64,000 bases of DNA. It comes from Microbacter margulisiae. Its GTDB lineage: Bacteria; Bacteroidota; Bacteroidia; Bacteroidales; Paludibacteraceae. Position 1 is the first letter of the stretch. The number at the start of each line of letters is the position of its first letter. This document shows, piece by piece, positions 1-64,000 of the stretch. The notes beneath the pieces are model-generated. The model saw only the letters and a program-made list of their open reading frames with translations. It did no database searches and was not told the origin of the DNA. Location of the stretch: positions 496,001 through 560,000 of the forward strand of contig NZ_JACHYB010000001.1 in assembly GCF_014192515.1 (NCBI RefSeq). The letters run 5' to 3'. A program made the translations under genes and the position numbers.

Positions 1-1128
1 TGGTTCTTTGATCAACTGATGAAATTGAGTTTACAGGTTATTGGAACACTATACACTACACTTTATTTACAAACTTGGTTTAAAATGTTAGGTGTAAAAA
101 TGGGTAAACGGGTTGAAATTGCTACGGTTGAATTCATTTCTCCTGATCTGCTTGAGACTGGGGACGAATGTTTCCTTGCTGATTCCGTTTCTGTAGGTGC
201 TTCACATGTGAGAAACGGATATATTACCATTGCAAAAGCCCGCATTGGAGATCGTACCTTTGTAGGAAACAGTGCCGTGATAAGTCCGGGAACCCGACTT
301 GGTAGCGATGTTTTGGTTGGAGTACTTTCAAAAATGAGTCAGGAAAATCTCCCCGCGAAAGATGGCTCATCATGGTTTGGTTCTCCTGCTGTTTATCTTC
401 CAAAACGTGATATTAATCAGGATTTTTCCATTAAACAAACCTATAAACCCACGAAACTTTTGTTTATACTTCGTTATTCCATTGAGTTTTTTCGGGTTAC
501 CTTACCTGCAACATTTTTCATTGCTTTGGCAGCCCTGATTACGGATGTTGCTTCTTATTTGCAAGTTACGAAGTCACTGGGTGAGCTTTTCCTTTTGTTT
601 CCTTTCATGTATCTTGGAGCTGCTATTTTGGGAACTATGGCAATGGCTATTTTTAAATGGATTGTTATTGGAAAATACAAACCAGCCAAGAAGCCATTAT
701 GGAGTCATTATGTATGGAGAAGTGAGTTAGTAACAGGCGTTTATGAAAATTTTTTGGTACTGTTTTTCTTAAATATTCTGACAGGTACGCCGTTTATCAA
801 ATATCCGTTGCGTTTACTCGGATGTAAGATAGGGAAAAAAGCATGTATGTTTACAACACAAATTACAGAGTTTGACTTGATTAAGATGGGAGATAATGTG
901 GCTGTAAACGACAATTGTACCTTGCAGACACATTTATTTGAAGACCGAGTCATGAAAATGTCGTTTGTCGATATAGAAAATAATTGTAGCGTGGGTGGCA
1001 TGGCAGTTGTTTTGTATGATTCAAAAATGGAACATGATGCTATTTTACAACCTCTTTCTGTATTGATGAAAAGTGAAACGTTGCCTGCTAATACAATATT
1101 TAAAGGGGTTCCTGCAAATCCGTCTTAG
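1..1128 (+). CDS. C-terminal part of a Pls/PosA/FenZ-like left-handed beta-helix membrane protein (5'-truncated by window)
   Basis: The reading frame is open from base 1 (codons before the ATG at 19 have no stop), so the gene begins upstream and only its C-terminal part is seen. There are two hexapeptide-repeat (left-handed beta-helix) regions, roughly residues 25-125 and 265-365 counted from the ATG, separated by hydrophobic membrane-spanning segments around 150-235. Both helices close with a GSPA or GVPANP-type loop typical of acyltransferases of this fold. This layout matches the C-terminal region of Pls/PosA/FenZ proteins, which are adenylation-domain proteins ending in beta-helix acyltransferase modules. 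The adenylation part would lie outside the window. Substrate unknown. Confidence 0.7.
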   Translation, partial: WFFDQLMKLSLQVIGTLYTTLYLQTWFKMLGVKMGKRVEIATVEFISPDLLETGDECFLADSVSVGASHVRNGYITIAKARIGDRTFVGNSAVISPGTRLGSDVLVGVLSKMSQENLPAKDGSSWFGSPAVYLPKRDINQDFSIKQTYKPTKLLFILRYSIEFFRVTLPATFFIALAALITDVASYLQVTKSLGELFLLFPFMYLGAAILGTMAMAIFKWIVIGKYKPAKKPLWSHYVWRSELVTGVYENFLVLFFLNILTGTPFIKYPLRLLGCKIGKKACMFTTQITEFDLIKMGDNVAVNDNCTLQTHLFEDRVMKMSFVDIENNCSVGGMAVVLYDSKMEHDAILQPLSVLMKSETLPANTIFKGVPANPS

Positions 1129-1210
1129 TGTGTTGTATCTTTGTTTTGTCTTAGAGCTGTGTTGTGGGTACAACGCAGTATTTATCATCACCAATAGAAA
1201 AGATATCAAG

Positions 1211-1432
1211 ATGGAACAACCCAATTATGATAATATTTTTGAGGAAATTAGTTCACTCATTGCAAATCAAAAATATAACGAAGCAATTAATAAACTGCAA
1301 ACGATTTTACAGCAGGATAGCAATAATGTAAAAGCGAAGGCGTTATTGGAGTATATTCAACGTATTCTAAATTATATGAATCGGAATATATATGCCTCGA
1401 CTAATCTGGATCTCGATCCTTGGGAAGAGTAA
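1211..1432 (+). CDS. Small TPR-like protein
   Basis: A 73-residue protein starting at the ATG at 1211; an upstream in-frame extension overlaps the preceding gene and is unlikely to be used. Residues about 10-45 form one helix-turn-helix unit of tetratricopeptide type (NQKYNEAINKLQTILQQDS, then NNVKAKALL). It ends in an acidic tail, DLDPWEE. Small single-TPR proteins of this kind are common in Bacteroidales but have no assigned role. It has no signal peptide, so it is probably cytoplasmic. Confidence 0.6.
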   Translation: MEQPNYDNIFEEISSLIANQKYNEAINKLQTILQQDSNNVKAKALLEYIQRILNYMNRNIYASTNLDLDPWEE

Positions 1433-1572
1433 GATGGAATGGAACTACATCTATTCTTTTGATTTTCAAATCTACACAACCTAACCTTTCCCTCCTTACC
1501 CGTTATTTTTTATCTTACAGCGTAGGATTTTTATTCCTTTTGTGTCTAATTAAAATATCCTGATAATTTGGA

Positions 1573-1580
1573 TATATTTG
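1573..1580 (+). promoter_or_regulatory. Bacteroidota -7 box (TATATTTG) upstream of the ECF sigma gene
   Basis: TATATTTG fits the TAnnTTTG consensus and would start transcription about 18 bases before the ATG at 1605. No TTTG is found at the usual 19-21 base spacing, so the call rests on the -7 box alone. Confidence 0.4.
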
Positions 1581-1604
1581 ATTATTAATTCTTTTTTCAT
1601 TCCT

Positions 1605-2180
1605 ATGACTGAATATGAGTTGATTACACAAATTCTTTCCGGTAATTTGTCCCTGTATAAGCAAATTGTAGAAACATATCAGGCACAAGTGTTCCGAATA
1701 TGTATCGGCTTTGTTCATCAAAAAGAAGATGCAGATGATTTGACACAAGAAGTTTTCATTCAGGTATATCAATCATTGGAAACATTTAAAGGCGAGTCTT
1801 CCTTTTCTACTTGGTTGTATAGAATTACGATCAATCGGGCATTAAATCACGTCCGGGATCATCAGAAACGATCATTATTTCATAGGTTAGAGTCATGGGT
1901 TGGATTTGATAAAAGCTCATCAGGTTTGGAAGTACAAACTTTTGAAGAAAACCCAGAGCAACAACTTATTAAGCATGAAGAGCGGAATTTAATTGCAAAA
2001 GCATTAACCCAGCTTCCTGAAAAGCAACGTATTGCAATTGTTTTGAGTAAATATGAAGACTTGTCACAGCGCGAAATCGCGGAGATTCTTCATATCTCAG
2101 AAGGAGCTGTGGAATCGCTTTTGCAACGTGCCAAACAATCTTTGCGGAAGCAATTATCTGCCTTATGGCATTCATCTTGA
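1605..2180 (+). CDS. ECF-type RNA polymerase sigma factor
   Basis: A 191-residue sigma-70 family protein with only regions 2 and 4. Region 2 carries the -10 recognition and core-binding segment (EDADDLTQEVFIQVYQSL, then STWLYRITINRALNHVR). Region 4 has the -35 helix-turn-helix (LSQREIAEILHISEGAVESL). ATG at 1605 is preferred over an in-frame TTG at 1578, which lies inside the -7 box. It is followed by a zinc-finger anti-sigma gene and a Spy/CpxP-like gene on the same strand, the usual arrangement for an envelope-signal-responsive sigma module. The signal is unknown; the downstream genes to 5.0 kb are likely part of its regulon. Confidence 0.9.
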   Translation: MTEYELITQILSGNLSLYKQIVETYQAQVFRICIGFVHQKEDADDLTQEVFIQVYQSLETFKGESSFSTWLYRITINRALNHVRDHQKRSLFHRLESWVGFDKSSSGLEVQTFEENPEQQLIKHEERNLIAKALTQLPEKQRIAIVLSKYEDLSQREIAEILHISEGAVESLLQRAKQSLRKQLSALWHSS

Positions 2181-2275
2181 TAATCTAACGACAATAATAA
2201 TAGGGTTTTATAAAAAAAATTCCATTACCGTAGGAAAATGAACAATTTTGTTTCTAACTAATAAAAGCGACTAAA

Positions 2276-2689
2276 ATGAATTGTTTTACATGCGAACATT
2301 ATTTTGATGCCTATTTCGAAGGCGTTCTTTCATCAGAGATGAAATCTCAGATGGAGGAACACCTTGATTCGTGTAAATCATGCGCTGCAATGTATGCATT
2401 ATGGCAAAAGGCGGAATACATGATAAAAGAAGAGAAGTCGACCTCTTCCAATCCGTTTCTTGCTACTCGAGTTATGTCAAAACTCGAAATGCCATCTGAA
2501 ACTGCAGCAAGAAAGCAATTAGTTTTTAAGCCTGTGACTATTGCCTTTATTGTAGGAATAGCTGTTTTTTTAGGAGTCATACTAGGAAATTTGTATCAAC
2601 CTGTAAAACTTCATCCTGCAATTTCAGAAGAGATGTTTTATTTAAATGATGGAGCAATTGAACCTATTGCTTTTTACGAAGCAAAATAA
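2276..2689 (+). CDS. Anti-sigma factor with zf-HC2 zinc finger and one membrane span
   Basis: A 137-residue protein. The N-terminus has the zf-HC2 metal site: Cys3/Cys6 with His7, then HLDSCKSCAAMY (H-x3-C-x2-C), the motif of ZAS-type anti-sigma factors. A single hydrophobic span lies around residues 85-106, leaving a short periplasmic tail. Its position directly after the ECF sigma gene implies that it holds that sigma factor inactive at the membrane. Assignment as the partner is inferred from gene order. Confidence 0.8.
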   Translation: MNCFTCEHYFDAYFEGVLSSEMKSQMEEHLDSCKSCAAMYALWQKAEYMIKEEKSTSSNPFLATRVMSKLEMPSETAARKQLVFKPVTIAFIVGIAVFLGVILGNLYQPVKLHPAISEEMFYLNDGAIEPIAFYEAK

Positions 2690-2701
2690 AGGAGGCATGC
2701 A

Positions 2702-3256
2702 ATGGACACAGATAAAAAAATCAAAGGCCTTGTTTGGGCGGTATTCTTTTTAGCAGTGATGAACTTGACTATGTTAGCAACAATCTTTTATCATGTCTAT
2801 CAATCGAACCGTGAAGAGGTATCCGTTGAAAAACAGATAGGGATTGAGGCGGATGCAGCAAAATTTACCGGCCGGTATTTTCGTGATCAATTACAATTGA
2901 ATGCTTCGCAAATGATTCAATTCCGACAAGTCAACCGGACTTTTAGACAACAAGCACAAATGATTTTGTCTGAGTTGGTCTCCAAGAGAAGGCAGATACT
3001 TGAAGAAATGAGTGCTCCTCATACGGATACCATTAAGTTGAATCAATTTTCGAAGGAAATAGGTGATTTACATTATGCATTAAAACAGGCAACTGTGCGC
3101 TATTATCTTGCAATAAAACAGGAATGTGATTCGAGTCAACAACAAAAATTACATGAATTATTTCAAGAGATTTTTATTAATGATTTGCCTTTGAATTATC
3201 CTGGAAATCATGGCCAATCTGGTGGTGGCCAGTGGAGTAATCGATTTAGCCGTTGA
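2702..3256 (+). CDS. Periplasmic Spy/CpxP-like (heavy-metal sensor-type) protein
   Basis: A 184-residue protein, 12 bases after the anti-sigma gene and preceded by AAGGAGGC. It has an N-terminal membrane anchor (residues 10-32) followed by an all-helical periplasmic domain. The segment LQLNASQMIQFRQVNRTFRQ is the LTxxQ-like signature of the Spy/CpxP/CnrX family, followed by long amphipathic helices and a Gly/Gln/Ser-rich tail. Family members sense metal or misfolded protein in the periplasm and control partner sigma or two-component systems. Here it probably modulates the anti-sigma factor (inference from operon position). Confidence 0.75.
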   Translation: MDTDKKIKGLVWAVFFLAVMNLTMLATIFYHVYQSNREEVSVEKQIGIEADAAKFTGRYFRDQLQLNASQMIQFRQVNRTFRQQAQMILSELVSKRRQILEEMSAPHTDTIKLNQFSKEIGDLHYALKQATVRYYLAIKQECDSSQQQKLHELFQEIFINDLPLNYPGNHGQSGGGQWSNRFSR

Positions 3257-3295
3257 GTATTAGTTTATATTTTAATAATTAAAAACGAGTAGATT

Positions 3296-3607
3296 ATGAA
3301 AACAAGAATGATGATTGTATCATTTGCCTGCTTGGCAATGACCGCTGTAACAATGGGACAAACTTCTGTTAAAACCTCTAATCGCAATGGAAATATAACA
3401 CGTCCGGCATATGTTGATAAAAACAAGAATGGGGTATGTGATAATTATGAGGCCCGTCATACCAATAATACTACTACTATGGTTCGATATGGACAAGGTC
3501 AACATAGAGGGAAGGGGAAAGGAGTAGGATGCGGTCACGGATCAAGATTTGTGGATAAAAACCATAATGGTATTTGTGATTATAGGGAAACGGTTATCAA
3601 AAAATAA
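3296..3607 (+). CDS. Small secreted protein with two DxNxNGxCD loops
   Basis: A 103-residue protein with a signal peptide (first 21 residues ending MGQ). It contains two copies of an EF-hand-like calcium-binding loop, YVDKNKNGVCDNYEAR near residue 39 and FVDKNHNGICDYRET near residue 84. Both end with Cys-Asp-Tyr/Asn and Glu at the metal-ligand positions. The segment between them is rich in His, Gly and Lys (HRGKGKGVGCGHG) and could bind metal. It follows the ECF/Spy-like cluster and is probably part of the same regulon. No specific function is assigned. Confidence 0.7.
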   Translation: MKTRMMIVSFACLAMTAVTMGQTSVKTSNRNGNITRPAYVDKNKNGVCDNYEARHTNNTTTMVRYGQGQHRGKGKGVGCGHGSRFVDKNHNGICDYRETVIKK

Positions 3608-3652
3608 CTATTGCGTATTTTTTACTGCTAACGATCAATTAATTTCACTTCA

Positions 3653-4132
3653 ATGAACTCTATATTTATAGAACAGGAAAGTAAGTACGATTTTGATGAA
3701 ACGGTTGAAAAACTTATAGTTGAAATCAGGAAAACTTCATGGAAGATATCTGTAGTAAATGATTTACAACAATCATTGGAAGAATATGGTCAAAAAGTGC
3801 TTCCGGTTAAAGTTCTGGCTTTGTGTAATCCAGCGTATGCAAGCCAGTTATTGACAAAAGACGAAATGAGGATTGTTTCTCCGTTGATGCCTTGTAGAAT
3901 CAGTATTTATCAGAAAAGCGACGGGAAAACATATATATCACGCATGAACTTTTTATCTTTTGCCAGATTATTAGATAGGGAGAGCGAACTGTTAATGACG
4001 GCGTCGCATCATGAAGTGGAAGAAATCATGAAATCTGTGTTAGTCTCGGCGTCAGTCATGCAATTAAACAGCATGTCTCGCTTTAAATATGGGCAGGAGC
4101 TTAGTAGGGAGTGGCTGATTAGCTGGTTTTAA
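3653..4132 (+). CDS. DUF302-domain protein
   Basis: A 159-residue cytoplasmic protein without signal peptide. Residues 10-125 match the DUF302 pattern: an N-terminal strand-helix with YDFDETVEKLIVEIRKTSWKI, then VLALCNPAYASQLL and MPCRISIYQKSDGKTYISRM. DUF302 proteins are small alpha/beta proteins often found in metal- or stress-related clusters, with no established activity. The location behind the ECF sigma cluster agrees with a stress role. Family call from recalled pattern. Confidence 0.7.
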   Translation: MNSIFIEQESKYDFDETVEKLIVEIRKTSWKISVVNDLQQSLEEYGQKVLPVKVLALCNPAYASQLLTKDEMRIVSPLMPCRISIYQKSDGKTYISRMNFLSFARLLDRESELLMTASHHEVEEIMKSVLVSASVMQLNSMSRFKYGQELSREWLISWF

Positions 4133-4227
4133 TCAATATAAACTTATGCAATAACTATGTAAACTTTTTATTGCCAATGTATAGTATTAATATGCAAGTT
4201 TAACAGAACCTTTAATGTGACTATCGT

Positions 4228-5001
4228 ATGAAAACAAAAATCGAACAAAGGATGATGTGTTGGGGATTGTGTGCAGTGAACGCACTACTCCTTATGTCTT
4301 GTAATCAACAAGACGCTTTGAAAACTTCGAAACCATCTTATGGCAACCTGATTCAAGTTGCTTCCGATGGATCTACTACGGTATTGACAAATAATTTGCA
4401 AGCTGCTTTTGTGGCTACACCTTCTTTAAGTGATAGTGAATTAGCGCTTTTACTAAAAATTAAGGAAGATGAAAAATTGGCACGTGACGTTTATTCCAAT
4501 TTGAGCACGGCATGGTCGCAACCTATATTTGCTAACATTGAAACTGCCGAAGAACGCCACTTGCAAGCTATTCTGACATTGTTGAGATTTTATAATCAAC
4601 CTGATACGTTAGTTGCTGATATGGGCGTTTTCTCTACTCCTGAACTGACACAGCTATATCAAACCTTTGTTTCCAATGGTAAAGCTTCATTGGTAGGTGC
4701 TTATCAGGTTGGAATACAGATTGAAGAAATGGATATTAAGGATTTGATGGATGGCTTAGCGAGTAACCCCAATACAAATATTGTTACCACGTTTGATAAC
4801 CTGCTGAAAGCTTCACGTAACCATTTAAGGGCTTTTTATCGTCAATTGTCGAATTTGGGCATTGTGTATGTGCCTCAATATCTTTCGCAGGAAGAATATG
4901 ATTCTATTGTTCAATCACCTATGGAACAAGGAAATACATATGTATTACAAAATCAATATCAATATAATTATCAATATCAATACCGTCATCAAGGCCATTA
5001 A
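4228..5001 (+). CDS. DUF2202 (ferritin-like) lipoprotein
   Basis: A 257-residue lipoprotein: the signal peptide ends at a lipobox (LLMSC) with Cys near residue 25. Residues about 65-225 are helical with DUF2202 hallmarks: KEDEKLARDVYSNL, then ETAEERHLQAILTLL (E-x-x-x-E-R-H, ferritin-like metal ligands) and a second helix pair with EEMDIKDL and SRNHLRAFYRQL. The C-terminus is an unusual QYNYQYQYRH repeat encoded by a CAATAT-type codon run. DUF2202 proteins are ferritin-superfamily members of unknown function; a metal or redox role in the envelope is inferred. Confidence 0.75.
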   Translation: MKTKIEQRMMCWGLCAVNALLLMSCNQQDALKTSKPSYGNLIQVASDGSTTVLTNNLQAAFVATPSLSDSELALLLKIKEDEKLARDVYSNLSTAWSQPIFANIETAEERHLQAILTLLRFYNQPDTLVADMGVFSTPELTQLYQTFVSNGKASLVGAYQVGIQIEEMDIKDLMDGLASNPNTNIVTTFDNLLKASRNHLRAFYRQLSNLGIVYVPQYLSQEEYDSIVQSPMEQGNTYVLQNQYQYNYQYQYRHQGH

Positions 5002-5078
5002 TATGGATTGAACAGAGAATCTTTTGACAACTTCTTTCACGAGCAGATCGTGTTTTTCAGAAAATTGGTTTACCTTTG

Positions 5079-5112
5079 CTTCGCTTGAATTTTGTGTTCA
5101 GGCGAAGTTTTT
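5079..5112 (+). terminator. Rho-independent terminator after the DUF2202 gene
   Basis: An 11-bp stem (CTTCGCTTGAA with TTCAGGCGAAG, one G-T pair) is followed by TTTTT. It separates the ECF-associated cluster from the DUF4861 gene. Confidence 0.75.
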
Positions 5113-5183
5113 ATGTTTTACCGTGTACGTGCCCGTTGTGTATGTAATTATGCTATAAATATTTATATTGAAACATATCTTCT

Positions 5184-6392
5184 ATGAAAAGAGTTGCTTT
5201 TATTTTTTTGTGTTTATCTGTGGCTTTTATTGCTTTTGCTAAAACGAAATCAATTGTTATTACACTTCAAAATCCATCACTTGTCAACCAATTTAATGCT
5301 CCTGTGGTAATTTCTGTTTCAACGTTAACGCACAAAACTGGAGTTAATGTACAATCTGTCGCAGTTTATGAAGCGGGAAAATTGATTCCTTCTCAATTGG
5401 ATGATTTTAATCATGATGGAAAACCGGATGAATTGGCTTTTTTGGTGAGTATCCCTGCTAAGCACGAGCGAATTTTGACACTGAAAGTTGCTTCAGATAG
5501 TTCTTTGTTTACAAGATTTCCTGAAGAAACACATGCCCAGATGTTTTTAAGGAATAAAACAACGCATCAATTAATTCCAACACGGGAGGCATCGTCGCCA
5601 ACAGGCAATTTATACCAGGCTTTGCAACATCATGGGCCGGCGTTTGAATCAAAAATAATGGCTTTTCGCATATACTTCGATAAAAAACAAACCGTTGACT
5701 TATACGGTAAAAAGCATCATGAATTGGAATTAGCTCAGGATAATTGGTATCCTTCCGACGAACAGATTGCTCATGGCTTTGGAGATGATATTTTGTGGGT
5801 TAAAGAGACGGCTGGGTGTGGAACACTTAAAGGATGGAACGGAACGCAGGCTCTTCATATTGCCCCAGTCTCTAATCGTACTGCTCGGGTGATAACGGAT
5901 GGTCCGGTGAGGGCAATCATTGAAATGGAAGCGGATGGTTGGCAATATGAAGGAAAAAAGATTCAATTGAAGGAACGTTATATCCTTTATGCCGGACATC
6001 GTGATGTTGAAGTTCAAGTAAATCAAAATGATACCACTACGTTGTGTGCTGGCGTTCAAACAATTTTCGATAAATCTCAGATTATGTCTCCTGTGAAAGG
6101 TGTTGTTGCGATTTGGGGGACAGGATTACAATATCCCAAAACAGATAATAAACGGGCTATGCCGCAAACTGTTGGATTAGCTGTTTCGATGCCTTACGCT
6201 ATTTTGCAGAAGTCAACCAAGGATGCTGATAATCTTTTGCTGATAGTCAAGGGGAAATCATTTACTTATCATTTTGCGGCAGCATGGTCGCAGGAAATAG
6301 GAGGTTACAAGAGTGCAAATCAATTTTTCCATTTTGTAAGGACATGGGATATAGCTTTGCGTCATCCGGTAAAAATAGTAAACTGGAAATAA
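5184..6392 (+). CDS. Secreted DUF4861-domain protein
   Basis: A 402-residue protein with a signal peptide (residues 1-20, ending AFA). The mature chain is beta-rich and matches DUF4861 over its length, including an aspartate-rich motif DDFNHDGKPDELAF near residues 73-86. DUF4861 proteins are abundant in Bacteroidota and often neighbour polysaccharide- or pectin-degrading enzymes. The fold suggests a carbohydrate-related beta-sandwich enzyme or binding protein, but no activity is assigned. It converges on the radical SAM gene, with only 8 bases between stop codons. Confidence 0.7.
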   Translation: MKRVAFIFLCLSVAFIAFAKTKSIVITLQNPSLVNQFNAPVVISVSTLTHKTGVNVQSVAVYEAGKLIPSQLDDFNHDGKPDELAFLVSIPAKHERILTLKVASDSSLFTRFPEETHAQMFLRNKTTHQLIPTREASSPTGNLYQALQHHGPAFESKIMAFRIYFDKKQTVDLYGKKHHELELAQDNWYPSDEQIAHGFGDDILWVKETAGCGTLKGWNGTQALHIAPVSNRTARVITDGPVRAIIEMEADGWQYEGKKIQLKERYILYAGHRDVEVQVNQNDTTTLCAGVQTIFDKSQIMSPVKGVVAIWGTGLQYPKTDNKRAMPQTVGLAVSMPYAILQKSTKDADNLLLIVKGKSFTYHFAAAWSQEIGGYKSANQFFHFVRTWDIALRHPVKIVNWK

Positions 6393-6400
6393 AAGATGAT

Positions 6401-7345
6401 TTATTTGATGGTATAGTGGGGAAGGGTACTTCTCCATTTTTTCCCTTGAAAAGTATCCCGTTCTTCCATTCGACGTTGTAATTTTACTACAAATTCATGA
6501 TTCTTGGTTTTCCATGCTGGTGCAATGAGCAATTGTGCCGGTGATTGGGATGCAAAACGTTCCATAGAAATGGCAGGAGGAAGGAGTTCCAGAAAATCAA
6601 TAACAGTATCAATATAATTTTCCAGCGTGGAAAGATGAAACCATTCCGGATGTTCCCCGTATTGTCTTGCCATTTGTGTTCCTTTGATAATTTGCAATTG
6701 ATGCAATTTTAAAACTGACAGAGGTAGCATGGATAGCTTTCGGGCATGTTGCAACCATGTTTCATGTGTTTCATGGGGTAATCCGATGATAAGATGCGCA
6801 GCCGTGGCAATATTTCGAGTTGCTGTTATTCGAATTGCTTCTTCAGCCTGTTCAAAAGTATGCCCGCGATGAATAAATTGTAATGTATCATTACAAGTAG
6901 ATTCTACACCATATTCTATCATCACATAACAAGACTTTGCCAGATGAGCAAAATAGTCCAGTATCGTGTCATTTACACAATCCGGACGGGTACCGATGGC
7001 AATTCCAATCACTTTAGGATATGCCAGTGCCTCCTCATATAATTTGATTAAATTGTCGAATGGTGCATATGTGTTTGTGTATGCCTGAAAATAAGCGATA
7101 TATTTTTGATCTTCATGCTTTTTACGAAAGAAGCGAATGCCTTCGTCCAACTGTGTGGTGACAGATTTGGATGGTTTGCAATAATCAGGATTAAATGATT
7201 GATTATTGCAATAGGTACATCCTCCATAGCCTAACGTTCCGTCTCGATTTGGACAAGTAAATCCAGCATTGATGGATATTTTTTGAACGCGTTCGTTGAG
7301 TTGTTCGCGTAGCAAGGTTGTATAATCATTGTAGCGCAAAGACAT
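6401..7345 (-). CDS. Radical SAM protein, TIGR01212 (YhcC-like) family
   Basis: A 314-residue protein. Near the N-terminus the cysteine motif CPNRDGTLGYGGCTYC binds the 4Fe-4S cluster with the spacing typical of TIGR01212. The central TIM-barrel segments GIAIGTRPDCV and VMIEYGVES follow, and the C-terminal half carries LPHETHETWLQ. The family contains E. coli YhcC, whose reaction is not established. Start chosen at the ATG at 7345. Confidence 0.85.
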   Translation of the reverse strand: MSLRYNDYTTLLREQLNERVQKISINAGFTCPNRDGTLGYGGCTYCNNQSFNPDYCKPSKSVTTQLDEGIRFFRKKHEDQKYIAYFQAYTNTYAPFDNLIKLYEEALAYPKVIGIAIGTRPDCVNDTILDYFAHLAKSCYVMIEYGVESTCNDTLQFIHRGHTFEQAEEAIRITATRNIATAAHLIIGLPHETHETWLQHARKLSMLPLSVLKLHQLQIIKGTQMARQYGEHPEWFHLSTLENYIDTVIDFLELLPPAISMERFASQSPAQLLIAPAWKTKNHEFVVKLQRRMEERDTFQGKKWRSTLPHYTIK

Positions 7346-7361
7346 ATTCTAAAAATAAAAG

Positions 7362-7395
7362 AGATCGGAACAAACCTAAAAAGTTGCCCCGATCT
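7362..7395 (-). terminator. Rho-independent terminator downstream of rho
   Basis: On the minus strand, AGATCGG pairs with CCGATCT, with GGCAAC and GTT inside, and is followed by TTTTATTTTTA. It lies between the rho stop codon and the radical SAM gene. Confidence 0.7.
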
Positions 7396-7426
7396 TATAT
7401 TTCTTTTTGGATCTTATAATTCAGAA

Positions 7427-9262
7427 TCACCCGTTCATCGTGGCAAGAAATTCTTCGTTACTTTCGGTCCTTTCCAGGCGATCTTTCAGAAATTCCATCG
7501 CTTCGACCGGGTTCATGTCTGATAAATATTTACGTAATACCCACATACGATTCAATGTCTCAGGATCATGCAATAAATCATCGCGGCGTGTGCTTGATGA
7601 CATAATATCCACTGCAGGGAAAATACGTTTATTTGAAAGCTTACGATCGAGTTGTAATTCCATATTGCCTGTCCCCTTAAACTCTTCAAAAATAACATCA
7701 TCCATTTTTGAACCTGTTTCAGTAAGCGCAGTGGCTATGATAGTCAGGCTTCCTCCATTTTCAATATTACGGGCAGCTCCAAAGAATCGTTTAGGCTTAT
7801 GCAACGCGTTGGCATCCACACCTCCCGAGAGCATTTTGCCTGAAGCTGGTGCTACTGTATTGTATGCCCGCGCTAATCGCGTGATTGAATCAAGCAGAAT
7901 TACCACGTCGTGTCCGCATTCTACCAATCTTTTAGCTTTTTCTAAAACGATATCTGCTACTTTGACATGACGCTCTGCTGGTTCATCAAAGGTTGACGCA
8001 ATCACTTCCGCATTGACACTTCGTTCCATATCTGTTACTTCTTCAGGACGCTCGTCAATAAGTAGAATAATCATATATACATCAGGATGATTTGCTGCTA
8101 TCGCATTAGCTATGTCTTTGAGTAATATAGTCTTTCCTGTCTTAGGTTGAGCTACAATAAGACCCCGTTGGCCTTTTCCTATAGGAGAAAAAAGATCCAC
8201 AATGCGCATAGATGTAGGATCATTTTTCCCGGTAATTAAGTTGAATTTTTCATCAGGGAATAATGGCGTAAGATGGTCAAAGGCCAAGCGATCACGAACG
8301 AATTCGGGTGATCTACCGTTTATTTTGGTTACTTTGACCAATGGGAAAAATTTTTCTCCTTCTTTTGGCGGACGAATTGTTCCTTCTACGGTGTCTCCCT
8401 TTTTTAATCCAAATAGTTTGATTTGAGATTGAGAAACATAGATATCATCAGGAGATGTAAAATAGTTATAATCAGGCGATCGCAGAAAGCCATACCCATC
8501 CTGCATTGGCTCAAACACTCCAACTCCCGTCAAAATTCCTTCAAACTCATAAGGTTTTTCTCCGTTTTCAGAATTTTTCTTTTGGTTATTATTCTGGTTT
8601 TGAAAATTTTGGTTTGGCGTCTTGTTGTTAGGATTCCGTTGATTCTTTTGAGAAGGTTGATTATGATTTGGTGTATTGGCCGGAGGCAAATCGGATTTCT
8701 TTTCTTGTATTTCAGGAATAGGAACAGGTGCAGCAACTTGATTTTCTGTTTGTTCTATATCTTCTTCGATGGTCTCATTCAACAATGGATCAGTGTCTTT
8801 GACATGTTGTTTAATTGGCATTTCTGTCTTAACATCAACAACAGCTTTCTGCACTTGATTTTTATGATGGGGTTTGTGCTGGGGAGCTTGTGTTGTTGGT
8901 TTTGTTTCCGATGTGTTAGGCTTATTTTCTTGTTTCTGAAGTTTCCCTGCTTCTGCCATTGCCGGTTTTACCGTGTTATTCTGTGGGGAAACATTGCTTC
9001 CATTTGTTTGATTTTGAGGTTTATCAGATGAATTATTGTTTGCTTTATTTGGGGTTCTCATCCGAATGCGTTTCTTCTTTGCATCTTCATCAATAGAAGC
9101 TGATTCTTTTTTTTCAGCAGCTTTTGAAATTGCTTGTTCATCTAAAATTCGATAAACTAATTCGTCTTTGGGTAAAGATTCGAAACGTTTAATGTTCATC
9201 TCAGCTGCAATTTTCTTCAGCTCAGCAAGGTCTTTCTCTCTTAGTTCTGAAATATTATACAT
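7427..9262 (-). CDS. rho: Transcription termination factor Rho with long N-terminal insertion
   Basis: A 611-residue Rho, about 190 residues longer than E. coli Rho. Residues 1-45 are the Rho_N helical domain. Residues about 50-240 are a low-complexity Asn/Gln/Lys/Pro stretch. The cold-shock-like RNA-binding domain (GYGFLRS, then DIYVSQSQI) is near 240-315. The RecA-like motor has a Walker A, AQPKTGKT, near 375 and a Walker B-type [14 protein letters not shown]. Rho is the hexameric RNA helicase that ends transcription. Such insertions occur in Bacteroidota and some Firmicutes Rho proteins and can promote phase separation in the gut commensal B. thetaiotaomicron. A GC-rich antisense frame over the insertion is not a gene. 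Confidence 0.95.
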
Positions 9263-9411
9263 AAAAAATGGAGGTAAATATGATACACAGACACGTGTTG
9301 ATCACATGTCGGAATTTTTTAAAGTTCCGTATTTGTTGAATTTAACAAGCTAAAAAGGGATGTATATTGATTGGATACAAAAGACGAAGATGTTCGTGAA
9401 ATTTTGTGTTA

Positions 9412-9419
9412 CAAAGGTA
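9412..9419 (-). promoter_or_regulatory. Bacteroidota -7 box (TACCTTTG) upstream of rho
   Basis: TACCTTTG on the minus strand fits TAnnTTTG and lies about 150 bases before the rho ATG, implying a long leader. Long leaders are expected for autoregulated rho genes, but no -33 element is clear. Confidence 0.35.
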
Positions 9420-9448
9420 CGTAATATTTTTTATTTATGAAGCATACG

Positions 9449-10792
9449 TCATAAAATTCTTATTTTGATAACCTTTTTAGTCGCTTCGCCTATTTTGAAA
9501 CGATCGTCAAAACGATGTCCGATGATCCACATGATTGTATCATTTGAGCATAAAAGCCAACAGTTTTCTTTTTGATATAAATTCCATTTATGGTCAATGA
9601 AAAAATCACTGAGCTTCTTTTTCCCTTTACTGCCAAATGGGTAAAAAAAATCGCCTTTCACAGGGTGTCTTATTGTCAAAGGAAATTGCAGTTGATCGGC
9701 GTCAGCAAATATAATATTATGCTTCTTTTCAATGATAATTTCTTTTTTATCAATCGATTGCGATATTTCAAGCGAGAAATTGTCAATTTTAACAACAGAA
9801 TCTGACGCTAGGATTGTAAGCGCCATTTTATGCTCTTGATGAATCGGGAGGATGAGTAATTGTTCTCGATCTTTAATCAAACGGTGACTTGAAGAATAAA
9901 ATTGTTTACCGGAAATATCATCCAAATTATCATAAATCGATTGAATAATAGCTGAATTAAAATGGAACGGATGAAGCAATTCAAAAAGCGTAAAGTGAGG
10001 TTGTGTTTCTTTTAATAAAGCCTGAATAGAAATAGCTGCTAATTCTCCCTTCTGTTCCATAATGCGTTGCCTGCTATGTTCTGTTTCATAATGCACTGAC
10101 ATGTAAGTTTCGGCAAGCCTTTCCATATTTTTTTGCATAGTCTTACGGAAGGAAGGATTCATTTGCTCCATTAAAGGAATCAGTTGGTGTCTTATTTTAT
10201 TTCGTTGAATTGACTGATCCTCATTGGTTGAGTCCGTACAATATTCTAAATGATTTTCTTGTGCGTATTGTTCTATTTCTGTACGGCTTAAACATAGTAA
10301 AGGTCGGATAATAGATTGATTTTTAGACTCAATTCCAGTTAAGCCCCGAATGCCGGTTCCGCGAAGAATATTAATGAAAAAGGTTTCGATGGCATCATCA
10401 GAATGATGTCCAACGGCAATGGCATCAGCTGTCAATATTTCTTGTAGTTGCTCAAACCATACGTAACGTAGATCCCTGGCTGCCATTTCGATAGAGATAC
10501 CTTTGCTTGTTGCCTCTTGTTTGGTATTAAAGGCGATATGTTCAAAAGGTAGTTGCATTTGTTGTGTCAGACGTTCAACAAATTGTTCATCACTGTCCGA
10601 TTCTGTTCCTCGTAATTGAAAATTGCAGTGGGCAACAATACATTCATAGCCGATATGATGTAATAGATGTAGCAACACAACGGAATCACGTCCACCGCTG
10701 ACACCAACAATTAGTCTGCTGCTTATTGGAGGCAGATTCTCTTTTTGGATGAACTGAATTACCTTTTGGGTGATTGTATACGATACGGTCAT
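9449..10792 (-). CDS. tilS: tRNA(Ile)-lysidine synthetase
   Basis: A 447-residue protein with the N-type ATP pyrophosphatase loop VSGGRDSVV at residues 31-39 (SGGxDS) and the downstream GHHSDDAIETFFINILRGTG motif of TilS. The enzyme joins lysine to C34 of the AUA-decoding tRNA-Ile, changing its codon and amino-acid specificity, and is essential in most bacteria. C-terminal substrate-binding domains fill residues 230-447. The start codon overlaps the stop of the upstream TPR/PD40 gene by 4 bases (ATGA), suggesting translational coupling. Confidence 0.95.
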   Translation of the reverse strand: MTVSYTITQKVIQFIQKENLPPISSRLIVGVSGGRDSVVLLHLLHHIGYECIVAHCNFQLRGTESDSDEQFVERLTQQMQLPFEHIAFNTKQEATSKGISIEMAARDLRYVWFEQLQEILTADAIAVGHHSDDAIETFFINILRGTGIRGLTGIESKNQSIIRPLLCLSRTEIEQYAQENHLEYCTDSTNEDQSIQRNKIRHQLIPLMEQMNPSFRKTMQKNMERLAETYMSVHYETEHSRQRIMEQKGELAAISIQALLKETQPHFTLFELLHPFHFNSAIIQSIYDNLDDISGKQFYSSSHRLIKDREQLLILPIHQEHKMALTILASDSVVKIDNFSLEISQSIDKKEIIIEKKHNIIFADADQLQFPLTIRHPVKGDFFYPFGSKGKKKLSDFFIDHKWNLYQKENCWLLCSNDTIMWIIGHRFDDRFKIGEATKKVIKIRIL

Positions 10793-12213
10793 GGTTTTAC
10801 TAAACCTTGCAGCGCTTTATTTTCCAAATCCCGGGCGTTATTTAATAATATTATTGGTTGTGGGCGTAATGCTATGACTTGTTGTTCAAGTGCCAGAATT
10901 TGAGGTTCTAATGTTTGTTTTGATTCTTGATTTTGTGCGTCTGCATAGGCATTTCTTTTGTTACTTAATTCCTGTTCTATATTTGTAATCACTTGTTTTA
11001 AACTGTCTGCCTGCTGATACAGTTGGCGTGCTTGTTCACTTTTGAATTGGGAAGGAGATGCATAAATCAAGGTGTCATTAATTACAAAATGTATGTTGGG
11101 TTTCCCATTGGTGAGAGATGTGTTGCTTAACGAATCAATAGCAATAATATCATGAATGACAGGCATTTTTCCTTTTCTATATGTCCTGAGTTGGGCTGCA
11201 TGTCGAATATAATCCGTATCATTACTTTGAATAATTGTTCGCATAGCATTTGGAATAAATGTATAAATCATGACTTTACCTGCTGGTTGAAAGCGGTCTG
11301 TAGCAAACCATCCTATATTGTCAACATCATCGATAACTAGCAGATAATCATTGTATATAGAGTTGAAAGGCATGCCATAGTTGACAGGTTCGAAATATTT
11401 ATTATCCCTTAGATTATAGCGAGTTACGAAAAGATCATATCCGCCTAATGAATGATCGCCTTTAGCGTCAAAATAGAGCGTCACACCATCTGAAGCAACA
11501 AAAGGATCATTAAGTGCAGTGCCATAGTTGTTGACTACATCGCTTAGCGGTGTAGGCTCACTCCATTGATTTGTCATTTGAAATGTACTGTATAAGGCTG
11601 ATTTGCCATGAAGGGAATCAGCAAAGACAATCCGATTTCCACGTTGCGAACGATAGGCCAACATATCTGAAGGTTCCTGACTATACAAATTTTTGGACGG
11701 GAAAATAGTTCCCATATCTTTTGAAAAAGTGTAATGCTTAAAGAAATCTTTTTTGCTAACCTGAAGACTATCCACAATGGTCACTAATTCTACATGTTGA
11801 ATCATATCTGCTCCTAATTTTGCTTTTACGAGTAAGGCAGAATATTTTTTTGCTTCGGCTGCTGAAATATGTGGAGAAGCCAAGTAATTCTGAATAGCTG
11901 TTACGTCTTTGCTAAAATAATAATGTTTAAAATAAAGATCGCATAAGACAGGGAAAGCAGGAGTAAATTTTTTATCTGCAGCTTTTTGCAAATAGGGTAG
12001 GGCTGCGTTTTCCTGTCCGGTTTTAACCAGACTCATTCCATATCCGTAGTTCAACCGTGCATCGTATGGATGCCATTTTAATAATTTCAGAAAAGCTTTT
12101 GCTGCTTCTGTATAGTGTTGTCCGCTGTACAGATTCTGTGCGTATTTCAATGTCTGTCCACTTATATAGAATGATAAAGCAAATATTATCAATAAGATAC
12201 TACACTTTTTCAT
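10789..12213 (-). CDS. TPR and PD40 (WD40-like beta-propeller) envelope protein
   Basis: A 474-residue protein starting at the ATG at 12213, where a signal peptide (MKKCSILLIIFALSFYISG) begins; a longer in-frame start upstream has no signal and is rejected. Residues 20-110 are TPR units (YAQNLYSGQHYTEAAKAFLK, then GYGMSLVKTGQENAALPYL). Residues 190-320 show PD40-type propeller blades (NDPFVASDGVTLYFDAKG, GGYDLFVTR). The C-terminus is a Gln-rich coiled coil. The layout resembles periplasmic scaffold proteins that work with OmpA-like partners in Bacteroidota. No OmpA domain is present here, so the specific role is unknown. Confidence 0.7.
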   Translation of the reverse strand: MKKCSILLIIFALSFYISGQTLKYAQNLYSGQHYTEAAKAFLKLLKWHPYDARLNYGYGMSLVKTGQENAALPYLQKAADKKFTPAFPVLCDLYFKHYYFSKDVTAIQNYLASPHISAAEAKKYSALLVKAKLGADMIQHVELVTIVDSLQVSKKDFFKHYTFSKDMGTIFPSKNLYSQEPSDMLAYRSQRGNRIVFADSLHGKSALYSTFQMTNQWSEPTPLSDVVNNYGTALNDPFVASDGVTLYFDAKGDHSLGGYDLFVTRYNLRDNKYFEPVNYGMPFNSIYNDYLLVIDDVDNIGWFATDRFQPAGKVMIYTFIPNAMRTIIQSNDTDYIRHAAQLRTYRKGKMPVIHDIIAIDSLSNTSLTNGKPNIHFVINDTLIYASPSQFKSEQARQLYQQADSLKQVITNIEQELSNKRNAYADAQNQESKQTLEPQILALEQQVIALRPQPIILLNNARDLENKALQGLVKP

Positions 12214-12252
12214 AAAACAATCTGAGTTATTAGAGACCTGAAGAGAATAGCA

Positions 12253-12260
12253 CAAAATTA
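12253..12260 (-). promoter_or_regulatory. Putative -7 box (TAATTTTG) of the TPR/PD40-tilS unit
   Basis: TAATTTTG on the minus strand lies about 40 bases before the ATG at 12213 and matches TAnnTTTG. No -33 element was recognised. Confidence 0.35.
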
Positions 12261-12473
12261 CAGATAAATTTTTATTTTGAGATTACATTTTCTCCATTAT
12301 TACCAGTTTCGCAGTATTTATTCCAATTTTATCACGTACGACTTTAGTTTGAAATCAGAGTGGCAATTTCTTTCGACAAACCAGATGCGAAGGGTTTGAT
12401 CATAACTGCATTAAAAAGCCCTTGGAGAAGACATTTAATGAAAATTTCTGCTCCATCGTCAGTAAATAAAGCG

Positions 12474-12481
12474 TATCTTTG
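12474..12481 (+). promoter_or_regulatory. Bacteroidota -7 box (TATCTTTG) of ilvE
   Basis: TATCTTTG fits TAnnTTTG and sits 26 bases before the ilvE ATG, giving a leader of about 19 bases. The remaining intergenic sequence (12214-12473) shows no other recognisable signal. Confidence 0.55.
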
Positions 12482-12507
12482 TAATCAAATTTTGAACACT
12501 TTGATGT

Positions 12508-13527
12508 ATGAATACACTTAATTGGTCTGAGCTTTCATTTGGCTATATTCCTACAGATTATAATATCCGTTGTGTATATAAAGACGGGAAATGGGGAGAG
12601 ATTGAAGCTACTACAGATACAACAATTTCGTTGCATATTGCCGCAACAAGTTTACATTATGGTCAGGAAGCCTTTGAAGGGCTTAAGGCATTTATGGGAA
12701 AAGATGGGAAAATTCGTATTTTTCGTCCTGAAGAAAATGCAAAACGATTGCAAAACACGTGTGATGGAATTATGATGCCTAAATTGCCGGTGGAATTATT
12801 TATGGAAGCCGTAAAAAAAGCTGTCGTAATGAATAAACGTTTTGTGCCGCCTTATGGAAGCGGTGCTTCTTTATATATTCGTCCGCTATTGGTTGGTACA
12901 AGCGCTCAGGTAGGTGTGAAACCAGCTGACGAGTATTTATTCGTCATTTTTGTAACGCCAGTTGGTCCATATTTCAAAGGTGGTTTTCAGACGACACCTG
13001 TGGTTATCTTGCGACAATATGACCGTGCTGCTCCATTGGGAACAGGTACATATAAAGTAGGAGGAAATTATGCGGCTGGCATGTTAGCCGGTGAAAAGGC
13101 TCATCAAATGGGCTATTCTGCTGTACTTTATCTTGACGCTAAAGAAAAAAAGTATGTTGACGAGTGTGGTCCTGCTAATTTCTTTGGGATTAAAAATAAT
13201 ACCTACGTGACTCCGGAATCGACGTCCATTTTGCCATCTATTACGAATAAAAGTTTAATGCAACTAGCCAAAGATATGGGGATGACGGTGGAGAGACGCC
13301 GGATTTCTGAAGAAGAACTTGCGACATTCGAAGAAGCAGGTCAATGCGGGACGGCGGCTGTGATTAGTCCAATTTCGAAAATCGACGATATCGATGAAAA
13401 TAAATCATATATTATTTCTAAAGATGGCCAACCTGGACCAATTAGTCGTAAGTTATATGAAAAATTGAGGGCTATCCAATACGGAGATGATTCGGATATA
13501 TATGGATGGAATGCCGTGATAGAATAA
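12508..13527 (+). CDS. ilvE: Branched-chain amino acid aminotransferase
   Basis: A 339-residue fold-type IV PLP aminotransferase. Characteristic segments are LHYGQEAFEGLKAF near residue 50, SGASLYIRPLLVGT near 117, and TGTYKVGGNYAAGM with the likely PLP lysine at Lys183. The C-terminal part has DECGPANFFGIK and the PLP-phosphate-binding SILPSITNKSLM. It interconverts leucine, isoleucine and valine with their 2-oxo acids using 2-oxoglutarate/glutamate. It stands alone on the plus strand, and an IS3 element is inserted 15 bases after its stop codon. Confidence 0.92.
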   Translation: MNTLNWSELSFGYIPTDYNIRCVYKDGKWGEIEATTDTTISLHIAATSLHYGQEAFEGLKAFMGKDGKIRIFRPEENAKRLQNTCDGIMMPKLPVELFMEAVKKAVVMNKRFVPPYGSGASLYIRPLLVGTSAQVGVKPADEYLFVIFVTPVGPYFKGGFQTTPVVILRQYDRAAPLGTGTYKVGGNYAAGMLAGEKAHQMGYSAVLYLDAKEKKYVDECGPANFFGIKNNTYVTPESTSILPSITNKSLMQLAKDMGMTVERRRISEEELATFEEAGQCGTAAVISPISKIDDIDENKSYIISKDGQPGPISRKLYEKLRAIQYGDDSDIYGWNAVIE

Positions 13528-13597
13528 CCCCGGCACAAAATATGACTAGTCCTAAAAAACCGTTACAGGTTTAATGAACAAAAATACTCTTTTTATC

Positions 13598-13629
13598 AAA
13601 CCTTATCAAGGCTAGCCTTGATAAGGTTT
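13598..13629 (+). repeat. 32-bp perfect palindrome in the IS3 OrfB tail, possible terminator
   Basis: AAACCTTATCAAGGC is followed by TA and its exact reverse complement. It encodes the last residues of OrfB (QNLIKASLDKV) yet can form a 15-bp hairpin. On the plus strand it is followed by TGCTTTTTAT, so it could end transcription coming from ilvE. Confidence 0.6.
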
Positions 13630-13741
13630 TGCTTTTTATAATTTCTAATTTTTATCTCTTTTTGGCAGTGCATCTGTTCAGGTGTTTTCATGTAACAAGA
13701 CCAGTGTGGCCTTTGTGTATTGTAAATATGAACAGCATCTT

Positions 13742-15256
13742 GGTAGCGTAAAATAAACTGTGTCAGTTTCAATTCTTATCAAATTTCAGATACTCAATTA
13801 ATCCGATTTTTTATAATGGATAATGAAGATCCTGAGTTTTGTTGGGCAAAAACGGTTAGGGGTCGACCCCCTAATCGTTTTTTATTACAATGGCACAAAG
13901 TTTCACCATCGTTTTGTTGGGTGGAAGCAAAACTAAGAAAAATGCCTGGATATTTATTTGATGTTGTGATTTTATTCAAATAAATTAAACCTTTCAGGAA
14001 ATTTAATCGCCAGTTGTTGTGCAGTTAACCCCCAGTTTGACAGAGGCATAGTCCATTTTTTCCGGATATTGCGATAGGCCAAATACACCAATTTTTCCAA
14101 TGCTGTATCATTGGTAAAAACACCTTTGTTTTTGGTAACTTTCCTTATCTGACGGTGATAGCCTTCTACGGTATTGGTGGTATATATGATTCTTCGGATA
14201 GCATCAGAAAACTCAAAATAAGCGGTTAGTTTTTCCCAATTATCACGCCATGATTTAATGACAATTGGATAATCCTTTCCCCACTTTGAATCAAGATTAT
14301 CGAGTTCGATTGCTGCCTGCTCTTTGCTTACTGCTTGATAAACAAGCTTCAAATCTTTCATGAACGTTTTCTGATTTTTACTTGCAACATATTTAATTGA
14401 ATTGCGGATTTGATGCACCACACAAGTTTGAACTACTGTGTGTGGAAATACGCTTTTTATAGCATCTGAAAAGCCACTAAGATTGTCCGTAGAGGCTATT
14501 AGAATGTCATTTACTCCTCTTGATTGAAGATCGGTGAGCACCGATAACCAAAAGTTAGCTCCTTCGCTTTTGGAAATATACATGCCAAGCAAATCTTTGT
14601 AACCGTTACGGTCAACACCCAATACGTTGTATATGGCTCGTGTTACAGGGCGATTCTTTTCGTCCATCACTTTGTAGTGAATGGCATCCATCCAAACAAT
14701 TGGATAAACACTATCCAATGACCTGCTACGCCAGGACTGAATCTCTGGCAGAACCCGGTTTGTTATGGAACTGATTGTGTCAGCAGAAACCCTGTTTCCA
14801 AGGTTTTCCTCCATCCAATCGCTTATTTCCCGAGTACTGTTCCCCAAGGCATAAAGACCAATTATACGGTCTGCAACACCTTCTGCAAGTATTGTTTCAC
14901 GTTTCTTTATAAACTCAGGTTCAAAACTGGAATGGCGGTCACGGGGTGTATGAACGGTGACTTCACCCAATTGGGTTTGAACTTGTTTGGACATACGTCC
15001 ATTGCGCCGATTGCCTAAACTACGCTCATCTTCATCTAAATGAGCATCCATTTCTCCCTCTAAAGCTGCATTTAGAATATTTTCTAACAAGGGCGCAAAG
15101 GCACCATCTTTGCCTAAAAGGGGTTTGCCAGATTTTATCTGTTCTAAAACTTTGGCTTGAAAAGCCTTGTAATCAAATTCTTCCATAAAAATAAACTGTA
15201 TTGTAAAGTTATAAAATTATTTTATTCTTTACTGACACAGTTTAATTTACAGTCTC
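13742..15256 (-). mobile_element. IS256-family insertion sequence (copy 1), nested in the IS3 element
   Basis: A 1515-bp element. The ends read GGTAGCGTAAAATAAACTG and, inverted, GAGACTGTAAATTAAACTG, with the shared inner part TAAACTGTGTCAGT. It is flanked by an 8-bp duplication AGCATCTT at 13734-13741 and 15257-15264, the length expected for IS256. It lies inside OrfB of an IS3 element and carries one intact transposase gene. Confidence 0.92.
13972..15186 (-). CDS. IS256-family (mutator-type) transposase
   Basis: A 404-residue transposase of the IS256/MULE group. It has LEGEMDAHLDEDERSLGNRRNG near residue 45 and the first catalytic Asp in VWMDAIHYKV near 180. The second is in IASTDNLSGFSDAI, followed by the CVVHQIRNSIKYV signature. 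The Glu lies in the C-terminal TNTVEGYHRQIRKVTKNKG. Length and motifs appear complete, so the element may be mobile. It is about as diverged from the second IS256-type transposase in this window (40766-42037) as different subgroups usually are. Confidence 0.93.
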   Translation of the reverse strand: MEEFDYKAFQAKVLEQIKSGKPLLGKDGAFAPLLENILNAALEGEMDAHLDEDERSLGNRRNGRMSKQVQTQLGEVTVHTPRDRHSSFEPEFIKKRETILAEGVADRIIGLYALGNSTREISDWMEENLGNRVSADTISSITNRVLPEIQSWRSRSLDSVYPIVWMDAIHYKVMDEKNRPVTRAIYNVLGVDRNGYKDLLGMYISKSEGANFWLSVLTDLQSRGVNDILIASTDNLSGFSDAIKSVFPHTVVQTCVVHQIRNSIKYVASKNQKTFMKDLKLVYQAVSKEQAAIELDNLDSKWGKDYPIVIKSWRDNWEKLTAYFEFSDAIRRIIYTTNTVEGYHRQIRKVTKNKGVFTNDTALEKLVYLAYRNIRKKWTMPLSNWGLTAQQLAIKFPERFNLFE

Positions 15257-15987
15257 AGCATCTTCTACCAACAATTTCATTGTTTTGATATCTACCAGAT
15301 AATCCTCCAGAAAAAACTCCTGTTTTAATATCCCATTTACCCTTTCAGCTATCGCATTGGCATAAGGGTCATAATGCTCAGTCATACTTGGTATGATCTT
15401 TTTCTTTTTCAAAACATTTTGATAATCGTTACTGCAATACTGTAATCCTCTATCCGAATGGTGGATCAGTTTGTTTTTATATCTCTTTTGTCTAATGGCC
15501 ATGTTTAAAGCTCTTAAAGAACTTTCTGTGGACAAGCTATTAGAAACATCATAACCCATGATCTTTTTGGAATATGCATCTGTAACTAATGCCAGATAGC
15601 AGTTTCTGTTCCTGCCACCGATGTAAGTTATATCCGATACCCAAACCTGTTCGGGATGGGTCAGTTCTATATCTGCCACCAAATTCTTGTGCTTTCTAAA
15701 ACGATGGTGGGAGTCTGTGGTTATACGATAATTTCTCTTTGGTTTAATCAACATCTGATTAGCCTTTAGTATAGATAGAAACTTGTCACGGCCAACATGT
15801 AATTCTATTAATGGTTCATAAAGAAGATAATATAACTTCCTGAATCCTATTCGGGGCATATTTTTCCGTATGGGACGAACCATTGTTAATACTTGCTCTG
15901 CCTTGTCCTGTTTCTTCTGTTTTGACCTACAATAACGATAATAAACCTGTCTACTTACCCCGAGCAATCCACAGGTGGAGGTTTTGC

Positions 15988-16413
15988 TCACTTTGTTTTC
16001 TTGGCTGAATCGGTCGACTGTTCGGGTAAAGAGTTTTTTCGGATAGAGATATTGTACTCTTTTTCTGCCATATCAACCATCATGTCAAAGAAAGCTGCTT
16101 TCATATCAGATTGCTCTGCCTGTTTTTCTAAAAATGCTTTTTGCTTTTCTAAAACCTTGATCTTTTGCTCTAATTCAAGGATCTTTTGATCTTTACTTTT
16201 TGGCATATTACCCGGCGTTTGATTTTCCCAATCAAAGGTACCATATTTTCTGAGCCAACCAACTACTGTGGATCTTCCCTGTATACCATATTTCTTCGTA
16301 GCTGATGTGACTGAGATGTCTCCTCGTTCTATCTCTGAAATAATCGATAATTTTAAGGACATGCTATAATCCTTTTGAGTGCGCTTTACATACTGATTCT
16401 TAATTCCTCCCAT
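15988..16413 (-). CDS. IS3-family OrfA (helix-turn-helix protein)
   Basis: A 141-residue protein starting at the ATG at 16413; a longer TTG start would lie across the IS end. Residues 18-60 form a helix-turn-helix (LSIISEIERGDISVTSATKK, then GIQGRSTVVGWLRKYG). Residues 75-115 are a leucine-zipper-like coiled coil used for multimerisation with OrfAB in IS3 elements. Its stop overlaps the GTG start of OrfB by 4 bases (GTGA). OrfA seems intact although OrfB is disrupted. Confidence 0.85.
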   Translation of the reverse strand: MGGIKNQYVKRTQKDYSMSLKLSIISEIERGDISVTSATKKYGIQGRSTVVGWLRKYGTFDWENQTPGNMPKSKDQKILELEQKIKVLEKQKAFLEKQAEQSDMKAAFFDMMVDMAEKEYNISIRKNSLPEQSTDSAKKTK

Positions 16414-16465
16414 TATTTTACGCTTTTTGTGTAACGCTATTTCAGGACGAGACAATAACGTAAAA

Positions 16466-16499
16466 AGAAAAGCCTTGGCATTCTTGTCAAGGCTTTTCT
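16466..16499 (-). terminator. Terminator at the end of the nuo operon
   Basis: AGAAAAGCCTTG pairs with CAAGGCTTTTCT around a 10-base loop. On the minus strand it follows nuoN by 15 bases and leads into TTTTCTTTTT; on the plus strand a run of T follows too, so it may act in both directions. Confidence 0.85.
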
Positions 16500-16513
16500 T
16501 TTTTTTTTGAGCA

Positions 16514-17893
16514 TTAAATCAGATGTATAATAAGTCCTGGAACTATGCTGGCAAGAAGCAACAAAATAACAAATACCAGAATTGTCATTTTGTATTGAGA
16601 TACCGGATGTAAGGGCTCTTCGTTGGATGTTGGCCTGAAATACATAGCCACAACAGGCCTCAGGTAATAATATACACTGATCATGGATCCTATAATTGCA
16701 ATGATGATCAACATTAGTTGTCCTTGTGCAATAGCTGTGGCAAACAAATTATATTTTGCTGAAAACCCAATGAGCGGCGGAATACCTGCCAATGATAGCA
16801 TAGCAATTGTTAATGCAAAGGCAGCAAGAGGATATTGCTTCGCCAATCCGTTGAATGATTTGATAGAAAAGGATCCCGTTTTTCTGCGAACCATCATGAT
16901 TACGGTAAAGGCCGTAATAGTTGCTACGGAATAGGCGACAGCATACAACAGTAGAACTCCAGCATCATTGCCCTTAATCGCGATGATGGCAATAAGCATG
17001 TATCCTGCATGAGCAATAGCCGAATAAGCCATCATCCGCTTCGTGTTGTTTTGGTAAAGAGCTGTCAGATTACCATAAAGAATGGTTGCAATAGCAATAA
17101 CGACTAATGGGGTTTTCCATAAAAAGTCTATTGACATAAAACTGGCATTGACGAACCGGAAGAAGGCAGCAAAAGCAGCTATTTTTCCCACGGTTGCCAT
17201 AAAAGTAGTGATTAAGGTTGGAGAACCCTGATACACATCAGGTACCCAGAAATGAAACGGAACTGCTCCGATTTTGAATATCAACCCTACGGCAATAAGT
17301 ATAAGCCCAACCGTGAACATGACAGGGATGGCAGCTTGGTGTTGGGTGACATATGTTTGTATGGCTCCCATATTAAAGCTTCCGCATGCGCCGTAAAGAA
17401 AAGCAATGCCAAACAGCATAAAACCCGAAGCTATGGATCCTGTCAGAAAATATTTCATGGCCGCCTCATTCGAGTAACGATCTTCCTTTTTACTACCGGC
17501 CAGGAGATAAAGGGATAAGGAGAGTGTCTCTATCCCTAAAAACAACATCACCAGATTTCCAAATGCCGTCATGATTAAACCTCCGATCAGTGCAAACAAA
17601 ATGAGAGCATAGGTATCTTCCATTGTATGTTTAACCGATACGTAATAGAGCGGAACGAGCATAAAAACCAATAAGGTTGAAAATATCAGTATACCATTGA
17701 ACGCTATCGTGAAGTTATCGTTGATATACATCTCATTAATATAATGAATGTTCTGATTCCACCCCAACAGATTGACGACAAAAGCAGCTATCAGACCAAC
17801 AAAAATAACAGGCAAAAGAAATTTTGTCTGGCGAATGGCTCCCAGAAATAAAATCAGAATGGCAACAATGGATATTGTAATGATGGCGTACAT
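16514..17893 (-). CDS. nuoN: NADH-quinone oxidoreductase subunit N
   Basis: A 459-residue membrane protein with about 13-14 hydrophobic spans, a proton-translocating antiporter-like subunit of complex I. Diagnostic segments are FGNLVMLFLGIETLSLSLYLL, KIGAVPFHFWVPDVYQGSP and the discontinuous-helix LTIAMLSLAGIPPLIGFSAKY. It is the last gene of the 14-gene operon and is followed by a strong hairpin terminator. Length is normal for NuoN. Confidence 0.95.
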   Translation of the reverse strand: MYAIITISIVAILILFLGAIRQTKFLLPVIFVGLIAAFVVNLLGWNQNIHYINEMYINDNFTIAFNGILIFSTLLVFMLVPLYYVSVKHTMEDTYALILFALIGGLIMTAFGNLVMLFLGIETLSLSLYLLAGSKKEDRYSNEAAMKYFLTGSIASGFMLFGIAFLYGACGSFNMGAIQTYVTQHQAAIPVMFTVGLILIAVGLIFKIGAVPFHFWVPDVYQGSPTLITTFMATVGKIAAFAAFFRFVNASFMSIDFLWKTPLVVIAIATILYGNLTALYQNNTKRMMAYSAIAHAGYMLIAIIAIKGNDAGVLLLYAVAYSVATITAFTVIMMVRRKTGSFSIKSFNGLAKQYPLAAFALTIAMLSLAGIPPLIGFSAKYNLFATAIAQGQLMLIIIAIIGSMISVYYYLRPVVAMYFRPTSNEEPLHPVSQYKMTILVFVILLLLASIVPGLIIHLI

Positions 17894-17916
17894 AAGTCGA
17901 TGTTTTTATAAGAGAA

Positions 17917-19341
17917 TTATTTAACCACTCCTTGCAACATTTGCAAGATAAATGACGGATAAATACCAACTAAAAATACGGAGAAAATGATTGGTACGAA
18001 AAGTAAGGTTTCCTTAAGAGTTAAATCAGAGAAATTTTCCGTAGAAGGTTTCTTTTCACCGTACATTATTCTTTGGTACATTTTCAGCATATAAACAGCT
18101 CCAAGAATAATCGTCAGTCCGGCAATCACCGCCAATACTTTATTGTATGTAAACAATCCGAGCAAAATCAAAAATTCTCCCACGAAACTGTTGGTAAGCG
18201 GTAACGCTACATTAGCTAAAAGAATGATCATGAATATAGTGGCAAAACGGGGAGCTACTCTGGCAATTCCCCCCAATTGACTGATATTGTCTGTTTTTGT
18301 CCGTTTAACAATAATGTAATAACAAAGAAAGAAACCGACGATGTTTACCCCGTGTGAAAACATTTGTAGAATACCTCCTTCAATACCGTAAGCATTGTTT
18401 GATAATAATCCCAGCGCAATAATGCCAACGTGAGCTAAAGAGGCAAAGGCAATCAATTTTTTCAGATTAGGCTGATTGATAGCAATGATGGCTCCATAAA
18501 TTACGCCAAACAAAATAATCGGCAGAACATACAGCGACCCGTTTGCCACGACATCATGACACAAGGGAATCAGAAAGCGCACAATTCCATAAAGACCCAT
18601 TTTCAGCATGATACCTGCCAGCAACATTGATCCTTGTACAGGAGATGCATTGTAGGTTTCGACCTGCCATGAATGGAATGGAAATAGCGGAATCTTGATG
18701 GCGAATGCCAGAAAGAAAGCTAGAAACAAAGGTATCTGTGCCGCATAAGGTATGTGGAGTTGGTAAAATGAGTCAAAACTAAAAGAATGGGGAGCTGGCG
18801 TTAACGTGTACAGGTACAAAATAGCGACGAGCATGAAGAAACTTCCAATGACGGTATAAATCAAGAATTTAATACTGATTCGTCTTGAGTTTTCACCTCC
18901 CCAGCGGGCGGTGATAAAGAAAATCGGTAATAGCGCAAATTCCCAGAAAATATAAAATAAAATCATATCCGATGCCGTAAACACTCCGACTAGCGCTGAT
19001 TGCATTAACATGATCAGTGCAAAAAAGCTGGCAGGACGACGTTTGTTCCTATCTGTTGAAGCAAGGATGATAGGCACAAGCAGTGTGGTTAAGATAACAA
19101 AAAGGACAGACAAAGCATCCATTTTTAAGGCAATATTCAGTCCCATTATTTGCTCCAGATTAAGATTGGCAACCAATCCTGTCCCGGGAGCAGCCCACAC
19201 GTCATAGCCGCCTAACATTGCAATGACAAAAACAATGAGCGATGCAACAAAAGCAACCGTTTTACTCTGTTGTCCCGCTTTTCCTGTAAACAGAAAAAGG
19301 GAAGTGATTAACGGAAGGATAATTAAAAGTACGATGATCAT
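17917..19341 (-). CDS. nuoM: NADH-quinone oxidoreductase subunit M
   Basis: A 474-residue antiporter-like membrane subunit. It has FYIFWEFALLPIFFITARWGG near residue 130, AFAIKIPLFPFHSWQVETY with the key Lys and His of the proton channel near 215, and NLKKLIAFASLAHVGIIALG near 295. It pumps protons together with NuoL and NuoN. It lies 23 bases before nuoN and 4 bases after nuoL. Confidence 0.95.
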   Translation of the reverse strand: MIIVLLIILPLITSLFLFTGKAGQQSKTVAFVASLIVFVIAMLGGYDVWAAPGTGLVANLNLEQIMGLNIALKMDALSVLFVILTTLLVPIILASTDRNKRRPASFFALIMLMQSALVGVFTASDMILFYIFWEFALLPIFFITARWGGENSRRISIKFLIYTVIGSFFMLVAILYLYTLTPAPHSFSFDSFYQLHIPYAAQIPLFLAFFLAFAIKIPLFPFHSWQVETYNASPVQGSMLLAGIMLKMGLYGIVRFLIPLCHDVVANGSLYVLPIILFGVIYGAIIAINQPNLKKLIAFASLAHVGIIALGLLSNNAYGIEGGILQMFSHGVNIVGFFLCYYIIVKRTKTDNISQLGGIARVAPRFATIFMIILLANVALPLTNSFVGEFLILLGLFTYNKVLAVIAGLTIILGAVYMLKMYQRIMYGEKKPSTENFSDLTLKETLLFVPIIFSVFLVGIYPSFILQMLQGVVK

Positions 19342-19345
19342 CTAT

Positions 19346-21262
19346 TTATCGAATAAGATTAAACAATAAAAGTGCTATAATACTGAATACCATTATCATG
19401 AGATAAAATCCGATATTACCGGTTTGCAACAGGCGAATTTTGGCTCCAATATATAAGGTTCCCTGACCAACCGAATTGACAAAACGGTTTATGATGCCCT
19501 GATCAATGGTTTCGCGGAGAAATATGGATAATCGTTCAACGGGTTTGACAACACAAAAGTCATAAATCTCGTCAAAATAAAATTTACGGGCCATGATGGT
19601 TTCTATGCCGGTTAATTTTACAGCTTCGTGATCTTTAGCAAATCGATGGTATAGCCACACAATCAACAAAGCAATAATAGTCAGTGGAATCAATAATGTC
19701 AGCCATTCAGTCCCAATACCAAGTGCCTGTTCGGGCATAGGTGCGATTTGATGTGCTGTTGCAAACATAGGCGACAAATAATTGCTGAATACCTTGTCTG
19801 AACCAAATAAAGCAGGAATTTGTACAAAACCGCCTATCATAGACAATACAGTCAGCACAGCCATCGGAATCAACATTACTTTAGGTGATTCGTGAATATG
19901 ATGATTGGTTTTAACAGCATTGCTTTCAGGTTTGTAGAAGGCAATGAATACCATACGGAACATGTAGATGGTTGTCAGCAATGAAATAAGAGTCGCAATA
20001 ATGCCTGTAGCCATGCCATGTTCGTAAGCCGCTGAAAGAATGTATTCTTTAGAGAAAAAGCCCGCAAAAGGAGGAATCCCTGAGATGGCAATGGAAGCGA
20101 TCAAAAACATGAAGAATGTTGCTGGAATTTTCTTACGCAATCCCCCCATGTTGCGGATGTCCTGTTCCTGATTTAATGCATGAATCACACTACCAGCTCC
20201 GAGGAAAAGCAATGCTTTAAAAAACGCATGCATGGTAAGATGAAACATGGCTCCTGAAAAAGAGCCCAATCCTAATGCCATAAACATGAATCCCAACTGA
20301 CTAACCGTTGAATATGCCAGTATTTTCTTGATATCATACTGGTAAATAGCAATCAGTCCGCTAATCGCAGCCGTGATGGCTCCTATGACTAAAATCAGGT
20401 TCATGGTGAACGGTTCTAACACGAAGATCACACTGGAACGAGCTACCAGATAAACCCCTGCGGTAACCATTGTGGCAGCATGGATGAGCGCTGACACAGG
20501 TGTGGGGCCTGCCATAGCATCTGGTAACCATGTAAATAAAGGTATTTGGGCACTTTTCCCAATGGCTCCCATAAACAAACCGAGTGTGATGATCAGTAAA
20601 GCTGTGTTGCCTGATGGCATAATCATCGCTTTATTGGCCACATCGCTGATGTTTAATGTGCCGAAGGTGTGAATGAGCATAAATGTAGCAATCAGAAAAC
20701 CCAAATCTCCGATCCGGTTCATAATAAAGGCTTTCTTTGCTGCATTATTGTTGGCGTGATCTTTATACCAGAATCCAATCAACAGATAGGAACACAGCCC
20801 GACGCCTTCCCAGCCTATAAACATCATCAGGTAATTGGAACTCAGTACTAAAATCAACATGAAGAAGATAAAGAGGTTCATATAAGAAAAGAACCGGTTT
20901 ACGCCTTCATCATTTTTCATATAACCAATAGAATAGACATGAATGAGCCAGCCTACACCATTCACAACCAGTAACATCAGCACTGACAGGCGATCGACCG
21001 TGATGCCGAATGGAATGGAAATGGAGGCAAATTGTATCCAATCAAACAGATTGACCTGTACTGTTTGTCCAGTGGTGCTGACATACCAGAATAATACGAA
21101 AGAAATTATCAGGTTGAAAAATACCAGCGAAGAGGCGACAACCCCTGCCAGATTTTTAGAAATCAACTTTTGAAATAACCCGATTGCCAGAAATCCAAGC
21201 AACGGGAAAAGTAACAAGAGCTGTGCTATAATTTGCATAAAAGAAGACTGTTCCATTACCAT
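19346..21262 (-). CDS. nuoL: NADH-quinone oxidoreductase subunit L
   Basis: A 638-residue membrane protein, the distal antiporter-like subunit with the long lateral helix at its C-terminus. Motifs include NYLMMFIGWEGVGLCSYLLI near 150, SAQIPLFTWLPDAMAGPTPV with the SALIHAATMV extension near 235-260, and DIKKILAYSTVSQLGFMFMA near 325. The start overlaps the end of nuoK by 7 bases. Length and motifs are complete. Confidence 0.95.
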   Translation of the reverse strand: MVMEQSSFMQIIAQLLLLFPLLGFLAIGLFQKLISKNLAGVVASSLVFFNLIISFVLFWYVSTTGQTVQVNLFDWIQFASISIPFGITVDRLSVLMLLVVNGVGWLIHVYSIGYMKNDEGVNRFFSYMNLFIFFMLILVLSSNYLMMFIGWEGVGLCSYLLIGFWYKDHANNNAAKKAFIMNRIGDLGFLIATFMLIHTFGTLNISDVANKAMIMPSGNTALLIITLGLFMGAIGKSAQIPLFTWLPDAMAGPTPVSALIHAATMVTAGVYLVARSSVIFVLEPFTMNLILVIGAITAAISGLIAIYQYDIKKILAYSTVSQLGFMFMALGLGSFSGAMFHLTMHAFFKALLFLGAGSVIHALNQEQDIRNMGGLRKKIPATFFMFLIASIAISGIPPFAGFFSKEYILSAAYEHGMATGIIATLISLLTTIYMFRMVFIAFYKPESNAVKTNHHIHESPKVMLIPMAVLTVLSMIGGFVQIPALFGSDKVFSNYLSPMFATAHQIAPMPEQALGIGTEWLTLLIPLTIIALLIVWLYHRFAKDHEAVKLTGIETIMARKFYFDEIYDFCVVKPVERLSIFLRETIDQGIINRFVNSVGQGTLYIGAKIRLLQTGNIGFYLMIMVFSIIALLLFNLIR

Positions 21263-21585
21263 TTGAGACGATTTAAGATGTTAATGTCAATCGTGTGTGA
21301 TGAACGGTAAACCACTACCAGCAATGCAAGCCCGATAGCTATTTCGGCTGCTGCCACCACCATGATGAAGAAGACAAACACTTGCCCAGATGGATCGTTC
21401 CGATAAGCGGCAAATGCTGCTATCAAAAGATTCGCTGAATTCAGCATCAGTTCGACCGACATGAAAATTGCCAGGGCGTTACGTTTTACCAATACGCCCA
21501 CTACTCCGATGGTAAACAGGGCGGAACAAAATATAACGTAATAGATAAGAGGAATCATTTGTAATTGGGTGACTGCTGTTTCCAT
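21256..21585 (-). CDS. nuoK: NADH-quinone oxidoreductase subunit K
   Basis: A 109-residue protein with three hydrophobic spans. The conserved membrane glutamates are in FMSVELMLNSANLL and MVVAAAEIAIGLAL, which form part of the proton path in NuoK. The ATG at 21585 is chosen because AGAAG precedes it and the nuoJ stop ends just before; a longer in-frame start overlaps nuoJ. An internal ATG would give the more usual 100 residues. Confidence 0.93.
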   Translation of the reverse strand: METAVTQLQMIPLIYYVIFCSALFTIGVVGVLVKRNALAIFMSVELMLNSANLLIAAFAAYRNDPSGQVFVFFIMVVAAAEIAIGLALLVVVYRSSHTIDINILNRLKW

Positions 21586-21589
21586 CTTC

Positions 21590-22090
21590 TTATTTTTTAT
21601 GTTTATTACCAAGCATTACAGCACCTACCATTGCCGAAAGGAAAAGAACTGAAGAGAGTTCAAAAGGCAGGAGGTATTCTGTAAATAATGTTTTCCCTAA
21701 ATTCTTTACCAGTCCAATTTGACTGGTAGTAGGATTGGTGAGCGTTGTCAGTTCTGATGATTTTATGGATCCGATCAGTACCACGAAGAGCAATCCGCCG
21801 GCTATGACTGCCATGATTTTTATCAGGTTTGTTTTCGGAAACTGTCCTTCTTTGTTCAAATTCAATAACATCACAGTGAACAGGAATAAAACCATGATAG
21901 CTCCGGCATAGACAATAACATGCACCACCGCTAAAAATTGGGCATTCAATAGAATATAATGTCCGGCCAGTGCAAAAAAGGTTAATGTCAGATAGAGTAC
22001 GCTATGCACCGGATTCTTGGTAATCAATACCATCATGGCCGAGGAAATAGCTACGATGCTTAAAAATATAAAGAGATATACCTGTAACAT
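21590..22090 (-). CDS. nuoJ: NADH-quinone oxidoreductase subunit J
   Basis: A 166-residue membrane subunit with five hydrophobic spans. It contains NPVHSVLYLTLTFFALAGHY near residue 26 and the NuoJ hallmark VIVYAGAIMVLFLFTVMLLN near 58, whose pi-bulge links quinone chemistry to the membrane arm. It begins 2 bases after nuoI ends. Confidence 0.93.
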   Translation of the reverse strand: MLQVYLFIFLSIVAISSAMMVLITKNPVHSVLYLTLTFFALAGHYILLNAQFLAVVHVIVYAGAIMVLFLFTVMLLNLNKEGQFPKTNLIKIMAVIAGGLLFVVLIGSIKSSELTTLTNPTTSQIGLVKNLGKTLFTEYLLPFELSSVLFLSAMVGAVMLGNKHKK

Positions 22091-22092
22091 AC

Positions 22093-22680
22093 TTATTTGT
22101 TATGTAATTGCGTTTTATCTTTTTTGAATGCCAGGACTTCAGGCGTTTGCCTTTTCGATACATCAATCCGGGCATCAATCGGTTCAAGCAGCTTATCTTT
22201 GCCATAGATGAAGTTGTCACGTGCTTCTTCACTGGGAACGAAACGATCAGTCAGAAAAATAGCTTCCTTTGGACAAGCCGTTTCGCAATCGCCGCAATAG
22301 ATGCATCGTAACATGTTGATTTCATACACAGCAGCATATTTTTCTTCGCGGTACAGATGTTTTTCACTTTCCAGCCTTTCTTTGGCAACCATTGTTATGG
22401 CTTCAGCCGGACACGATAATGCACATAGACCACAGGCAGTGCATCGTTCACGGCCTTCTTCGTCACGTTTCAATACATGCATTCCCCTGTAAATAGAGGA
22501 AACCGGACGCTTTACTTCAGGAAACTGAATGGTGGTTTTCTTCCTGAACAAATGCGTAAAAGTGACGTATAATCCTTTGAAAATGGCCGGCAGATAAAAT
22601 TTTTCCAACAATGTCATCTTTTTGTTGGAAACAACCTGTGATCGGTCGGTCAGTTTTATTTTATTTAAGTCCTGATTCAT
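22093..22680 (-). CDS. nuoI: NADH-quinone oxidoreductase subunit I (2x 4Fe-4S ferredoxin)
   Basis: A 195-residue hydrophilic subunit with two complete ferredoxin motifs. CTACGLCALSCP is near residue 80 and CIYCGDCETACP near 126, together binding clusters N6a and N6b that pass electrons to NuoB. It is separated from nuoH by 68 bases with no recognisable signal, the largest gap in the operon. Confidence 0.95.
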   Translation of the reverse strand: MNQDLNKIKLTDRSQVVSNKKMTLLEKFYLPAIFKGLYVTFTHLFRKKTTIQFPEVKRPVSSIYRGMHVLKRDEEGRERCTACGLCALSCPAEAITMVAKERLESEKHLYREEKYAAVYEINMLRCIYCGDCETACPKEAIFLTDRFVPSEEARDNFIYGKDKLLEPIDARIDVSKRQTPEVLAFKKDKTQLHNK

Positions 22681-22748
22681 TGTTCAATGCTTTACATATG
22701 CTTTCGTTTTGATTTCTCATTTCTTCCTCAATAATTCAGTTAAAGGTC

Positions 22749-23771
22749 TTAATGCTTCACTAACTCAATTATTCCGGTTGCTACGATGTTGATAATTGCC
22801 CATGGCAATAGCACTTTCCATCCGAACCGCATTAACTGATCGTAACGGAAGCGTGGCAAAGTCCAGCGCACCCACATGAACAGGAAGATAAAGAAACTTA
22901 TTTTGATAAAGAACGCGATGGTTCCCGCTATGGTTAGCCAGTTGTGCGACAATCCCAATTCGTGCATAAATGGGAAGTTGTAGCCTCCAAAGTATAACGA
23001 AGAGATAATTGCCGAAGAGATAAACATATTAATATACTCTGAGAAGAGATAAAATCCCAGTTTCATGGAGCTGTATTCGGTATGATAACCGCCAATAAGT
23101 TCTGAGTCGCATTCAGGCAAATCAAATGGAGTCCGGTTGCACTCAGCAAAAGCGCTAATCACAAATACAAAAAAACCAATAGGCTGATACCATACGTTCC
23201 AATGCAAACCATGTTGTTGTGCTACAATATCTTTCAAACTTAATGTGCCTGACATCATTACAATGGCGATGATTGACATTCCCATGGCCAGTTCATAACT
23301 GATCATTTGAGAAGCAGAACGTACTGCCCCCATCAGGGCATATTTGTTGTTTGATGACCAGCCTCCTATCATAATGCCATAAACTCCGATGGAGGTCACG
23401 GCAAATACATATAAAATGCCAATATTGACGTCGGCGACCTGTAATGGGAATACATTATTTCCGATAACCAGCGTATTTCCCCATGGAATAACAGCACTCC
23501 CGAGCAGGGCAATCAGCATAGTGAGCGAAGGCCCTAATACATATAGAAATTTATCGGCAGTAGCAGGCATAAATTCTTCTTTGAAGAAGAGTTTTACTCC
23601 ATCTGCTACAGGTTGAAGAATTCCAAATATGCCTGCCCTGTTAGGCCCAAGGCGATCTTGAAAAAAACCTGCAATTTTGCGCTCAACCAGTGTTGCATAC
23701 ATTGCAATGACAAGACTGAGCAAAAGTATGACAATAATTAGCGCCGTTTTAAATAGAATGATCACATCCAT
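22749..23771 (-). CDS. nuoH: NADH-quinone oxidoreductase subunit H
   Basis: A 340-residue membrane protein with about eight spans that docks the peripheral arm and forms the quinone entrance. Conserved segments are DRLGPNRAGIFGILQPVADG near 39 and FAECNRTPFDLPECDSELIG near 210, followed by GYHTEYSSMKLG, with the acidic quinone-channel residues. The gene starts one base after the nuoG stop. Confidence 0.95.
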   Translation of the reverse strand: MDVIILFKTALIIVILLLSLVIAMYATLVERKIAGFFQDRLGPNRAGIFGILQPVADGVKLFFKEEFMPATADKFLYVLGPSLTMLIALLGSAVIPWGNTLVIGNNVFPLQVADVNIGILYVFAVTSIGVYGIMIGGWSSNNKYALMGAVRSASQMISYELAMGMSIIAIVMMSGTLSLKDIVAQQHGLHWNVWYQPIGFFVFVISAFAECNRTPFDLPECDSELIGGYHTEYSSMKLGFYLFSEYINMFISSAIISSLYFGGYNFPFMHELGLSHNWLTIAGTIAFFIKISFFIFLFMWVRWTLPRFRYDQLMRFGWKVLLPWAIINIVATGIIELVKH

Positions 23772-23772
23772 A

Positions 23773-24732
23773 TTATTCCATCTTTTCTTTTAAAGGATTT
23801 ATAACCGATGGTTTCACCATGTTTCGATAATGGTTTTGGCTGATAACTGATGTCGGTTCAATGGCGCGCGGGCCTTCAATCTCCCATGCTGTCGCATCTT
23901 TCTTCTCATAGCGACATTCATTACAGATAAAATCTTCCACTTCTCCATATTTGTTGCGTCTGCCGGTTACCCGGTAAACTTCATTACCTCGCATCCATAA
24001 CGTAGCTTTCCCGGAACATTTTGTACAACTCCGGTGTGCATCCATTGGTTTAAGAAACCAAACCCTGTTTTTAAAACGGAAAGGTTTATCCGTTAATGCT
24101 CCGACCGGACACACATCAATCATGTTACCCGAAAAGTCGTTATCAATGGCTTGCTGGATGAAAGTAGATATCTCAGCCTTATCTCCGCGGTACAAGACGC
24201 CGTGCATCCTTTTGTTTGTAAATTGTTCTGCTGCGTACACACAACGGTAGCATAAGATGCAACGGTTGGGATGAAACTGAATCAGATCGCCAATAGTAAT
24301 AGGATCATATGTCCGTTTTTCTTCTTCAAACCGTGAGGTATTGCTGCCATGTTCGTAGCTTAAATTTTGTAGATCACATTCGCCAGCTTGATCGCAAACC
24401 GGACAATCCAGCGGATGGTTGATCAACAGAAATTCCACCACTGCCCTGCGGGCTTCCAATACTTCCGGTGATGTGATGTTTTGCACTACCATGCCATCCA
24501 TGACAGCTGTACGGCATGAAGGTACTAATTTTGGCATAGGACGCGGATCTTTCGTCGATCCCTGCACTACTTTCACCATACAGGTACGGCATTTCCCTCC
24601 ACTGTCTTTCAACTTGGAGTGATAACACATCGCCGGTGGAACAATGTCGCCTCCGATGAGTCTTGCCGCCTGAAGTATAGTTGTCCCTTCTTCTACTTCA
24701 ATGGTGTGGTTATCAATTGTTACTGTTAACAT
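23773..24732 (-). CDS. nuoG: NADH-quinone oxidoreductase subunit G, short form
   Basis: A 319-residue protein containing only the N-terminal half of classical NuoG. The 2Fe-2S site is CYHSKLKDSGGKCRTC near residue 36. It is followed by HPLDCPVCDQAGECDL (the N5/N4-type cysteines), CILCYRCV and IDVCPVGALTDKPFRF. The chain ends shortly after an extra CTKCSGK...CNECRY region, where the molybdopterin-like domain would begin. Short NuoG proteins are usual in Bacteroidota operons as far as I recall, so this is not scored as a truncation. Confidence 0.9.
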   Translation of the reverse strand: MLTVTIDNHTIEVEEGTTILQAARLIGGDIVPPAMCYHSKLKDSGGKCRTCMVKVVQGSTKDPRPMPKLVPSCRTAVMDGMVVQNITSPEVLEARRAVVEFLLINHPLDCPVCDQAGECDLQNLSYEHGSNTSRFEEEKRTYDPITIGDLIQFHPNRCILCYRCVYAAEQFTNKRMHGVLYRGDKAEISTFIQQAIDNDFSGNMIDVCPVGALTDKPFRFKNRVWFLKPMDAHRSCTKCSGKATLWMRGNEVYRVTGRRNKYGEVEDFICNECRYEKKDATAWEIEGPRAIEPTSVISQNHYRNMVKPSVINPLKEKME

Positions 24733-24738
24733 TGCCGT

Positions 24739-26079
24739 TTAGTTGTTTATGTATTTTGCAAGAGAACCATGTTTAATGTTCCGGACAATCTCCGGATGCG
24801 TAACATGAAACTCAAATTCTTCTCTAAAATGCCTTATTGCTGCAGCAACAGGCCAGGCCGCAGCATCACCCAGCGGACAGATGGTGTTGCCTTCGATATG
24901 GGATGAAATATTAACCAGCAAATCAATATCTTTCATCTTTCCTTCACCGTTTTCCAACCGGTAGAGTACGCTATCCATCCATCCGGTTCCTTCCCGGCAG
25001 GGTGAACATTGTCCACACGATTCATGGTGATAGAAACGGGAAAAATTATAGGTGTTGCGTACGATACAATCATCTTCATCATACACAATAAATCCTCCCG
25101 ATCCTAACATGGATCCGCTTACGAAACCTCCTTCGGCCAAGGATTCATAGCTTAACAGCCGTTTTTCTCCCTGGAGGGTATTCAGAATTAAGTTCTTTGG
25201 CAGTATGGGAACAGATGAGCCTCCGGGAATGACCGCTTTCAGTTCTTTCCCATCCTTAATACCACCGCAATATTGTTCGCTGTAAAGAAATTCCTCCACA
25301 GGTAATCCCAATTCAATTTCATATACCCCGGGACGGTTAATGTGTCCACAAGCTGAAATCAGTTTGGTGCCTGTGCTCTTGCCGATACCTATTTTGGCAA
25401 AGGTTTCGCCCCCGTTGTTCACAATCCATCCGATGTTCGACAACGTTTCCACGTTGTTCACTACCGTCGGAGACTGATAGAGTCCCTTGACGGCAGGGAA
25501 GGGGGGTTTAAGCCTTGGATTTCCCCTTTTACCTTCCAGGGATTCGAGTAGGGCGGTTTCTTCGCCACAGATGTATGCTCCGGCTCCGCAATGCACATAA
25601 ATATCCAGATCATAATGGCTCCCAAGAATGTTTTCGCCAAGAAGTCCCTGCTGATAGCATTCTTTAATGGCCTCATTCAGTATGCCTACGATGTATTTGT
25701 ATTCTCCCCGTACATAAATGTAGGCGGTATGGGCTTCAAGAGCATACGAAGCACAAATCATCCCTTCAATCAGACGATGGGGGATATGTTCCATCAGGTA
25801 ACGATCCTTGAAGGTTCCGGGTTCACTTTCGTCGGCATTACAAACCAGATAATGGGGCTTATTGCTTTTCTTGTCAATGAAACTCCATTTCATTCCTGCA
25901 GGGAAACCTGCTCCGCCACGTCCGCGTAATCCTGCGAGTTTTACCTCATTGACCACTTCGTCGGGCGTCATGGTTTTCAGCGCTTTTTCAACGGATGAAT
26001 AACCGCCGTGTTTCCTGTAAACATTGAGAAAGCGAATTCCTTCAACTTCTATATTTTCTAAGATAATCTTTCTTTCCAT
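24739..26079 (-). CDS. nuoF: NADH-quinone oxidoreductase subunit F (NADH- and FMN-binding)
   Basis: A 446-residue subunit. The NADH/FMN site is seen in GLRGRGGAGFPAGMKWSF near residue 50 and GAGAYICGEETALLESLEGK near 166. The N3 4Fe-4S cysteines are in SCGQCSPCREGT near 348 plus TICPLGDAAAWP near 388. It oxidises NADH and hands electrons to the iron-sulfur chain. The start overlaps the end of nuoE by 22 bases. Confidence 0.95.
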   Translation of the reverse strand: MERKIILENIEVEGIRFLNVYRKHGGYSSVEKALKTMTPDEVVNEVKLAGLRGRGGAGFPAGMKWSFIDKKSNKPHYLVCNADESEPGTFKDRYLMEHIPHRLIEGMICASYALEAHTAYIYVRGEYKYIVGILNEAIKECYQQGLLGENILGSHYDLDIYVHCGAGAYICGEETALLESLEGKRGNPRLKPPFPAVKGLYQSPTVVNNVETLSNIGWIVNNGGETFAKIGIGKSTGTKLISACGHINRPGVYEIELGLPVEEFLYSEQYCGGIKDGKELKAVIPGGSSVPILPKNLILNTLQGEKRLLSYESLAEGGFVSGSMLGSGGFIVYDEDDCIVRNTYNFSRFYHHESCGQCSPCREGTGWMDSVLYRLENGEGKMKDIDLLVNISSHIEGNTICPLGDAAAWPVAAAIRHFREEFEFHVTHPEIVRNIKHGSLAKYINN

Positions 26080-26657
26080 GTCTGCTTTTCTGGTTTTGGT
26101 AATGCACTCTCTTTGCGCAAGGTCTCAAGGATGTCGTCAATTTTATCAAGATTGAGATATTCGTAAAACTCGGTATTCACCTGCATTACAGGAGCCGAAC
26201 CGCAAGCTCCCAAGCATTCTACCGCCTTGAGTGTAAAAAGTTTATCTTCGGTTGTTTCGCCGACCTTGATCTTCAGCTTTTGCTCCAGATAGTGCAATAC
26301 ATCTTCGCCTCCACAAATAGCGCACGGACCTGTCTGACACACTTCAATCACGTATTTCCCGACCGGATCGAGATAGAATTGTGAGTAGAATGTTGCAACT
26401 TCGTACACTTCAATAGGAGTGATATTTAATAAGGAAGCCACGTAGTCCATAATGTCCACGTTCAGGCTGCCTCCAAACTCTTCCTGTGCAATCTGCAAGA
26501 CCGGAATCAATGCCGATTTCTTTTGATCTTCAGGATAATGAGACAGAATGCTTTCTACTTTCCGCAACGTGTCGGGGGAGAATGCAACGTCGATGTTCTT
26601 TTTTACATAGAGTTTATGGTGAAAATGTTTATCGCTCATAGTTTTATTTTTATGCAT
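26058..26657 (-). CDS. nuoE: NADH-quinone oxidoreductase subunit E (2Fe-2S)
   Basis: A 199-residue thioredoxin-like 2Fe-2S protein. The N1a cysteines are in CQTGPCAICGG near 113 and ECLGACGSAPVMQ near 149. The ATG at 26657 is kept because GGAG lies a few bases upstream; ATG at 26639 is an alternative. It overlaps nuoD by 8 bases. Presence of NuoE and NuoF means this is an NADH-using complex I, not the 11-subunit form. Confidence 0.93.
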   Translation of the reverse strand: MHKNKTMSDKHFHHKLYVKKNIDVAFSPDTLRKVESILSHYPEDQKKSALIPVLQIAQEEFGGSLNVDIMDYVASLLNITPIEVYEVATFYSQFYLDPVGKYVIEVCQTGPCAICGGEDVLHYLEQKLKIKVGETTEDKLFTLKAVECLGACGSAPVMQVNTEFYEYLNLDKIDDILETLRKESALPKPEKQTWKERLS

Positions 26658-27879
26658 CTAATTCTCCGGCAATTATATTCATACTGCTCATAGTAAGGAT
26701 AGCATCAGAGATGTTCGATCCGATAATCATTTCGGGATAAGCCTGATAATTGACAAAACAGGGGCGTCTGAAATGTAACCGGTACGGCGTACGCCCTCCT
26801 TCGGAAACAATGTAAAATCCAAGTTCTCCGTTTGCTCCTTCCACGGCATGATAGATCTCTTTTGCCGGAACATCAATTTCGCCCATTACCATCTTGAAGT
26901 GACTGATCAGCGGCTCCATTCTGCTATATACCTCTTCTTTGGGAGGCATATAAAATGCGGGTACTTCTGCATTAAACTTTCCTTCGGGAAGATTCTCCAT
27001 TGCCGTTTTAATCATCTTCATGCTTTCCCATATTTCAGTTTGTCTTACACAGAAACGATCGTATGTGTCGCCGTTTTGTCCTATGGGAACCACAAAATCG
27101 AAATCCTGATAGGATGAATAAGTCTCATGTACGCGCAGATCATAATCTACGCCGGCAGCTCGCAGACATGGACCGGTAAACCCATAATTCAGGGCTCTTT
27201 CGGCTGAAATGCCGCCTACATTGATAGTTCGATCCATAAAAATACGGTTCCGTAAAAGCAATGTTTCAAATTCATGCATTACTTTAGGTAATCGGTCTAA
27301 GAGTTCTCTTATCTTGCGCAAAGCAGTCGGTGAGAAGTCTCTGTCGAAGCCTCCAACACGTCCTAAATTAGTAGTCAGCCTTGCCCCGCATAATTCCTCA
27401 TATATCTCATAGATTCGCTCCCTTTCCTGAAAGACATATACGAAACCGGTGAGTGCTCCGCTGTCAACCCCGGTCACACTGTTACAGATCAGGTGGTCGG
27501 ATATACGTGCAAGTTCCATCACGATGATGCGCATGTAATCAATGCGCTTGTTGGTTTCAACTCCCAGTAGTTTTTCGACGGCAAGATGCCAACCGATATT
27601 GTTTAACGGCGAAGAGCAATAATTTAACCGGTCGGTAAGCGTCGTGATCTGGTAATACGGACGTCGTTCGGCTATTTTTTCAAACGCACGGTGAATGTAA
27701 CCGATCGTTTGTTCAGCTCCCAGAATGATCTCCCCGTCCATTGTCAGTATATTCTGAAATACACCATGTGTGGCAGGATGGGTAGGCCCCAGGTTCAGTG
27801 TGTTATATTTTTTATCTACCTGAATGCTGGGAATTGTTTTTGCCGGGTTGTTATGTTTTGATGTTTTATTCATAATCAT
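26650..27879 (-). CDS. nuoD: NADH-quinone oxidoreductase subunit D
   Basis: A 409-residue homologue of the [NiFe]-hydrogenase large subunit that forms the quinone site with NuoB. The N-terminal LNLGPTHPATHGVFQN carries the conserved quinone-site His. RADYCSSPLNN-type sequence (LNYCSSPLNNIG) and the C-terminal FRRPCFVNYQAY are typical. NuoC and NuoD are separate genes here, overlapping by 4 bases (ATGA). Confidence 0.95.
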   Translation of the reverse strand: MIMNKTSKHNNPAKTIPSIQVDKKYNTLNLGPTHPATHGVFQNILTMDGEIILGAEQTIGYIHRAFEKIAERRPYYQITTLTDRLNYCSSPLNNIGWHLAVEKLLGVETNKRIDYMRIIVMELARISDHLICNSVTGVDSGALTGFVYVFQERERIYEIYEELCGARLTTNLGRVGGFDRDFSPTALRKIRELLDRLPKVMHEFETLLLRNRIFMDRTINVGGISAERALNYGFTGPCLRAAGVDYDLRVHETYSSYQDFDFVVPIGQNGDTYDRFCVRQTEIWESMKMIKTAMENLPEGKFNAEVPAFYMPPKEEVYSRMEPLISHFKMVMGEIDVPAKEIYHAVEGANGELGFYIVSEGGRTPYRLHFRRPCFVNYQAYPEMIIGSNISDAILTMSSMNIIAGELDA

Positions 27880-28364
27880 CTTCCAAAAAAGCGGTCGTCT
27901 TTATCGGTTCTGGTAGCATCTTCCAGCGGATACTCCTTTCTCATAGGGAAATAATCCATGAATTCTACGTTAAGGATGCGTTTCAGGTTAGGATGCCCAA
28001 CGAATTGGATGCCATAAAAATCATATGTTTCCCGTTCCATCCAGTTTGCAGCCAGATAGAGGGATACAATGCTGCTGATCTGCGGACTTTCTTTCGTGAC
28101 AAAAGCTTTAATTCGTATCCGTTGCTTTTCAGACAGATTGTTAAGATGATATATGACGCCCAATTCTTTTTCCTGGTTGGGATAGTGTATGCCACACAGA
28201 TCGGTTAAGACAGTAAATCCTTGTTGATCTTTAAGGTACTGCAAAATTTCTGTTATGGCTTCCGCTACAATAGTTACTGTCGGGATATCCGGTGTACTGT
28301 CTGTTGCCAGGATATAGTCATTGAAATGTTGTTTTAATTCAGAAAATATCGTATCAATATTCAT
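27876..28364 (-). CDS. nuoC: NADH-quinone oxidoreductase subunit C
   Basis: A 162-residue peripheral subunit. It carries the signature LAANWMERETYDFYGIQFVG near residue 103, then HPNLKRILNVEFMDYFPMRK, matching the 30-kDa subunit family. It stabilises NuoD at the quinone-reducing end. It lies 4 bases after nuoB. Confidence 0.93.
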   Translation of the reverse strand: MNIDTIFSELKQHFNDYILATDSTPDIPTVTIVAEAITEILQYLKDQQGFTVLTDLCGIHYPNQEKELGVIYHLNNLSEKQRIRIKAFVTKESPQISSIVSLYLAANWMERETYDFYGIQFVGHPNLKRILNVEFMDYFPMRKEYPLEDATRTDKDDRFFGR

Positions 28365-28368
28365 TGTG

Positions 28369-28962
28369 TTAAACGTTTAGAGTGATGCCATAGCTTTTGA
28401 GCAGTGCAATATATTCAGGACTGTAGCGACGCCGCAACGATTCGTGCGCGACCAGTTCCTGTATTTTCATAAAGCCGTCGATAATTTGTTCCGGGCGTGG
28501 CGGACAACCAGGAACGTACACATCTACGGGAACTACTTTGTCAATGCCCTGTAAAACGCTATAGGTATCAAAAATGCCTCCGCTCGATGCACAGGCTCCG
28601 ACGGCAATTACCCAGCGGGGCTCAGCCATCTGTTCGTACACTTGCTGAACTATTGGTCCCATCTTTTTTGCGATGGTTCCCATCACCATCAATAAATCTG
28701 CCTGACGCGGAGAAAAGCTGAGACGTTCTGCTCCGAAGCGGCCTAAATCGTAATGGGCTCCCATGGTTGCCATAAATTCGATGCCGCAACATGACGTGGC
28801 AAATGGTAAAGGCCAGATCGAATTTTTACGGGCCAATCCGACAGCTTTGTCCAGCGTTGTTGCAAAAAACCCCGGGGAACTGTATCCTTCGGGTGGATCA
28901 ACCACGTTATAATTAGGTTTATGAGTTATTGTTTCCATTGATTGACTTTTTACATATTTCAT
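28369..28962 (-). CDS. nuoB: NADH-quinone oxidoreductase subunit B (cluster N2)
   Basis: A 197-residue subunit holding the terminal 4Fe-4S cluster N2. The tandem Cys-Cys is in FATSCCGIEF, with the other ligands in VGACASSGGIFDTY and VYVPGCPPRPEQI. ATG at 28962 (MKYVKSQS) is chosen since a longer in-frame start overlaps nuoA; ATG at 28938 is also possible. Electrons pass from N2 to quinone. Confidence 0.95.
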   Translation of the reverse strand: MKYVKSQSMETITHKPNYNVVDPPEGYSSPGFFATTLDKAVGLARKNSIWPLPFATSCCGIEFMATMGAHYDLGRFGAERLSFSPRQADLLMVMGTIAKKMGPIVQQVYEQMAEPRWVIAVGACASSGGIFDTYSVLQGIDKVVPVDVYVPGCPPRPEQIIDGFMKIQELVAHESLRRRYSPEYIALLKSYGITLNV

Positions 28963-28984
28963 TGCTTTGGCCTTAACGGGCCTC

Positions 28985-29374
28985 CTAATCCTTCTTATTC
29001 CAATCAAATGATCCTTTCTTATAGATGTAGAAAAATCCGAACATAAAGAGGGCTACAAAAAGCATCATGTACAGAAACCCATTCCATCCCGTTTCTTTGA
29101 AATTAACTGCCCAGGGATAGAAAAAGATTACTTCTACATCAAAAAGGACAAAGAGAATGGCTACTAAGAAGTACTTAACTGAAAATGGGAACCGTGCGTT
29201 TCCCTGAATTTCGATTCCACACTCAAAATTGTCTTCTTTTCTAACTGATCTTACCCGTCTCCGTTTGGTAATGATATAGTGAGATATGAACATTACCACG
29301 ACGACAAATGCAAGAGCTACAATGATTTGAATTAAGATGGGTATATAATCGGAAGTTACTGAAACAGTTTGCAT
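28985..29374 (-). CDS. nuoA: NADH-quinone oxidoreductase subunit A
   Basis: A 129-residue membrane subunit with three spans. The loop motif NFECGIEIQGNARFPFSVKY and the second-span AILFVLFDVEVIFFYPWAV are diagnostic of NuoA. Start at ATG 29374; an in-frame TTG at 29398 overlaps the promoter box. It is the first gene of the operon A-B-C-D-E-F-G-H-I-J-K-L-M-N. Confidence 0.95.
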   Translation of the reverse strand: MQTVSVTSDYIPILIQIIVALAFVVVVMFISHYIITKRRRVRSVRKEDNFECGIEIQGNARFPFSVKYFLVAILFVLFDVEVIFFYPWAVNFKETGWNGFLYMMLFVALFMFGFFYIYKKGSFDWNKKD

Positions 29375-29395
29375 CGTAAAAATATTTTTGTTTGC

Positions 29396-29403
29396 CAAAT
29401 ATA
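29396..29403 (-). promoter_or_regulatory. Bacteroidota -7 box (TATATTTG) of the nuo operon
   Basis: TATATTTG on the minus strand, 21 bases before the nuoA ATG, predicts a very short leader of about 14 bases. A TTG occurs upstream but at about 25 bases, longer than the usual spacer. Confidence 0.6.
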
Positions 29404-30032
29404 CAGAATTAATTCGCTATTAAAAATTCAAGGGACATTAAAAATCCTTTATGTGCGATAGGATAAACGTATAAATCAGGAAAGGCTTATCCGGGTTTTC
29501 CAGGACATGGCAACGGAGAGATATGTATCACTGGTAATATAAGGAATACATCTCGCCGTCTGTCATTTTGTGATTGCACACTGAGTAAGAAACAGGGGAA
29601 GATCATAAAAAATCCCGGAGGTTGATAGGAAGAAAATAAGAACAGGGATTGACCGGTTACCTCCAAAAGTAGTAAAATGGAAGTAATAAAATATGGATTG
29701 GCAACCTGCCTGCATTGTGTCAACGCCGTATTGAGTATGTTTTATTATTTTTTAATAATTAAAGGTGTGCAGAAAGAAGAATTGAATTCTATATTTGTAG
29801 AACTATTAATACAGTATGGTTAGCCGCTATGCTGTAGCGATGGGTTAAATCAAACAAGAGATTTTTGCGAATTATAGCAGCCGTGTTTGTCGTTGATGAC
29901 AAGCCGGCTGTTTTCGTATGGATGGAAACAACTATGTTTCCCGATCTTGTGTAAGAATCCAAATTCAAAAAGGAGAGCTGATGATGTTGAACAATAAACC
30001 CTTTCACGTATTTGTTCAGCGAACGGTTTACA
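29404..30032. other. Intergenic region between nuoA and the oxidoreductase gene
   Basis: No convincing protein gene: the open frames here are short and have no start signal or recognisable motif. A promoter-like box and hairpin at 29790-29914 are described separately. Confidence 0.6.
29790..29914 (+). ncRNA. Candidate small RNA or attenuated leader
   Basis: TATATTTG at 29790-29797 is followed after about 80 bases by a hairpin in which CAGCCG (29878) pairs with CGGCTG (29905), with GTC/GAC inside, and then TTTT. Between them a 10-codon frame starting ATGGTTAGC and a short GCTA-TAGC hairpin are seen. No known RNA family is recognised. The call rests only on promoter and terminator spacing. Confidence 0.3.
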
Positions 30033-31079
30033 TCATAAAATGTTTTTAGGTTTGACGGGTAGTCCGGTGCGCAAGGACTCATCCATGGCCTGCATAATGG
30101 CTACTGTTCCGATTCCTTCCCGCAGGTCGGGATAAGCTGTTTCTCCGGAATCAAGACAATCAGCAAAATATTCATAATAATTCTGGTATTCTCCTGCATG
30201 GTGTGATTTACCTTCAAAGCGGAAAAAATGTTTCAGTTTATGTTCAAAAGTGATTATTTTTTCTTCACCGGAGGAGGTGGTAATGGCATATCGAAGATCC
30301 ATATAATCTCCCTGGCTGGAACCTTCCGTACCACGTAGAATGCAACTCATCTCGCTGTCGCGTAAAGTGGGTTGAATGGGGCATGAATAAACACCACTTA
30401 CCCGGGCAATACGTCCATCGGCGGCTTTCAGGATGAAGTGCATGGTGTCTGCATTTTTAAGGCCACCTGCTTTTCCATTGGGACTTAGCATGCCATAACC
30501 CATTACCTCCACAATATCGGGCAAATACCAGCGAACCAAATCAACAGGATGGCTGAGTCCGCCGTAAAGCCATTTAAAGGAAGATTCGAGCGACCAGCCT
30601 TTTGCCAGAAACCAGCGTTGGTCGGCATGGTAATAAGCTTCCACGGTGACCAGGTCGCCTATTTCTCCTGCCAGATAATCTGTTCGTTGACGTCTCATCG
30701 GTTCGAAGAAGCGGCTACTTTGGCCCACAAATACTTTTTTCCCTGTTTTTTCTGAAAGTTCTATCAGCTCCCGGGCCTGGCTCAGATCATCCAGAAGGGG
30801 TTTGGCACAAACTACATGTTTTCCGGCCTGAAGAGCCATTTTAATATGATCGGCATGCCATTTATCAGGCGTATAAATCCCGATCACATCAATTTCAGGA
30901 TCATTCAGCAAATCTTCATACCGGGTTGTGTAATGATAGAAATCGAACTCTTTGGCGCGCTGTTTACACAACGCTTCGTTCATGTCGCAAACCTTTTGTA
31001 ATATCCATTTTTCGCTTTGCAATGCAGCAGACATTGTGCTGCGTCCCTCGCCTAAACCTAAAATGCCTAATTTATACAT
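30033..31079 (-). CDS. Gfo/Idh/MocA-family NAD(P)-dependent oxidoreductase
   Basis: A 348-residue protein. The Rossmann fold begins at residue 4 with LGILGLGEGRS and continues with DPEIDVIGIYTPDKWHADHI and GKHVVCAKPLLDDLSQ. The last contains the catalytic-region CAKP (EKP/CKP motif). The C-terminal alpha/beta domain has GLSHPVDLVRWYLPD with the catalytic-type His and Asp. The family oxidises or reduces sugar and inositol derivatives; the substrate cannot be read here. It is monocistronic. Confidence 0.88.
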   Translation of the reverse strand: MYKLGILGLGEGRSTMSAALQSEKWILQKVCDMNEALCKQRAKEFDFYHYTTRYEDLLNDPEIDVIGIYTPDKWHADHIKMALQAGKHVVCAKPLLDDLSQARELIELSEKTGKKVFVGQSSRFFEPMRRQRTDYLAGEIGDLVTVEAYYHADQRWFLAKGWSLESSFKWLYGGLSHPVDLVRWYLPDIVEVMGYGMLSPNGKAGGLKNADTMHFILKAADGRIARVSGVYSCPIQPTLRDSEMSCILRGTEGSSQGDYMDLRYAITTSSGEEKIITFEHKLKHFFRFEGKSHHAGEYQNYYEYFADCLDSGETAYPDLREGIGTVAIMQAMDESLRTGLPVKPKNIL

Positions 31080-31174
31080 ATTGTCTTATTTTCAAATTAT
31101 AGATGTTAGAGAAGGAGTATTGTATCACAGCAAAAGCAATATAAATACAGGTACTCCGCTTAAATCTCACGTGG

Positions 31175-31182
31175 CAAAGATA
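31175..31182 (-). promoter_or_regulatory. Bacteroidota -7 box (TATCTTTG) of the oxidoreductase gene
   Basis: TATCTTTG on the minus strand lies about 95 bases before the ATG at 31079. It matches TAnnTTTG. Confidence 0.5.
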
Positions 31183-31339
31183 CGATAAAGCAGGATGTGG
31201 CGATATGATTTGATCTTTGATTTTTAGAATTTGTATAATTACAGCTGATTTACGATCAATAATATTGACGCAATCATAATTTGGCTATCCCACTACTTTG
31301 AGTACTTTTGTCAACGCATTTGGCGATCATTGCTTAATG

Positions 31340-31545
31340 CAGGGAATGATCGAAAGAGTGAGTCCGGTGCCTTCATCACGGAATGAACTACTCCGGTGCT
31401 GTATCTGCAGCTGTCAATTCCATAAACGTATCTGAATTACCATTGCCACTGTTTATCAGTATCCCAAAGCCGGGAAGGTTGCTAAAAACAAAAGCTGATC
31501 GAAGAGACTGAAAATGGTAGGCTTTGCATATGGAAATGAGCCGGA
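31340..31545 (+). promoter_or_regulatory. Cobalamin (B12) riboswitch upstream of cobQ
   Basis: Several conserved blocks of the adenosylcobalamin riboswitch occur in order: CTCCGGTGCTGT near 31391, GCAGCTGTCAATTCC near 31408, the invariant GCCACTG at 31444-31450, CCGGGAAGG at 31470-31478 and GAAGAGAC (B12-box-like) at 31501-31508. It lies about 100 bases before cobyric acid synthase, a classical target. A downstream hairpin (AGTGC with GCACT, 31555-31575) may be the expression platform. B12 binding would reduce expression. Confidence 0.8.
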
Positions 31546-31646
31546 AGAGCTGCCAGTGCTCATATACCGGCACTTCAGGCCATCCCGGCAGATGGATTAG
31601 TATTACTCCTGCCATATTCGAATAGAGAGTAATGATTAAATAAGAA

Positions 31647-33131
31647 ATGAGTATGCAACTTCGACCCGTGATGTTTGTCGGAACCGGTTCCGATGTAGGC
31701 AAAAGTGTAATCAATGCTGCTTTTTGCCGGATATTCAAACAGGATGGTTTTCATCCTGCGCCTTTTAAAGCACAAAACATGTCGCTCAACAGTTATGCAA
31801 CGCCGGATGGGCTGGAGATTGGACGGGCTCAGGCGACACAGGCAGAGGCCTGCGGCATTCCCTGCCGTGCAGATATGAATCCGGTATTACTGAAACCAAC
31901 CGACGATACCTCTTCGCAAGTCGTGCTTAACGGAAAAGTTATAGGAAACCAATCCGCACATCAGTACTTTAACCAGACCGACCGCAATGATCTTTTTCTA
32001 CAGGCAATGGCCGCCTGCCATCGCTTGACGAAGGAATTCAATCCCTTGGTAATAGAAGGGGCAGGTAGCATTTCGGAGATAAATTTATGGGACAGGGATA
32101 TTACCAACATGCGCGTGGCAGAAGCTTTGAATGCACCGACTTTCTTGATTGCCGATATTGACCGCGGAGGAGTTTTTGCCAGTGTGTATGGAAGTATTCA
32201 GCTCTTACCCGAAACTCAGAAGAAGTTGATCAAAGGAGTTCTCATCAATAAGTTCAGGGGTGATATGGCGTTGTTTGAAGATGGAAAGAAAATGTTGGAA
32301 GAGCTGACCGGAGTGCCTGTTGTGGGAGTTATTCCTTATTTCCATGATATTCATATTGACCAGGAAGACTCGGTAACCCTTGAATACCGGAAAGAAAAGG
32401 ACAGGGTAGGGAAGGTTACGATTGCCGTTGTCTTATTGCGGCATTTATCAAACTTTACTGACTTCAACATGCTGGAACAGCATCCCGATGTCCATCTGTT
32501 TTATGCATCCCATCCTGAGGAACTGGCGGATGCCGATATCATCCTGTTGCCGGGATCTAAAAACACCATCGACGATCTTAACTACCTCCGTCAGTCAGGG
32601 ATGGCTAAGGCAATCTTGCAGCAGCATGCTATAGGAAAATCGGTTTATGGCATTTGCGGCGGTTACCAGATGATGGGGAATTGGGTGGAAGATCCTTTGG
32701 GGATAGAAGGGGATGTGGCTGTAATGCAAGGTCTGGGGCTTTTACCGGTACGAACTATACTAACACGGGAAAAAAAGACAGAAGCTTGTCATTTTTCTTT
32801 TCTCGGCACCAAACCCGATTGTACAGGATATGAAATCCATATGGGAGAGACGGTTGCAGAACAACCCTCGCCGCTTTGTCTCCTTGACAGTGGAGTGAGT
32901 GATGGTTACTTCCGGAATGAAAAGACTTTTGGTACCTACCTGCATGGTTTTTTTGACCATACAGAAACTGTCGGATATATCCTCCGCCAGGTGCCCGGAT
33001 ATAAATCCGGTAAATCCGTTACTTTCGATTATCCGGCTTTTAAAGAAGAACAATACGATAAACTGGCAGCTCATATCCGTCAGCATGTAGATATGGAATA
33101 CATCTATAAAACCATGCAGCCAGATGATTAA
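31647..33131 (+). CDS. cobQ: Cobyric acid synthase
   Basis: A 494-residue glutamine-dependent amidotransferase of cobalamin biosynthesis. It amidates the b, d, e and g side chains of adenosylcobyrinic a,c-diamide. The N-terminal P-loop domain has GTGSDVGKS near residue 11 and FKAQNMSLNSYATPDG near 39. The C-terminal class-I-like glutaminase domain has KSVYGICGGYQMMG with the nucleophile-position Cys near 337 and the distal GTYLHGFFDH. A B12 riboswitch precedes it. No other cobalamin genes are in the window. Confidence 0.95.
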   Translation: MSMQLRPVMFVGTGSDVGKSVINAAFCRIFKQDGFHPAPFKAQNMSLNSYATPDGLEIGRAQATQAEACGIPCRADMNPVLLKPTDDTSSQVVLNGKVIGNQSAHQYFNQTDRNDLFLQAMAACHRLTKEFNPLVIEGAGSISEINLWDRDITNMRVAEALNAPTFLIADIDRGGVFASVYGSIQLLPETQKKLIKGVLINKFRGDMALFEDGKKMLEELTGVPVVGVIPYFHDIHIDQEDSVTLEYRKEKDRVGKVTIAVVLLRHLSNFTDFNMLEQHPDVHLFYASHPEELADADIILLPGSKNTIDDLNYLRQSGMAKAILQQHAIGKSVYGICGGYQMMGNWVEDPLGIEGDVAVMQGLGLLPVRTILTREKKTEACHFSFLGTKPDCTGYEIHMGETVAEQPSPLCLLDSGVSDGYFRNEKTFGTYLHGFFDHTETVGYILRQVPGYKSGKSVTFDYPAFKEEQYDKLAAHIRQHVDMEYIYKTMQPDD

Positions 33132-33350
33132 GGAGGGATGGCAATGATCTTTACCTTTACGGAGGTATGATGAAGACGCCAGCCATATCAACGGATATTC
33201 AAACAGAACCGATTCCTCTTCTTTTCCTTTCTAAACATATCCTGACTTAAAATAAAACATCCAAACCGTTGGATTTTACAAAAAAATGTATGACCTTTGA
33301 AGGATGTTCAGCATCAAATGATATGCACCATAACCTTAAACCATAACTTT

Positions 33351-34043
33351 ATGAAGCGAATTTATCTTGTTAGCCTTTTCTGTATCGCCAGCGCTATGTT
33401 TTTGTATGCCCATCCCAAAGCTCCCGCTTACTATGTGCCGGGCAAAACTCCTGTAGGATTTGAGTCTGAGATCAACCAGTTCATGAAAGCCGATTCGGCT
33501 CATTTTCCCCCTTCAGGCGCTATCCTGTTTGCCGGAAGCTCATCCATCCGTTTATGGAAGGGACTGCCCGGTGATTTCAAAGGGCATACCATTATTCAGC
33601 GTGGATTCGGTGGCTCGAACATGAAAGCCCTGAATTTTTACATTCATAATATCGTATTTCCCTATAAACCTTCCGTTATTGTTGTTTATGAAGGCGATAA
33701 CGATCTTGCCGAAGGAGTTACCCCTGCCGTATTCATTGCACAGTGCGATTCGTTTGTCCATATGGTGCAGAAGAAACTGCCGGCAACGAAAATCTATTTT
33801 CTTTCGATCAAACCTTCCCTTGCACGTGAGAAGCTCATTCCCCTGCAAAATGCTACAAACCTTGCCCTTAAACGTAATCTTTCACACTTCCGCAATACCG
33901 GCTTTATGGATGTCAGCAGTCAGATGTTTGATGCCCGGGGACGTTTGCGTCCGGATATCTTTGGTCCTGACGGGTTGCATATGAACCGGAAAGGATACCT
34001 GCTGTGGATTGCGTATATCAAAAAATATTTTGGCTGGAAATAA
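33351..34043 (+). CDS. Secreted SGNH/GDSL-family hydrolase
   Basis: A 230-residue protein starting at ATG 33351, where a signal peptide (MKRIYLVSLFCIASAMFLYA) begins; an in-frame upstream start lacks it. The SGNH blocks are present: FAGSSSIRLWKG (nucleophile Ser), RGFGGSNM (Gly), EGDNDLAEG (Asn) and the catalytic FGPDGLHMNRKGY (Asp, His). The family hydrolyses esters, often acetyl groups on carbohydrates. The next gene is also an esterase, suggesting joint use on acylated substrates (inference). Confidence 0.85.
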   Translation: MKRIYLVSLFCIASAMFLYAHPKAPAYYVPGKTPVGFESEINQFMKADSAHFPPSGAILFAGSSSIRLWKGLPGDFKGHTIIQRGFGGSNMKALNFYIHNIVFPYKPSVIVVYEGDNDLAEGVTPAVFIAQCDSFVHMVQKKLPATKIYFLSIKPSLAREKLIPLQNATNLALKRNLSHFRNTGFMDVSSQMFDARGRLRPDIFGPDGLHMNRKGYLLWIAYIKKYFGWK

Positions 34044-34127
34044 CGTTTTATTATACTGGCCAGGAGCTGCATATATGCTGTTTTATAAATTAATCATTGA
34101 GTTATTAACCCTGTAGAGAGTAAAAAC

Positions 34128-35762
34128 ATGAAGAAACTGGTATTTCTGACGTTGAGCGTCTGCTTTATGATGTATTCCTGTACATCACAGAAAAAACAAG
34201 ATCTGTCGCCAAGGGTAAAGATTGCCAATGGTATCCTGGAAGGGATTCAGGATAGTACGACAGGAGTGTTGAAATTTTTAGGAATTCCTTTTGCCAAACC
34301 GCCTGTGGGCGATCTCCGCTGGAAGGCTCCGCAGCCTGTGGATAACTGGAAAGGGGTGCGCGAGGCTAAAAAGTTCGGGCCAAGGCCCATGCAGGCAAAT
34401 GTATTCGGGGACATGCATTTCCGTTCCGATTCCATGAGCGAAGATTGCCTTTACCTGAATGTATGGACTCCGGCTAAAAAGAACACCAAGGGATTGCCTG
34501 TCCTGGTTTATTTCTATGGAGGTGGTTTTGTTGCCGGTAGTAGTGATGAACCCCGGTACGACGGCGCCAGTCTGGCCAAAAAAGGCATCGTAGTCGTAAC
34601 CGCCAATTACCGTCTGGATGTCTTTGGTTTCTTTGCCGATTCCCAACTAAGTGCAGAAGCGCCCTATAAAGCTTCCGGCAACTATGGGCTGCTCGACCAG
34701 AATGCAGCGCTGAAATGGGTACACCAAAACATTGCTGCGTTTGGCGGCGATCCCGATAAAGTAACCATTGGCGGAGAATCAGCCGGTTCTATTTCGGTAA
34801 GTGAACAAATGGCGTCTCCCTTGTCGAAAGGGTTGATTGCTGGCGCTATCGGCGAGAGCGGAGCGGCCATTAACCCGACGATGGCTCCTGTACCGCTGGT
34901 ACAGGCTGAAAAGGAAGGCGATGCTTTTGCCAAACAGATCGGTTATCCAGCATTGAAAGATTTACGCGCCCTCAGCGCTAAAAAGCTGCTTGAACTTTAC
35001 GTGCAATCCAAACGATTTGGTTTCCCTGCATGTATTGACGGCTATTTTCTCCCAAAACCATTGCCGGCTATTTATGAAGCCAGGGAACAGGCTCAGGTTC
35101 CTTTGTTGGTGGGCTGGAATTCTGCCGAGATGACAGGCCTGGCATTTATGACCGGTAAACCCTACACAACACAAAATTTCATCCGTCAGGTGAAAGCTGC
35201 ATTTCCACAGAATTACAACGATATCCTGAAAGCCTATCCTCATGCAAACGCAAAAGAGGTGGAACGTTCGGCTACCGATCTGGCTTCCGACGGATTTATT
35301 GTTTACAGCACGTGGAAATGGTTTGACCTGCAACGGAACAACAGTACGCAACCTGTTTACCGCTATTGGTTCGACAATCCGAGGCCTCCGCTAACCAATA
35401 CCAACCTGACTCCCGGTCTGGCAGGCGGCGAGATGAAGAAGAGCGGCAATGAGCCTCCTATGCCAAAAGCCATTGGCGCTGCCCATTCGCAGGAAATTGA
35501 ATATTGCCTTGGAAATCTCTATCTATCCCCCTGGTATGCCTGGAGGAAAAAAGATTATGCCGTATCCGACACCATGGAAGACTATTTTGCCAATTTCATC
35601 AAAACGGGTAATCCGAACGGGAAAGATCTTCCTGAATGGCCTGCCGCTGCTCCTGATGTTCCGAATCCTTCCGTTATGTGGATCAAAACACGATCCATAG
35701 CCATACAGGCAACAAACGACAATCGTTTTTCGGTGCTCGGGAAAATATATGACAAACAATAA
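34128..35762 (+). CDS. Type-B carboxylesterase lipoprotein
   Basis: A 544-residue alpha/beta hydrolase of the carboxylesterase/cholinesterase family. The signal peptide ends at a lipobox (MMYSC, Cys near 19). The oxyanion segment is VLVYFYGGGFVAGS near 125, and GGESAGS has the nucleophile Ser218. The region AIGAAHSQEIEYCLGN near residue 447 carries the catalytic His. EDCLYLNVWTP is the second family signature. It follows the SGNH hydrolase by 84 bases on the same strand, so the two may act together on the outer membrane or in the periplasm. Confidence 0.92.
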   Translation: MKKLVFLTLSVCFMMYSCTSQKKQDLSPRVKIANGILEGIQDSTTGVLKFLGIPFAKPPVGDLRWKAPQPVDNWKGVREAKKFGPRPMQANVFGDMHFRSDSMSEDCLYLNVWTPAKKNTKGLPVLVYFYGGGFVAGSSDEPRYDGASLAKKGIVVVTANYRLDVFGFFADSQLSAEAPYKASGNYGLLDQNAALKWVHQNIAAFGGDPDKVTIGGESAGSISVSEQMASPLSKGLIAGAIGESGAAINPTMAPVPLVQAEKEGDAFAKQIGYPALKDLRALSAKKLLELYVQSKRFGFPACIDGYFLPKPLPAIYEAREQAQVPLLVGWNSAEMTGLAFMTGKPYTTQNFIRQVKAAFPQNYNDILKAYPHANAKEVERSATDLASDGFIVYSTWKWFDLQRNNSTQPVYRYWFDNPRPPLTNTNLTPGLAGGEMKKSGNEPPMPKAIGAAHSQEIEYCLGNLYLSPWYAWRKKDYAVSDTMEDYFANFIKTGNPNGKDLPEWPAAAPDVPNPSVMWIKTRSIAIQATNDNRFSVLGKIYDKQ

Positions 35763-35784
35763 CATTTGTTGTAAACATATATCA

Positions 35785-35824
35785 TTACCCTCCGGAATGA
35801 CCTGAGGTTCATTCCGGGGGGTAA
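35785..35824 (+). terminator. Hairpin after the carboxylesterase gene
   Basis: TTACCC-TCCGGAATGA pairs with TCATTCCGG-GGGGTAA around a CCTGAGGT loop. No T run follows, so termination is only probable. Confidence 0.5.
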
Positions 35825-35840
35825 CTTATCCTCCAAAAGT

Positions 35841-36947
35841 ATGACTGATCGCCTTCGTTTTATCGACAACCTCAGGGTGTTTACGATCTTTATCGTTGTG
35901 TTTGTCCATTCCGCCGTCACCTATAGTGGCATTGGTAGCTGGTATTATGTGGAGCATACGCATTTGGGCAACATTGAGCAACTGATCTTTTTATTCTTCC
36001 AGTCGCATACCCAGGCTTTCGATATGTCTTTGTTTTTCTTTATAGCAGGCTATTTTGTCCCTGCATCCCTTGCCCACAAAGGAGTGCGGAAATTCATTTC
36101 GGGAAGATTGTACAGGTTGGGGATTCCGGTTTTGTTCTATATTTTTGTGATGCAACCCTTGTGTGTCAAACTGGCTTATCCGGAGATGCATGTTGGTTCT
36201 TTCCTTCTGAACGGGCTTACCCATTTTTCATTTCTCGGTTGGACAGGTCCCTTATGGTTTGCTTTGGTGTTGCTTATCTTTTCCCTGTTGTATGCTTTGT
36301 TTGCCGGCCATTTACCTCCTGCGGATGACACAAAAAAACTCCGTACGGGTTTCCTGCTTGGCACCATTGGCGTCATTACGCTGGCCGCTTTTCTCATCCG
36401 ACTGGTAGCGCCCATTGGTACATCGTTTATGAACCTTCAGTTTTGTTTCTTTGCCGCATACATCGTTATGTTTCTGTTAGGAACGGAAGCCAGCCGCCAT
36501 CATCTGGTGGAAAAGATCAGTGGTCGCATGGGGCGTGGATGGATGATTGCCGCTTTTGCCATCGGGCTGCCGTTATGGGTTGCGCCCTGGTTGAGCGGGA
36601 ATGTGCCGGGGCCTCAAATGGCTATTTTCGGGGGCATGAATCTTTCGGCTTTCCTGTATGCCTTGTGGGAGTCGTTTTTTTGTGTTGCCTTTATTGTTGC
36701 CCTGCTGGGCATTACCCGGGCCAGGTTTAACTATCAGGGCAAATGGATGAAATTCTTTTCCGATAATACGTTTGGCATCTATGTCTTTCATGCTCCTGTA
36801 TTGATCACGGTTTCGCTTTTGCTGAAAGGAGTACACATGGATCCGTTGGCAAAGTTTCTCATAGCCGGTACGATAACAATAACCGTTGCCGTATGGGTAT
36901 CATGGCTGATACGTAAGATTCCTGTTGTCGGTCCTGTATTTGATTGA
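35841..36947 (+). CDS. Acyltransferase-3 family membrane protein
   Basis: A 368-residue integral membrane protein with about ten spans. The N-terminal DRLRFIDNLRVFTIFIVVFVHS is the acyltransferase-3 signature with Arg, Asp and the key His, and LGWTGPLWFALVLLIFSLLY follows near residue 132. The family O-acetylates or succinylates glycans and glucans (OpgC-like, OafA-like). The nearby esterases could remove such groups, which is a contextual guess. Confidence 0.82.
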   Translation: MTDRLRFIDNLRVFTIFIVVFVHSAVTYSGIGSWYYVEHTHLGNIEQLIFLFFQSHTQAFDMSLFFFIAGYFVPASLAHKGVRKFISGRLYRLGIPVLFYIFVMQPLCVKLAYPEMHVGSFLLNGLTHFSFLGWTGPLWFALVLLIFSLLYALFAGHLPPADDTKKLRTGFLLGTIGVITLAAFLIRLVAPIGTSFMNLQFCFFAAYIVMFLLGTEASRHHLVEKISGRMGRGWMIAAFAIGLPLWVAPWLSGNVPGPQMAIFGGMNLSAFLYALWESFFCVAFIVALLGITRARFNYQGKWMKFFSDNTFGIYVFHAPVLITVSLLLKGVHMDPLAKFLIAGTITITVAVWVSWLIRKIPVVGPVFD

Positions 36948-37209
36948 TATACATCGAATCATAAACACTTTTGTTGAGTTTTCGCCTGTAATTGGCTACC
37001 AGCGCCAGGGGTTTCTCTTCATTGCGCCTCTCTGATATTGCTTCGGACGATATGGTAATATAAGACGATCCTATATCCTAATATAGTACCATGAAATTAT
37101 AGTAATATAGGATTGCTTTATTGAACTTTTGTATGTCATACAATGTCTATTAATAGGCAATTTGTTTAAATGTAATGATTGTCAAGAATATAGATTGAAT
37201 TAGTTATCT

Positions 37210-38853
37210 CTATCTTTTCCGGGCAGTACCGAGGATATAACGGTCGTAAATCCACAATCCAGCTACAGCGACAAAGCCAATAAGGGCAAAAATAATCCAG
37301 ATATTGGCCGGGTGATAGTGTTGCCATAAATATTCCGTTACCTGGTCGTGACTCATGCCGGTGAGTTTACAAAAACGGTTGATGTAATCGTTTTGCGTAA
37401 AGTCGGTGGTTTTCGAGATCGCCGGGATATGAAGCCCACGCCTGGCAGCATCAATCTGCAAAAGGGAGATCTTGTCGCTCATGCTTTGGTAAACCCTTCC
37501 GGAAAGGATTCCGGCAAAGAAATTGCCGATAGCCACAGGCAGGAAGGAATAACCCATGTACATCCCCACTTTTTCGCGAGGGGCAATGATGCCGATATAT
37601 TCTGTGAACTTTGGTGAGGAAGCCATTTCCCCGATGGAGAAAATAAAGATGCCCAGTACCACAAAAGCTACGCTGTGGGTGGCAAAGGCAAGCGCTACCC
37701 CAATGGCGGATACAATAATGCCGCTGATCATGGAGTTGATGGGACGCATCCGCATGACGAAAGAGGAGATCAGAATCTGGAAGAGGATGATAAATCCGGC
37801 ATCAAAGCTTACCACAATTTCTGGCTCTATCACCCTGCGGCCATCATCGGGACCAAAGAACCAGGAGAGCCCCGACCAGATATGTCCGAAGAAATCATAG
37901 AGCGATTGGGTGTTGACCCACTGGTCGATGAAGTTGGGCAGTGTATAAAAGATCTGGTTGAACATGGTCCAGAATCCTACTATAAACACCAGGAAGAGGA
38001 TAAATTTTGAATCGCGGAATATGGTGGTAATGTTGCGGAATATCTTTTTGTTGTCGTCGCCAATGGGTAAGGTGTTGATGAAATCGACAAACTTAAAGCT
38101 GACTCTTTCCTTCAACAGGAAGATCACCAGCGACTCGGCGACGAAGATGGTAAGGAAGATCGTGAAGAAGACGACAAAGATGATGATGGAAGTGATGAGC
38201 GTCCATAAGATGTTCAGGTAATCGAGAATCAGGTATTTTTTCGCTTCTACTTCGGTTTCGCGTTTGGGTTCTTTGTAGAAAAGGAGCACCAGCACCAGGT
38301 TGAGCAAAATGGAGATGGTTGACATGGTGAACACATGATCCCAGGCTACCACCCGCATCTTCGACGACACGATAGGCCCCAGGAAACCGCCTATGTTGAC
38401 CATCATATAGAAAATGCCGAAGCCTATCGAGCTTGTCTCTTCATCCGTGGTCTTGGCTACGGTGGCTGAGACGATGGGCTTAAACATGGCTGCTCCGAGG
38501 GCTACATACAGGAAAGCAAAAAACACATAGCCATAGGTGGTAAACTGTCCCATCATGAAATAGCCTGTAGATAACACGATATAGGCCAGTATCAGCACTT
38601 TTTTGTATCCGAAGCGGTCGGCAATGGCTCCTGTCACAATGGGCAACAGGTACAGGATGGCGGTGACGATGCCCATGATATCCCCCTTTTGTGTCTGGGA
38701 AAAACCCAACGCCCCTGTGTCGGTGGATTGTGTAAGATACAGTGCCAGAACGGCAAATAAACCATACCATGCCCACCTTTCCAGCAACTCCATGGTGTTG
38801 GCAATCCAGAATACTCCGGGAAATTTCTTTAATGCTTTTGAGATTTTGCTCAT
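37210..38853 (-). CDS. POT-family (proton-dependent peptide) transporter
   Basis: A 547-residue major-facilitator protein with about 12-14 spans. The POT signatures are TMELLERWAWYGLFAVLALY in helix 1 (E-x-x-E-R proton-coupling motif), GAIADRFGYKKVLI in the first loop and FGIFYMMVNIGGFLGP in helix 5. ATG at 38853 (MSKISKALKK) is chosen because the promoter box lies just upstream. The family imports di- and tripeptides with protons. A charged insertion follows helix 6. Confidence 0.88.
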   Translation of the reverse strand: MSKISKALKKFPGVFWIANTMELLERWAWYGLFAVLALYLTQSTDTGALGFSQTQKGDIMGIVTAILYLLPIVTGAIADRFGYKKVLILAYIVLSTGYFMMGQFTTYGYVFFAFLYVALGAAMFKPIVSATVAKTTDEETSSIGFGIFYMMVNIGGFLGPIVSSKMRVVAWDHVFTMSTISILLNLVLVLLFYKEPKRETEVEAKKYLILDYLNILWTLITSIIIFVVFFTIFLTIFVAESLVIFLLKERVSFKFVDFINTLPIGDDNKKIFRNITTIFRDSKFILFLVFIVGFWTMFNQIFYTLPNFIDQWVNTQSLYDFFGHIWSGLSWFFGPDDGRRVIEPEIVVSFDAGFIILFQILISSFVMRMRPINSMISGIIVSAIGVALAFATHSVAFVVLGIFIFSIGEMASSPKFTEYIGIIAPREKVGMYMGYSFLPVAIGNFFAGILSGRVYQSMSDKISLLQIDAARRGLHIPAISKTTDFTQNDYINRFCKLTGMSHDQVTEYLWQHYHPANIWIIFALIGFVAVAGLWIYDRYILGTARKR

Positions 38854-38874
38854 GCCTGTTTGTTTTTTGAAGGG

Positions 38875-38907
38875 CAAAGATACAACTTATGTTGAGTTTT
38901 CGGCAAA
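38875..38907 (-). promoter_or_regulatory. Full Bacteroidota promoter (TTTG-N21-TATCTTTG) of the POT transporter
   Basis: On the minus strand TTTG (38904-38907) is followed after 21 bases by TATCTTTG (38875-38882). This is the best match to the -33/-7 consensus in the window and fixes the start at 38853 with a leader of about 15 bases. Confidence 0.8.
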
Positions 38908-39060
38908 CAGGCTATTTTTCAAAGGGGTGAAAAATCAGAAACAGGTATAAATATAGAATATGTTTATCATTTATAAAGAAAAAAGATGTTTAAACCGGAG
39001 ATATATTCATTGTTTCTATGGATTATAAATCATGTGCAATTGGAATGGAATCAGGAAGCG

Positions 39061-39118
39061 CCTGACCTCCCCCGGCCCCTCCAAAGGCGGGGAGAAAATC
39101 TGCCGGATCTTCATTGTC
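39061..39118 (+). repeat. Dispersed repeat A, copy 1 (about 58 bp)
   Basis: It contains CCCCTCCAAAGGCGGGGAG and ATCTGCCGGATCTTCATTGT. An inverted copy with only a few differences is at 57542-57600. Confidence 0.8.
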
Positions 39119-39507
39119 ATGTTTTAAGATGTCACCGCTACGCGGCTATTGTGATGTAATGGATATTGTTTCCTACGAAGATGCCAGAGCTACGCTCCTC
39201 CCGCTACGTCAAATTTATACATCCGACGATCTAGGTCCCTCAATCCTTCAATCTATAGGGGCGTTAGCCCTGTAATCTTCATAGAAAAATGGATTCCAAA
39301 AGAAGAAAGGGGCGTTAGCCCTGCGATCTGTTTTATTCATATGAGCCTGGATTACAAATTATCAGGAATTAAAGATGTCACCGCTACGCTCCTCCCGTCT
39401 TATATTCCATTTCGTCATCAGGGAAAGTCCCTCTACTTTGGAGAGGGATTTAGGGAGAGGCCGGAATGTTCATGGTTACTAAAATATTATTCTCAAGTGT
39501 TATCCTG

Positions 39508-39633
39508 TCCCCTTTCACCAAAGGGGACAGCTCTTGAACATCATGTTTTGGCAACCATGGTAGCCTTTGCTTGCTCTGGCAGATTGTTCTGCCCTTCTGA
39601 TGAAGGGAAGTACCCGAAGGGGGTAGGGTTAGA
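39508..39633 (+). repeat. Dispersed repeat B, copy 1 (about 126 bp)
   Basis: Starts TGTCCCCTTTCACCAAAGGG and ends GGGGGTAGGGTTAG. The same sequence at roughly 80% identity occurs inverted at 43879-44010. Confidence 0.8.
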
Positions 39634-39726
39634 TCTTCCTGTAACTTCCTTAACTTCCTGATTTTCATTATCAATTGTTCTTCATTTGGCTAAAGCCGGA
39701 ATAGGAATTATTCCTGACATCGTAGA

Positions 39727-39757
39727 GACCTCAAAGGTTTTGAAAACCTTTGAGGTC
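39727..39757. repeat. 31-bp perfect hairpin
   Basis: GACCTCAAAGGTTTT-G-AAAACCTTTGAGGTC, a perfect palindrome of a type repeated in Bacteroidales intergenic regions. It lies 50 bases beyond the stop of the minus-strand hypothetical gene and may also terminate it. Confidence 0.75.
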
Positions 39758-39807
39758 TGTAACATAAACATCTCTACAAATGCACCGTCTCCATATACTA
39801 TTGATTT

Positions 39808-40431
39808 TTATCTCGGCATAAATGATACCGGTTCGCTGACCATTCCCCAGCCATGGGTATTACCGCCACTAACCCGGATGTAGATTTCCTCTCCCCTGGT
39901 AAGATTCGCGATTTCTAAATTGTTCAACGAGACATAATCAAGGGTGGTTGTCCAGCTTTTTGAGTCATTAGGAGTAGTGGTGATTTCCACTTTGTAGCGA
40001 TCGGCATTGGTCAGTGACTCTACATAGATCTTAGCGCTACATGCTGTGCTTCCATCTTCCATCCGTCTAATCACAGCCTTGCCCGGAATGCTATGCGGGA
40101 CAGGATCATTGTTGCAGTCAAAGCCTGATAATAGCACTGTCTTTTGATCTCCCTGCGCCACCTTGTTGACGTAAATCATTTCGGTTTTCAGCAGGTTATA
40201 CACAATAATGGCCTGGTTTTTTATGTCCACATTTTTTATTTTACTGCCATCTTTTACCTCTATGCCTGCGTTGAGTTTGTTGGTTTCCGTGTCCAACTCT
40301 TCCAGTGCGGGGTCTGGCGTGGGGAATACGGTTTTGTTGGCTGCCATAGCGGATGACACTTTTCCACTCAATTGGGCTACTGCCAGTGGGTCTTTGCTCT
40401 TCAGATGCAATACTGCATTGTAGTTTTTCAT
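39808..40431 (-). CDS. Fibronectin type III-like hypothetical protein
   Basis: A 207-residue protein starting at ATG 40431. The N-terminal half (KNYNAVLHLKSKDPLAVAQL, then NKTVFPTPDPALEEL) is a helical segment seen in small Bacteroidota proteins. Residues about 120-207 are beta-rich and resemble a fibronectin type III module: AKIYVESLTNADRYKVEITT, then SWTTTLDYVSLNNLEIANL and GEEIYIRVSGGNTHGWG. No signal peptide is evident. Function unknown; family resemblance is by recalled pattern only. Confidence 0.6.
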   Translation of the reverse strand: MKNYNAVLHLKSKDPLAVAQLSGKVSSAMAANKTVFPTPDPALEELDTETNKLNAGIEVKDGSKIKNVDIKNQAIIVYNLLKTEMIYVNKVAQGDQKTVLLSGFDCNNDPVPHSIPGKAVIRRMEDGSTACSAKIYVESLTNADRYKVEITTTPNDSKSWTTTLDYVSLNNLEIANLTRGEEIYIRVSGGNTHGWGMVSEPVSFMPR

Positions 40432-40585
40432 ACGATAACGTTTTTTTTGTTTAACAATAGCGAAATCCACATGGCCGATGATTTTCCCGGACGGGACAAC
40501 GGTACCGTGTTTTCATTCGCCTGAAAATTAATGAGTCGCAAAACTAAGGATTCAAAAGCCCTTGTGCAAATTTTTGAGGGCAAAG

Positions 40586-40613
40586 TTGGTAAAGGATTAT
40601 AATCCTTTACCAA
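40586..40613. repeat. 28-bp perfect palindrome upstream of the fibronectin-like gene
   Basis: TTGGTAAAGGATTA followed by its exact reverse complement. It sits between the gene start at 40431 and the IS256 left end at 40653; operator, terminator or repeat remnant cannot be distinguished. Confidence 0.6.
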
Positions 40614-40652
40614 GTTGTTCAAAAAAACGACTTTTTGACCCGATTTTAACAA

Positions 40653-42102
40653 GGTAGTGTCCAAAAATTTGTGTAAACGCATTCTTATCTCATTTATTAT
40701 TATTTTTTCTTTTCGAATCCCCTCTCAAAATTTTTGAGGGGTTTGAAAAGAAAAAACTTCCGTTTTTATTTTATTCTTAAACTAGTGTCACTAATATTTG
40801 CTCTATCAGGATATAAAATCATAAACTGATTGGCAATCAATGGCCAGTTGGAAACTTTTGCACTCCAAGATATTGAGGCTTGTTGGATCGCCAGATACAC
40901 TGCTTTTTTCATTGCCTGATCATCAGGAAACATCAATTTATTTTTGGTGTATTTGCGTATGCTTCGATTTAGATTTTCAATCACATTAGTGGTATAGATA
41001 ATCTTTCGTATTTCGGCTGGATAGGTAAAATAGGCTGTCAGATTTTCCCAATTTGCAATCCAGGATTTAATGGCATAAGGATATTTCTCTCCCCATTTAG
41101 TTTCCAATTCAGCAAAAGCTTCCCCAGCAGCATCTAAGTTTCGGGCCTGATACACTTGTTGAAGATCATGCATAAAACTCCGTTTTTCCTTTGTCCCAAT
41201 ATAGTTCATCGTGTTTCTTATCTGATGAACAATACATAATTGTGTTACTGTTTCCGGAAACACAGCCTGAATAGCCTGGGTTAGCCCTTTCAGATTATCT
41301 GAACAGGCAATTAAAATATCTTTCACCCCTCGTTTCTTCAAATCATCCAACACGTTCATCCAAAATGAAGCCGATTCAGTTTCATTGATCCACATACTAA
41401 TAACTTCTCTATGTCCATTGGTATTTAAACCGATAATCAGATAAACGCTTTTACTTATTATCTTACCTCCTGAACGAACTTTGATACGAATACCATCTAA
41501 CCAAACAATCAGATAAGTATCATCCAATGGACGGGTTTGCCAGGCTTCTACATCGCTCATTACCTGATCTGTGATATTGGATATGGACGAAGAACTGATA
41601 GTGACACCATAAATGTCTTTTATCTGAGCTTCTATGTCACGAGTCGACATGCCTCGTGCATACAAAGAAATCACAACGCTTTCTATCTTGTCTATTACTT
41701 TTTGACGCTTGGGCAAAACGATGGGATTAAACTCACCCTGACGATCGCGGGGAACCTCTATAATTATTTCTCCACTACTGCTCTTTACTAACTTGCGGGT
41801 TTTTCCATTACGAGAGTTCCCACTGCCATTTCCTTTGACTGAGTGCTTGTCGTAGCCAAGATGTTCGCTCAACTCACTTTCTAACATCTTTTCTACTCCC
41901 CGCTTAAATAGCTTATCCATAAAACCATTTATGTCTTGCATGGTCTTGAAACCCTTGAAAAAATCTGTTGGTAACTGGGAGAAAAGTGCCTCATCTTCTG
42001 CACTCAATTTTGATAATACTGATTTCTGCTTTTTCATGTCCTTTTTTTTCTGTTATAAAAATAAGCATTTATTTCTATTTACACAGTTTTTTGGACGGTC
42101 TC
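40653..42102 (-). mobile_element. IS256-family insertion sequence (copy 2)
   Basis: A 1450-bp element. Ends read GGTAGTGTCCAAAAATTTGT and, inverted, GAGACCGTCCAAAAAACTGT, with the same terminal GGTAG/GAGAC pattern as copy 1. An 8-bp duplication TTTAACAA flanks it at 40645-40652 and 42103-42110. It inserted immediately next to a 21-bp tandem repeat. Confidence 0.92.
40766..42037 (-). CDS. IS256-family transposase
   Basis: A 423-residue mutator-type transposase. ESELSEHLGYDKHSVKGNGS is near residue 55 and VPRDRQGEFNPIVLPKRQK near 95. Catalytic aspartates are in IVWLDGIRIKV and IACSDNLKGL, followed by CIVHQIRNTMNYIG; the Glu is in YTTNVIENLNRSIRKYTKNK. Complete in length and motifs. It belongs to a different IS256 subgroup from the transposase at 13972-15186. 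Confidence 0.93.
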   Translation of the reverse strand: MKKQKSVLSKLSAEDEALFSQLPTDFFKGFKTMQDINGFMDKLFKRGVEKMLESELSEHLGYDKHSVKGNGSGNSRNGKTRKLVKSSSGEIIIEVPRDRQGEFNPIVLPKRQKVIDKIESVVISLYARGMSTRDIEAQIKDIYGVTISSSSISNITDQVMSDVEAWQTRPLDDTYLIVWLDGIRIKVRSGGKIISKSVYLIIGLNTNGHREVISMWINETESASFWMNVLDDLKKRGVKDILIACSDNLKGLTQAIQAVFPETVTQLCIVHQIRNTMNYIGTKEKRSFMHDLQQVYQARNLDAAGEAFAELETKWGEKYPYAIKSWIANWENLTAYFTYPAEIRKIIYTTNVIENLNRSIRKYTKNKLMFPDDQAMKKAVYLAIQQASISWSAKVSNWPLIANQFMILYPDRANISDTSLRIK

Positions 42103-42114
42103 TTTAACAATTTG

Positions 42115-42366
42115 ACCCCGGTATCTTTTTCCTTCACCCCGGAGTTGTCTTCTTTTACCCCGGTATCTTTTTCCTTCACCCCGGAGTTGTCTTCTTTTAC
42201 CCCGGTATCTTTTTCCTTCACCCCGGAGTTGTCTTCTTTTACCCCGGTATCTTTTTCCTTCACCCCGGAGTTGTCTTCCTTCACCCCGGTATCTTTTTCC
42301 TTCACCCCGGTATCTTTTTCTTTTACCCCGGTATCTTCTTCCTTTACCCCGGTATTATCTCCTTAT
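42115..42366. repeat. Minisatellite: 12 tandem copies of a 21-bp unit
   Basis: Twelve consecutive 21-bp units, each beginning ACCCCGG. Two versions alternate over the first eight units (one with TATCTTTTTCCTTC, the other with AGTTGTCTTCTTTT) and the last ones are degenerate. The unit is divisible by three, so the minus strand reads as the heptapeptides VKEKDTG and VKEDNSG and the plus strand as FTPVSFS. Neither strand has a convincing ATG start. It abuts the target duplication of the second IS256 element. The stretch 42367-42578 has nothing recognisable. Confidence 0.95.
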
Positions 42367-42578
42367 TACCCGGGCCTGCTTAACAAACCGGGTCTATTCC
42401 GCAACGAAAAACAGGCAATCACGGGATTGAAAAGCGATTCAGGATGTGATGATGTGAAAAACCGGCGACGGGAAATGCCGAAAGAGTGTGGAGCCGGGAA
42501 AATACAGGGCATTGTGCAACCGAAGGAAATTGGAGTTTCCCATAAAACAGGAAGATATCTCTATCCCGGTGCTGTTAT

Positions 42579-43733
42579 CTACCGGATGGGGGCTCCTGTG
42601 CTTCTGCCCATCCTTTTCTCCTGTTTCAGTTCGTCCTGGTAATCGGAAGGGCTTTTGCCATAGCGTTTCTTAAAAGCAGAATAGAAATTGACTCTTGTAC
42701 GGAATCCGCTTTGCAATCCGATGGCTTCGATGGTCATCCTGTCGGCTTGGTCGCTTTCAAGCAGTTCGCAGGCATGCAGGCAGCGGTATTCGTTGATGAA
42801 ATCGGAAAAGTTTTTGCCACAGTGCACATTGACCACGTGGGAGAGATGATGTTGCGGGATATTGGTTTGAATGGCGGCGGCTTCCAGCGTGCATTCGGGG
42901 TTCAGGTATATCCTGGTGTCAGACAGGATTTCATGCAGCCGCTGTATGTAGTCGTCCACCAGTTGCTCGTCCAGTTTTATTTGCCGTTCCGGTTCGGACA
43001 GGATCTCTACCGCGGCCTGCATTGAAAGTCCGGTGCTAAAGATGGATTGCAGGAAGATGTATCCTGCCAGCAGGCCAATGACAGAGGTACCCACCACAAG
43101 CTCCATCCCGTTGCAGTCGTCTGCCATGCAAAGCGGCAGGTGGAGCAGGACACCTGCCATCGCGATGAGGAGGGCATAGCAGAGCCAGCGGATATTCGCC
43201 CGGCACCCCTTGGACTCAAGCAGGTAACCGGACTCCCGTTGCTGGTACACTTTCAGGAAAGAGACCATCAGGTAGGGCATCAACTGGAGGTAGAAAAGAT
43301 AGTCGAGCAGGTTTTCCATCCAGCGCCGCGGGTCGGAAGCATCGAGCAACACGCCCGTGCGTTGCTTCAACGGCAGCGAGATGAAATAGCCCACATAGGC
43401 CAGCGCAGGCAGAGCCGGGAGGGCATGCCTGGCAAACTGCCGGGCCGTGATGCGGCGTAAAGGATCGAACAACAGCAACACATAAAAATAGAGCAACGGC
43501 CCGATGAACATCACCAGCACCTGGTCGAGGGGAAGATAGCACGGGAGCAGGAAGTCCATCTTCCGGCCGTATATATAATAAAGGAGTAGCATCCACAGGC
43601 TGAGTGCCGCCAACAGCAGGAAGATCCCTGACAACATCCGGTTTGCCCTCCGGATAGATGATGGCCTCGCCCACAGCAGCAGGGCAAAGAGAACCAGCAG
43701 GAATCCGGACAAAAGGGAAAAGGCGGTGAACAT
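42579..43733 (-). CDS. Membrane-anchored AraC-family transcriptional regulator
   Basis: A 384-residue protein starting at ATG 43733. The N-terminal half has about six to seven hydrophobic spans (FSLLSGFLLVLFALLLWARP, then LLAALSLWMLLLYYIYG). The C-terminal 100 residues are an AraC/XylS DNA-binding domain with two helix-turn-helix motifs (TLEAAAIQTNIPQHHLSHVV and IEAIGLQSGFRTRVNFYSAF, then KKRYGKSPSDYQ). This fusion is frequent in Bacteroidota and probably couples a membrane signal to transcription. The gene is markedly GC-richer than its neighbours, suggesting separate ancestry. Confidence 0.82.
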   Translation of the reverse strand: MFTAFSLLSGFLLVLFALLLWARPSSIRRANRMLSGIFLLLAALSLWMLLLYYIYGRKMDFLLPCYLPLDQVLVMFIGPLLYFYVLLLFDPLRRITARQFARHALPALPALAYVGYFISLPLKQRTGVLLDASDPRRWMENLLDYLFYLQLMPYLMVSFLKVYQQRESGYLLESKGCRANIRWLCYALLIAMAGVLLHLPLCMADDCNGMELVVGTSVIGLLAGYIFLQSIFSTGLSMQAAVEILSEPERQIKLDEQLVDDYIQRLHEILSDTRIYLNPECTLEAAAIQTNIPQHHLSHVVNVHCGKNFSDFINEYRCLHACELLESDQADRMTIEAIGLQSGFRTRVNFYSAFKKRYGKSPSDYQDELKQEKRMGRSTGAPIR

Positions 43734-43878
43734 GAATAAATGAGTAATGGACAATGAAAATTTGAAGAGAACCCAGGTAGTTTCGTAGCTGGCAGACAGA
43801 AATCAAATAACAGAACGATGGAATAGCAGATTGACATTCGACCTGTTGCTGCTTCTTTCCTTCAATCCTTTTAATGCC

Positions 43879-44010
43879 TAACCCTACCACCCAGGGGTAC
43901 TTCCCTTCATCAGAAGGGCAAAACAATCTGACGATCAGGAAAAAGCTGCCATAGTTGCCAAAACATGATGCTCACGTGTTGTCCCTTTTGGTGAAAGGGG
44001 ACGAGCGAAG
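43879..44010 (-). repeat. Dispersed repeat B, copy 2 (inverted)
   Basis: Contains CTACCACCCAGGGGTACTTC and GTCCCTTTTGGTGAAAGGGG; it is the reverse complement of 39508-39633 at roughly 80% identity. The pair encloses the second IS256 element, the minisatellite and the AraC-type gene. Confidence 0.8.
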
Positions 44011-44179
44011 CGGGCGGGGTTGGGAATGCAAATTCTTCATCATAAATTAAGCCTGTTAAATATTTCGACACAAAACTAAGGAAAGAAATTGGTGTTGCCA
44101 ACATTTTGTATCAAATATTTCACAGAATAATCATTTAGTGTAAAGATTGACGAAGATTATATATGCAAATAAGAACAAT

Positions 44180-44350
44180 ATGAAGCTATTTTGTATTTTA
44201 CTTTTTGTTGCCTGCGTGCAGGCAGCGGACACCTGCACAGGGAAAACATCCCTCTTTTCATGCTCTTTACAGCACAACACCCCGGCTCCTCTTATTGTAC
44301 TCCCTTATACCCATCCGCTCCCATTATATCAAATGTTGATAACTGATTGA
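44180..44350 (+). CDS. Possible small secreted peptide (hypothetical)
   Basis: A 56-codon frame starting ATG at 44180. The first 17 residues (MKLFCILLFVACVQAAD) look like a signal peptide, with four Cys in the chain. No ribosome-binding site or homologue is recognised, and the rest (PAPLIVLPYTHPLPLYQM) is not typical of a folded protein. It could be chance. The surrounding 43734-44179 and 44351-44628 hold no other gene. Confidence 0.25.
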   Translation: MKLFCILLFVACVQAADTCTGKTSLFSCSLQHNTPAPLIVLPYTHPLPLYQMLITD

Positions 44351-44630
44351 TATTTTTTGCTGTTAGATTAAAAATAATTGTTTACATTTGAAGCGGACAT
44401 TGGAAAAAGAGGAAAATAAGTTATCATTACGATTTATATGCCTAATGTTGGGCTAACGGAAAGGGAAAGAAAGCGTAATTTGAAAGCTATTCCTGTTCAG
44501 CACCGGATGAAAAGGTTTATATTATAATGGAGGAGTGCTTTTTGATTGCAAATCGGATAGGATGAAAAAGATCTTCATTGCATAGAAAGTTTACCTGGAC
44601 ATTCGGGTAGCAGACGACTAAGATATATTG

Positions 44631-44765
44631 CGCATATTACAACAAAAGGATATACGCCATAAACAGAAATACCAGATAGATATAATGAGCTTAATTACAG
44701 CGAATGTAGCAAACTTATAAGACAAATGTATGCGCCATAGCATGGCGTATATACAGATGTTATGC
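44631..44765 (+). other. attC-like site 0 (upstream boundary of cassette 1)
   Basis: The core GTTATGC is at 44759-44765. Inner arms TATACGCCAT (44651) and ATGGCGTATA (44742) are exact inverted repeats, and the outer GCATATTAC (44632) is a degenerate inverse core. The preceding cassette cannot be recognised. Confidence 0.55.
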
Positions 44766-44789
44766 CCAAGCTTAAAAAAAATACAGAAC

Positions 44790-47345
44790 ATGAAAACTAA
44801 TGCAAAAGATTATTTGATTGAATTTGCGAGAAGCCAAGACAGCTGGTTAAAAGCATTGATTCACGACACTATTGAATCAAATGGGACAATAAGCAATGAA
44901 AGAAAAACAGAAATATACTCTTGTTTTAAGAATTCAAAAGCAATTGAAGTTGATTTATCGAACATTAGTATTCCAAGTGCAAATGGTGAGATTCATATCT
45001 CGAAACTAACACATAAAAAAGGTGTAAATGCTCTTGCAGAAAATCAAACAATTAAGTTCAATAATGATATCACTATTTTATTTGGAATGAATGGAGCCGG
45101 GAAAAGCGGATATTTTAGAATTTTAAATGAATTAGTCGGTGGCAACCAAAAGAAAGAGATATTACAAAATATATATTCAAACACATTGAACAACATAGAT
45201 GTGGAAATTGTGTTTGAAGATAATAATAATCAAGTTCATACAATTAACTGGAATGGACAAACAAGATCCTTACCCTTACTAGATAGATGTAAAGTATTTG
45301 ATACCTCATATTTAAATGGGCTTTTAGATGTTAGACAGTCAGATTTAACTCTTATTCAGCCTTTAGGACTGAGTCTCTTCACTTATCTTGTTGAGATGGT
45401 TGATAGCCTAAAAAATCAACTGATTTCCGATGCAGATAAATTGAGACTTCAAAAACCAACAATTGTAACAACCAACTTTTCAGAACCGTTTCAAAATGCT
45501 TTTTCAAATCACAGTTTGTCAGATGTAGTAAAAAGAGCAATAGAAAAACACTTCATATTTACTGACGAAAATAAGAAACTTATAATAGGACTTAAGAGAG
45601 ATGTAGATAATCTAAAACAAATAAATATCGTTGACAAGGTTTCACTACTTGAGAACAACAAAAGAGATTTAATTTTACTAAAGAAAAATATCGAAGAAAA
45701 GGAAACCAAATTATCAGACTTCCTAAAACACTTAAATCCTTTATTGATACGATATCAAGAAAAAGAAAAGGCAAGTTTGAAAACGAAAGAACAATTTGAG
45801 TTACTCAAAGTGATTCCGTCGAATAACTCGAAAGAATGGAAAGATTTTATTATTGCAGGTGAAAAGTATTCGAATATTATAGGTGATAGTGAAAATACTT
45901 GCATTTATTGTAGACAGCCATTAAGAGATGATAGTGCAATTAATATAGTTAGATCGTATAGTTTATTTTTAAAGGATAGTTCCGAACAAGAACTAAATAG
46001 AGTTAATAGTGAAATTTCAGGAAAAATAAATGAGATTGAAAGATATTCTACTTCAATTCAAATATCCGAGAATATAGATAAAATATTGATTGATACAAAA
46101 GTTGTTGATACAAATCTTAAGGAGCTAATTTTACAAACTGAGCAGGCATATTTGGTAATAAAGGAACAATTAATTGCTTATTTAAAAGCCAAAACCAATA
46201 ATAACGCAATTGCTATTCCAAATATTACACTTCTAAAAGATCAATTGAACAAGCTTTTAGATGACTTGCAAGTGTCTATTGACAAGCTTACAAAAGAGGA
46301 TTCAGAGAAAAAAGAGAAAATAAAAACACTCGAAAAGCAGATTGCGGATTTACAAGAGAGTGAGTCAATCAGTATTCAAAAAGAAAGTATTATCAAATGG
46401 TTTGATTTACATTCAAAAGAAGCGACTTTGCGTAAGAAAGCTTCAATAATTAACACAAGACAGTTGAGTACTTTGTCTGCAACAGCACATGAAGAACTAT
46501 TAACTGAATCTCTAAAAACTAAATTCAATGAAGAACTTCAAAATATTGGTTATTCAAATATTGATGTTTATTTGGAAGGTGCTGGAACAAAAAAAGGAGT
46601 TTCAAGTACAAAACTGACTTTGACAAAAAACAAAGATTTGAAAGCTGTCTTGAGTGAAGGTGAACAAAAAGCAGTTGCATTAGCCTTATTTATTGCTGAG
46701 ATAAGAATACAAAGAACTTCAAATCCAATAATTCTTGATGATCCAGTTAATAGTCTTGACCATAAAATTGCTGGAAGATTTGCTGAACGACTTATGGAAT
46801 TAGATAATCAAATCATTTTATTTAATCACAATAGACTTTTCCTAGACTCATTTGAAACTAGTAAAACCAATCATATATGTAAAACAACAGATACAGATTG
46901 CAATAATAGTAAAGGTAAACACATTAAAATATATGAAGTCATTTCCCAAGGTAAAAACGTCAAAGGTGTTTTGAGAAATTACAAAGGGAATCATGCTAAA
47001 AATCATATTAAAGACGCTAAAAGATTACTAAGTTCTATACCTTTTGAAGATGAGATAAAGGTGTCAAATTTATTACGTTTGACAGTTGAGTGTGTAATTG
47101 ATGAAGTTATTTTCAACTATCAAGTTCCAACTCGTTTTAGTAATAAGAACAGTCGAATTGCATGGGCGGAATTAAAGAGCATAAATAATGACAGTGTAGT
47201 CATTGATACTTTGGAAAGGATTCATAGTAGAGTTTCAGGGGGTGAAATGCATAATGGAATCGAAAGGAACGAAAATCCTATAGAAGTTGACGAATATAAC
47301 AGTATGATATTAGATTTAGACAATATATTACAATTAAAAGCCTAG
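44790..47345 (+). CDS. RloC-like AAA/ABC ATPase with zinc-hook-like coiled coil (cassette 1)
   Basis: An 851-residue SMC/Rad50-type ATPase starting at ATG 44790. Walker A FGMNGAGKSG is near residue 99. Long coiled coils flank CIYCRQPL (about 371-378), a CxxC like the Rad50/RloC zinc hook. The ABC signature LSEGEQKAVALALF starts near 621 and Walker B PIILDDPVNSLDH near 646. The C-terminal 130 residues contain Arg763-x3-Glu767 and His812 in an arrangement reminiscent of the Arg/Glu/His set of PrrC/RloC anticodon nucleases. RloC is a tRNA-cutting phage-exclusion protein; identity with it is inferred. The stop is 2 bases before the inverse core of attC 1. Confidence 0.75.
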   Translation: MKTNAKDYLIEFARSQDSWLKALIHDTIESNGTISNERKTEIYSCFKNSKAIEVDLSNISIPSANGEIHISKLTHKKGVNALAENQTIKFNNDITILFGMNGAGKSGYFRILNELVGGNQKKEILQNIYSNTLNNIDVEIVFEDNNNQVHTINWNGQTRSLPLLDRCKVFDTSYLNGLLDVRQSDLTLIQPLGLSLFTYLVEMVDSLKNQLISDADKLRLQKPTIVTTNFSEPFQNAFSNHSLSDVVKRAIEKHFIFTDENKKLIIGLKRDVDNLKQINIVDKVSLLENNKRDLILLKKNIEEKETKLSDFLKHLNPLLIRYQEKEKASLKTKEQFELLKVIPSNNSKEWKDFIIAGEKYSNIIGDSENTCIYCRQPLRDDSAINIVRSYSLFLKDSSEQELNRVNSEISGKINEIERYSTSIQISENIDKILIDTKVVDTNLKELILQTEQAYLVIKEQLIAYLKAKTNNNAIAIPNITLLKDQLNKLLDDLQVSIDKLTKEDSEKKEKIKTLEKQIADLQESESISIQKESIIKWFDLHSKEATLRKKASIINTRQLSTLSATAHEELLTESLKTKFNEELQNIGYSNIDVYLEGAGTKKGVSSTKLTLTKNKDLKAVLSEGEQKAVALALFIAEIRIQRTSNPIILDDPVNSLDHKIAGRFAERLMELDNQIILFNHNRLFLDSFETSKTNHICKTTDTDCNNSKGKHIKIYEVISQGKNVKGVLRNYKGNHAKNHIKDAKRLLSSIPFEDEIKVSNLLRLTVECVIDEVIFNYQVPTRFSNKNSRIAWAELKSINNDSVVIDTLERIHSRVSGGEMHNGIERNENPIEVDEYNSMILDLDNILQLKA

Positions 47346-47346
47346 G

Positions 47347-47474
47347 GCATAACACACGCCTATGGCCATTGGCTGGCTGACGTGCAATTTGGAGGTTTTG
47401 CTCCCGCATTCACTTTGTCGCTGTGCGACAGTGAACGCTCCCGCAAACCGCCAAATGCCCATAGCCTCGGTCGT
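47347..47474 (+). other. attC-like site 1, left part (core split off by IS1182)
   Basis: The inverse core GCATAAC (47347-47353) is followed by CTATGGCCATTGGC, which pairs with GCCAAATGCCCATAG near the right end. The central hairpin TTCACTTTGTCGC/GCGACAGTGAA lies between. The site stops at TCGT where the IS begins; its core GTTAGCG continues at 49215. It is about 90% identical to attC 2. Confidence 0.8.
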
Positions 47475-49212
47475 CAGACTGCGCAAAAACATCAGCGGAT
47501 GTTTTTGACTAAGAGATTAGGACTACTAAAAGAAAAGTGATTAATTACTTGTGTATGTGAGCAATATTTTGTAAATTTATAGCATAATACATTCAACAAC
47601 AGAATTATGCAACACATACAAGGCGAAGAACGAAATCAGCTTCAAATGTTCTGTTTGGAGCAAATGGTAGAAGCCGACAGTTTCGTTCGGGTAATTGATT
47701 ACTTTGTAGATACCATCGATTTGGAGAGTTTCGGATTTCGGAACGTAAAGCTGAAGGAAGAAGGTCGTCCGCCCTATCATCCTGCTGTGCTAATGAAGTT
47801 GTATTTCTATGGCTACAGGTATGGTATTCGCTCTTCTCGTAAGATGGAACGTGAAGCTAGGTTGAATCTGGAAGTTCGCTGGCTCTTGTGTGAGCAGACA
47901 CCTTCGGCACGCACCATCTGTATGTTCCGAAAAGAATATGCCGAAAGCTTCAAAGCGATCTTTCGCAAGTTTGTTTTTCTGCTCAAAGAGTTGGGCTTGA
48001 TGGAAGGAAAAACCATTGCCATTGATTCCTTTAAAGTGAGGGCACAAAACTCACTCAAGCACAATTACAATCAGAAAAAGATAGACCGTCAGCTGGAATA
48101 TATTGACGGCAGAATAAAAGAATTTGAAGATGCACTGGACGAGGCCGATTCGCAGGAACAAAAAACAGTACTGAAAGATAAAATAGCCGTACAGCAAAGT
48201 CGCATGGAGAAATATCAGGCTATCGAAGCCGAACTCAAAGAAACAGGCAAAGACCAGATAAGCACAACAGACCAGGATGCACAATCGGTAGTGTTACAAC
48301 GGGGAATAACCGTGGTGGGATATAATATACAGGCTTCGGTGGATGCCAAAAACAAGCTCATTGCCCATTTTGATACAGGAGGAGTAAACGATACCAATGC
48401 ATTGGGCACAGTGGCTGTTGCCACCAAAGAAGTGTTGCAGGTGGAGCAAATGGATGTACTGGCAGACAAAGGTTATCATACAGGGGAACAGATCAGGCAG
48501 TGTGAACAAAACGGAATCACCACCTATGTGTCGCCCAAAGAGCCGGCTTCGAATGATCCGGATATTTTTCCGATAACAAGTTTTGTGTACGACACTGAAA
48601 AAGATTGTTACACTTGTCCGGCAGGAGAAACACTTACACCCAATGGCACCTGGCTCACGCATAGCAGCAAAGGATATAAGTCGGCTTACAAGTTTCAACG
48701 ATACAACAACCCGGCGAAATGTCGCCTGTGCGAAATGCATAGTTTGTGTACCAAAAGTAAAAATAACGGCAGAAATATAGACCGCAGTGAGTTTGCTGCG
48801 GATGTAGAACAGAACAACCAACGAGTAAAAGAGAATCCGGCCTACTACAAACAACGCCAGCAATTGGCCGAGCATCCGTGGGGCACACTCAAACGGCAAC
48901 GGGGATTTGATTACGTACTGACCCGGGGAAAGAAAAATGTATTGGGTGAAGTAAGTTTGGTATTTATCGGCTACAACCTGAGCCGGTTTATACAGATAAC
49001 CGAAGGGATAAATGCCTTCAAAGAGTTAATAAAGGGAGTAATAGCTCATATTTGTTCACAACAGGCTTATTTAAAGGCGATTTAAGCAATTGTTCTAAAT
49101 ACACAAAAATAACACAGGCAATTTATAGCCTCACGCAAACGGAAGCTATGAAAGCCTGAAGAACATAAATATAAAACTTTTACGGGAGCTTGGGCGGTTT
49201 TTGCGCAGACTC
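47475..49212 (+). mobile_element. IS1182-family insertion sequence inside attC 1
   Basis: A 1738-bp element. Terminal inverted repeats are CAGACTGCGCAAAAAC (left) and GAGTCTGCGCAAAAAC (right, inverted). A 4-bp duplication TCGT flanks it (47471-47474, 49213-49216). Removing it gives GCCTCGGTCGTTAGCGG, matching the equivalent position of attC 2 (GCCTCGGGTCGTTAGGC). The insertion is therefore exactly in the recombination core. Confidence 0.93.
47607..49085 (+). CDS. IS1182-family transposase
   Basis: A 492-residue DDE transposase. The N-terminal DUF772-type domain has FCLEQMVEADSFVRVIDYFV and RPPYHPAVLMKLYFYGYRYG. The catalytic core includes TIAIDSFKVRAQNS (Asp) and VLADKGYHTGEQI (Asp). A C-terminal cysteine group, CRLCEMHSLC, and EHPWGTLKRQRGFDYVLTRG with the Glu follow. 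It appears complete, so the element may still be active. Confidence 0.93.
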   Translation: MQHIQGEERNQLQMFCLEQMVEADSFVRVIDYFVDTIDLESFGFRNVKLKEEGRPPYHPAVLMKLYFYGYRYGIRSSRKMEREARLNLEVRWLLCEQTPSARTICMFRKEYAESFKAIFRKFVFLLKELGLMEGKTIAIDSFKVRAQNSLKHNYNQKKIDRQLEYIDGRIKEFEDALDEADSQEQKTVLKDKIAVQQSRMEKYQAIEAELKETGKDQISTTDQDAQSVVLQRGITVVGYNIQASVDAKNKLIAHFDTGGVNDTNALGTVAVATKEVLQVEQMDVLADKGYHTGEQIRQCEQNGITTYVSPKEPASNDPDIFPITSFVYDTEKDCYTCPAGETLTPNGTWLTHSSKGYKSAYKFQRYNNPAKCRLCEMHSLCTKSKNNGRNIDRSEFAADVEQNNQRVKENPAYYKQRQQLAEHPWGTLKRQRGFDYVLTRGKKNVLGEVSLVFIGYNLSRFIQITEGINAFKELIKGVIAHICSQQAYLKAI

Positions 49213-49214
49213 TC

Positions 49215-49221
49215 GTTAGCG
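49215..49221 (+). other. Core of attC 1 / start of cassette 2 (GTTAGCG)
   Basis: GTTAGCGGT is the right core displaced by the IS1182 element and also the first bases of cassette 2. Its reverse complement ACCGCTAAC ends cassette 2 at 50477. Confidence 0.75.
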
Positions 49222-49294
49222 GTCAGTGTAAAAAAAATAAAACAGTTGAATTACTTCGCGTAAATTAAGAATAGAATAACTAAAAAATATAAAT

Positions 49295-49951
49295 ATGATG
49301 GAAATAACAGGATTAGACAGAGTGATTTACACAGTAGGTCGAATTACACCTAATGGAGTACGTTTATTAGGAACTTGCTTCCAATTAAACAAAGCTGGTT
49401 TATTTGCGACTGCTTCACATGTCACCAATAATGACAACAATAACTTGGTAATTTTCGTATCAGGAAAAACTGACCTAAATACTTATCAGGACACAACTAA
49501 TACTCTTGGACAGACAGTTCCTGCAGTCATTTATAAAGTTGACCCAATAAGAGATATATGTATTTTAAAAATAGAGAATGCAGGATTTTCAAACTTACGA
49601 ATTGGTGGAACAGATGATGTAAAAGTTACAGAAAATGTTGGAATTGTAGGATTTCCCCATTGTGTTGATGGAAGAAACATTCTGACATTCCAAACTACCG
49701 TCGTTGGAGCTAAAGTATTAATTGAGTCGTCGAGTATAAAATCAAAACATTTAGTTTTAAATATACAAACAAGACCTGGACAATCAGGAAGCCCTATTTT
49801 CAGGCTTTCAGATTCGAAATTAATCGGAATGATAATAGGGTCTTACGCACCTGGTGGTGCTGGAGGCATTTCATTAGGTGGAGTTGACCCATTGACATTA
49901 CACCAAACAACTCACGCTGTTTCAAGTGAATATATACTAAATATGATATAA
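49295..49951 (+). CDS. Trypsin-like serine protease (cassette 2)
   Basis: A 218-residue S1-type (chymotrypsin/HtrA fold) peptidase domain without signal peptide. The catalytic triad can be read as His in FATASHVTNN near residue 47, Asp in DPIRDICILKI near 89 and Ser in TRPGQSGSPIF near 166 (the GxSGSP motif). There is no PDZ domain. It is separated by 3 bases from a small membrane protein gene in the same cassette. Cytoplasmic trypsin-like proteases without PDZ occur in several phage-defence modules as effectors; that role here is inferred. Confidence 0.82.
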   Translation: MMEITGLDRVIYTVGRITPNGVRLLGTCFQLNKAGLFATASHVTNNDNNNLVIFVSGKTDLNTYQDTTNTLGQTVPAVIYKVDPIRDICILKIENAGFSNLRIGGTDDVKVTENVGIVGFPHCVDGRNILTFQTTVVGAKVLIESSSIKSKHLVLNIQTRPGQSGSPIFRLSDSKLIGMIIGSYAPGGAGGISLGGVDPLTLHQTTHAVSSEYILNMI

Positions 49952-49954
49952 GTT

Positions 49955-50437
49955 ATGGAAGAACTGAATAATTTGTGTCAATCAGAACCAAATGAATTGT
50001 TATTGGCAATTGACAGTTTTCAAAAAGAAATCTTAGAATCATTTTTAGTTTCTACAGGAAATGATTACTTAGCAAGTGCGGATAAGTGGTTAAATGCAGG
50101 TCCTTCAAATACTGCTAAATTTGGAGGAGAACCAAATAAAGCAATTATTTATAGAGACAAATTACTTGACGAAGTTGAAAAATTCATTTGCGGAGACAAC
50201 AGATACGATGAAGATAGAAAAAAAATTTCAGAAAGTGCAGATAAATCCAAACAATACATAATCGGAGTAATGTCTACAGCTATTGGTAGCACCATGGGTG
50301 TTGCAGGGACTTTTGTAGCACCTGTTATTGTACTCCTTATTATGAGTATAGGGAAAATGGCTGTAAATGCTTGGTGCGAAATGAGAAAGGAGATTAAGAA
50401 ACCTGTTGAAATTGGACAACAAAATGAGAGAAATTGA
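49955..50437 (+). CDS. Small membrane protein paired with the protease (cassette 2)
   Basis: A 160-residue protein I do not recognise. The N-terminal 100 residues are charged and helical (LLLAIDSFQKEILESFL, then DKWLNAGPSNTAKFGGEPNK). One strongly hydrophobic stretch of about 30 residues (GSTMGVAGTFVAPVIVLLIM) lies near 112-135, followed by a basic tail. Topology suggests a membrane-anchored partner or target of the adjacent protease. It might be released or activated by cleavage, as in protease-gated toxins, which is speculation from context. Confidence 0.65.
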   Translation: MEELNNLCQSEPNELLLAIDSFQKEILESFLVSTGNDYLASADKWLNAGPSNTAKFGGEPNKAIIYRDKLLDEVEKFICGDNRYDEDRKKISESADKSKQYIIGVMSTAIGSTMGVAGTFVAPVIVLLIMSIGKMAVNAWCEMRKEIKKPVEIGQQNERN

Positions 50438-50470
50438 ATATTGAACAATGTTGATTTTCAAACACCGAAC

Positions 50471-50602
50471 CGCTAACACACGCCTATGGTCATTGGCTGG
50501 CTGACGTGCATTCCGGCAGTTTTGCTCCCGCTTCACTTTGTCGCAGGGCGACAGTGAACGCTCCCGCAAACCGCCAATGCCCATAGCCTCGGGTCGTTAG
50601 GC
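50471..50602 (+). other. attC-like site 2
   Basis: A 132-bp site running from the inverse core CGCTAAC (50471-50477) to the core GTTAGGC (50596-50602). Arms CTATGG/CCATAG and the central hairpin TTCACTTTGTCGC/GCGACAGTGAA are the same as in attC 1. The core fully matches GTTRRRY. Confidence 0.82.
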
Positions 50603-50634
50603 ACAATATTGACCGAGCCCATCGCAACAACAAA

Positions 50635-51369
50635 ATGAGGAACATTAATATGGAAAATTGGAAAACAGAAAATTTAGCAGAAACTTATTTGGAAGGAGTG
50701 AGAAGTGCAATACCTTTTGCGTATGAAGAAATAGAAATATTATTGCGGATAATAAAGTCCTTCAATCCAAACTTTAATTCATTTTTAGATTTAGGGTGTG
50801 GAGACGGAGTCTTAGGAAAAACACTGTTAACAAATAAGCCCCAATCAAAAGGTGTATTTGTGGATTTTTCTGAGCCTATGATAAAAGCCGCAAAAGCAAA
50901 TTGTCAGGAATATAGGAATCAAACCACTTTTGCAGTTCAAGATATTGGAGATATCAACTGGTTAGATAAGATTTCTAAAGAGTTGCCTGTTGATGTTGTG
51001 GTCTCAGGATTTGCAATTCATCACCAGGCTGATAATAATAAAAAAAGAATTTATCGGGATATTTTCGACAGGGTTTTAAAACCAGGAGGGATATTTTTAA
51101 ATCTGGAACAGGTTAAATCGGCAACACCTCAGATTGAATCCATTTTCAACGAATTTTTTATGGACAAAATGAGAGAATTTAAAAAGGAAAATAATACTAA
51201 TATTTCGATAGAAACAATTGAAACAGAATTCTACAAGGACAAAGAAATAAATATTTTGGCACCAGTTGAAAAACAATGTGATTGGTTAAGAGAAATCGGA
51301 TTTTCACAGGTTGATTGTTTCTTTAAAGCTTTTGAACTTTCTATATTTGGAGGAATAAAACCTGAGTGA
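50635..51369 (+). CDS. Class I SAM-dependent methyltransferase (cassette 3)
   Basis: A 244-residue Rossmann-fold methyltransferase. Motif I is FLDLGCGDGVLGKTL near residue 48, motif II VFVDFSEPMIKAA near 75, and the post-motif VVVSGFAIHHQAD with LKPGGIFLNLEQV follows near 120-155. The substrate is not apparent. ATG at 50650 is an alternative start. The cassette (50597-51523) carries only this gene and no visible promoter. Confidence 0.85.
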   Translation: MRNINMENWKTENLAETYLEGVRSAIPFAYEEIEILLRIIKSFNPNFNSFLDLGCGDGVLGKTLLTNKPQSKGVFVDFSEPMIKAAKANCQEYRNQTTFAVQDIGDINWLDKISKELPVDVVVSGFAIHHQADNNKKRIYRDIFDRVLKPGGIFLNLEQVKSATPQIESIFNEFFMDKMREFKKENNTNISIETIETEFYKDKEINILAPVEKQCDWLREIGFSQVDCFFKAFELSIFGGIKPE

Positions 51370-51397
51370 TAAAAAAAAGAGATGAAGAAAATACTGT

Positions 51398-51529
51398 GCC
51401 TAACATTTTGTATAAGTAATAGCAGGCGATGTGGTAAATATCAAGGTTTGTAACCCGCTCAAACTACGTATCGGTTTGACAGGAAAGTGCCACGCAGTCG
51501 GCCACTATTCATGCAATTTACCGTTAGCA
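51398..51529 (+). other. attC-like site 3
   Basis: A 132-bp site running from the inverse core GCCTAAC (51398-51404) to the core GTTAGCA (51523-51529). It shows a central TCAAAC/GTTTGA hairpin and imperfect outer arms. Its inner sequence differs from attC 1 and 2, as is normal for attC sites, where structure rather than sequence is conserved. Confidence 0.78.
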
Positions 51530-51556
51530 GCAATTTAACGAAACACTATACAGACA

Positions 51557-52258
51557 ATGAACAGACTTGACAGGCTAACAAGCATACTTATACAACTTCA
51601 ATCTAAACGGCAGACAACTGCCCGTGAAATAGCTAAACGATTTGAAGTTACAAACAGGACAATTTACCGGGATATTCAAACATTACGGCTTGCAGGTGTG
51701 CCCATTGGCGAAGAAGAAGGAAAGGGGTATTTTTTAGTTGAAGGGTATCGGTTGCCACCTGTAATGTTCACCATGGAAGAAGCAAGAGCTTTGGTAACAA
51801 CAAGTAAAATTTTGAACTACCATACCGAAGATTCCCTGAAACAAAATTACGAATCGGCACTTTTAAAAATCAAAGCAGTTTTATCACTCAACGACAAAGA
51901 CAAATTGGAATTTTTAGATTCAAGAATCGGATTTCAAAAACCGTGGGCACCTACAAGTTTGTATTTGGACACCATCCAGCATGCAATTACAGAAAACGAA
52001 AAACTGAAAATAGCGTATCAGTCAAGAGGAGAAGAGCAACTAACGGAACGAACCATCCAACCCTGTGCAGTTTATTTCAGTGGTGCTGTTTGGTCGACTA
52101 TTGCCTTTTGTGAGTTACGGCAAGAAATAAGAGAGTTTCGCCTTGACAGGATAAAAGAACTCAAAATCCAACAAACTCATTTCAAACCTGACAAGACTTT
52201 CAGCATGGAACACTATTTAGAAGAACGTTCCAGAAGATTGTTTGAACCCCTGACATAG
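51557..52258 (+). CDS. WYL-domain (YafY-type) transcriptional regulator (cassette 4)
   Basis: A 233-residue regulator. The N-terminal winged helix-turn-helix (TAREIAKRFEVTNRTIYRDI) is near residues 21-40. The ligand-sensing WYL-like domain has IAYQSRGEEQLTERTIQP and VWSTIAFCELRQEIREFRLD near 155-210. The C-terminal extension ends FEPLT. Such proteins sense ligands, including nucleic acids, and some control defence genes. It lies 125 bases before the alpha/beta hydrolase in the same cassette, which it may regulate. Confidence 0.85.
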   Translation: MNRLDRLTSILIQLQSKRQTTAREIAKRFEVTNRTIYRDIQTLRLAGVPIGEEEGKGYFLVEGYRLPPVMFTMEEARALVTTSKILNYHTEDSLKQNYESALLKIKAVLSLNDKDKLEFLDSRIGFQKPWAPTSLYLDTIQHAITENEKLKIAYQSRGEEQLTERTIQPCAVYFSGAVWSTIAFCELRQEIREFRLDRIKELKIQQTHFKPDKTFSMEHYLEERSRRLFEPLT

Positions 52259-53026
52259 GGCTGTCCTATGTGCCTTGTATCTTTGCTTCAAATTCAACCA
52301 GGGATGAATAAAAAAGCAATTGTATTAATCGCTATTGCTTCACTTTCAGAAAGCGCAGGCAAGGCAAAAACACAAGAAAAAAATGACAGCAAAACAAATC
52401 ACAATCAGAGACAAACAAGTTGAAATCAATTATTTTCAACAAGGACAAGGCGACACAACAGTTCTGTTTTTACACGGTTGGTGTATTGACGGAACTTATT
52501 GGGAAAATCAAGTAGACTATTTTTCTAAAAATTACTGTGTGTACGCAATAGACCTGCCGGGCTTCGGTAAATCCAAAGCTGAAAGAACCAACTGGACAAT
52601 TGAAGAATACGCCAATGATGTAACAGCATTTATCGACACACTGAACCTTAAAAATGTTGTAATCATTGGACATTCTATGGCAGGCGAAATTATGTTACAA
52701 GCGGCATTAACCAACAATCCAAAAATAGTAGGCGTTGTAGGTGTTGACAATTTCAAATTTATTGATGTTACCTTTACACCAGAACAAATGAAACAAATGG
52801 CCGGCTTTTTTCCAATGCTTGAAAAGGATTTTAAAAATTCAGCACCTGTATATGCAGATATGATGCTTTTTCACCCAACAACTTCAAAGGAAGTGAAAGA
52901 CAGGGTAAAAACTGATTTTGCAAATAGCGATCCCGTTATTGGCTATGGGACATTTATGAACCAAATGCAGTATGCTTATACCGATGCACAAAGATTGGAA
53001 CAGCTAAATTACAAGTTGTATTTAAT

Positions 53027-54345
53027 CACTAGTGTCCACTAAAAAAACGGCACTGTATAAATATTAAAAAGCAAATAAACTTGGTTCACTTGAACCGCAT
53101 CGTTCATTGAAATTGTTGAAGTTAGATTTGTTGAGCAAATCATTTATGTTGGCTTTGTCCGTTAGTGACATGCTGAGAATCTGAAGCATTTCGTAGATGG
53201 AGCATTCCATCTTCAAGTCATGATGCACAATAGCTACCAAGCAGTAGGCGGTAATAGCCGAGTAAATCTGGATCCTGACAGCATTCTCAGTTACGCCCCA
53301 AAACTTTTGGATATTGAGGTGTTGCTTCATCCACTTGAAAAACAGCTCGATCTGCCATCTGTTCTTGTAAAGCAGCACGACTTGCAAAGCATCAAGACTA
53401 AAAGCATTGGTTAGGAATGTAAACACTCGGTCTTGCTCTTCGTCGTAGAAGACAATTCTTCGTATGGGCTTCGGATAATGCCTTTCGCTCATGTAACCAG
53501 TGAATGTCACCACGGAATCTGAGAGGATGTTTTTCGGCATCCTTCTCTTCCATCTGACTGCCTTGCACTGTAGATTGTTCTTGGCTCTGACCACAAATAA
53601 TGACCTGATTTCGTTGATTCTAAACAATCGTTTGAAATCGTTGTACCCGCGGTCAAACACATAAAAAGATCCTGGTTCATAGGGAATCACATCCATCGCG
53701 TTTACGTCATTTACCGCAGCAGGAGTGATATGGAAGAACATTGGGATCTGAGTTTCCAGGTCAAACAGGGTATGGATTTTAACTCCACCTTTTGTCTTTC
53801 TGAAACGAGCCCATTGATAAATGTTCATACATAAGTCAATGGTCGTTGAATCAAAGGCATAGACTTTACCTCCAAGCTTGAAGATGTTGTCCATACGTTT
53901 TGATTGAGCTTTGCCAACCATGTAATAGGCAAACTCTTCAAAAATGCGATAGTCCCGATTGGTATTTGCCTTGGAAAGATTGCTTAGCTTGACATCACTG
54001 CCAAAACCCAGATGATATCCTTTACCCCTATGCGCACCGATAGCCATCGCCAAATCTCTCAGACTCCTTCTGTTGCAAAGTTGTCCGAACATGAGAACAA
54101 GCAGCTGATTCCAACAGGTAAAAGACTTGATATAGCGGTTTCCTTGGTGCTTGTCTACAATGTGCCTGAATTTATCGGCATTAAGAAACTCGACTAATTG
54201 GGCGAAAACGAACTTCTCTTTATGCATATCGTATTGAATATCAATACAAAGATAAATTGAAATCGTCGCACCCTTTAAAACGCTATAACTATCTAACTTT
54301 CAATATTTTCAAAGATCTTTTGCAATTTTTTAGTGGACACCAATG
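53027..54345 (-). mobile_element. IS4-family insertion sequence in the hydrolase gene
   Basis: A 1319-bp element. Ends read CACTAGTGTCCACTAAAAAA and, inverted, CATTGGTGTCCACTAAAAAA, beginning with CA as in IS4 elements. A 9-bp duplication GTATTTAAT flanks it (53018-53026, 54346-54354). Confidence 0.92.
53064..54227 (-). CDS. IS4-family transposase
   Basis: A 387-residue DDE transposase of the IS4 family, probably the ISPepr1-like group common in Bacteroidota. It has the N-terminal DUF4372-like domain (FAQLVEFLNADKFRHIVDKH) and CWNQLLVLMFGQLCNRRSLR. The catalytic residues are in YAFDSTTIDLC (Asp), FYVFDRGYNDF (Asp) and NRWQIELFFKWMKQHLNIQK (Y/N-R-x-x-I-E). It appears intact. Confidence 0.92.
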   Translation of the reverse strand: MHKEKFVFAQLVEFLNADKFRHIVDKHQGNRYIKSFTCWNQLLVLMFGQLCNRRSLRDLAMAIGAHRGKGYHLGFGSDVKLSNLSKANTNRDYRIFEEFAYYMVGKAQSKRMDNIFKLGGKVYAFDSTTIDLCMNIYQWARFRKTKGGVKIHTLFDLETQIPMFFHITPAAVNDVNAMDVIPYEPGSFYVFDRGYNDFKRLFRINEIRSLFVVRAKNNLQCKAVRWKRRMPKNILSDSVVTFTGYMSERHYPKPIRRIVFYDEEQDRVFTFLTNAFSLDALQVVLLYKNRWQIELFFKWMKQHLNIQKFWGVTENAVRIQIYSAITAYCLVAIVHHDLKMECSIYEMLQILSMSLTDKANINDLLNKSNFNNFNERCGSSEPSLFAF

Positions 54346-54523
54346 GTATTTAATAAATAATGATGGTTTCCCAACAAACGAAACCGGACTGAAAAACCAT
54401 TGTAGAAATAGTTTTCAAGTGGAAACTATCGCTGCAACCGGACATTATCCAATGGTAGAAAAACCGGCAGAATTTAATTTACTATTAGAAAAAGTGCTGA
54501 CAGGAAGGAATGAAATAAACTGT

Positions 54524-54619
54524 TGCTAACGTCGTGTATAAAACATTGGGGTCAGGTATTGTGCCCCGATAGTGATGTTTCCGCAAATCGCCCAATGCCC
54601 ATAGCCTCGGTTGCTAGCA
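54524..54619 (+). other. attC-like site 4 (degenerate core)
   Basis: The inverse core GCTAAC (54525-54530) overlaps the hydrolase stop codon. The right half, CGCCCAATGCCCATAGCCTCGG, is the same as in attC 1 and 2, but the core reads GCTAGCA instead of GTTAGCA. The left half is unlike sites 1 and 2. Confidence 0.6.
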
Positions 54620-54642
54620 CCAAATTTAACAGAAAGACAAGG

Positions 54643-55059
54643 ATGAACAAGGAACTTTTTTTGCGAGAATTTATGATCGAAGTATGGAACAAACAAGGCT
54701 TCGATAAAGTTGAGAAATATATTCATAACGAATACCATATTTATCTTGATACTGCAGATCCATGGGAAGGGAAAACTTTATCACACATCGAATATAAAAA
54801 ACGGTTAAAGTATTCATTTGACTCTTTCCCTGATATGAATTTTGAAATAACTTCGGCTATTGAAGAAGAAAACCATGTGGCTATCACTTGGATTCTAACA
54901 GGGACAAATCTTGGTATGATTGGAGAATTTCCTCCCACAAACAAAAAGATAGAAACCAAAGGGATCACAATCTACCATTTTAAGGATGATTTAATGAGTG
55001 GACATACACAAGTTTTTGACAGAAATACGGTTGCTAAACAATTAGGATTTATACAATAA
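54643..55059 (+). CDS. SnoaL-like ester cyclase/polyketide cyclase-fold protein (cassette 5)
   Basis: A 138-residue protein of the NTF2-like/SnoaL fold starting at ATG 54643, preceded by AAGG. Conserved features are the helical N-terminus with WNKQGFDKVEKYIHNEYHIY, SFDSFPDMNFEITSAIEEEN, and the C-terminal strand GITIYHFKDDLMSGHTQVFD. Family members cyclise polyketides or act as small-molecule isomerases, but most are uncharacterised. It overlaps the next gene by one base. Confidence 0.8.
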   Translation: MNKELFLREFMIEVWNKQGFDKVEKYIHNEYHIYLDTADPWEGKTLSHIEYKKRLKYSFDSFPDMNFEITSAIEEENHVAITWILTGTNLGMIGEFPPTNKKIETKGITIYHFKDDLMSGHTQVFDRNTVAKQLGFIQ

Positions 55060-55400
55060 TGAAAACGAGGAAGGATATTAAAGAGGAATACAAGCAGATG
55101 AAATTCCAAATGGGAGTTTTTCAAATAAAAAACAAATCAAATAACAAAGTATTTGTAGACCATAGCGTTGATATGGCCTCGACATGGAACAGGCATAAAT
55201 TCGAGTTAAAATTTGGTACCCATGTAAACCGGGAGCTGCAAAAAGATTGGAACGAAAAAGGAGAGGATAATTTTGATTTCGGGATCTTATCAGAATTAAA
55301 ACAAGATGATGACAGAAAAGTTGACTATGCAAAGGAATTGCGGTTGCTACAACAAATGATTATCGAAGAAATGAATATCTCAAAAGAACTAAGATATTAG
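55059..55400 (+). CDS. Degenerate GIY-YIG nuclease-like protein
   Basis: A 113-residue protein aligned by eye with the small GIY-YIG proteins of Bacteroidota. MGVFQIKNKSNNKVFVDHSV replaces the usual GIY...YIG strands, followed by WNRHKFELKFGTHVNRELQKDW and FDFGILSEL. The second motif Tyr-Ile-Gly is changed to Phe-Val-Asp, so nuclease activity is doubtful. It overlaps the preceding SnoaL-like gene, suggesting coupled translation. Family call is moderate. Confidence 0.6.
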   Translation: MKTRKDIKEEYKQMKFQMGVFQIKNKSNNKVFVDHSVDMASTWNRHKFELKFGTHVNRELQKDWNEKGEDNFDFGILSELKQDDDRKVDYAKELRLLQQMIIEEMNISKELRY

Positions 55401-55404
55401 TAAA

Positions 55405-55565
55405 CTGACCATAGCACGCGGTCATAAAACATAGCGGTTTCAGTGGGTTTTCAAGCGTTTCGTCCTGCAACAAGTTTTATATAATGTGGAATAAAGATGC
55501 AGCTTCGAAGTTCGGCACATTTCATGCCACCGCCGTTGTGTGCAAGGCAACTGAATCTACCTACT
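55405..55565. repeat. Possible decayed attC-like region
   Basis: This gap contains AGCACGCGGTCATAAAACAT and, 130 bases on, GCCGTTGTGTGCAAGGC, spaced like an attC site. It shares ATAAAACAT with attC 4. Core consensus and complementarity are poor, so the site is uncertain. Confidence 0.3.
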
Positions 55566-55665
55566 AGCCAAATAATAAGACGACTTTAACTTAGACTACA
55601 ACAAAAGGCGTTTTGACTACATCTGTTTTCTGCATGTTGCTGAATTTTGCAACGACAAAAAAAAT

Positions 55666-56520
55666 ATGACAATGGAATTGAAAGACAAAACATTTTTAGT
55701 TACAGGAGGCACTTCGGGCGTTGGAAAGGCCATTGCCACAGGCATCGCCACGACAGGTGCAAATGTTGTAATCGTCAGCCGTAACGCTTCAAACGGACAA
55801 CAAACCGTGAAAGAAATTTCGGCAAAATCAGCTAACAAAAACATATCCTTTCTCACAGCCGATTTAAGTTTAATGGAATCTGTTGTGCAGCTAAGCGAAC
55901 AGTTTAAGCAACAACACCATCAACTACACGGTTTAGTAAATGCGGCAGGTGCGTGGTATTTCAAAAAAGAAATTACAAGCGAAGGTATTGATAAATCTTT
56001 TGCGATAAATTATTTATGTCATTATACACTCACAAACAGTTTACTTGATTTATTAAAAGCAACTGATGATGCGCGCATTGTAACAGTGGCAGGTGCACCA
56101 CGTTTTTTGAATAACCCTAAAATTGATTTGAACGATTTGCAACATACCAAGTATAGTTGGATGAAAGCTATACGTTCAGAGATGTTTGCAAGAGTTTATT
56201 TTGGTTTTGAATTATCAGACAGATTGCAAAATACTTCGGCAAGCTCTATGCTATTTCACCCCGGATTTGTAAAATCAAATCTTGGAAAAAATACAGCACC
56301 ATGGTGGCTCAAACTAATGTTTTCATTTTCACCTGATGTTAGAAATGCCCCTGAAACCTGCGACAGTGGTGTATATGTGGCGACAAAAGAAAATGCGAAA
56401 TCTACCAATGGAAAATTCTTTGACGAAAAAAATAACATCGTTGATATTCGCAAAAACTTTGACCCATCAACCGGTAAAGAGTTGTGGTTGTTGAGTGAGC
56501 AACTTTCATTCAAAAAGTAA
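55666..56520 (+). CDS. Short-chain dehydrogenase/reductase-like protein with unusual active site
   Basis: A 284-residue Rossmann-fold protein. The cofactor motif TGGTSGVGKAIA is near residue 14, VIVSRNASNGQQTV follows, and LHGLVNAAGAWYF holds the NAG-type motif near 88. At the position where the family has Tyr-x3-Lys (RSKLANVLF in retinol dehydrogenase-like members) this protein reads RSEMFARVYFGFELS. Both Tyr and Lys therefore seem to be missing. It may be inactive or use another mechanism. It lies at the 3' edge of the cassette island. Confidence 0.82.
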   Translation: MTMELKDKTFLVTGGTSGVGKAIATGIATTGANVVIVSRNASNGQQTVKEISAKSANKNISFLTADLSLMESVVQLSEQFKQQHHQLHGLVNAAGAWYFKKEITSEGIDKSFAINYLCHYTLTNSLLDLLKATDDARIVTVAGAPRFLNNPKIDLNDLQHTKYSWMKAIRSEMFARVYFGFELSDRLQNTSASSMLFHPGFVKSNLGKNTAPWWLKLMFSFSPDVRNAPETCDSGVYVATKENAKSTNGKFFDEKNNIVDIRKNFDPSTGKELWLLSEQLSFKK

Positions 56521-56574
56521 CTTTGCGATATGGCAAATTCAAAACTTATCCGGATAAAAACAATCAACGAATTT

Positions 56575-56680
56575 CTCCCACTCCCGCAAGGTGTGCAACT
56601 TGTGTGTTGCTTTGGAAAAGCAAGCATTTTTTGTTCTGACGAACAACACACCGATTACAAATCGGCGGCAGCGGGAGCAA
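56575..56680. repeat. Palindromic intergenic repeat
   Basis: CTCCCGC near 56581 pairs with GCGGGAG near 56671. Inside are TGTGTGTTG / CAACACACC and a CCGATTACAAATCGG hairpin. This is the kind of sequence whose translation gives TDYKSAAAG in spurious Bacteroidota proteins. Confidence 0.6.
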
Positions 56681-56699
56681 GGAATAAAGATAACGCATT

Positions 56700-57473
56700 A
56701 TGAGACTTTTTTTGATTCTACTTGGCATTGTAGTTTCAGGTCTTGTTTATGGACAAGAACCTAAAACGACTGATTTTCTGACTGAAATAACCAAACATGA
56801 CATTTCTCATTTGTGGACTCTAAAACAATTTCAAGCAGGAAACGACACTGTTATTGTTGAGCGACAAGAACCGGTTGGTTTTATTGGGGAGAATTATCAG
56901 CGGTTTTATATTCATTTTATTTCGGCTATACAAAACCCGACAGACAAACTTAAATATCTAATTTATGGTAAAACAAAAGTTAAGGAGAATATATGTTCGT
57001 TTCAAGGTCAAATTACTATCAATGAAGCTCGAATTTATGTTGAAGGCGATTTGCCTCCATTAAAACAAGGTTTTGTAAAAGGTATATATGAATTTTATGA
57101 AGATTCTAAACAACAAGGGACCGGAGAATTAACTGGCACTTTTACGACTAACTTTTATATTGATAAAAAAGGAAATATACAATACGACGCTATTTGTTTT
57201 GTAGCAGATGGATTTAATAATAACCAATTTACAGGTCATTGGATAAGTTATAAGACAGGAGAATCAAAAAGATGTAATTGGGGAGACTATAGAATACCTG
57301 AATGTGATTGGCAAAATGGTCGTGATATTGGGGCAGGAGAATTTAGCATCAATGATAAGTATTTAAAGAATGGGTGGGAAAATTATAAACTCGCTTGGGA
57401 AACTTATCCTGAGACCCCTGAAGTTATTAAAGCCAGAGAAAAAGAAAACGAAAAATGGTGGATAAATAAATGA
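56700..57473 (+). CDS. Secreted hypothetical protein
   Basis: A 257-residue protein with a signal peptide (MRLFLILLGIVVSGLVYG). I do not recognise the family. The mature part is beta-rich with many aromatic residues. It includes GQITINEARIYVEGDLPPL, a central GTGELTGTFTTNFYIDKKGN and a Trp/Cys-containing FTGHWISYKTGESKRCNWGD, reminiscent of lipocalin-like or MORN-like strands. Two Cys near 191-200 could pair. It ends in a charged helix. Similar proteins are often found near cassette-like repeats in this phylum (recalled, not checked). Confidence 0.65.
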   Translation: MRLFLILLGIVVSGLVYGQEPKTTDFLTEITKHDISHLWTLKQFQAGNDTVIVERQEPVGFIGENYQRFYIHFISAIQNPTDKLKYLIYGKTKVKENICSFQGQITINEARIYVEGDLPPLKQGFVKGIYEFYEDSKQQGTGELTGTFTTNFYIDKKGNIQYDAICFVADGFNNNQFTGHWISYKTGESKRCNWGDYRIPECDWQNGRDIGAGEFSINDKYLKNGWENYKLAWETYPETPEVIKAREKENEKWWINK

Positions 57474-58265
57474 AAAACAACAACACGTCAAAAATACAAG
57501 AATGTGATGGATTGGTAGTTTCACAGGAATGCATGAACGAACAATGAAGATCCGGCAGATTTACTCCCCGCCTTTGGAGGGGATGGAGGAGGTCGGGTGC
57601 TTGCTGGTTTCCCTACTGATGCAGCTTTGTAATTCGTGCCAAAACATCATTATGAACCGGAATTGTTATGCTGGTGATATTGGCAGATACCCGGCACTAC
57701 GAAGTGGCAGCATAGCATTAACCTAAAGGCAACGCCTTCGGATAGACAAAGTACAACAAAAACGCCCTGTAAGGGCAAGAAATAAGAGATGCCATGTCGC
57801 AATCGCTATCTAGGCTTTGCACACCATCGTGTTTCATACCAATGCCATTCGGCGTGGAAACCCCGGAGCGATGCTACCGGGTTGATGACAGATCAGGCTT
57901 TCAGCCTGAATATATGAATCGTGATGAGGTGAAAAATATTGATAATAAATAATATGCTGGTACAGATTGCAAACTGCGAGTATTCGGAAGATCCAAAATC
58001 ATGTGATCTGTTTTTTGTGGGCAATTATTTTTAGAATAAAAATCAGATACTCATATTAATAAGGATGCATTATATTCTTTTTACCTGAGATTTGCCGGAC
58101 GATGGTTTGGGGATGAAATTTTTGTCTAATTTTACATTTTCAAAATGAAGCGGACAGATGGCATAAAAGTTTGTTTGTGTTGTCTTGAAGGATTGCCATG
58201 AAACAATGGACAAGCCTTTGTTCCTGCTTTGACGTCTCTTCATATATAATGTTTTACAAATAGCT
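57474..58265. other. Repeat-rich intergenic region without genes
   Basis: No supported gene. It holds the inverted copy of repeat A and short hairpins: AAGGCAACGCCTT near 57726, GCCCTGTAAGGGC near 57764 and TCAGGCTTTCAGCCTGA near 57893. The last 200 bases before the C-S lyase show no clear promoter. Confidence 0.65.
57542..57600 (-). repeat. Dispersed repeat A, copy 2 (inverted)
   Basis: AATGAAGATCCGGCAGATTT followed by CTCCCCGCCTTTGGAGGGG is the reverse complement of 39061-39118 with only a few differences. Confidence 0.8.
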
Positions 58266-59435
58266 ATGGATTACAATTTTGATGAACGTATCGACCGGAG
58301 AGGAACGAACAGTGTGAAGTATGATTTGTGCCGCACGCTTTTCGGGACGGACGACATTATTCCCATGTGGGTTGCCGACATGGATTTCCGCACGCCGGAT
58401 TTTATTATTGAATCATTGGGGAAACGATGTGAGCATCCGGTTTTCGGCTACACCATTTTACCTTCTTCCCTGTTGGATGCTTTTTGTGCATGGACACAAA
58501 AGCGTTATTCATGGGAAGTTCATCCTTCGGATGTTGATTTTGTTCCCGGCATTGTGACAGGAATTAATCTGGCTATCCAGACTTTTACAAAGCCCGGCGA
58601 TAAAATCATTGTGCAACCTCCGGTATATCCGCCTTTTTTCAATGCCCCCAAAATGAACGGGCGGCATGTGGTTTGGAATTCTTTGAAAGAAGTGGATGGC
58701 AGGTTTGAAATGGATTTCGATGCACTGGAAAAACAGATCGACAACCGCACTACAATGTTGATCCTTTCGAATCCCCATAATCCCGGAGGGCGTGTATGGA
58801 GTCGCGAAACGTTGCAAAAGCTCGCGTCCCTCTGTTATCAAAAAGGAGTGCTGATTGTTTCCGACGAGATTCACGCCGACATGACCTATAACACGGCCAC
58901 TCATGTTCCTTTTTCTACAGTATCCGGGGAGGCAGCATGCAATAGCATTGTCTTTATGTCGCCCAGCAAAGCGTTTAATATTCCCGGCATTATCGGATCA
59001 TTTATCGTAGCTCCTGATAAAAATTTATACCGGCGCTTTCATAATACATTGATGCAACTTGATTTGCATGGTAATCTTTTTGCATACGAAGCGATGCAGG
59101 CTGCCTATCATGATGGTGAAGAGTGGCTTAACCAAATGATTGCTTATATCCAGTCAAATGCGGGTATGGTAGTATCTTATTTTACTAAAGAATTACCGGC
59201 TGTTAAAGCCATGATGCCGGAGTCTTCCTTTTTGGTATGGATTGACTTCTCGGAGCTGAACCTGAGCGATCAGGCATTGAAACAACTCCTGGTGGAAAAA
59301 GCAGGCATCGGACTGAATGAAGGCATCTCTTTTGGCCCGGGTGGGGCAGGACATCAACGCATGAATATCGGTACCCCGCGCTCTATTGTTTCAGAAGCGC
59401 TTCAGCGTATATCACATGCGGTGAAAGAGGGGTAA
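58266..59435 (+). CDS. MalY/PatB-family C-S lyase (PLP-dependent)
   Basis: A 389-residue fold-type I PLP enzyme. The family signature is IIPMWVADMDFRTPDFI near residue 32. PVYPPFFNAPKMNGRHVV is near 121 and LSNPHNPGGRVWSRETL near 165. The PLP lysine region is VFMSPSKAFNIPGI near 230, and FLVWIDFSEL precedes the C-terminal NIGTPRS. MalY/PatB enzymes split cystathionine or cysteine to pyruvate, ammonia and thiol; some have regulatory roles. Confidence 0.9.
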   Translation: MDYNFDERIDRRGTNSVKYDLCRTLFGTDDIIPMWVADMDFRTPDFIIESLGKRCEHPVFGYTILPSSLLDAFCAWTQKRYSWEVHPSDVDFVPGIVTGINLAIQTFTKPGDKIIVQPPVYPPFFNAPKMNGRHVVWNSLKEVDGRFEMDFDALEKQIDNRTTMLILSNPHNPGGRVWSRETLQKLASLCYQKGVLIVSDEIHADMTYNTATHVPFSTVSGEAACNSIVFMSPSKAFNIPGIIGSFIVAPDKNLYRRFHNTLMQLDLHGNLFAYEAMQAAYHDGEEWLNQMIAYIQSNAGMVVSYFTKELPAVKAMMPESSFLVWIDFSELNLSDQALKQLLVEKAGIGLNEGISFGPGGAGHQRMNIGTPRSIVSEALQRISHAVKEG

Positions 59436-59587
59436 TCAAATGACCGAGTAGCAGAACAGCAGGAAGTCATGTTTAATTGGCAATTGACAATGTGAAGGTG
59501 TTCATGCCTGAATAGTGTTGACAAATTTGAAGATCAGAATTTTTTCTTCACTTTAGCTATCCATAATCATTTTTTAATTTTATCCTA

Positions 59588-59621
59588 TTTGCCGAAAAGT
59601 GAGCGAAAAAGGCTATATTTG
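59588..59621 (+). promoter_or_regulatory. Promoter of the lysC-lysA unit (TTTG-N22-TATATTTG)
   Basis: TTTG at 59588-59591 and TATATTTG at 59614-59621 are separated by 22 bases, one more than the usual maximum. The lysC ATG is 43 bases beyond the -7 box. Confidence 0.65.
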
Positions 59622-59664
59622 CAGTTGATAAATAAGTTGTCTTACAAACCCTATTTTTCATAAA

Positions 59665-60975
59665 ATGAAGGTATTAAAATTTGGAGGTACATCGGTTGGA
59701 TCGGCGCAACGTATGAAAGAAGTTGCAAAACTTATTTGCGATGGAGATCAAAAGGTTGTAGTGTTGTCGGCTATGTCGGGTACTACGAACACATTGGTAG
59801 AAATTGCCGATTATTTCTACAAAAAGAATCCGGTGGGAGCATTGGAAGTCATCAACAAGCTGGAAAAGAAGTATTACCACACCATAGGCGAATTGTATAC
59901 TAAGCCGGCTATATTGCAGGAAGCTGAATCAGGCATAAAAACCCATTTTAATTATATCCGGACTTTCTCCAAAAGTATTTTTACATTGTTTGAGGAAAAA
60001 ATCATTCTGGCTCAGGGCGAGATGCTTTCAACCATGATGATGCAACTTTATCTGAAAGAACTGGGCATTAACTCCATTTTACTGAATGCATTGGAATTTG
60101 TCAAAACAGATAAGAACGGAGAGCCCGATAATGCGTTCATCCGCGAAAACTTAAACAAACAACTCCAGCAATATCCTGATGCCGAAATCTATATCACACA
60201 GGGCTATATCTGCCGTAATTTCTATGGAGAGATTGATAACCTGCAACGCGGAGGCAGCGACTACACTGCTTCTTTGCTGGGAGCTGCTTTAGATGCCGAA
60301 GAGGTGCAAATATGGACCGATATTGACGGGATGCATAATAATGATCCCCGCTTTGTAGAGAATACCCATCCTGTGCGTAATCTTCATTTTGAAGAAGCTG
60401 CGGAACTTGCTTATTTCGGTGCAAAAATATTACATCCAACCTGCGTGTTGCCGGCCAAGTTGAGCAATATTCCTGTTCGCTTATTGAACACGATGGATCC
60501 ATCGGCGTTGGGTACACTTATTTCAAACGAAACAGAGCATGGCAAGGTAAAGGCAGTAGCAGCAAAAGATGGCATTACGGCGATCAAGATTAAATCGGGA
60601 CGAATGCTGTTGGCATATGGTTTCATGCGCAAAGTGTTTGAAATATTTGAAAGCTACCAGACTGCAGTGGATTTGGTAACTACTTCGGAAGTAGGTGTTT
60701 CCGTAACGATTGATAAGGTAAAACATCTGGAAGAAATTGTCAATGACTTGAAAAAACTGGGTACAGTTACCGTTGACCACGACATGGTTATTATTTGTGT
60801 GGTAGGAGATATTTATCACGAATACAACGGTTTGCAGGCATTAGTAGTGAATGCGTTAAAAGAAGTACCCATTCGTATGGTAAGCTACGGAGGAAGCGAT
60901 TACAATATCTCTTTCCTCATCAAGAAAGAGGACAAACAAAAAGCATTACAAGCATTGCAGTCCATTTTTGAGTAA
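59665..60975 (+). CDS. lysC: Aspartate kinase (monofunctional)
   Basis: A 436-residue enzyme that phosphorylates aspartate, the first step to lysine, threonine and methionine. The N-terminal KFGGTSVGSAQRM, the LSAMSGTTNTLVE loop and the RGGSDYTASLLGAAL signature near residue 194 are diagnostic. Residues about 300-436 form two ACT domains (VGVSVTIDKV, then RMVSYGGSDYNISFLI) for amino-acid feedback. It is 24 bases before lysA, so the pair forms a lysine-pathway operon. Confidence 0.93.
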   Translation: MKVLKFGGTSVGSAQRMKEVAKLICDGDQKVVVLSAMSGTTNTLVEIADYFYKKNPVGALEVINKLEKKYYHTIGELYTKPAILQEAESGIKTHFNYIRTFSKSIFTLFEEKIILAQGEMLSTMMMQLYLKELGINSILLNALEFVKTDKNGEPDNAFIRENLNKQLQQYPDAEIYITQGYICRNFYGEIDNLQRGGSDYTASLLGAALDAEEVQIWTDIDGMHNNDPRFVENTHPVRNLHFEEAAELAYFGAKILHPTCVLPAKLSNIPVRLLNTMDPSALGTLISNETEHGKVKAVAAKDGITAIKIKSGRMLLAYGFMRKVFEIFESYQTAVDLVTTSEVGVSVTIDKVKHLEEIVNDLKKLGTVTVDHDMVIICVVGDIYHEYNGLQALVVNALKEVPIRMVSYGGSDYNISFLIKKEDKQKALQALQSIFE

Positions 60976-60999
60976 AGAATATTTGATTTCGAACAAATT

Positions 61000-62151
61000 A
61001 TGATAAAAGGTAAATTCCCGTTAGAACAATTCAAGGCTGTAGAAACTCCTTTTTATTATTACGATTTAAGCTTGTTGAAGCTGACTTTGGAAAAAGTCAA
61101 ATCCCTGGCCGGAGGCTTTGGCTATGATGTGCATTATGCGGTTAAAGCAAATGCTAACAAACATTTATTGGAACTGATTGCCAAAGAGGGTCTTGGCGCT
61201 GATTGTGTCAGCGGTGGAGAGGTAGGTGCTGCTGTCGAAGCCGGATTTTCTCCGGATAAAATCGTGTTTGCCGGCGTTGGAAAAGCCGACTGGGAGATCA
61301 AGCTTGGGCTTGAACATCATATCTTCGGATTCAATGTAGAATCAATTCCTGAGTTGGAAGTAATCAACCAACTGGCTGCCGAAAGGGGAGTGACTGCTTC
61401 TGTGGCCTTGCGAATTAATCCTAATGTGGATGCCCATACTCATCATTATATTACGACCGGATTGAACGAAAACAAATTTGGTTTTAATATGGAGGATATG
61501 GATAAGGTCATTCGCCTGTTGCCTGCATTGAAAAATGTGAAACTGATAGGAATTCATTTCCATATTGGATCTCAGATTACAGATATGGTACCTTTTCAAA
61601 ATCTCTGCGTGAGGGTGAATGAGATTCAGGAGTTTTTTGAATCAAAAGGTATTCGTTTGGAGCATATCAATGTGGGAGGAGGTCTGGGGATTAATTATGA
61701 GCATCCCAATCATGTCCCTGTTGCTGATTTTGAATCTTATTTCAAAGTATTTAATAACCATTTGCAACTGAAGCCGCACCAAAAACTTCATTTTGAATTG
61801 GGACGCGCTATTGTTGCCCCTTGTGGAAGCCTGATTACAAAAACGCTTTATGTAAAAGAAGGTGCTACAAAACAATTTGTGATTGTAGATGCAGGGATGA
61901 CTGATTTGATTCGACCGGCTCTGTACCAGGCATATCATCATATTGAAAATATTTCATCTGAAGGTCCTTTGAAAACATATGATGTTGTGGGCCCGATTTG
62001 TGAATCGTCTGATACTTTCGGTACAGAACGGACGCTCAACGAAACCAAAAGAGGAGATTATATCGCTTTACGTTCGGCTGGAGCCTATGGCGAAATTATG
62101 GCTTCCCGATACAATTTGCGCCAGCTTCCTGGCGTCTATTATTCAGAATAA
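61000..62151 (+). CDS. lysA: Diaminopimelate decarboxylase
   Basis: A 383-residue fold-type III PLP enzyme converting meso-diaminopimelate to lysine. The PLP lysine is in VHYAVKANANKHLLE near residue 47. GIHFHIGSQITDM is near 187, NVGGGLGINYEHP near 223 and GPICESSDTFG near 330 with the substrate-site Cys. FELGRAIVAPCGSL matches the GR-P segment. It is somewhat shorter than the E. coli enzyme but complete in motifs. Confidence 0.93.
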   Translation: MIKGKFPLEQFKAVETPFYYYDLSLLKLTLEKVKSLAGGFGYDVHYAVKANANKHLLELIAKEGLGADCVSGGEVGAAVEAGFSPDKIVFAGVGKADWEIKLGLEHHIFGFNVESIPELEVINQLAAERGVTASVALRINPNVDAHTHHYITTGLNENKFGFNMEDMDKVIRLLPALKNVKLIGIHFHIGSQITDMVPFQNLCVRVNEIQEFFESKGIRLEHINVGGGLGINYEHPNHVPVADFESYFKVFNNHLQLKPHQKLHFELGRAIVAPCGSLITKTLYVKEGATKQFVIVDAGMTDLIRPALYQAYHHIENISSEGPLKTYDVVGPICESSDTFGTERTLNETKRGDYIALRSAGAYGEIMASRYNLRQLPGVYYSE

Positions 62152-62173
62152 CCGTTTAGAAAGACGCAAAGCG

Positions 62174-63331
62174 ATGAATTTCTTACTTCCTGAACAATGG
62201 CAGTTGCCGGATAAAATTCTGTTGACAGCCCTTGTCATCACTTTCGGCGTACAACTTTATTATTACCTCTATCATTTTAATTCGGTCCTGAGATATAAAC
62301 GTAATCTTAGGAAAGGTATTGTCCCCTTTTTGGAGACAACGCCCCCTGTTTCCGTAATTATTTGTGCGAAAAACGAATCAGAGCATCTGAGGGAGTTTCT
62401 TCCTTCTGTTCTGGAGCAGGATTATCCTCAATACGAGGTTATTGTGATTAATGACGGATCTACAGATGCCACAGAGGAGCTGCTTCGTGAAATGTCAAAA
62501 CAGTATCCACATCTTTATCGAACCTTCGTGCCTGATTCTGCTAATGTTATAAGTACCAAAAAATTAGGTATCACAATTGGCATTAAGGCAGCTAAATATG
62601 ATCTGTTGCTTTTTACAGATGCAGATTGCAAGCCTACAGATAAACAATGGATAAGAAACATGTCCCGTAATTTTACGCAGGGCACTGAGTTGGTGATCGG
62701 ATATGGAGGTTATCAAAAGTCAAAAACATTATTGGGGCAACTGATCTCATTCGATACGTTGTTTATAGGTTTGGAATCGTTGGGATTTGCTTTGACAGGC
62801 CATCCTTACATGGGCGTAGGACGTAACATGGCGTATCGTAAGGAAACATTCCTGCGTGAAAAAGGTTTTTCCAAATTTCTGAAGCTTCAGTCGGGAGATG
62901 ACGATCTGTTTGTCAATAGAATTGCCAATGAATATAATACACGGGTTGAAATATCCCCTGAAAGTGTCACCTGGTCGGTTCCGAAAGCCACATTTAATGG
63001 CTGGTTCCGGCAGAAGGAACGGCATCTTTCTACGTCAAGATTTTATACCATGCGTAGCTTAACGATGCTTGGCGTTGAAGTATTAACAAGAGGATTATTT
63101 TATCTGCTTTTGCTTGCTATATTGCTTTTTAGTCCTTCTCTGTTGAAAATGATCGCTTTTGCATTGTTTTTGTGCCGGTATGGCATTCAATTGTGGACGG
63201 TCAATAAAATAGCCAAACAATGGGATGAACAAAGATTCTATATTACCCTTGTTCTCTTTGATATGTTCCTTCCCCTAGTCAATCTGTATATTCATCTGTT
63301 TGGCAAAAAGGGTAATTATCAGTGGAAATAA
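62174..63331 (+). CDS. Membrane-bound family 2 glycosyltransferase
   Basis: A 385-residue protein starting at ATG 62174, 22 bases after lysA; a longer in-frame start lies inside lysA. One N-terminal span (residues 13-32) is followed by the GT2 domain with PVSVIICAKNESEHL near 53, VIVINDGSTDATEELL near 85, the LLFTDADCKP DxD motif near 148 and LQSGDDDLFVNRI near 235. The C-terminus has two or three spans (GLFYLLLLAILLFSPSLLK). It probably makes a cell-surface glycan; the substrate is unknown. Confidence 0.85.
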   Translation: MNFLLPEQWQLPDKILLTALVITFGVQLYYYLYHFNSVLRYKRNLRKGIVPFLETTPPVSVIICAKNESEHLREFLPSVLEQDYPQYEVIVINDGSTDATEELLREMSKQYPHLYRTFVPDSANVISTKKLGITIGIKAAKYDLLLFTDADCKPTDKQWIRNMSRNFTQGTELVIGYGGYQKSKTLLGQLISFDTLFIGLESLGFALTGHPYMGVGRNMAYRKETFLREKGFSKFLKLQSGDDDLFVNRIANEYNTRVEISPESVTWSVPKATFNGWFRQKERHLSTSRFYTMRSLTMLGVEVLTRGLFYLLLLAILLFSPSLLKMIAFALFLCRYGIQLWTVNKIAKQWDEQRFYITLVLFDMFLPLVNLYIHLFGKKGNYQWK

Positions 63332-63398
63332 TTTTCCATTGAAGTGAAAAAGAGTCTTTCCTTTTTACAAAAACGTAGTTTCTTTCGATTGTAGATTG

Positions 63399-63406
63399 TA
63401 TATTTG
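63399..63406 (+). promoter_or_regulatory. Bacteroidota -7 box (TATATTTG) upstream of pepD
   Basis: TATATTTG lies about 113 bases before the pepD ATG, so the leader would be about 105 bases. No other gene is visible between the box and pepD. Confidence 0.45.
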
Positions 63407-63518
63407 TTGCATAAAAACCAACAAGAGATATGAATTGGCATTTGTCAGGTCATGATGCTGAAGATGCTCTGCCTCTTGCTGATCTGTGATTTAATTCATC
63501 ATACTTAAATCTTTGTTT

Positions 63519-64000
63519 ATGTCAATTTTAGATCAATTACAACCTGCTTTGGTGTGGCATTATTTCAACGAGATTCGTCAGGTGCCGCGCCCTTCGAAAA
63601 AAGAGTCGAAAATTATTGCTTATTTGCAAGAAACCGGAAAGAAATTACATTTAGAAACCATAACTGATGCTGCGGGTAATGTCATTATCCGTAAACCGGC
63701 TATTCCTGGCAAGGAAAATCGTCCTACTGTTATTCTTCAGTCTCACATGGATATGGTTTGTGAAAAGAATAATGACGTCACGCATGATTTTCTGAACGAT
63801 CCGATTGAGATTTATATTGAAGACAACTGGGTGAAGGCTAAAGGTACTACTTTGGGTGCTGATAATGGTATTGGCATAGCCGCTTCACTGGCAGTGCTGG
63901 CATCTGATGATGTACAACATGGCCCTATCGAATGTCTATTTACAGTCGATGAAGAAACGGGTCTGACAGGCGCTGCTGCTTTGCAACCCAATATTTTAAC
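63519..64000 (+). CDS. pepD: Aminoacyl-histidine dipeptidase, N-terminal part (cut by window end)
   Basis: The first 160 residues are present; the gene continues past the window. It is a M20-family zinc peptidase. VILQSHMDMVCEK near residue 71 has the first metal-binding His and the adjacent Asp. KGTTLGADNGIGIAASLAVL near 108 has the bridging Asp, and FTVDEETGLTGA near 142 the catalytic Glu pair. PepD splits Xaa-His and other dipeptides in the cytoplasm. Confidence 0.9.
   Translation, partial: MSILDQLQPALVWHYFNEIRQVPRPSKKESKIIAYLQETGKKLHLETITDAAGNVIIRKPAIPGKENRPTVILQSHMDMVCEKNNDVTHDFLNDPIEIYIEDNWVKAKGTTLGADNGIGIAASLAVLASDDVQHGPIECLFTVDEETGLTGAAALQPNIL

What the first reader, a model, noticed from the sequence alone, without database searches (positions are those of the whole stretch)
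44629..54619. Integron-type cassette array (CALIN) in a Bacteroidota chromosome
Five intergenic imperfect palindromes separate same-strand genes. Each cassette's first 9-10 bases are the reverse complement of the inverse core at its own 3' end, with different core variants per cassette (GTTATGC, GTTAGCG, GTTAGGC, GTTAGCA). Chance repeats would not show this pairwise matching. Integron cassettes are known mainly from Proteobacteria; an array with this clear logic in Bacteroidota would be notable. No integrase is in the window, so it is either in trans or lost.
Basis: partly seen in the sequence, partly recalled or inferred. Interest (0 to 1): 0.88.

Follow-up and report, generated by a model that had tools for sequence, protein, structure and literature searches.

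The report
Second kind of integron in Bacteroidota
This stretch is a row of gene cassettes, some of them probably anti-phage genes, that belongs to an integron-like gene-capture system found across the Bacteroidota phylum; its recombinase lacks the part that defines the known integron integrase, and its recombination hairpins are built differently.

Summary
At 44,570-55,541 the window holds a 28-codon relic of a recombinase's end, an attI-like site, and cassettes whose first bases are the reverse complement of the inverse core at their own far end (9/9, 9/9, 9/9, 8/9; the fifth fails). Five hairpins fit a model built almost wholly from other genomes. The same genome carries an intact recombinase about 1.33 Mb away, followed by its own attI-like site and array. 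That 576-aa recombinase is not IntI: it lacks the ~40-residue IntI insert and falls outside the IntI clade. Its family is followed by same-strand arrays of ~132-nt hairpins across Bacteroidota. The hairpin model hits 192 of 395 sampled genomes, tracks this recombinase (odds ratio 15) and not canonical IntI (0.6). The hairpins covary strongly; most lack extrahelical bases, and conserved G.T wobbles on the bottom strand supply the asymmetry. I read this as a second, non-IntI class of integron carrying accessory and candidate anti-phage genes; ten paper searches listed no description. Activity, strand choice and the role of the HARP-like repeats are inferred.

The parts
44570..44653 (+). decayed relic of the C-terminal end of the recombinase (28 codons, in frame, stop soon after), 76 bp before the attI-like palindrome, where intact recombinases end in relatives
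   Evidence: 53.6% identical over 28 residues to the same C-terminal stretch of several family members, 33.5 bits; 0 of 40 other window stretches and 0 of 20 shuffles score as high; first seen at E 0.011 in the whole window
44729..44767 (+). attI-like site: 23-bp palindrome TATGCGCCATAGCATGGCGTATA (44729-44751), 7 bp, then the first cassette core GTTATGCCC (44759)
   Evidence: same layout as between recombinase and first cassette in G002; resemblance only, no functional test
44760..47474 (+). cassette 1: ATPase of the candidate defence family PDC-S06 (ORF 44790-47345) with the left part of its attC
   Evidence: PADLOC 1127 bits; core pair 9/9; hairpin 47347-47479 E 3.7e-13
47475..49212 (+). 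IS1182-like insertion sequence (transposase 47607-49085; the label IS1182 is recalled) inside the right core of the first attC
   Evidence: DUF772 and DDE_Tnp_1_6; copy 95.5% identical in the own-genome integron at the same place of another attC; IS ends set by eye
49215..50602 (+). cassette 2: trypsin-like PDC-M35A (49295-49951) and PDC-M35B (49955-50437), attC 50471-50602
   Evidence: PADLOC 312 and 176 bits; core pair 9/9; 65.4 bits
50596..51529 (+). cassette 3: SAM-dependent methyltransferase (50650-51369), attC 51398-51529
   Evidence: Pfam; core pair 9/9; hairpin E 9.3e-15, not in training
51523..54619 (+). cassette 4: HTH/WYL regulator (51557-52258) and alpha/beta hydrolase (from 52383) interrupted by an IS, attC 54524-54619
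   Evidence: Pfam; core pair 8/9; hairpin E 0.014
53064..54227 (-). DDE transposase (DUF4372) of an IS inside the hydrolase gene of cassette 4
   Evidence: Pfam; ORF table
54613..55541 (+). cassette 5: SnoaL-like protein (54643-55059) and a small ORF (55059-55400), attC 55409-55541; the core rule fails here
   Evidence: Pfam; hairpin E 1.4e-7; core match 5/9

Best explanation
The window holds an integron-type cassette array of a second, non-IntI class of integron that is widespread in Bacteroidota. In intact members a tyrosine recombinase without the IntI-specific insert, in many members with HARP-like N-terminal repeats, is followed on the same strand by an attI-like palindromic site and an array of cassettes. 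Each cassette ends in an attC, mostly ~132 nt, whose bottom strand folds into a hairpin. As in known integrons, the recombinase is inferred to join a cassette circle, through its folded bottom-strand attC, to attI or another attC at the G^TT core; this leaves the observed signature that the two ends of each cassette match. Conserved G.T pairs on the bottom strand (A.C mismatches on the top) probably make the bottom strand the substrate. The window copy has lost its own recombinase down to a 28-codon relic and would be served in trans by the intact copy about 1.33 Mb away. Shown by sequence: cassette rule, covarying hairpins, recombinase-array linkage, absence of the IntI insert, the relic. Inferred: activity, cut position, strand choice, service in trans, role of the N-terminal repeats.
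For: Core rule in the window and elsewhere: of 48 neighbouring model-defined sites (from 71 of the 87 hits), 37 match in all 5 variable core bases, against 3 of 71 for the two cores of the same site; where the second site had not been chosen by that rule, 13 of 19. Covariation: 17 of 22 pairs with compensatory changes; 90.6% of cells paired against 65.3% in shuffles and at most 44.1% slid. Linkage: in named Bacteroidota loci with at least 2 kb downstream, 21 of 31 have a strict cassette downstream; with at least 2 kb upstream, 3 of 58; shuffles 6 of 310; non-Bacteroidota 0 of 10. 84 of 87 model hits lie downstream of the recombinase on the bottom strand. Genomes: recombinase and hairpin together in 101, one alone in 14 and 91, neither 189, p 5e-25. 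Hairpin model in 20 of 20 chosen Bacteroidota genomes, 3-75 hits each, against 1 of 19 non-Bacteroidota, one weak hit. IntI insert absent: GLR to HxLRH distance median 92 (43 of 44 rows) against 133 in IntI (16 of 26 rows). IntI is one clade, SH-aLRT 99, without these recombinases. Relic of the recombinase end before the window's attI-like site.
Against: No recombination, circle or rearranged array was observed. 91 hairpin-positive genomes lack a recombinase at my threshold (three candidates scored per genome). Array recombinases do not form one clade in the tree and deep forks are weak. In L221 four of the hairpins lie within about 4-7 kb of a canonical IntI. The trypsin gene of cassette 2 has only one weak relative in 394 other genomes, so movement of the window's own cassettes is not shown. 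The last window cassette breaks the core rule, and the window's trained site lacks the G.T pattern in its stem. A control with the hairpin model across another phylum did not run; only the 19 genomes were tested.
Confidence: 0.85

Rival explanations
1. The hairpins are ordinary attC sites served by the canonical IntI that many Bacteroidota carry; the linked recombinase is a passenger.
For: Canonical IntI exceeds the curated cut-off in 105 of 395 genomes; L221 has four of the hairpins within about 4-7 kb of an IntI, and L219 one weak hit.
Against: The own genome has no IntI over the cut-off. IntI and the hairpins are negatively associated (41/64/151/139, odds ratio 0.59, p 0.02; among genomes without the new recombinase 0.40, p 0.004), while recombinase and hairpins stay linked where IntI is absent (75/12/76/127, p 5e-15). 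Of 19 IntI loci, 5 have strict cassettes, all on the divergent side and none downstream (L217 8, L211 4, L218 4, L221 3, L220 1). Sites of L211, L217 and L218, often 90 nt, show a single-base bulge on the expected arm in 13 of 16, against 11 of 51 for the new type.
Confidence: 0.07
2. A relic: a once active array, now frozen, that persists only as a chromosomal island of defence and accessory genes.
For: The local recombinase is reduced to a 28-codon relic, two IS interrupt the array, cassette 5 breaks the core rule and the attC at 54524 is weak.
Against: An intact recombinase with its own array is in the same genome; arrays elsewhere have many sites with exact core matches and some genomes have dozens of sites.
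Confidence: 0.3
3. The hairpins are transcription terminators, REP-type repeats or MITEs between genes; the recombinase is unrelated.
For: They sit between genes, and some of the window's fold only weakly.
Against: Such elements would not show core pairing across a whole cassette, one-sided placement after the recombinase, or a G.T bias to one strand (153 against 26 cells; 50 of 51 sites).
Confidence: 0.02

Closest known systems
Integrons with IntI (class 1, Vibrio superintegron, and the IntI arrays of Bacteroidota seen here)
   Same: Tyrosine recombinase beside an attI-like site, cassettes in tandem, GTT core, attC folded as a bottom-strand hairpin with unequal spacers, cassette ends that match.
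   Different: Recombinase lacks the IntI insert and is outside the IntI clade; recombinase and array point the same way (beside the IntI checked here cassettes were only on the divergent side); attC mostly ~132 nt and mostly without extrahelical bases; core GTTR followed by variable bases (canonical GTTRRRY is recalled).
CALIN (cassette array without nearby integrase, IntegronFinder term)
   Same: Window array has no working integrase beside it.
   Different: Starts at an attI-like site preceded by a relic of a non-IntI recombinase; would be served by such a recombinase elsewhere in the genome.
'Integron-like' subgroup of simple tyrosine recombinases (PMC8138268, passages seen)
   Same: [quoted passage not shown] the recombinases here may fall in it (not tested).
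   Different: The passages seen tie no arrays or attC sites to members without the insert, and call the insert essential for integron function.
XerA / Xer recombinases
   Different: The six Xer rows form their own clade (SH-aLRT 99); the array recombinases carry N-terminal repeats in many cases and are followed by cassettes.

Membership tests
Integron (IntI-based) | Integrase with the IntI-specific additional domain | tested here: not met
   TIGR02249 218.9 bits, below the cut-off of 265, model positions 177-238 skipped; GLR-HxLRH distance median 92 against 133
Integron (IntI-based) | Integrase falls in the IntI clade | tested here: not met
   IntI one clade of 26 rows, SH-aLRT 99, no array recombinase inside; a wider clade IntI + array recombinases is not rejected, p-AU 0.385
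Integron (IntI-based) | Cassettes whose two ends carry matching halves of one core | tested here: met
   4 of 5 window cassettes; 37 of 48 neighbouring sites elsewhere
Integron (IntI-based) | attC folds as a bottom-strand hairpin | tested here: met
   covariation; bottom more stable than top in 44 of 51
Integron (IntI-based) | Two or three extrahelical bases on the R''-L'' arm | tested here: not met
   at least one single-base bulge on that arm in 11 of 51 new-type sites, and as often on the other arm; 13 of 16 in canonical Bacteroidota sites
Integron (IntI-based) | attI next to the integrase | tested here: inconclusive
   palindromes before the first core in 28 sites (26 after a recombinase, plus window and L039): mean score 6.9 against 4.5 shuffled, 25 of 28 above their own shuffled mean; no functional test
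Integron (IntI-based) | Cassette integration and excision | not testable with these tools
   needs a bench assay
CALIN | Hits of the IntegronFinder attC model without integrase nearby | not testable with these tools
   that model is not held; the Rfam scan at gathering scores gave only a cobalamin riboswitch
HARP domain (N-terminal repeats) | Match to PF07443 or to a solved HARP structure | tested here: inconclusive
   weak PF07443 match in 7 of 55 members, best E 0.0029; 4o66 (SMARCAL1 HARP) rank 14, E 0.27

The most novel reading that the evidence does not exclude
Bacteroidota harbour a phylum-wide second class of integron, with up to 75 hairpin sites in one genome, run by a tyrosine recombinase that never had or has lost the IntI insert. 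It chooses the attC strand by conserved G.T wobbles instead of extrahelical bases, and in many members reads the hairpin with HARP-like repeats of the kind that bind branched DNA in SMARCAL1. Folded single-strand recombination thus has two protein solutions, and the arrays are a large unseen store of anti-phage genes.
Probability: 0.6. Interest if true: 0.93.

Novelty: new variant of a known kind. Interest (0 to 1): 0.88.

Why it matters
Tools that define integrons by the IntI insert would not call these recombinases, so a gene-capture system with sites in about half of the Bacteroidota genomes sampled may be largely unannotated. It offers a natural experiment on how a recombinase recognises a folded single strand without the IntI insert, and on whether that function arose once or twice. 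Some of its cassettes match known or candidate anti-phage systems (PDC-S06, PDC-M35, SoFic-like, PD-T7-4), which links it to the exchange of defence genes.

Tried and rejected
IntI in trans: no hit over the cut-off in the own genome. The 283-aa recombinase on contig 2 (L003) was dropped as candidate: its neighbour ORF looks like an IS91-type transposase (by eye, not scanned), it groups with non-Bacteroidota relatives, and the matches at C2:690793 and C1:1910565 do not look like attC sites. A first cassette finder without a hairpin filter was useless: chains of two or three were common in 20 resampled windows (191 and 36, and 4 longer). The short tblastn hit at 44570-44653 was first taken as chance; a check with 73 family members and controls showed it to be a recombinase relic. 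Search for window cassette 2 elsewhere: one weak hit besides the own genome in 395; the other cassettes were not searched. The AU test for a single clade of array recombinases did not finish. VIA-align listed recombinases and related folds over the recombinase part only; the N-terminal part was searched alone with a modest model (pLDDT 70.3) and gave no match at E <= 0.001. Literature: ten searches listed no paper on such a system; most subscription papers and preprints are not held. Of the papers, only passages were seen in PMC9024848, PMC2426708, PMC9668308, PMC8618304, PMC8138268, PMC2727003 and PMC8565304; the rest were seen as listings.

Full report
Observation. The window is G000:C1:496001-560000 of a 3.56-Mb, two-contig genome. 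Up to 55,541 lie cassettes read on the + strand. The first nine bases of cassettes 1 to 4 are the reverse complement of the inverse core at their own 3' end (9, 9, 9 and 8 of 9), and no other pairing of the four starts and ends scores as high; cassette 5 fails, 5 of 9. It ends in a 23-bp palindrome 7 bp before the first core, the layout found between recombinase and first cassette in G002.

A lost recombinase. Directly before that palindrome, at 44570-44653, 28 codons read as the decayed C-terminal end of the recombinase family described below: 53.6% identity to the corresponding stretch of several members, 33.5 bits, which none of 40 other window stretches (best 26.6) and none of 20 shuffles (best 23.5) reaches. 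In intact relatives the recombinase ends at the same place. So the window once held a complete element.

The array. Cassette 1 carries an ATPase of the candidate defence family PDC-S06 (1127 bits), cassette 2 PDC-M35A and PDC-M35B (312 and 176 bits). Cassette 3 carries a methyltransferase, cassette 4 a WYL regulator and an alpha/beta hydrolase, cassette 5 a SnoaL-like protein. An IS1182-like element (label recalled) sits in the right core of the first attC and a DUF4372 transposase element in the hydrolase gene.

The intact recombinase. A search with the IntI family TIGR02249 found tyrosine recombinases in the own genome but none over the cut-off. The best, 576 aa, lies at C1:1881788-1883515. 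Its surroundings (L015) show an integron: recombinase, attI-like stretch, a first cassette with cores GTTAGCAAC/GTTGCTAAC (by eye), further cassettes GTTATGCAC/GTGCATAAC and GTTATGTTT/AAACATAAC, and two Fic genes (SoFic-like). The whole lies between genes that read, by eye, as an ABC-transporter permease and its ATPase. Hairpins of the model below lie at L015 12518-12645 and 15325-15454. This integron and the window array are about 1.33 Mb apart.

Relatives. The window attC 50468-50606 finds matches in 8 of 295 genomes of the order, the own one included (two candidates scored per genome). I fetched 20 regions around recombinases, nearly all family members; strict cassettes, on either strand, were found in 14. 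A scan of named genomes gave 80 loci. Among Bacteroidota loci with at least 2 kb downstream, 21 of 31 have a strict cassette downstream; with at least 2 kb upstream, 3 of 58; non-Bacteroidota 0 of 10; Markov shuffles 6 of 310. Of 101 core-site pairings (93 sites), 70 have attC lengths of 130-135.

The hairpin. A set of 51 non-redundant bottom strands (alignment A3) folds into a stem of 22 pairs, 17 with compensatory changes. In the count, 90.6% of cells are paired, 65.3% after shuffling and at most 44.1% when slid. A G.T pair next to the core is present in 51 of 51 and another in the stem in 45 of 51. Overall there are 153 G.T cells on the bottom strand against 26 on the top; 50 of 51 sites have more on the bottom; the bottom strand folds more stably in 44 of 51 (p 4e-8) and, arms only, in 48 of 51. 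The extrahelical bases by which known attC sites are oriented (PMC2727003, passages) are mostly missing: a single-base bulge on the R''-L'' arm occurs in 11 of 51 and as often on the other arm, while 13 of 16 sites of canonical IntI arrays in the same phylum have one. The window site 50471-50602, the only window site in the training set, departs from the wobble pattern in its stem.

Model-wide tests. The covariance model (R1) finds 87 sites in the 80 named loci; 84 lie downstream of the recombinase on the bottom strand and 3 upstream on the other. With 71 of these sites, 48 neighbouring pairs could be tested: 37 match in all five variable core bases, against 3 of 71 when the two cores of the same site are compared. 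Because the model was trained on sites chosen by the core rule, I repeated it for pairs whose second site had not been so chosen: 13 of 19. In whole genomes, R1 hits 192 of 395 Bacteroidota (eight candidates scored each, stricter filters, so a lower bound), 20 of 20 chosen Bacteroidota with the recombinase, 3 to 75 hits each, and 1 of 19 non-Bacteroidota that encode relatives of the recombinase, with one weak hit (E 3.6e-4).

Which recombinase. With the family set at E <= 1e-45 (115 of 395 genomes; some IS91-type relatives may be included), recombinase and hairpin coincide in 101, recombinase alone 14, hairpin alone 91, neither 189 (odds ratio 15, p 5e-25). Canonical IntI, unexpectedly, exceeds its cut-off in 105 of 395. 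It is negatively associated with the hairpins (41/64/151/139), also among genomes without the new recombinase (15/62/76/127), while the new recombinase stays associated where IntI is absent (75/12/76/127, p 5e-15). Nineteen IntI loci were fetched. Five have strict cassettes, all on the divergent side and none downstream; 9 of 22 pairings have 90-91-nt sites. R1 hits two of the 19: L221 with four sites about 4-7 kb from intI, and L219 with one weak site. L221 is a case against a clean separation.

Mechanism. From the anatomy I infer the integron reaction: a folded bottom-strand attC of a cassette circle recombines with the double-stranded attI-like palindrome or another attC at G^TT. Strand choice would come from the wobble pairs and the unequal spacers. 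Recruitment of the hairpin by the N-terminal repeats, where present, is speculation. Part of the cargo (PDC-S06, PDC-M35, SoFic-like, and PD-T7-4 with 277 bits in G002) fits a store of anti-phage genes; of ten cassette proteins scanned outside the window, three matched a defence model.

Known or new. The defining features of the IntI class that fail are the insert, clade membership and the extrahelical bases; those met are the cassette rule and the hairpin. [quoted passage not shown] A classification of tyrosine recombinases has an integron-like subgroup in which the insert is not fully conserved but called essential (PMC8138268). Ten searches listed nothing closer. I file it as a new variant of a known kind: it works like an integron but is not a member of the IntI class.

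Noticed in passing
window 47475-49212; L015 about 12645-14377; L040 about 125 (minus strand): An IS1182-like element and its 95.5% identical copy both sit at the same place in the right core of two different attC sites, and what looks like another IS end sits there in G002: these IS may target the attC core, as IS1111-attC elements do in other integrons (recalled).
   Followed up: partly
Bacteroidota genomes, e.g. L205-L223: Canonical IntI over the curated cut-off in 105 of 395 sampled genomes, more than the survey passages seen suggest.
   Followed up: partly
L039 12265-12350 (G002): A second attI-like site with a cassette but no integrase beside it, next to a gene that reads (by eye) as cytidine deaminase: solo attI arrays, as in the window, may be a recurrent form.
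   Followed up: no
L124 12767-17753 (Rufibacter), L100, L101: Short attC-like sites of 66-68 nt beside the same recombinase family, so hairpin length varies within the class.
   Followed up: no
L042 5440-9810 (G207): Recurrent sites beginning TAACAGCACC or similar that may be a further attC subtype; only one site in this locus is found by the model.
   Followed up: no
window 42075-42305 and 41968-42642: Tandem repeats that read as KEKDTGVKEDNSGV in one frame, next to a transposase-like ORF.
   Followed up: no
window 31303-31571: Cobalamin riboswitch (Rfam RF00174, 44.5 bits).
   Followed up: no
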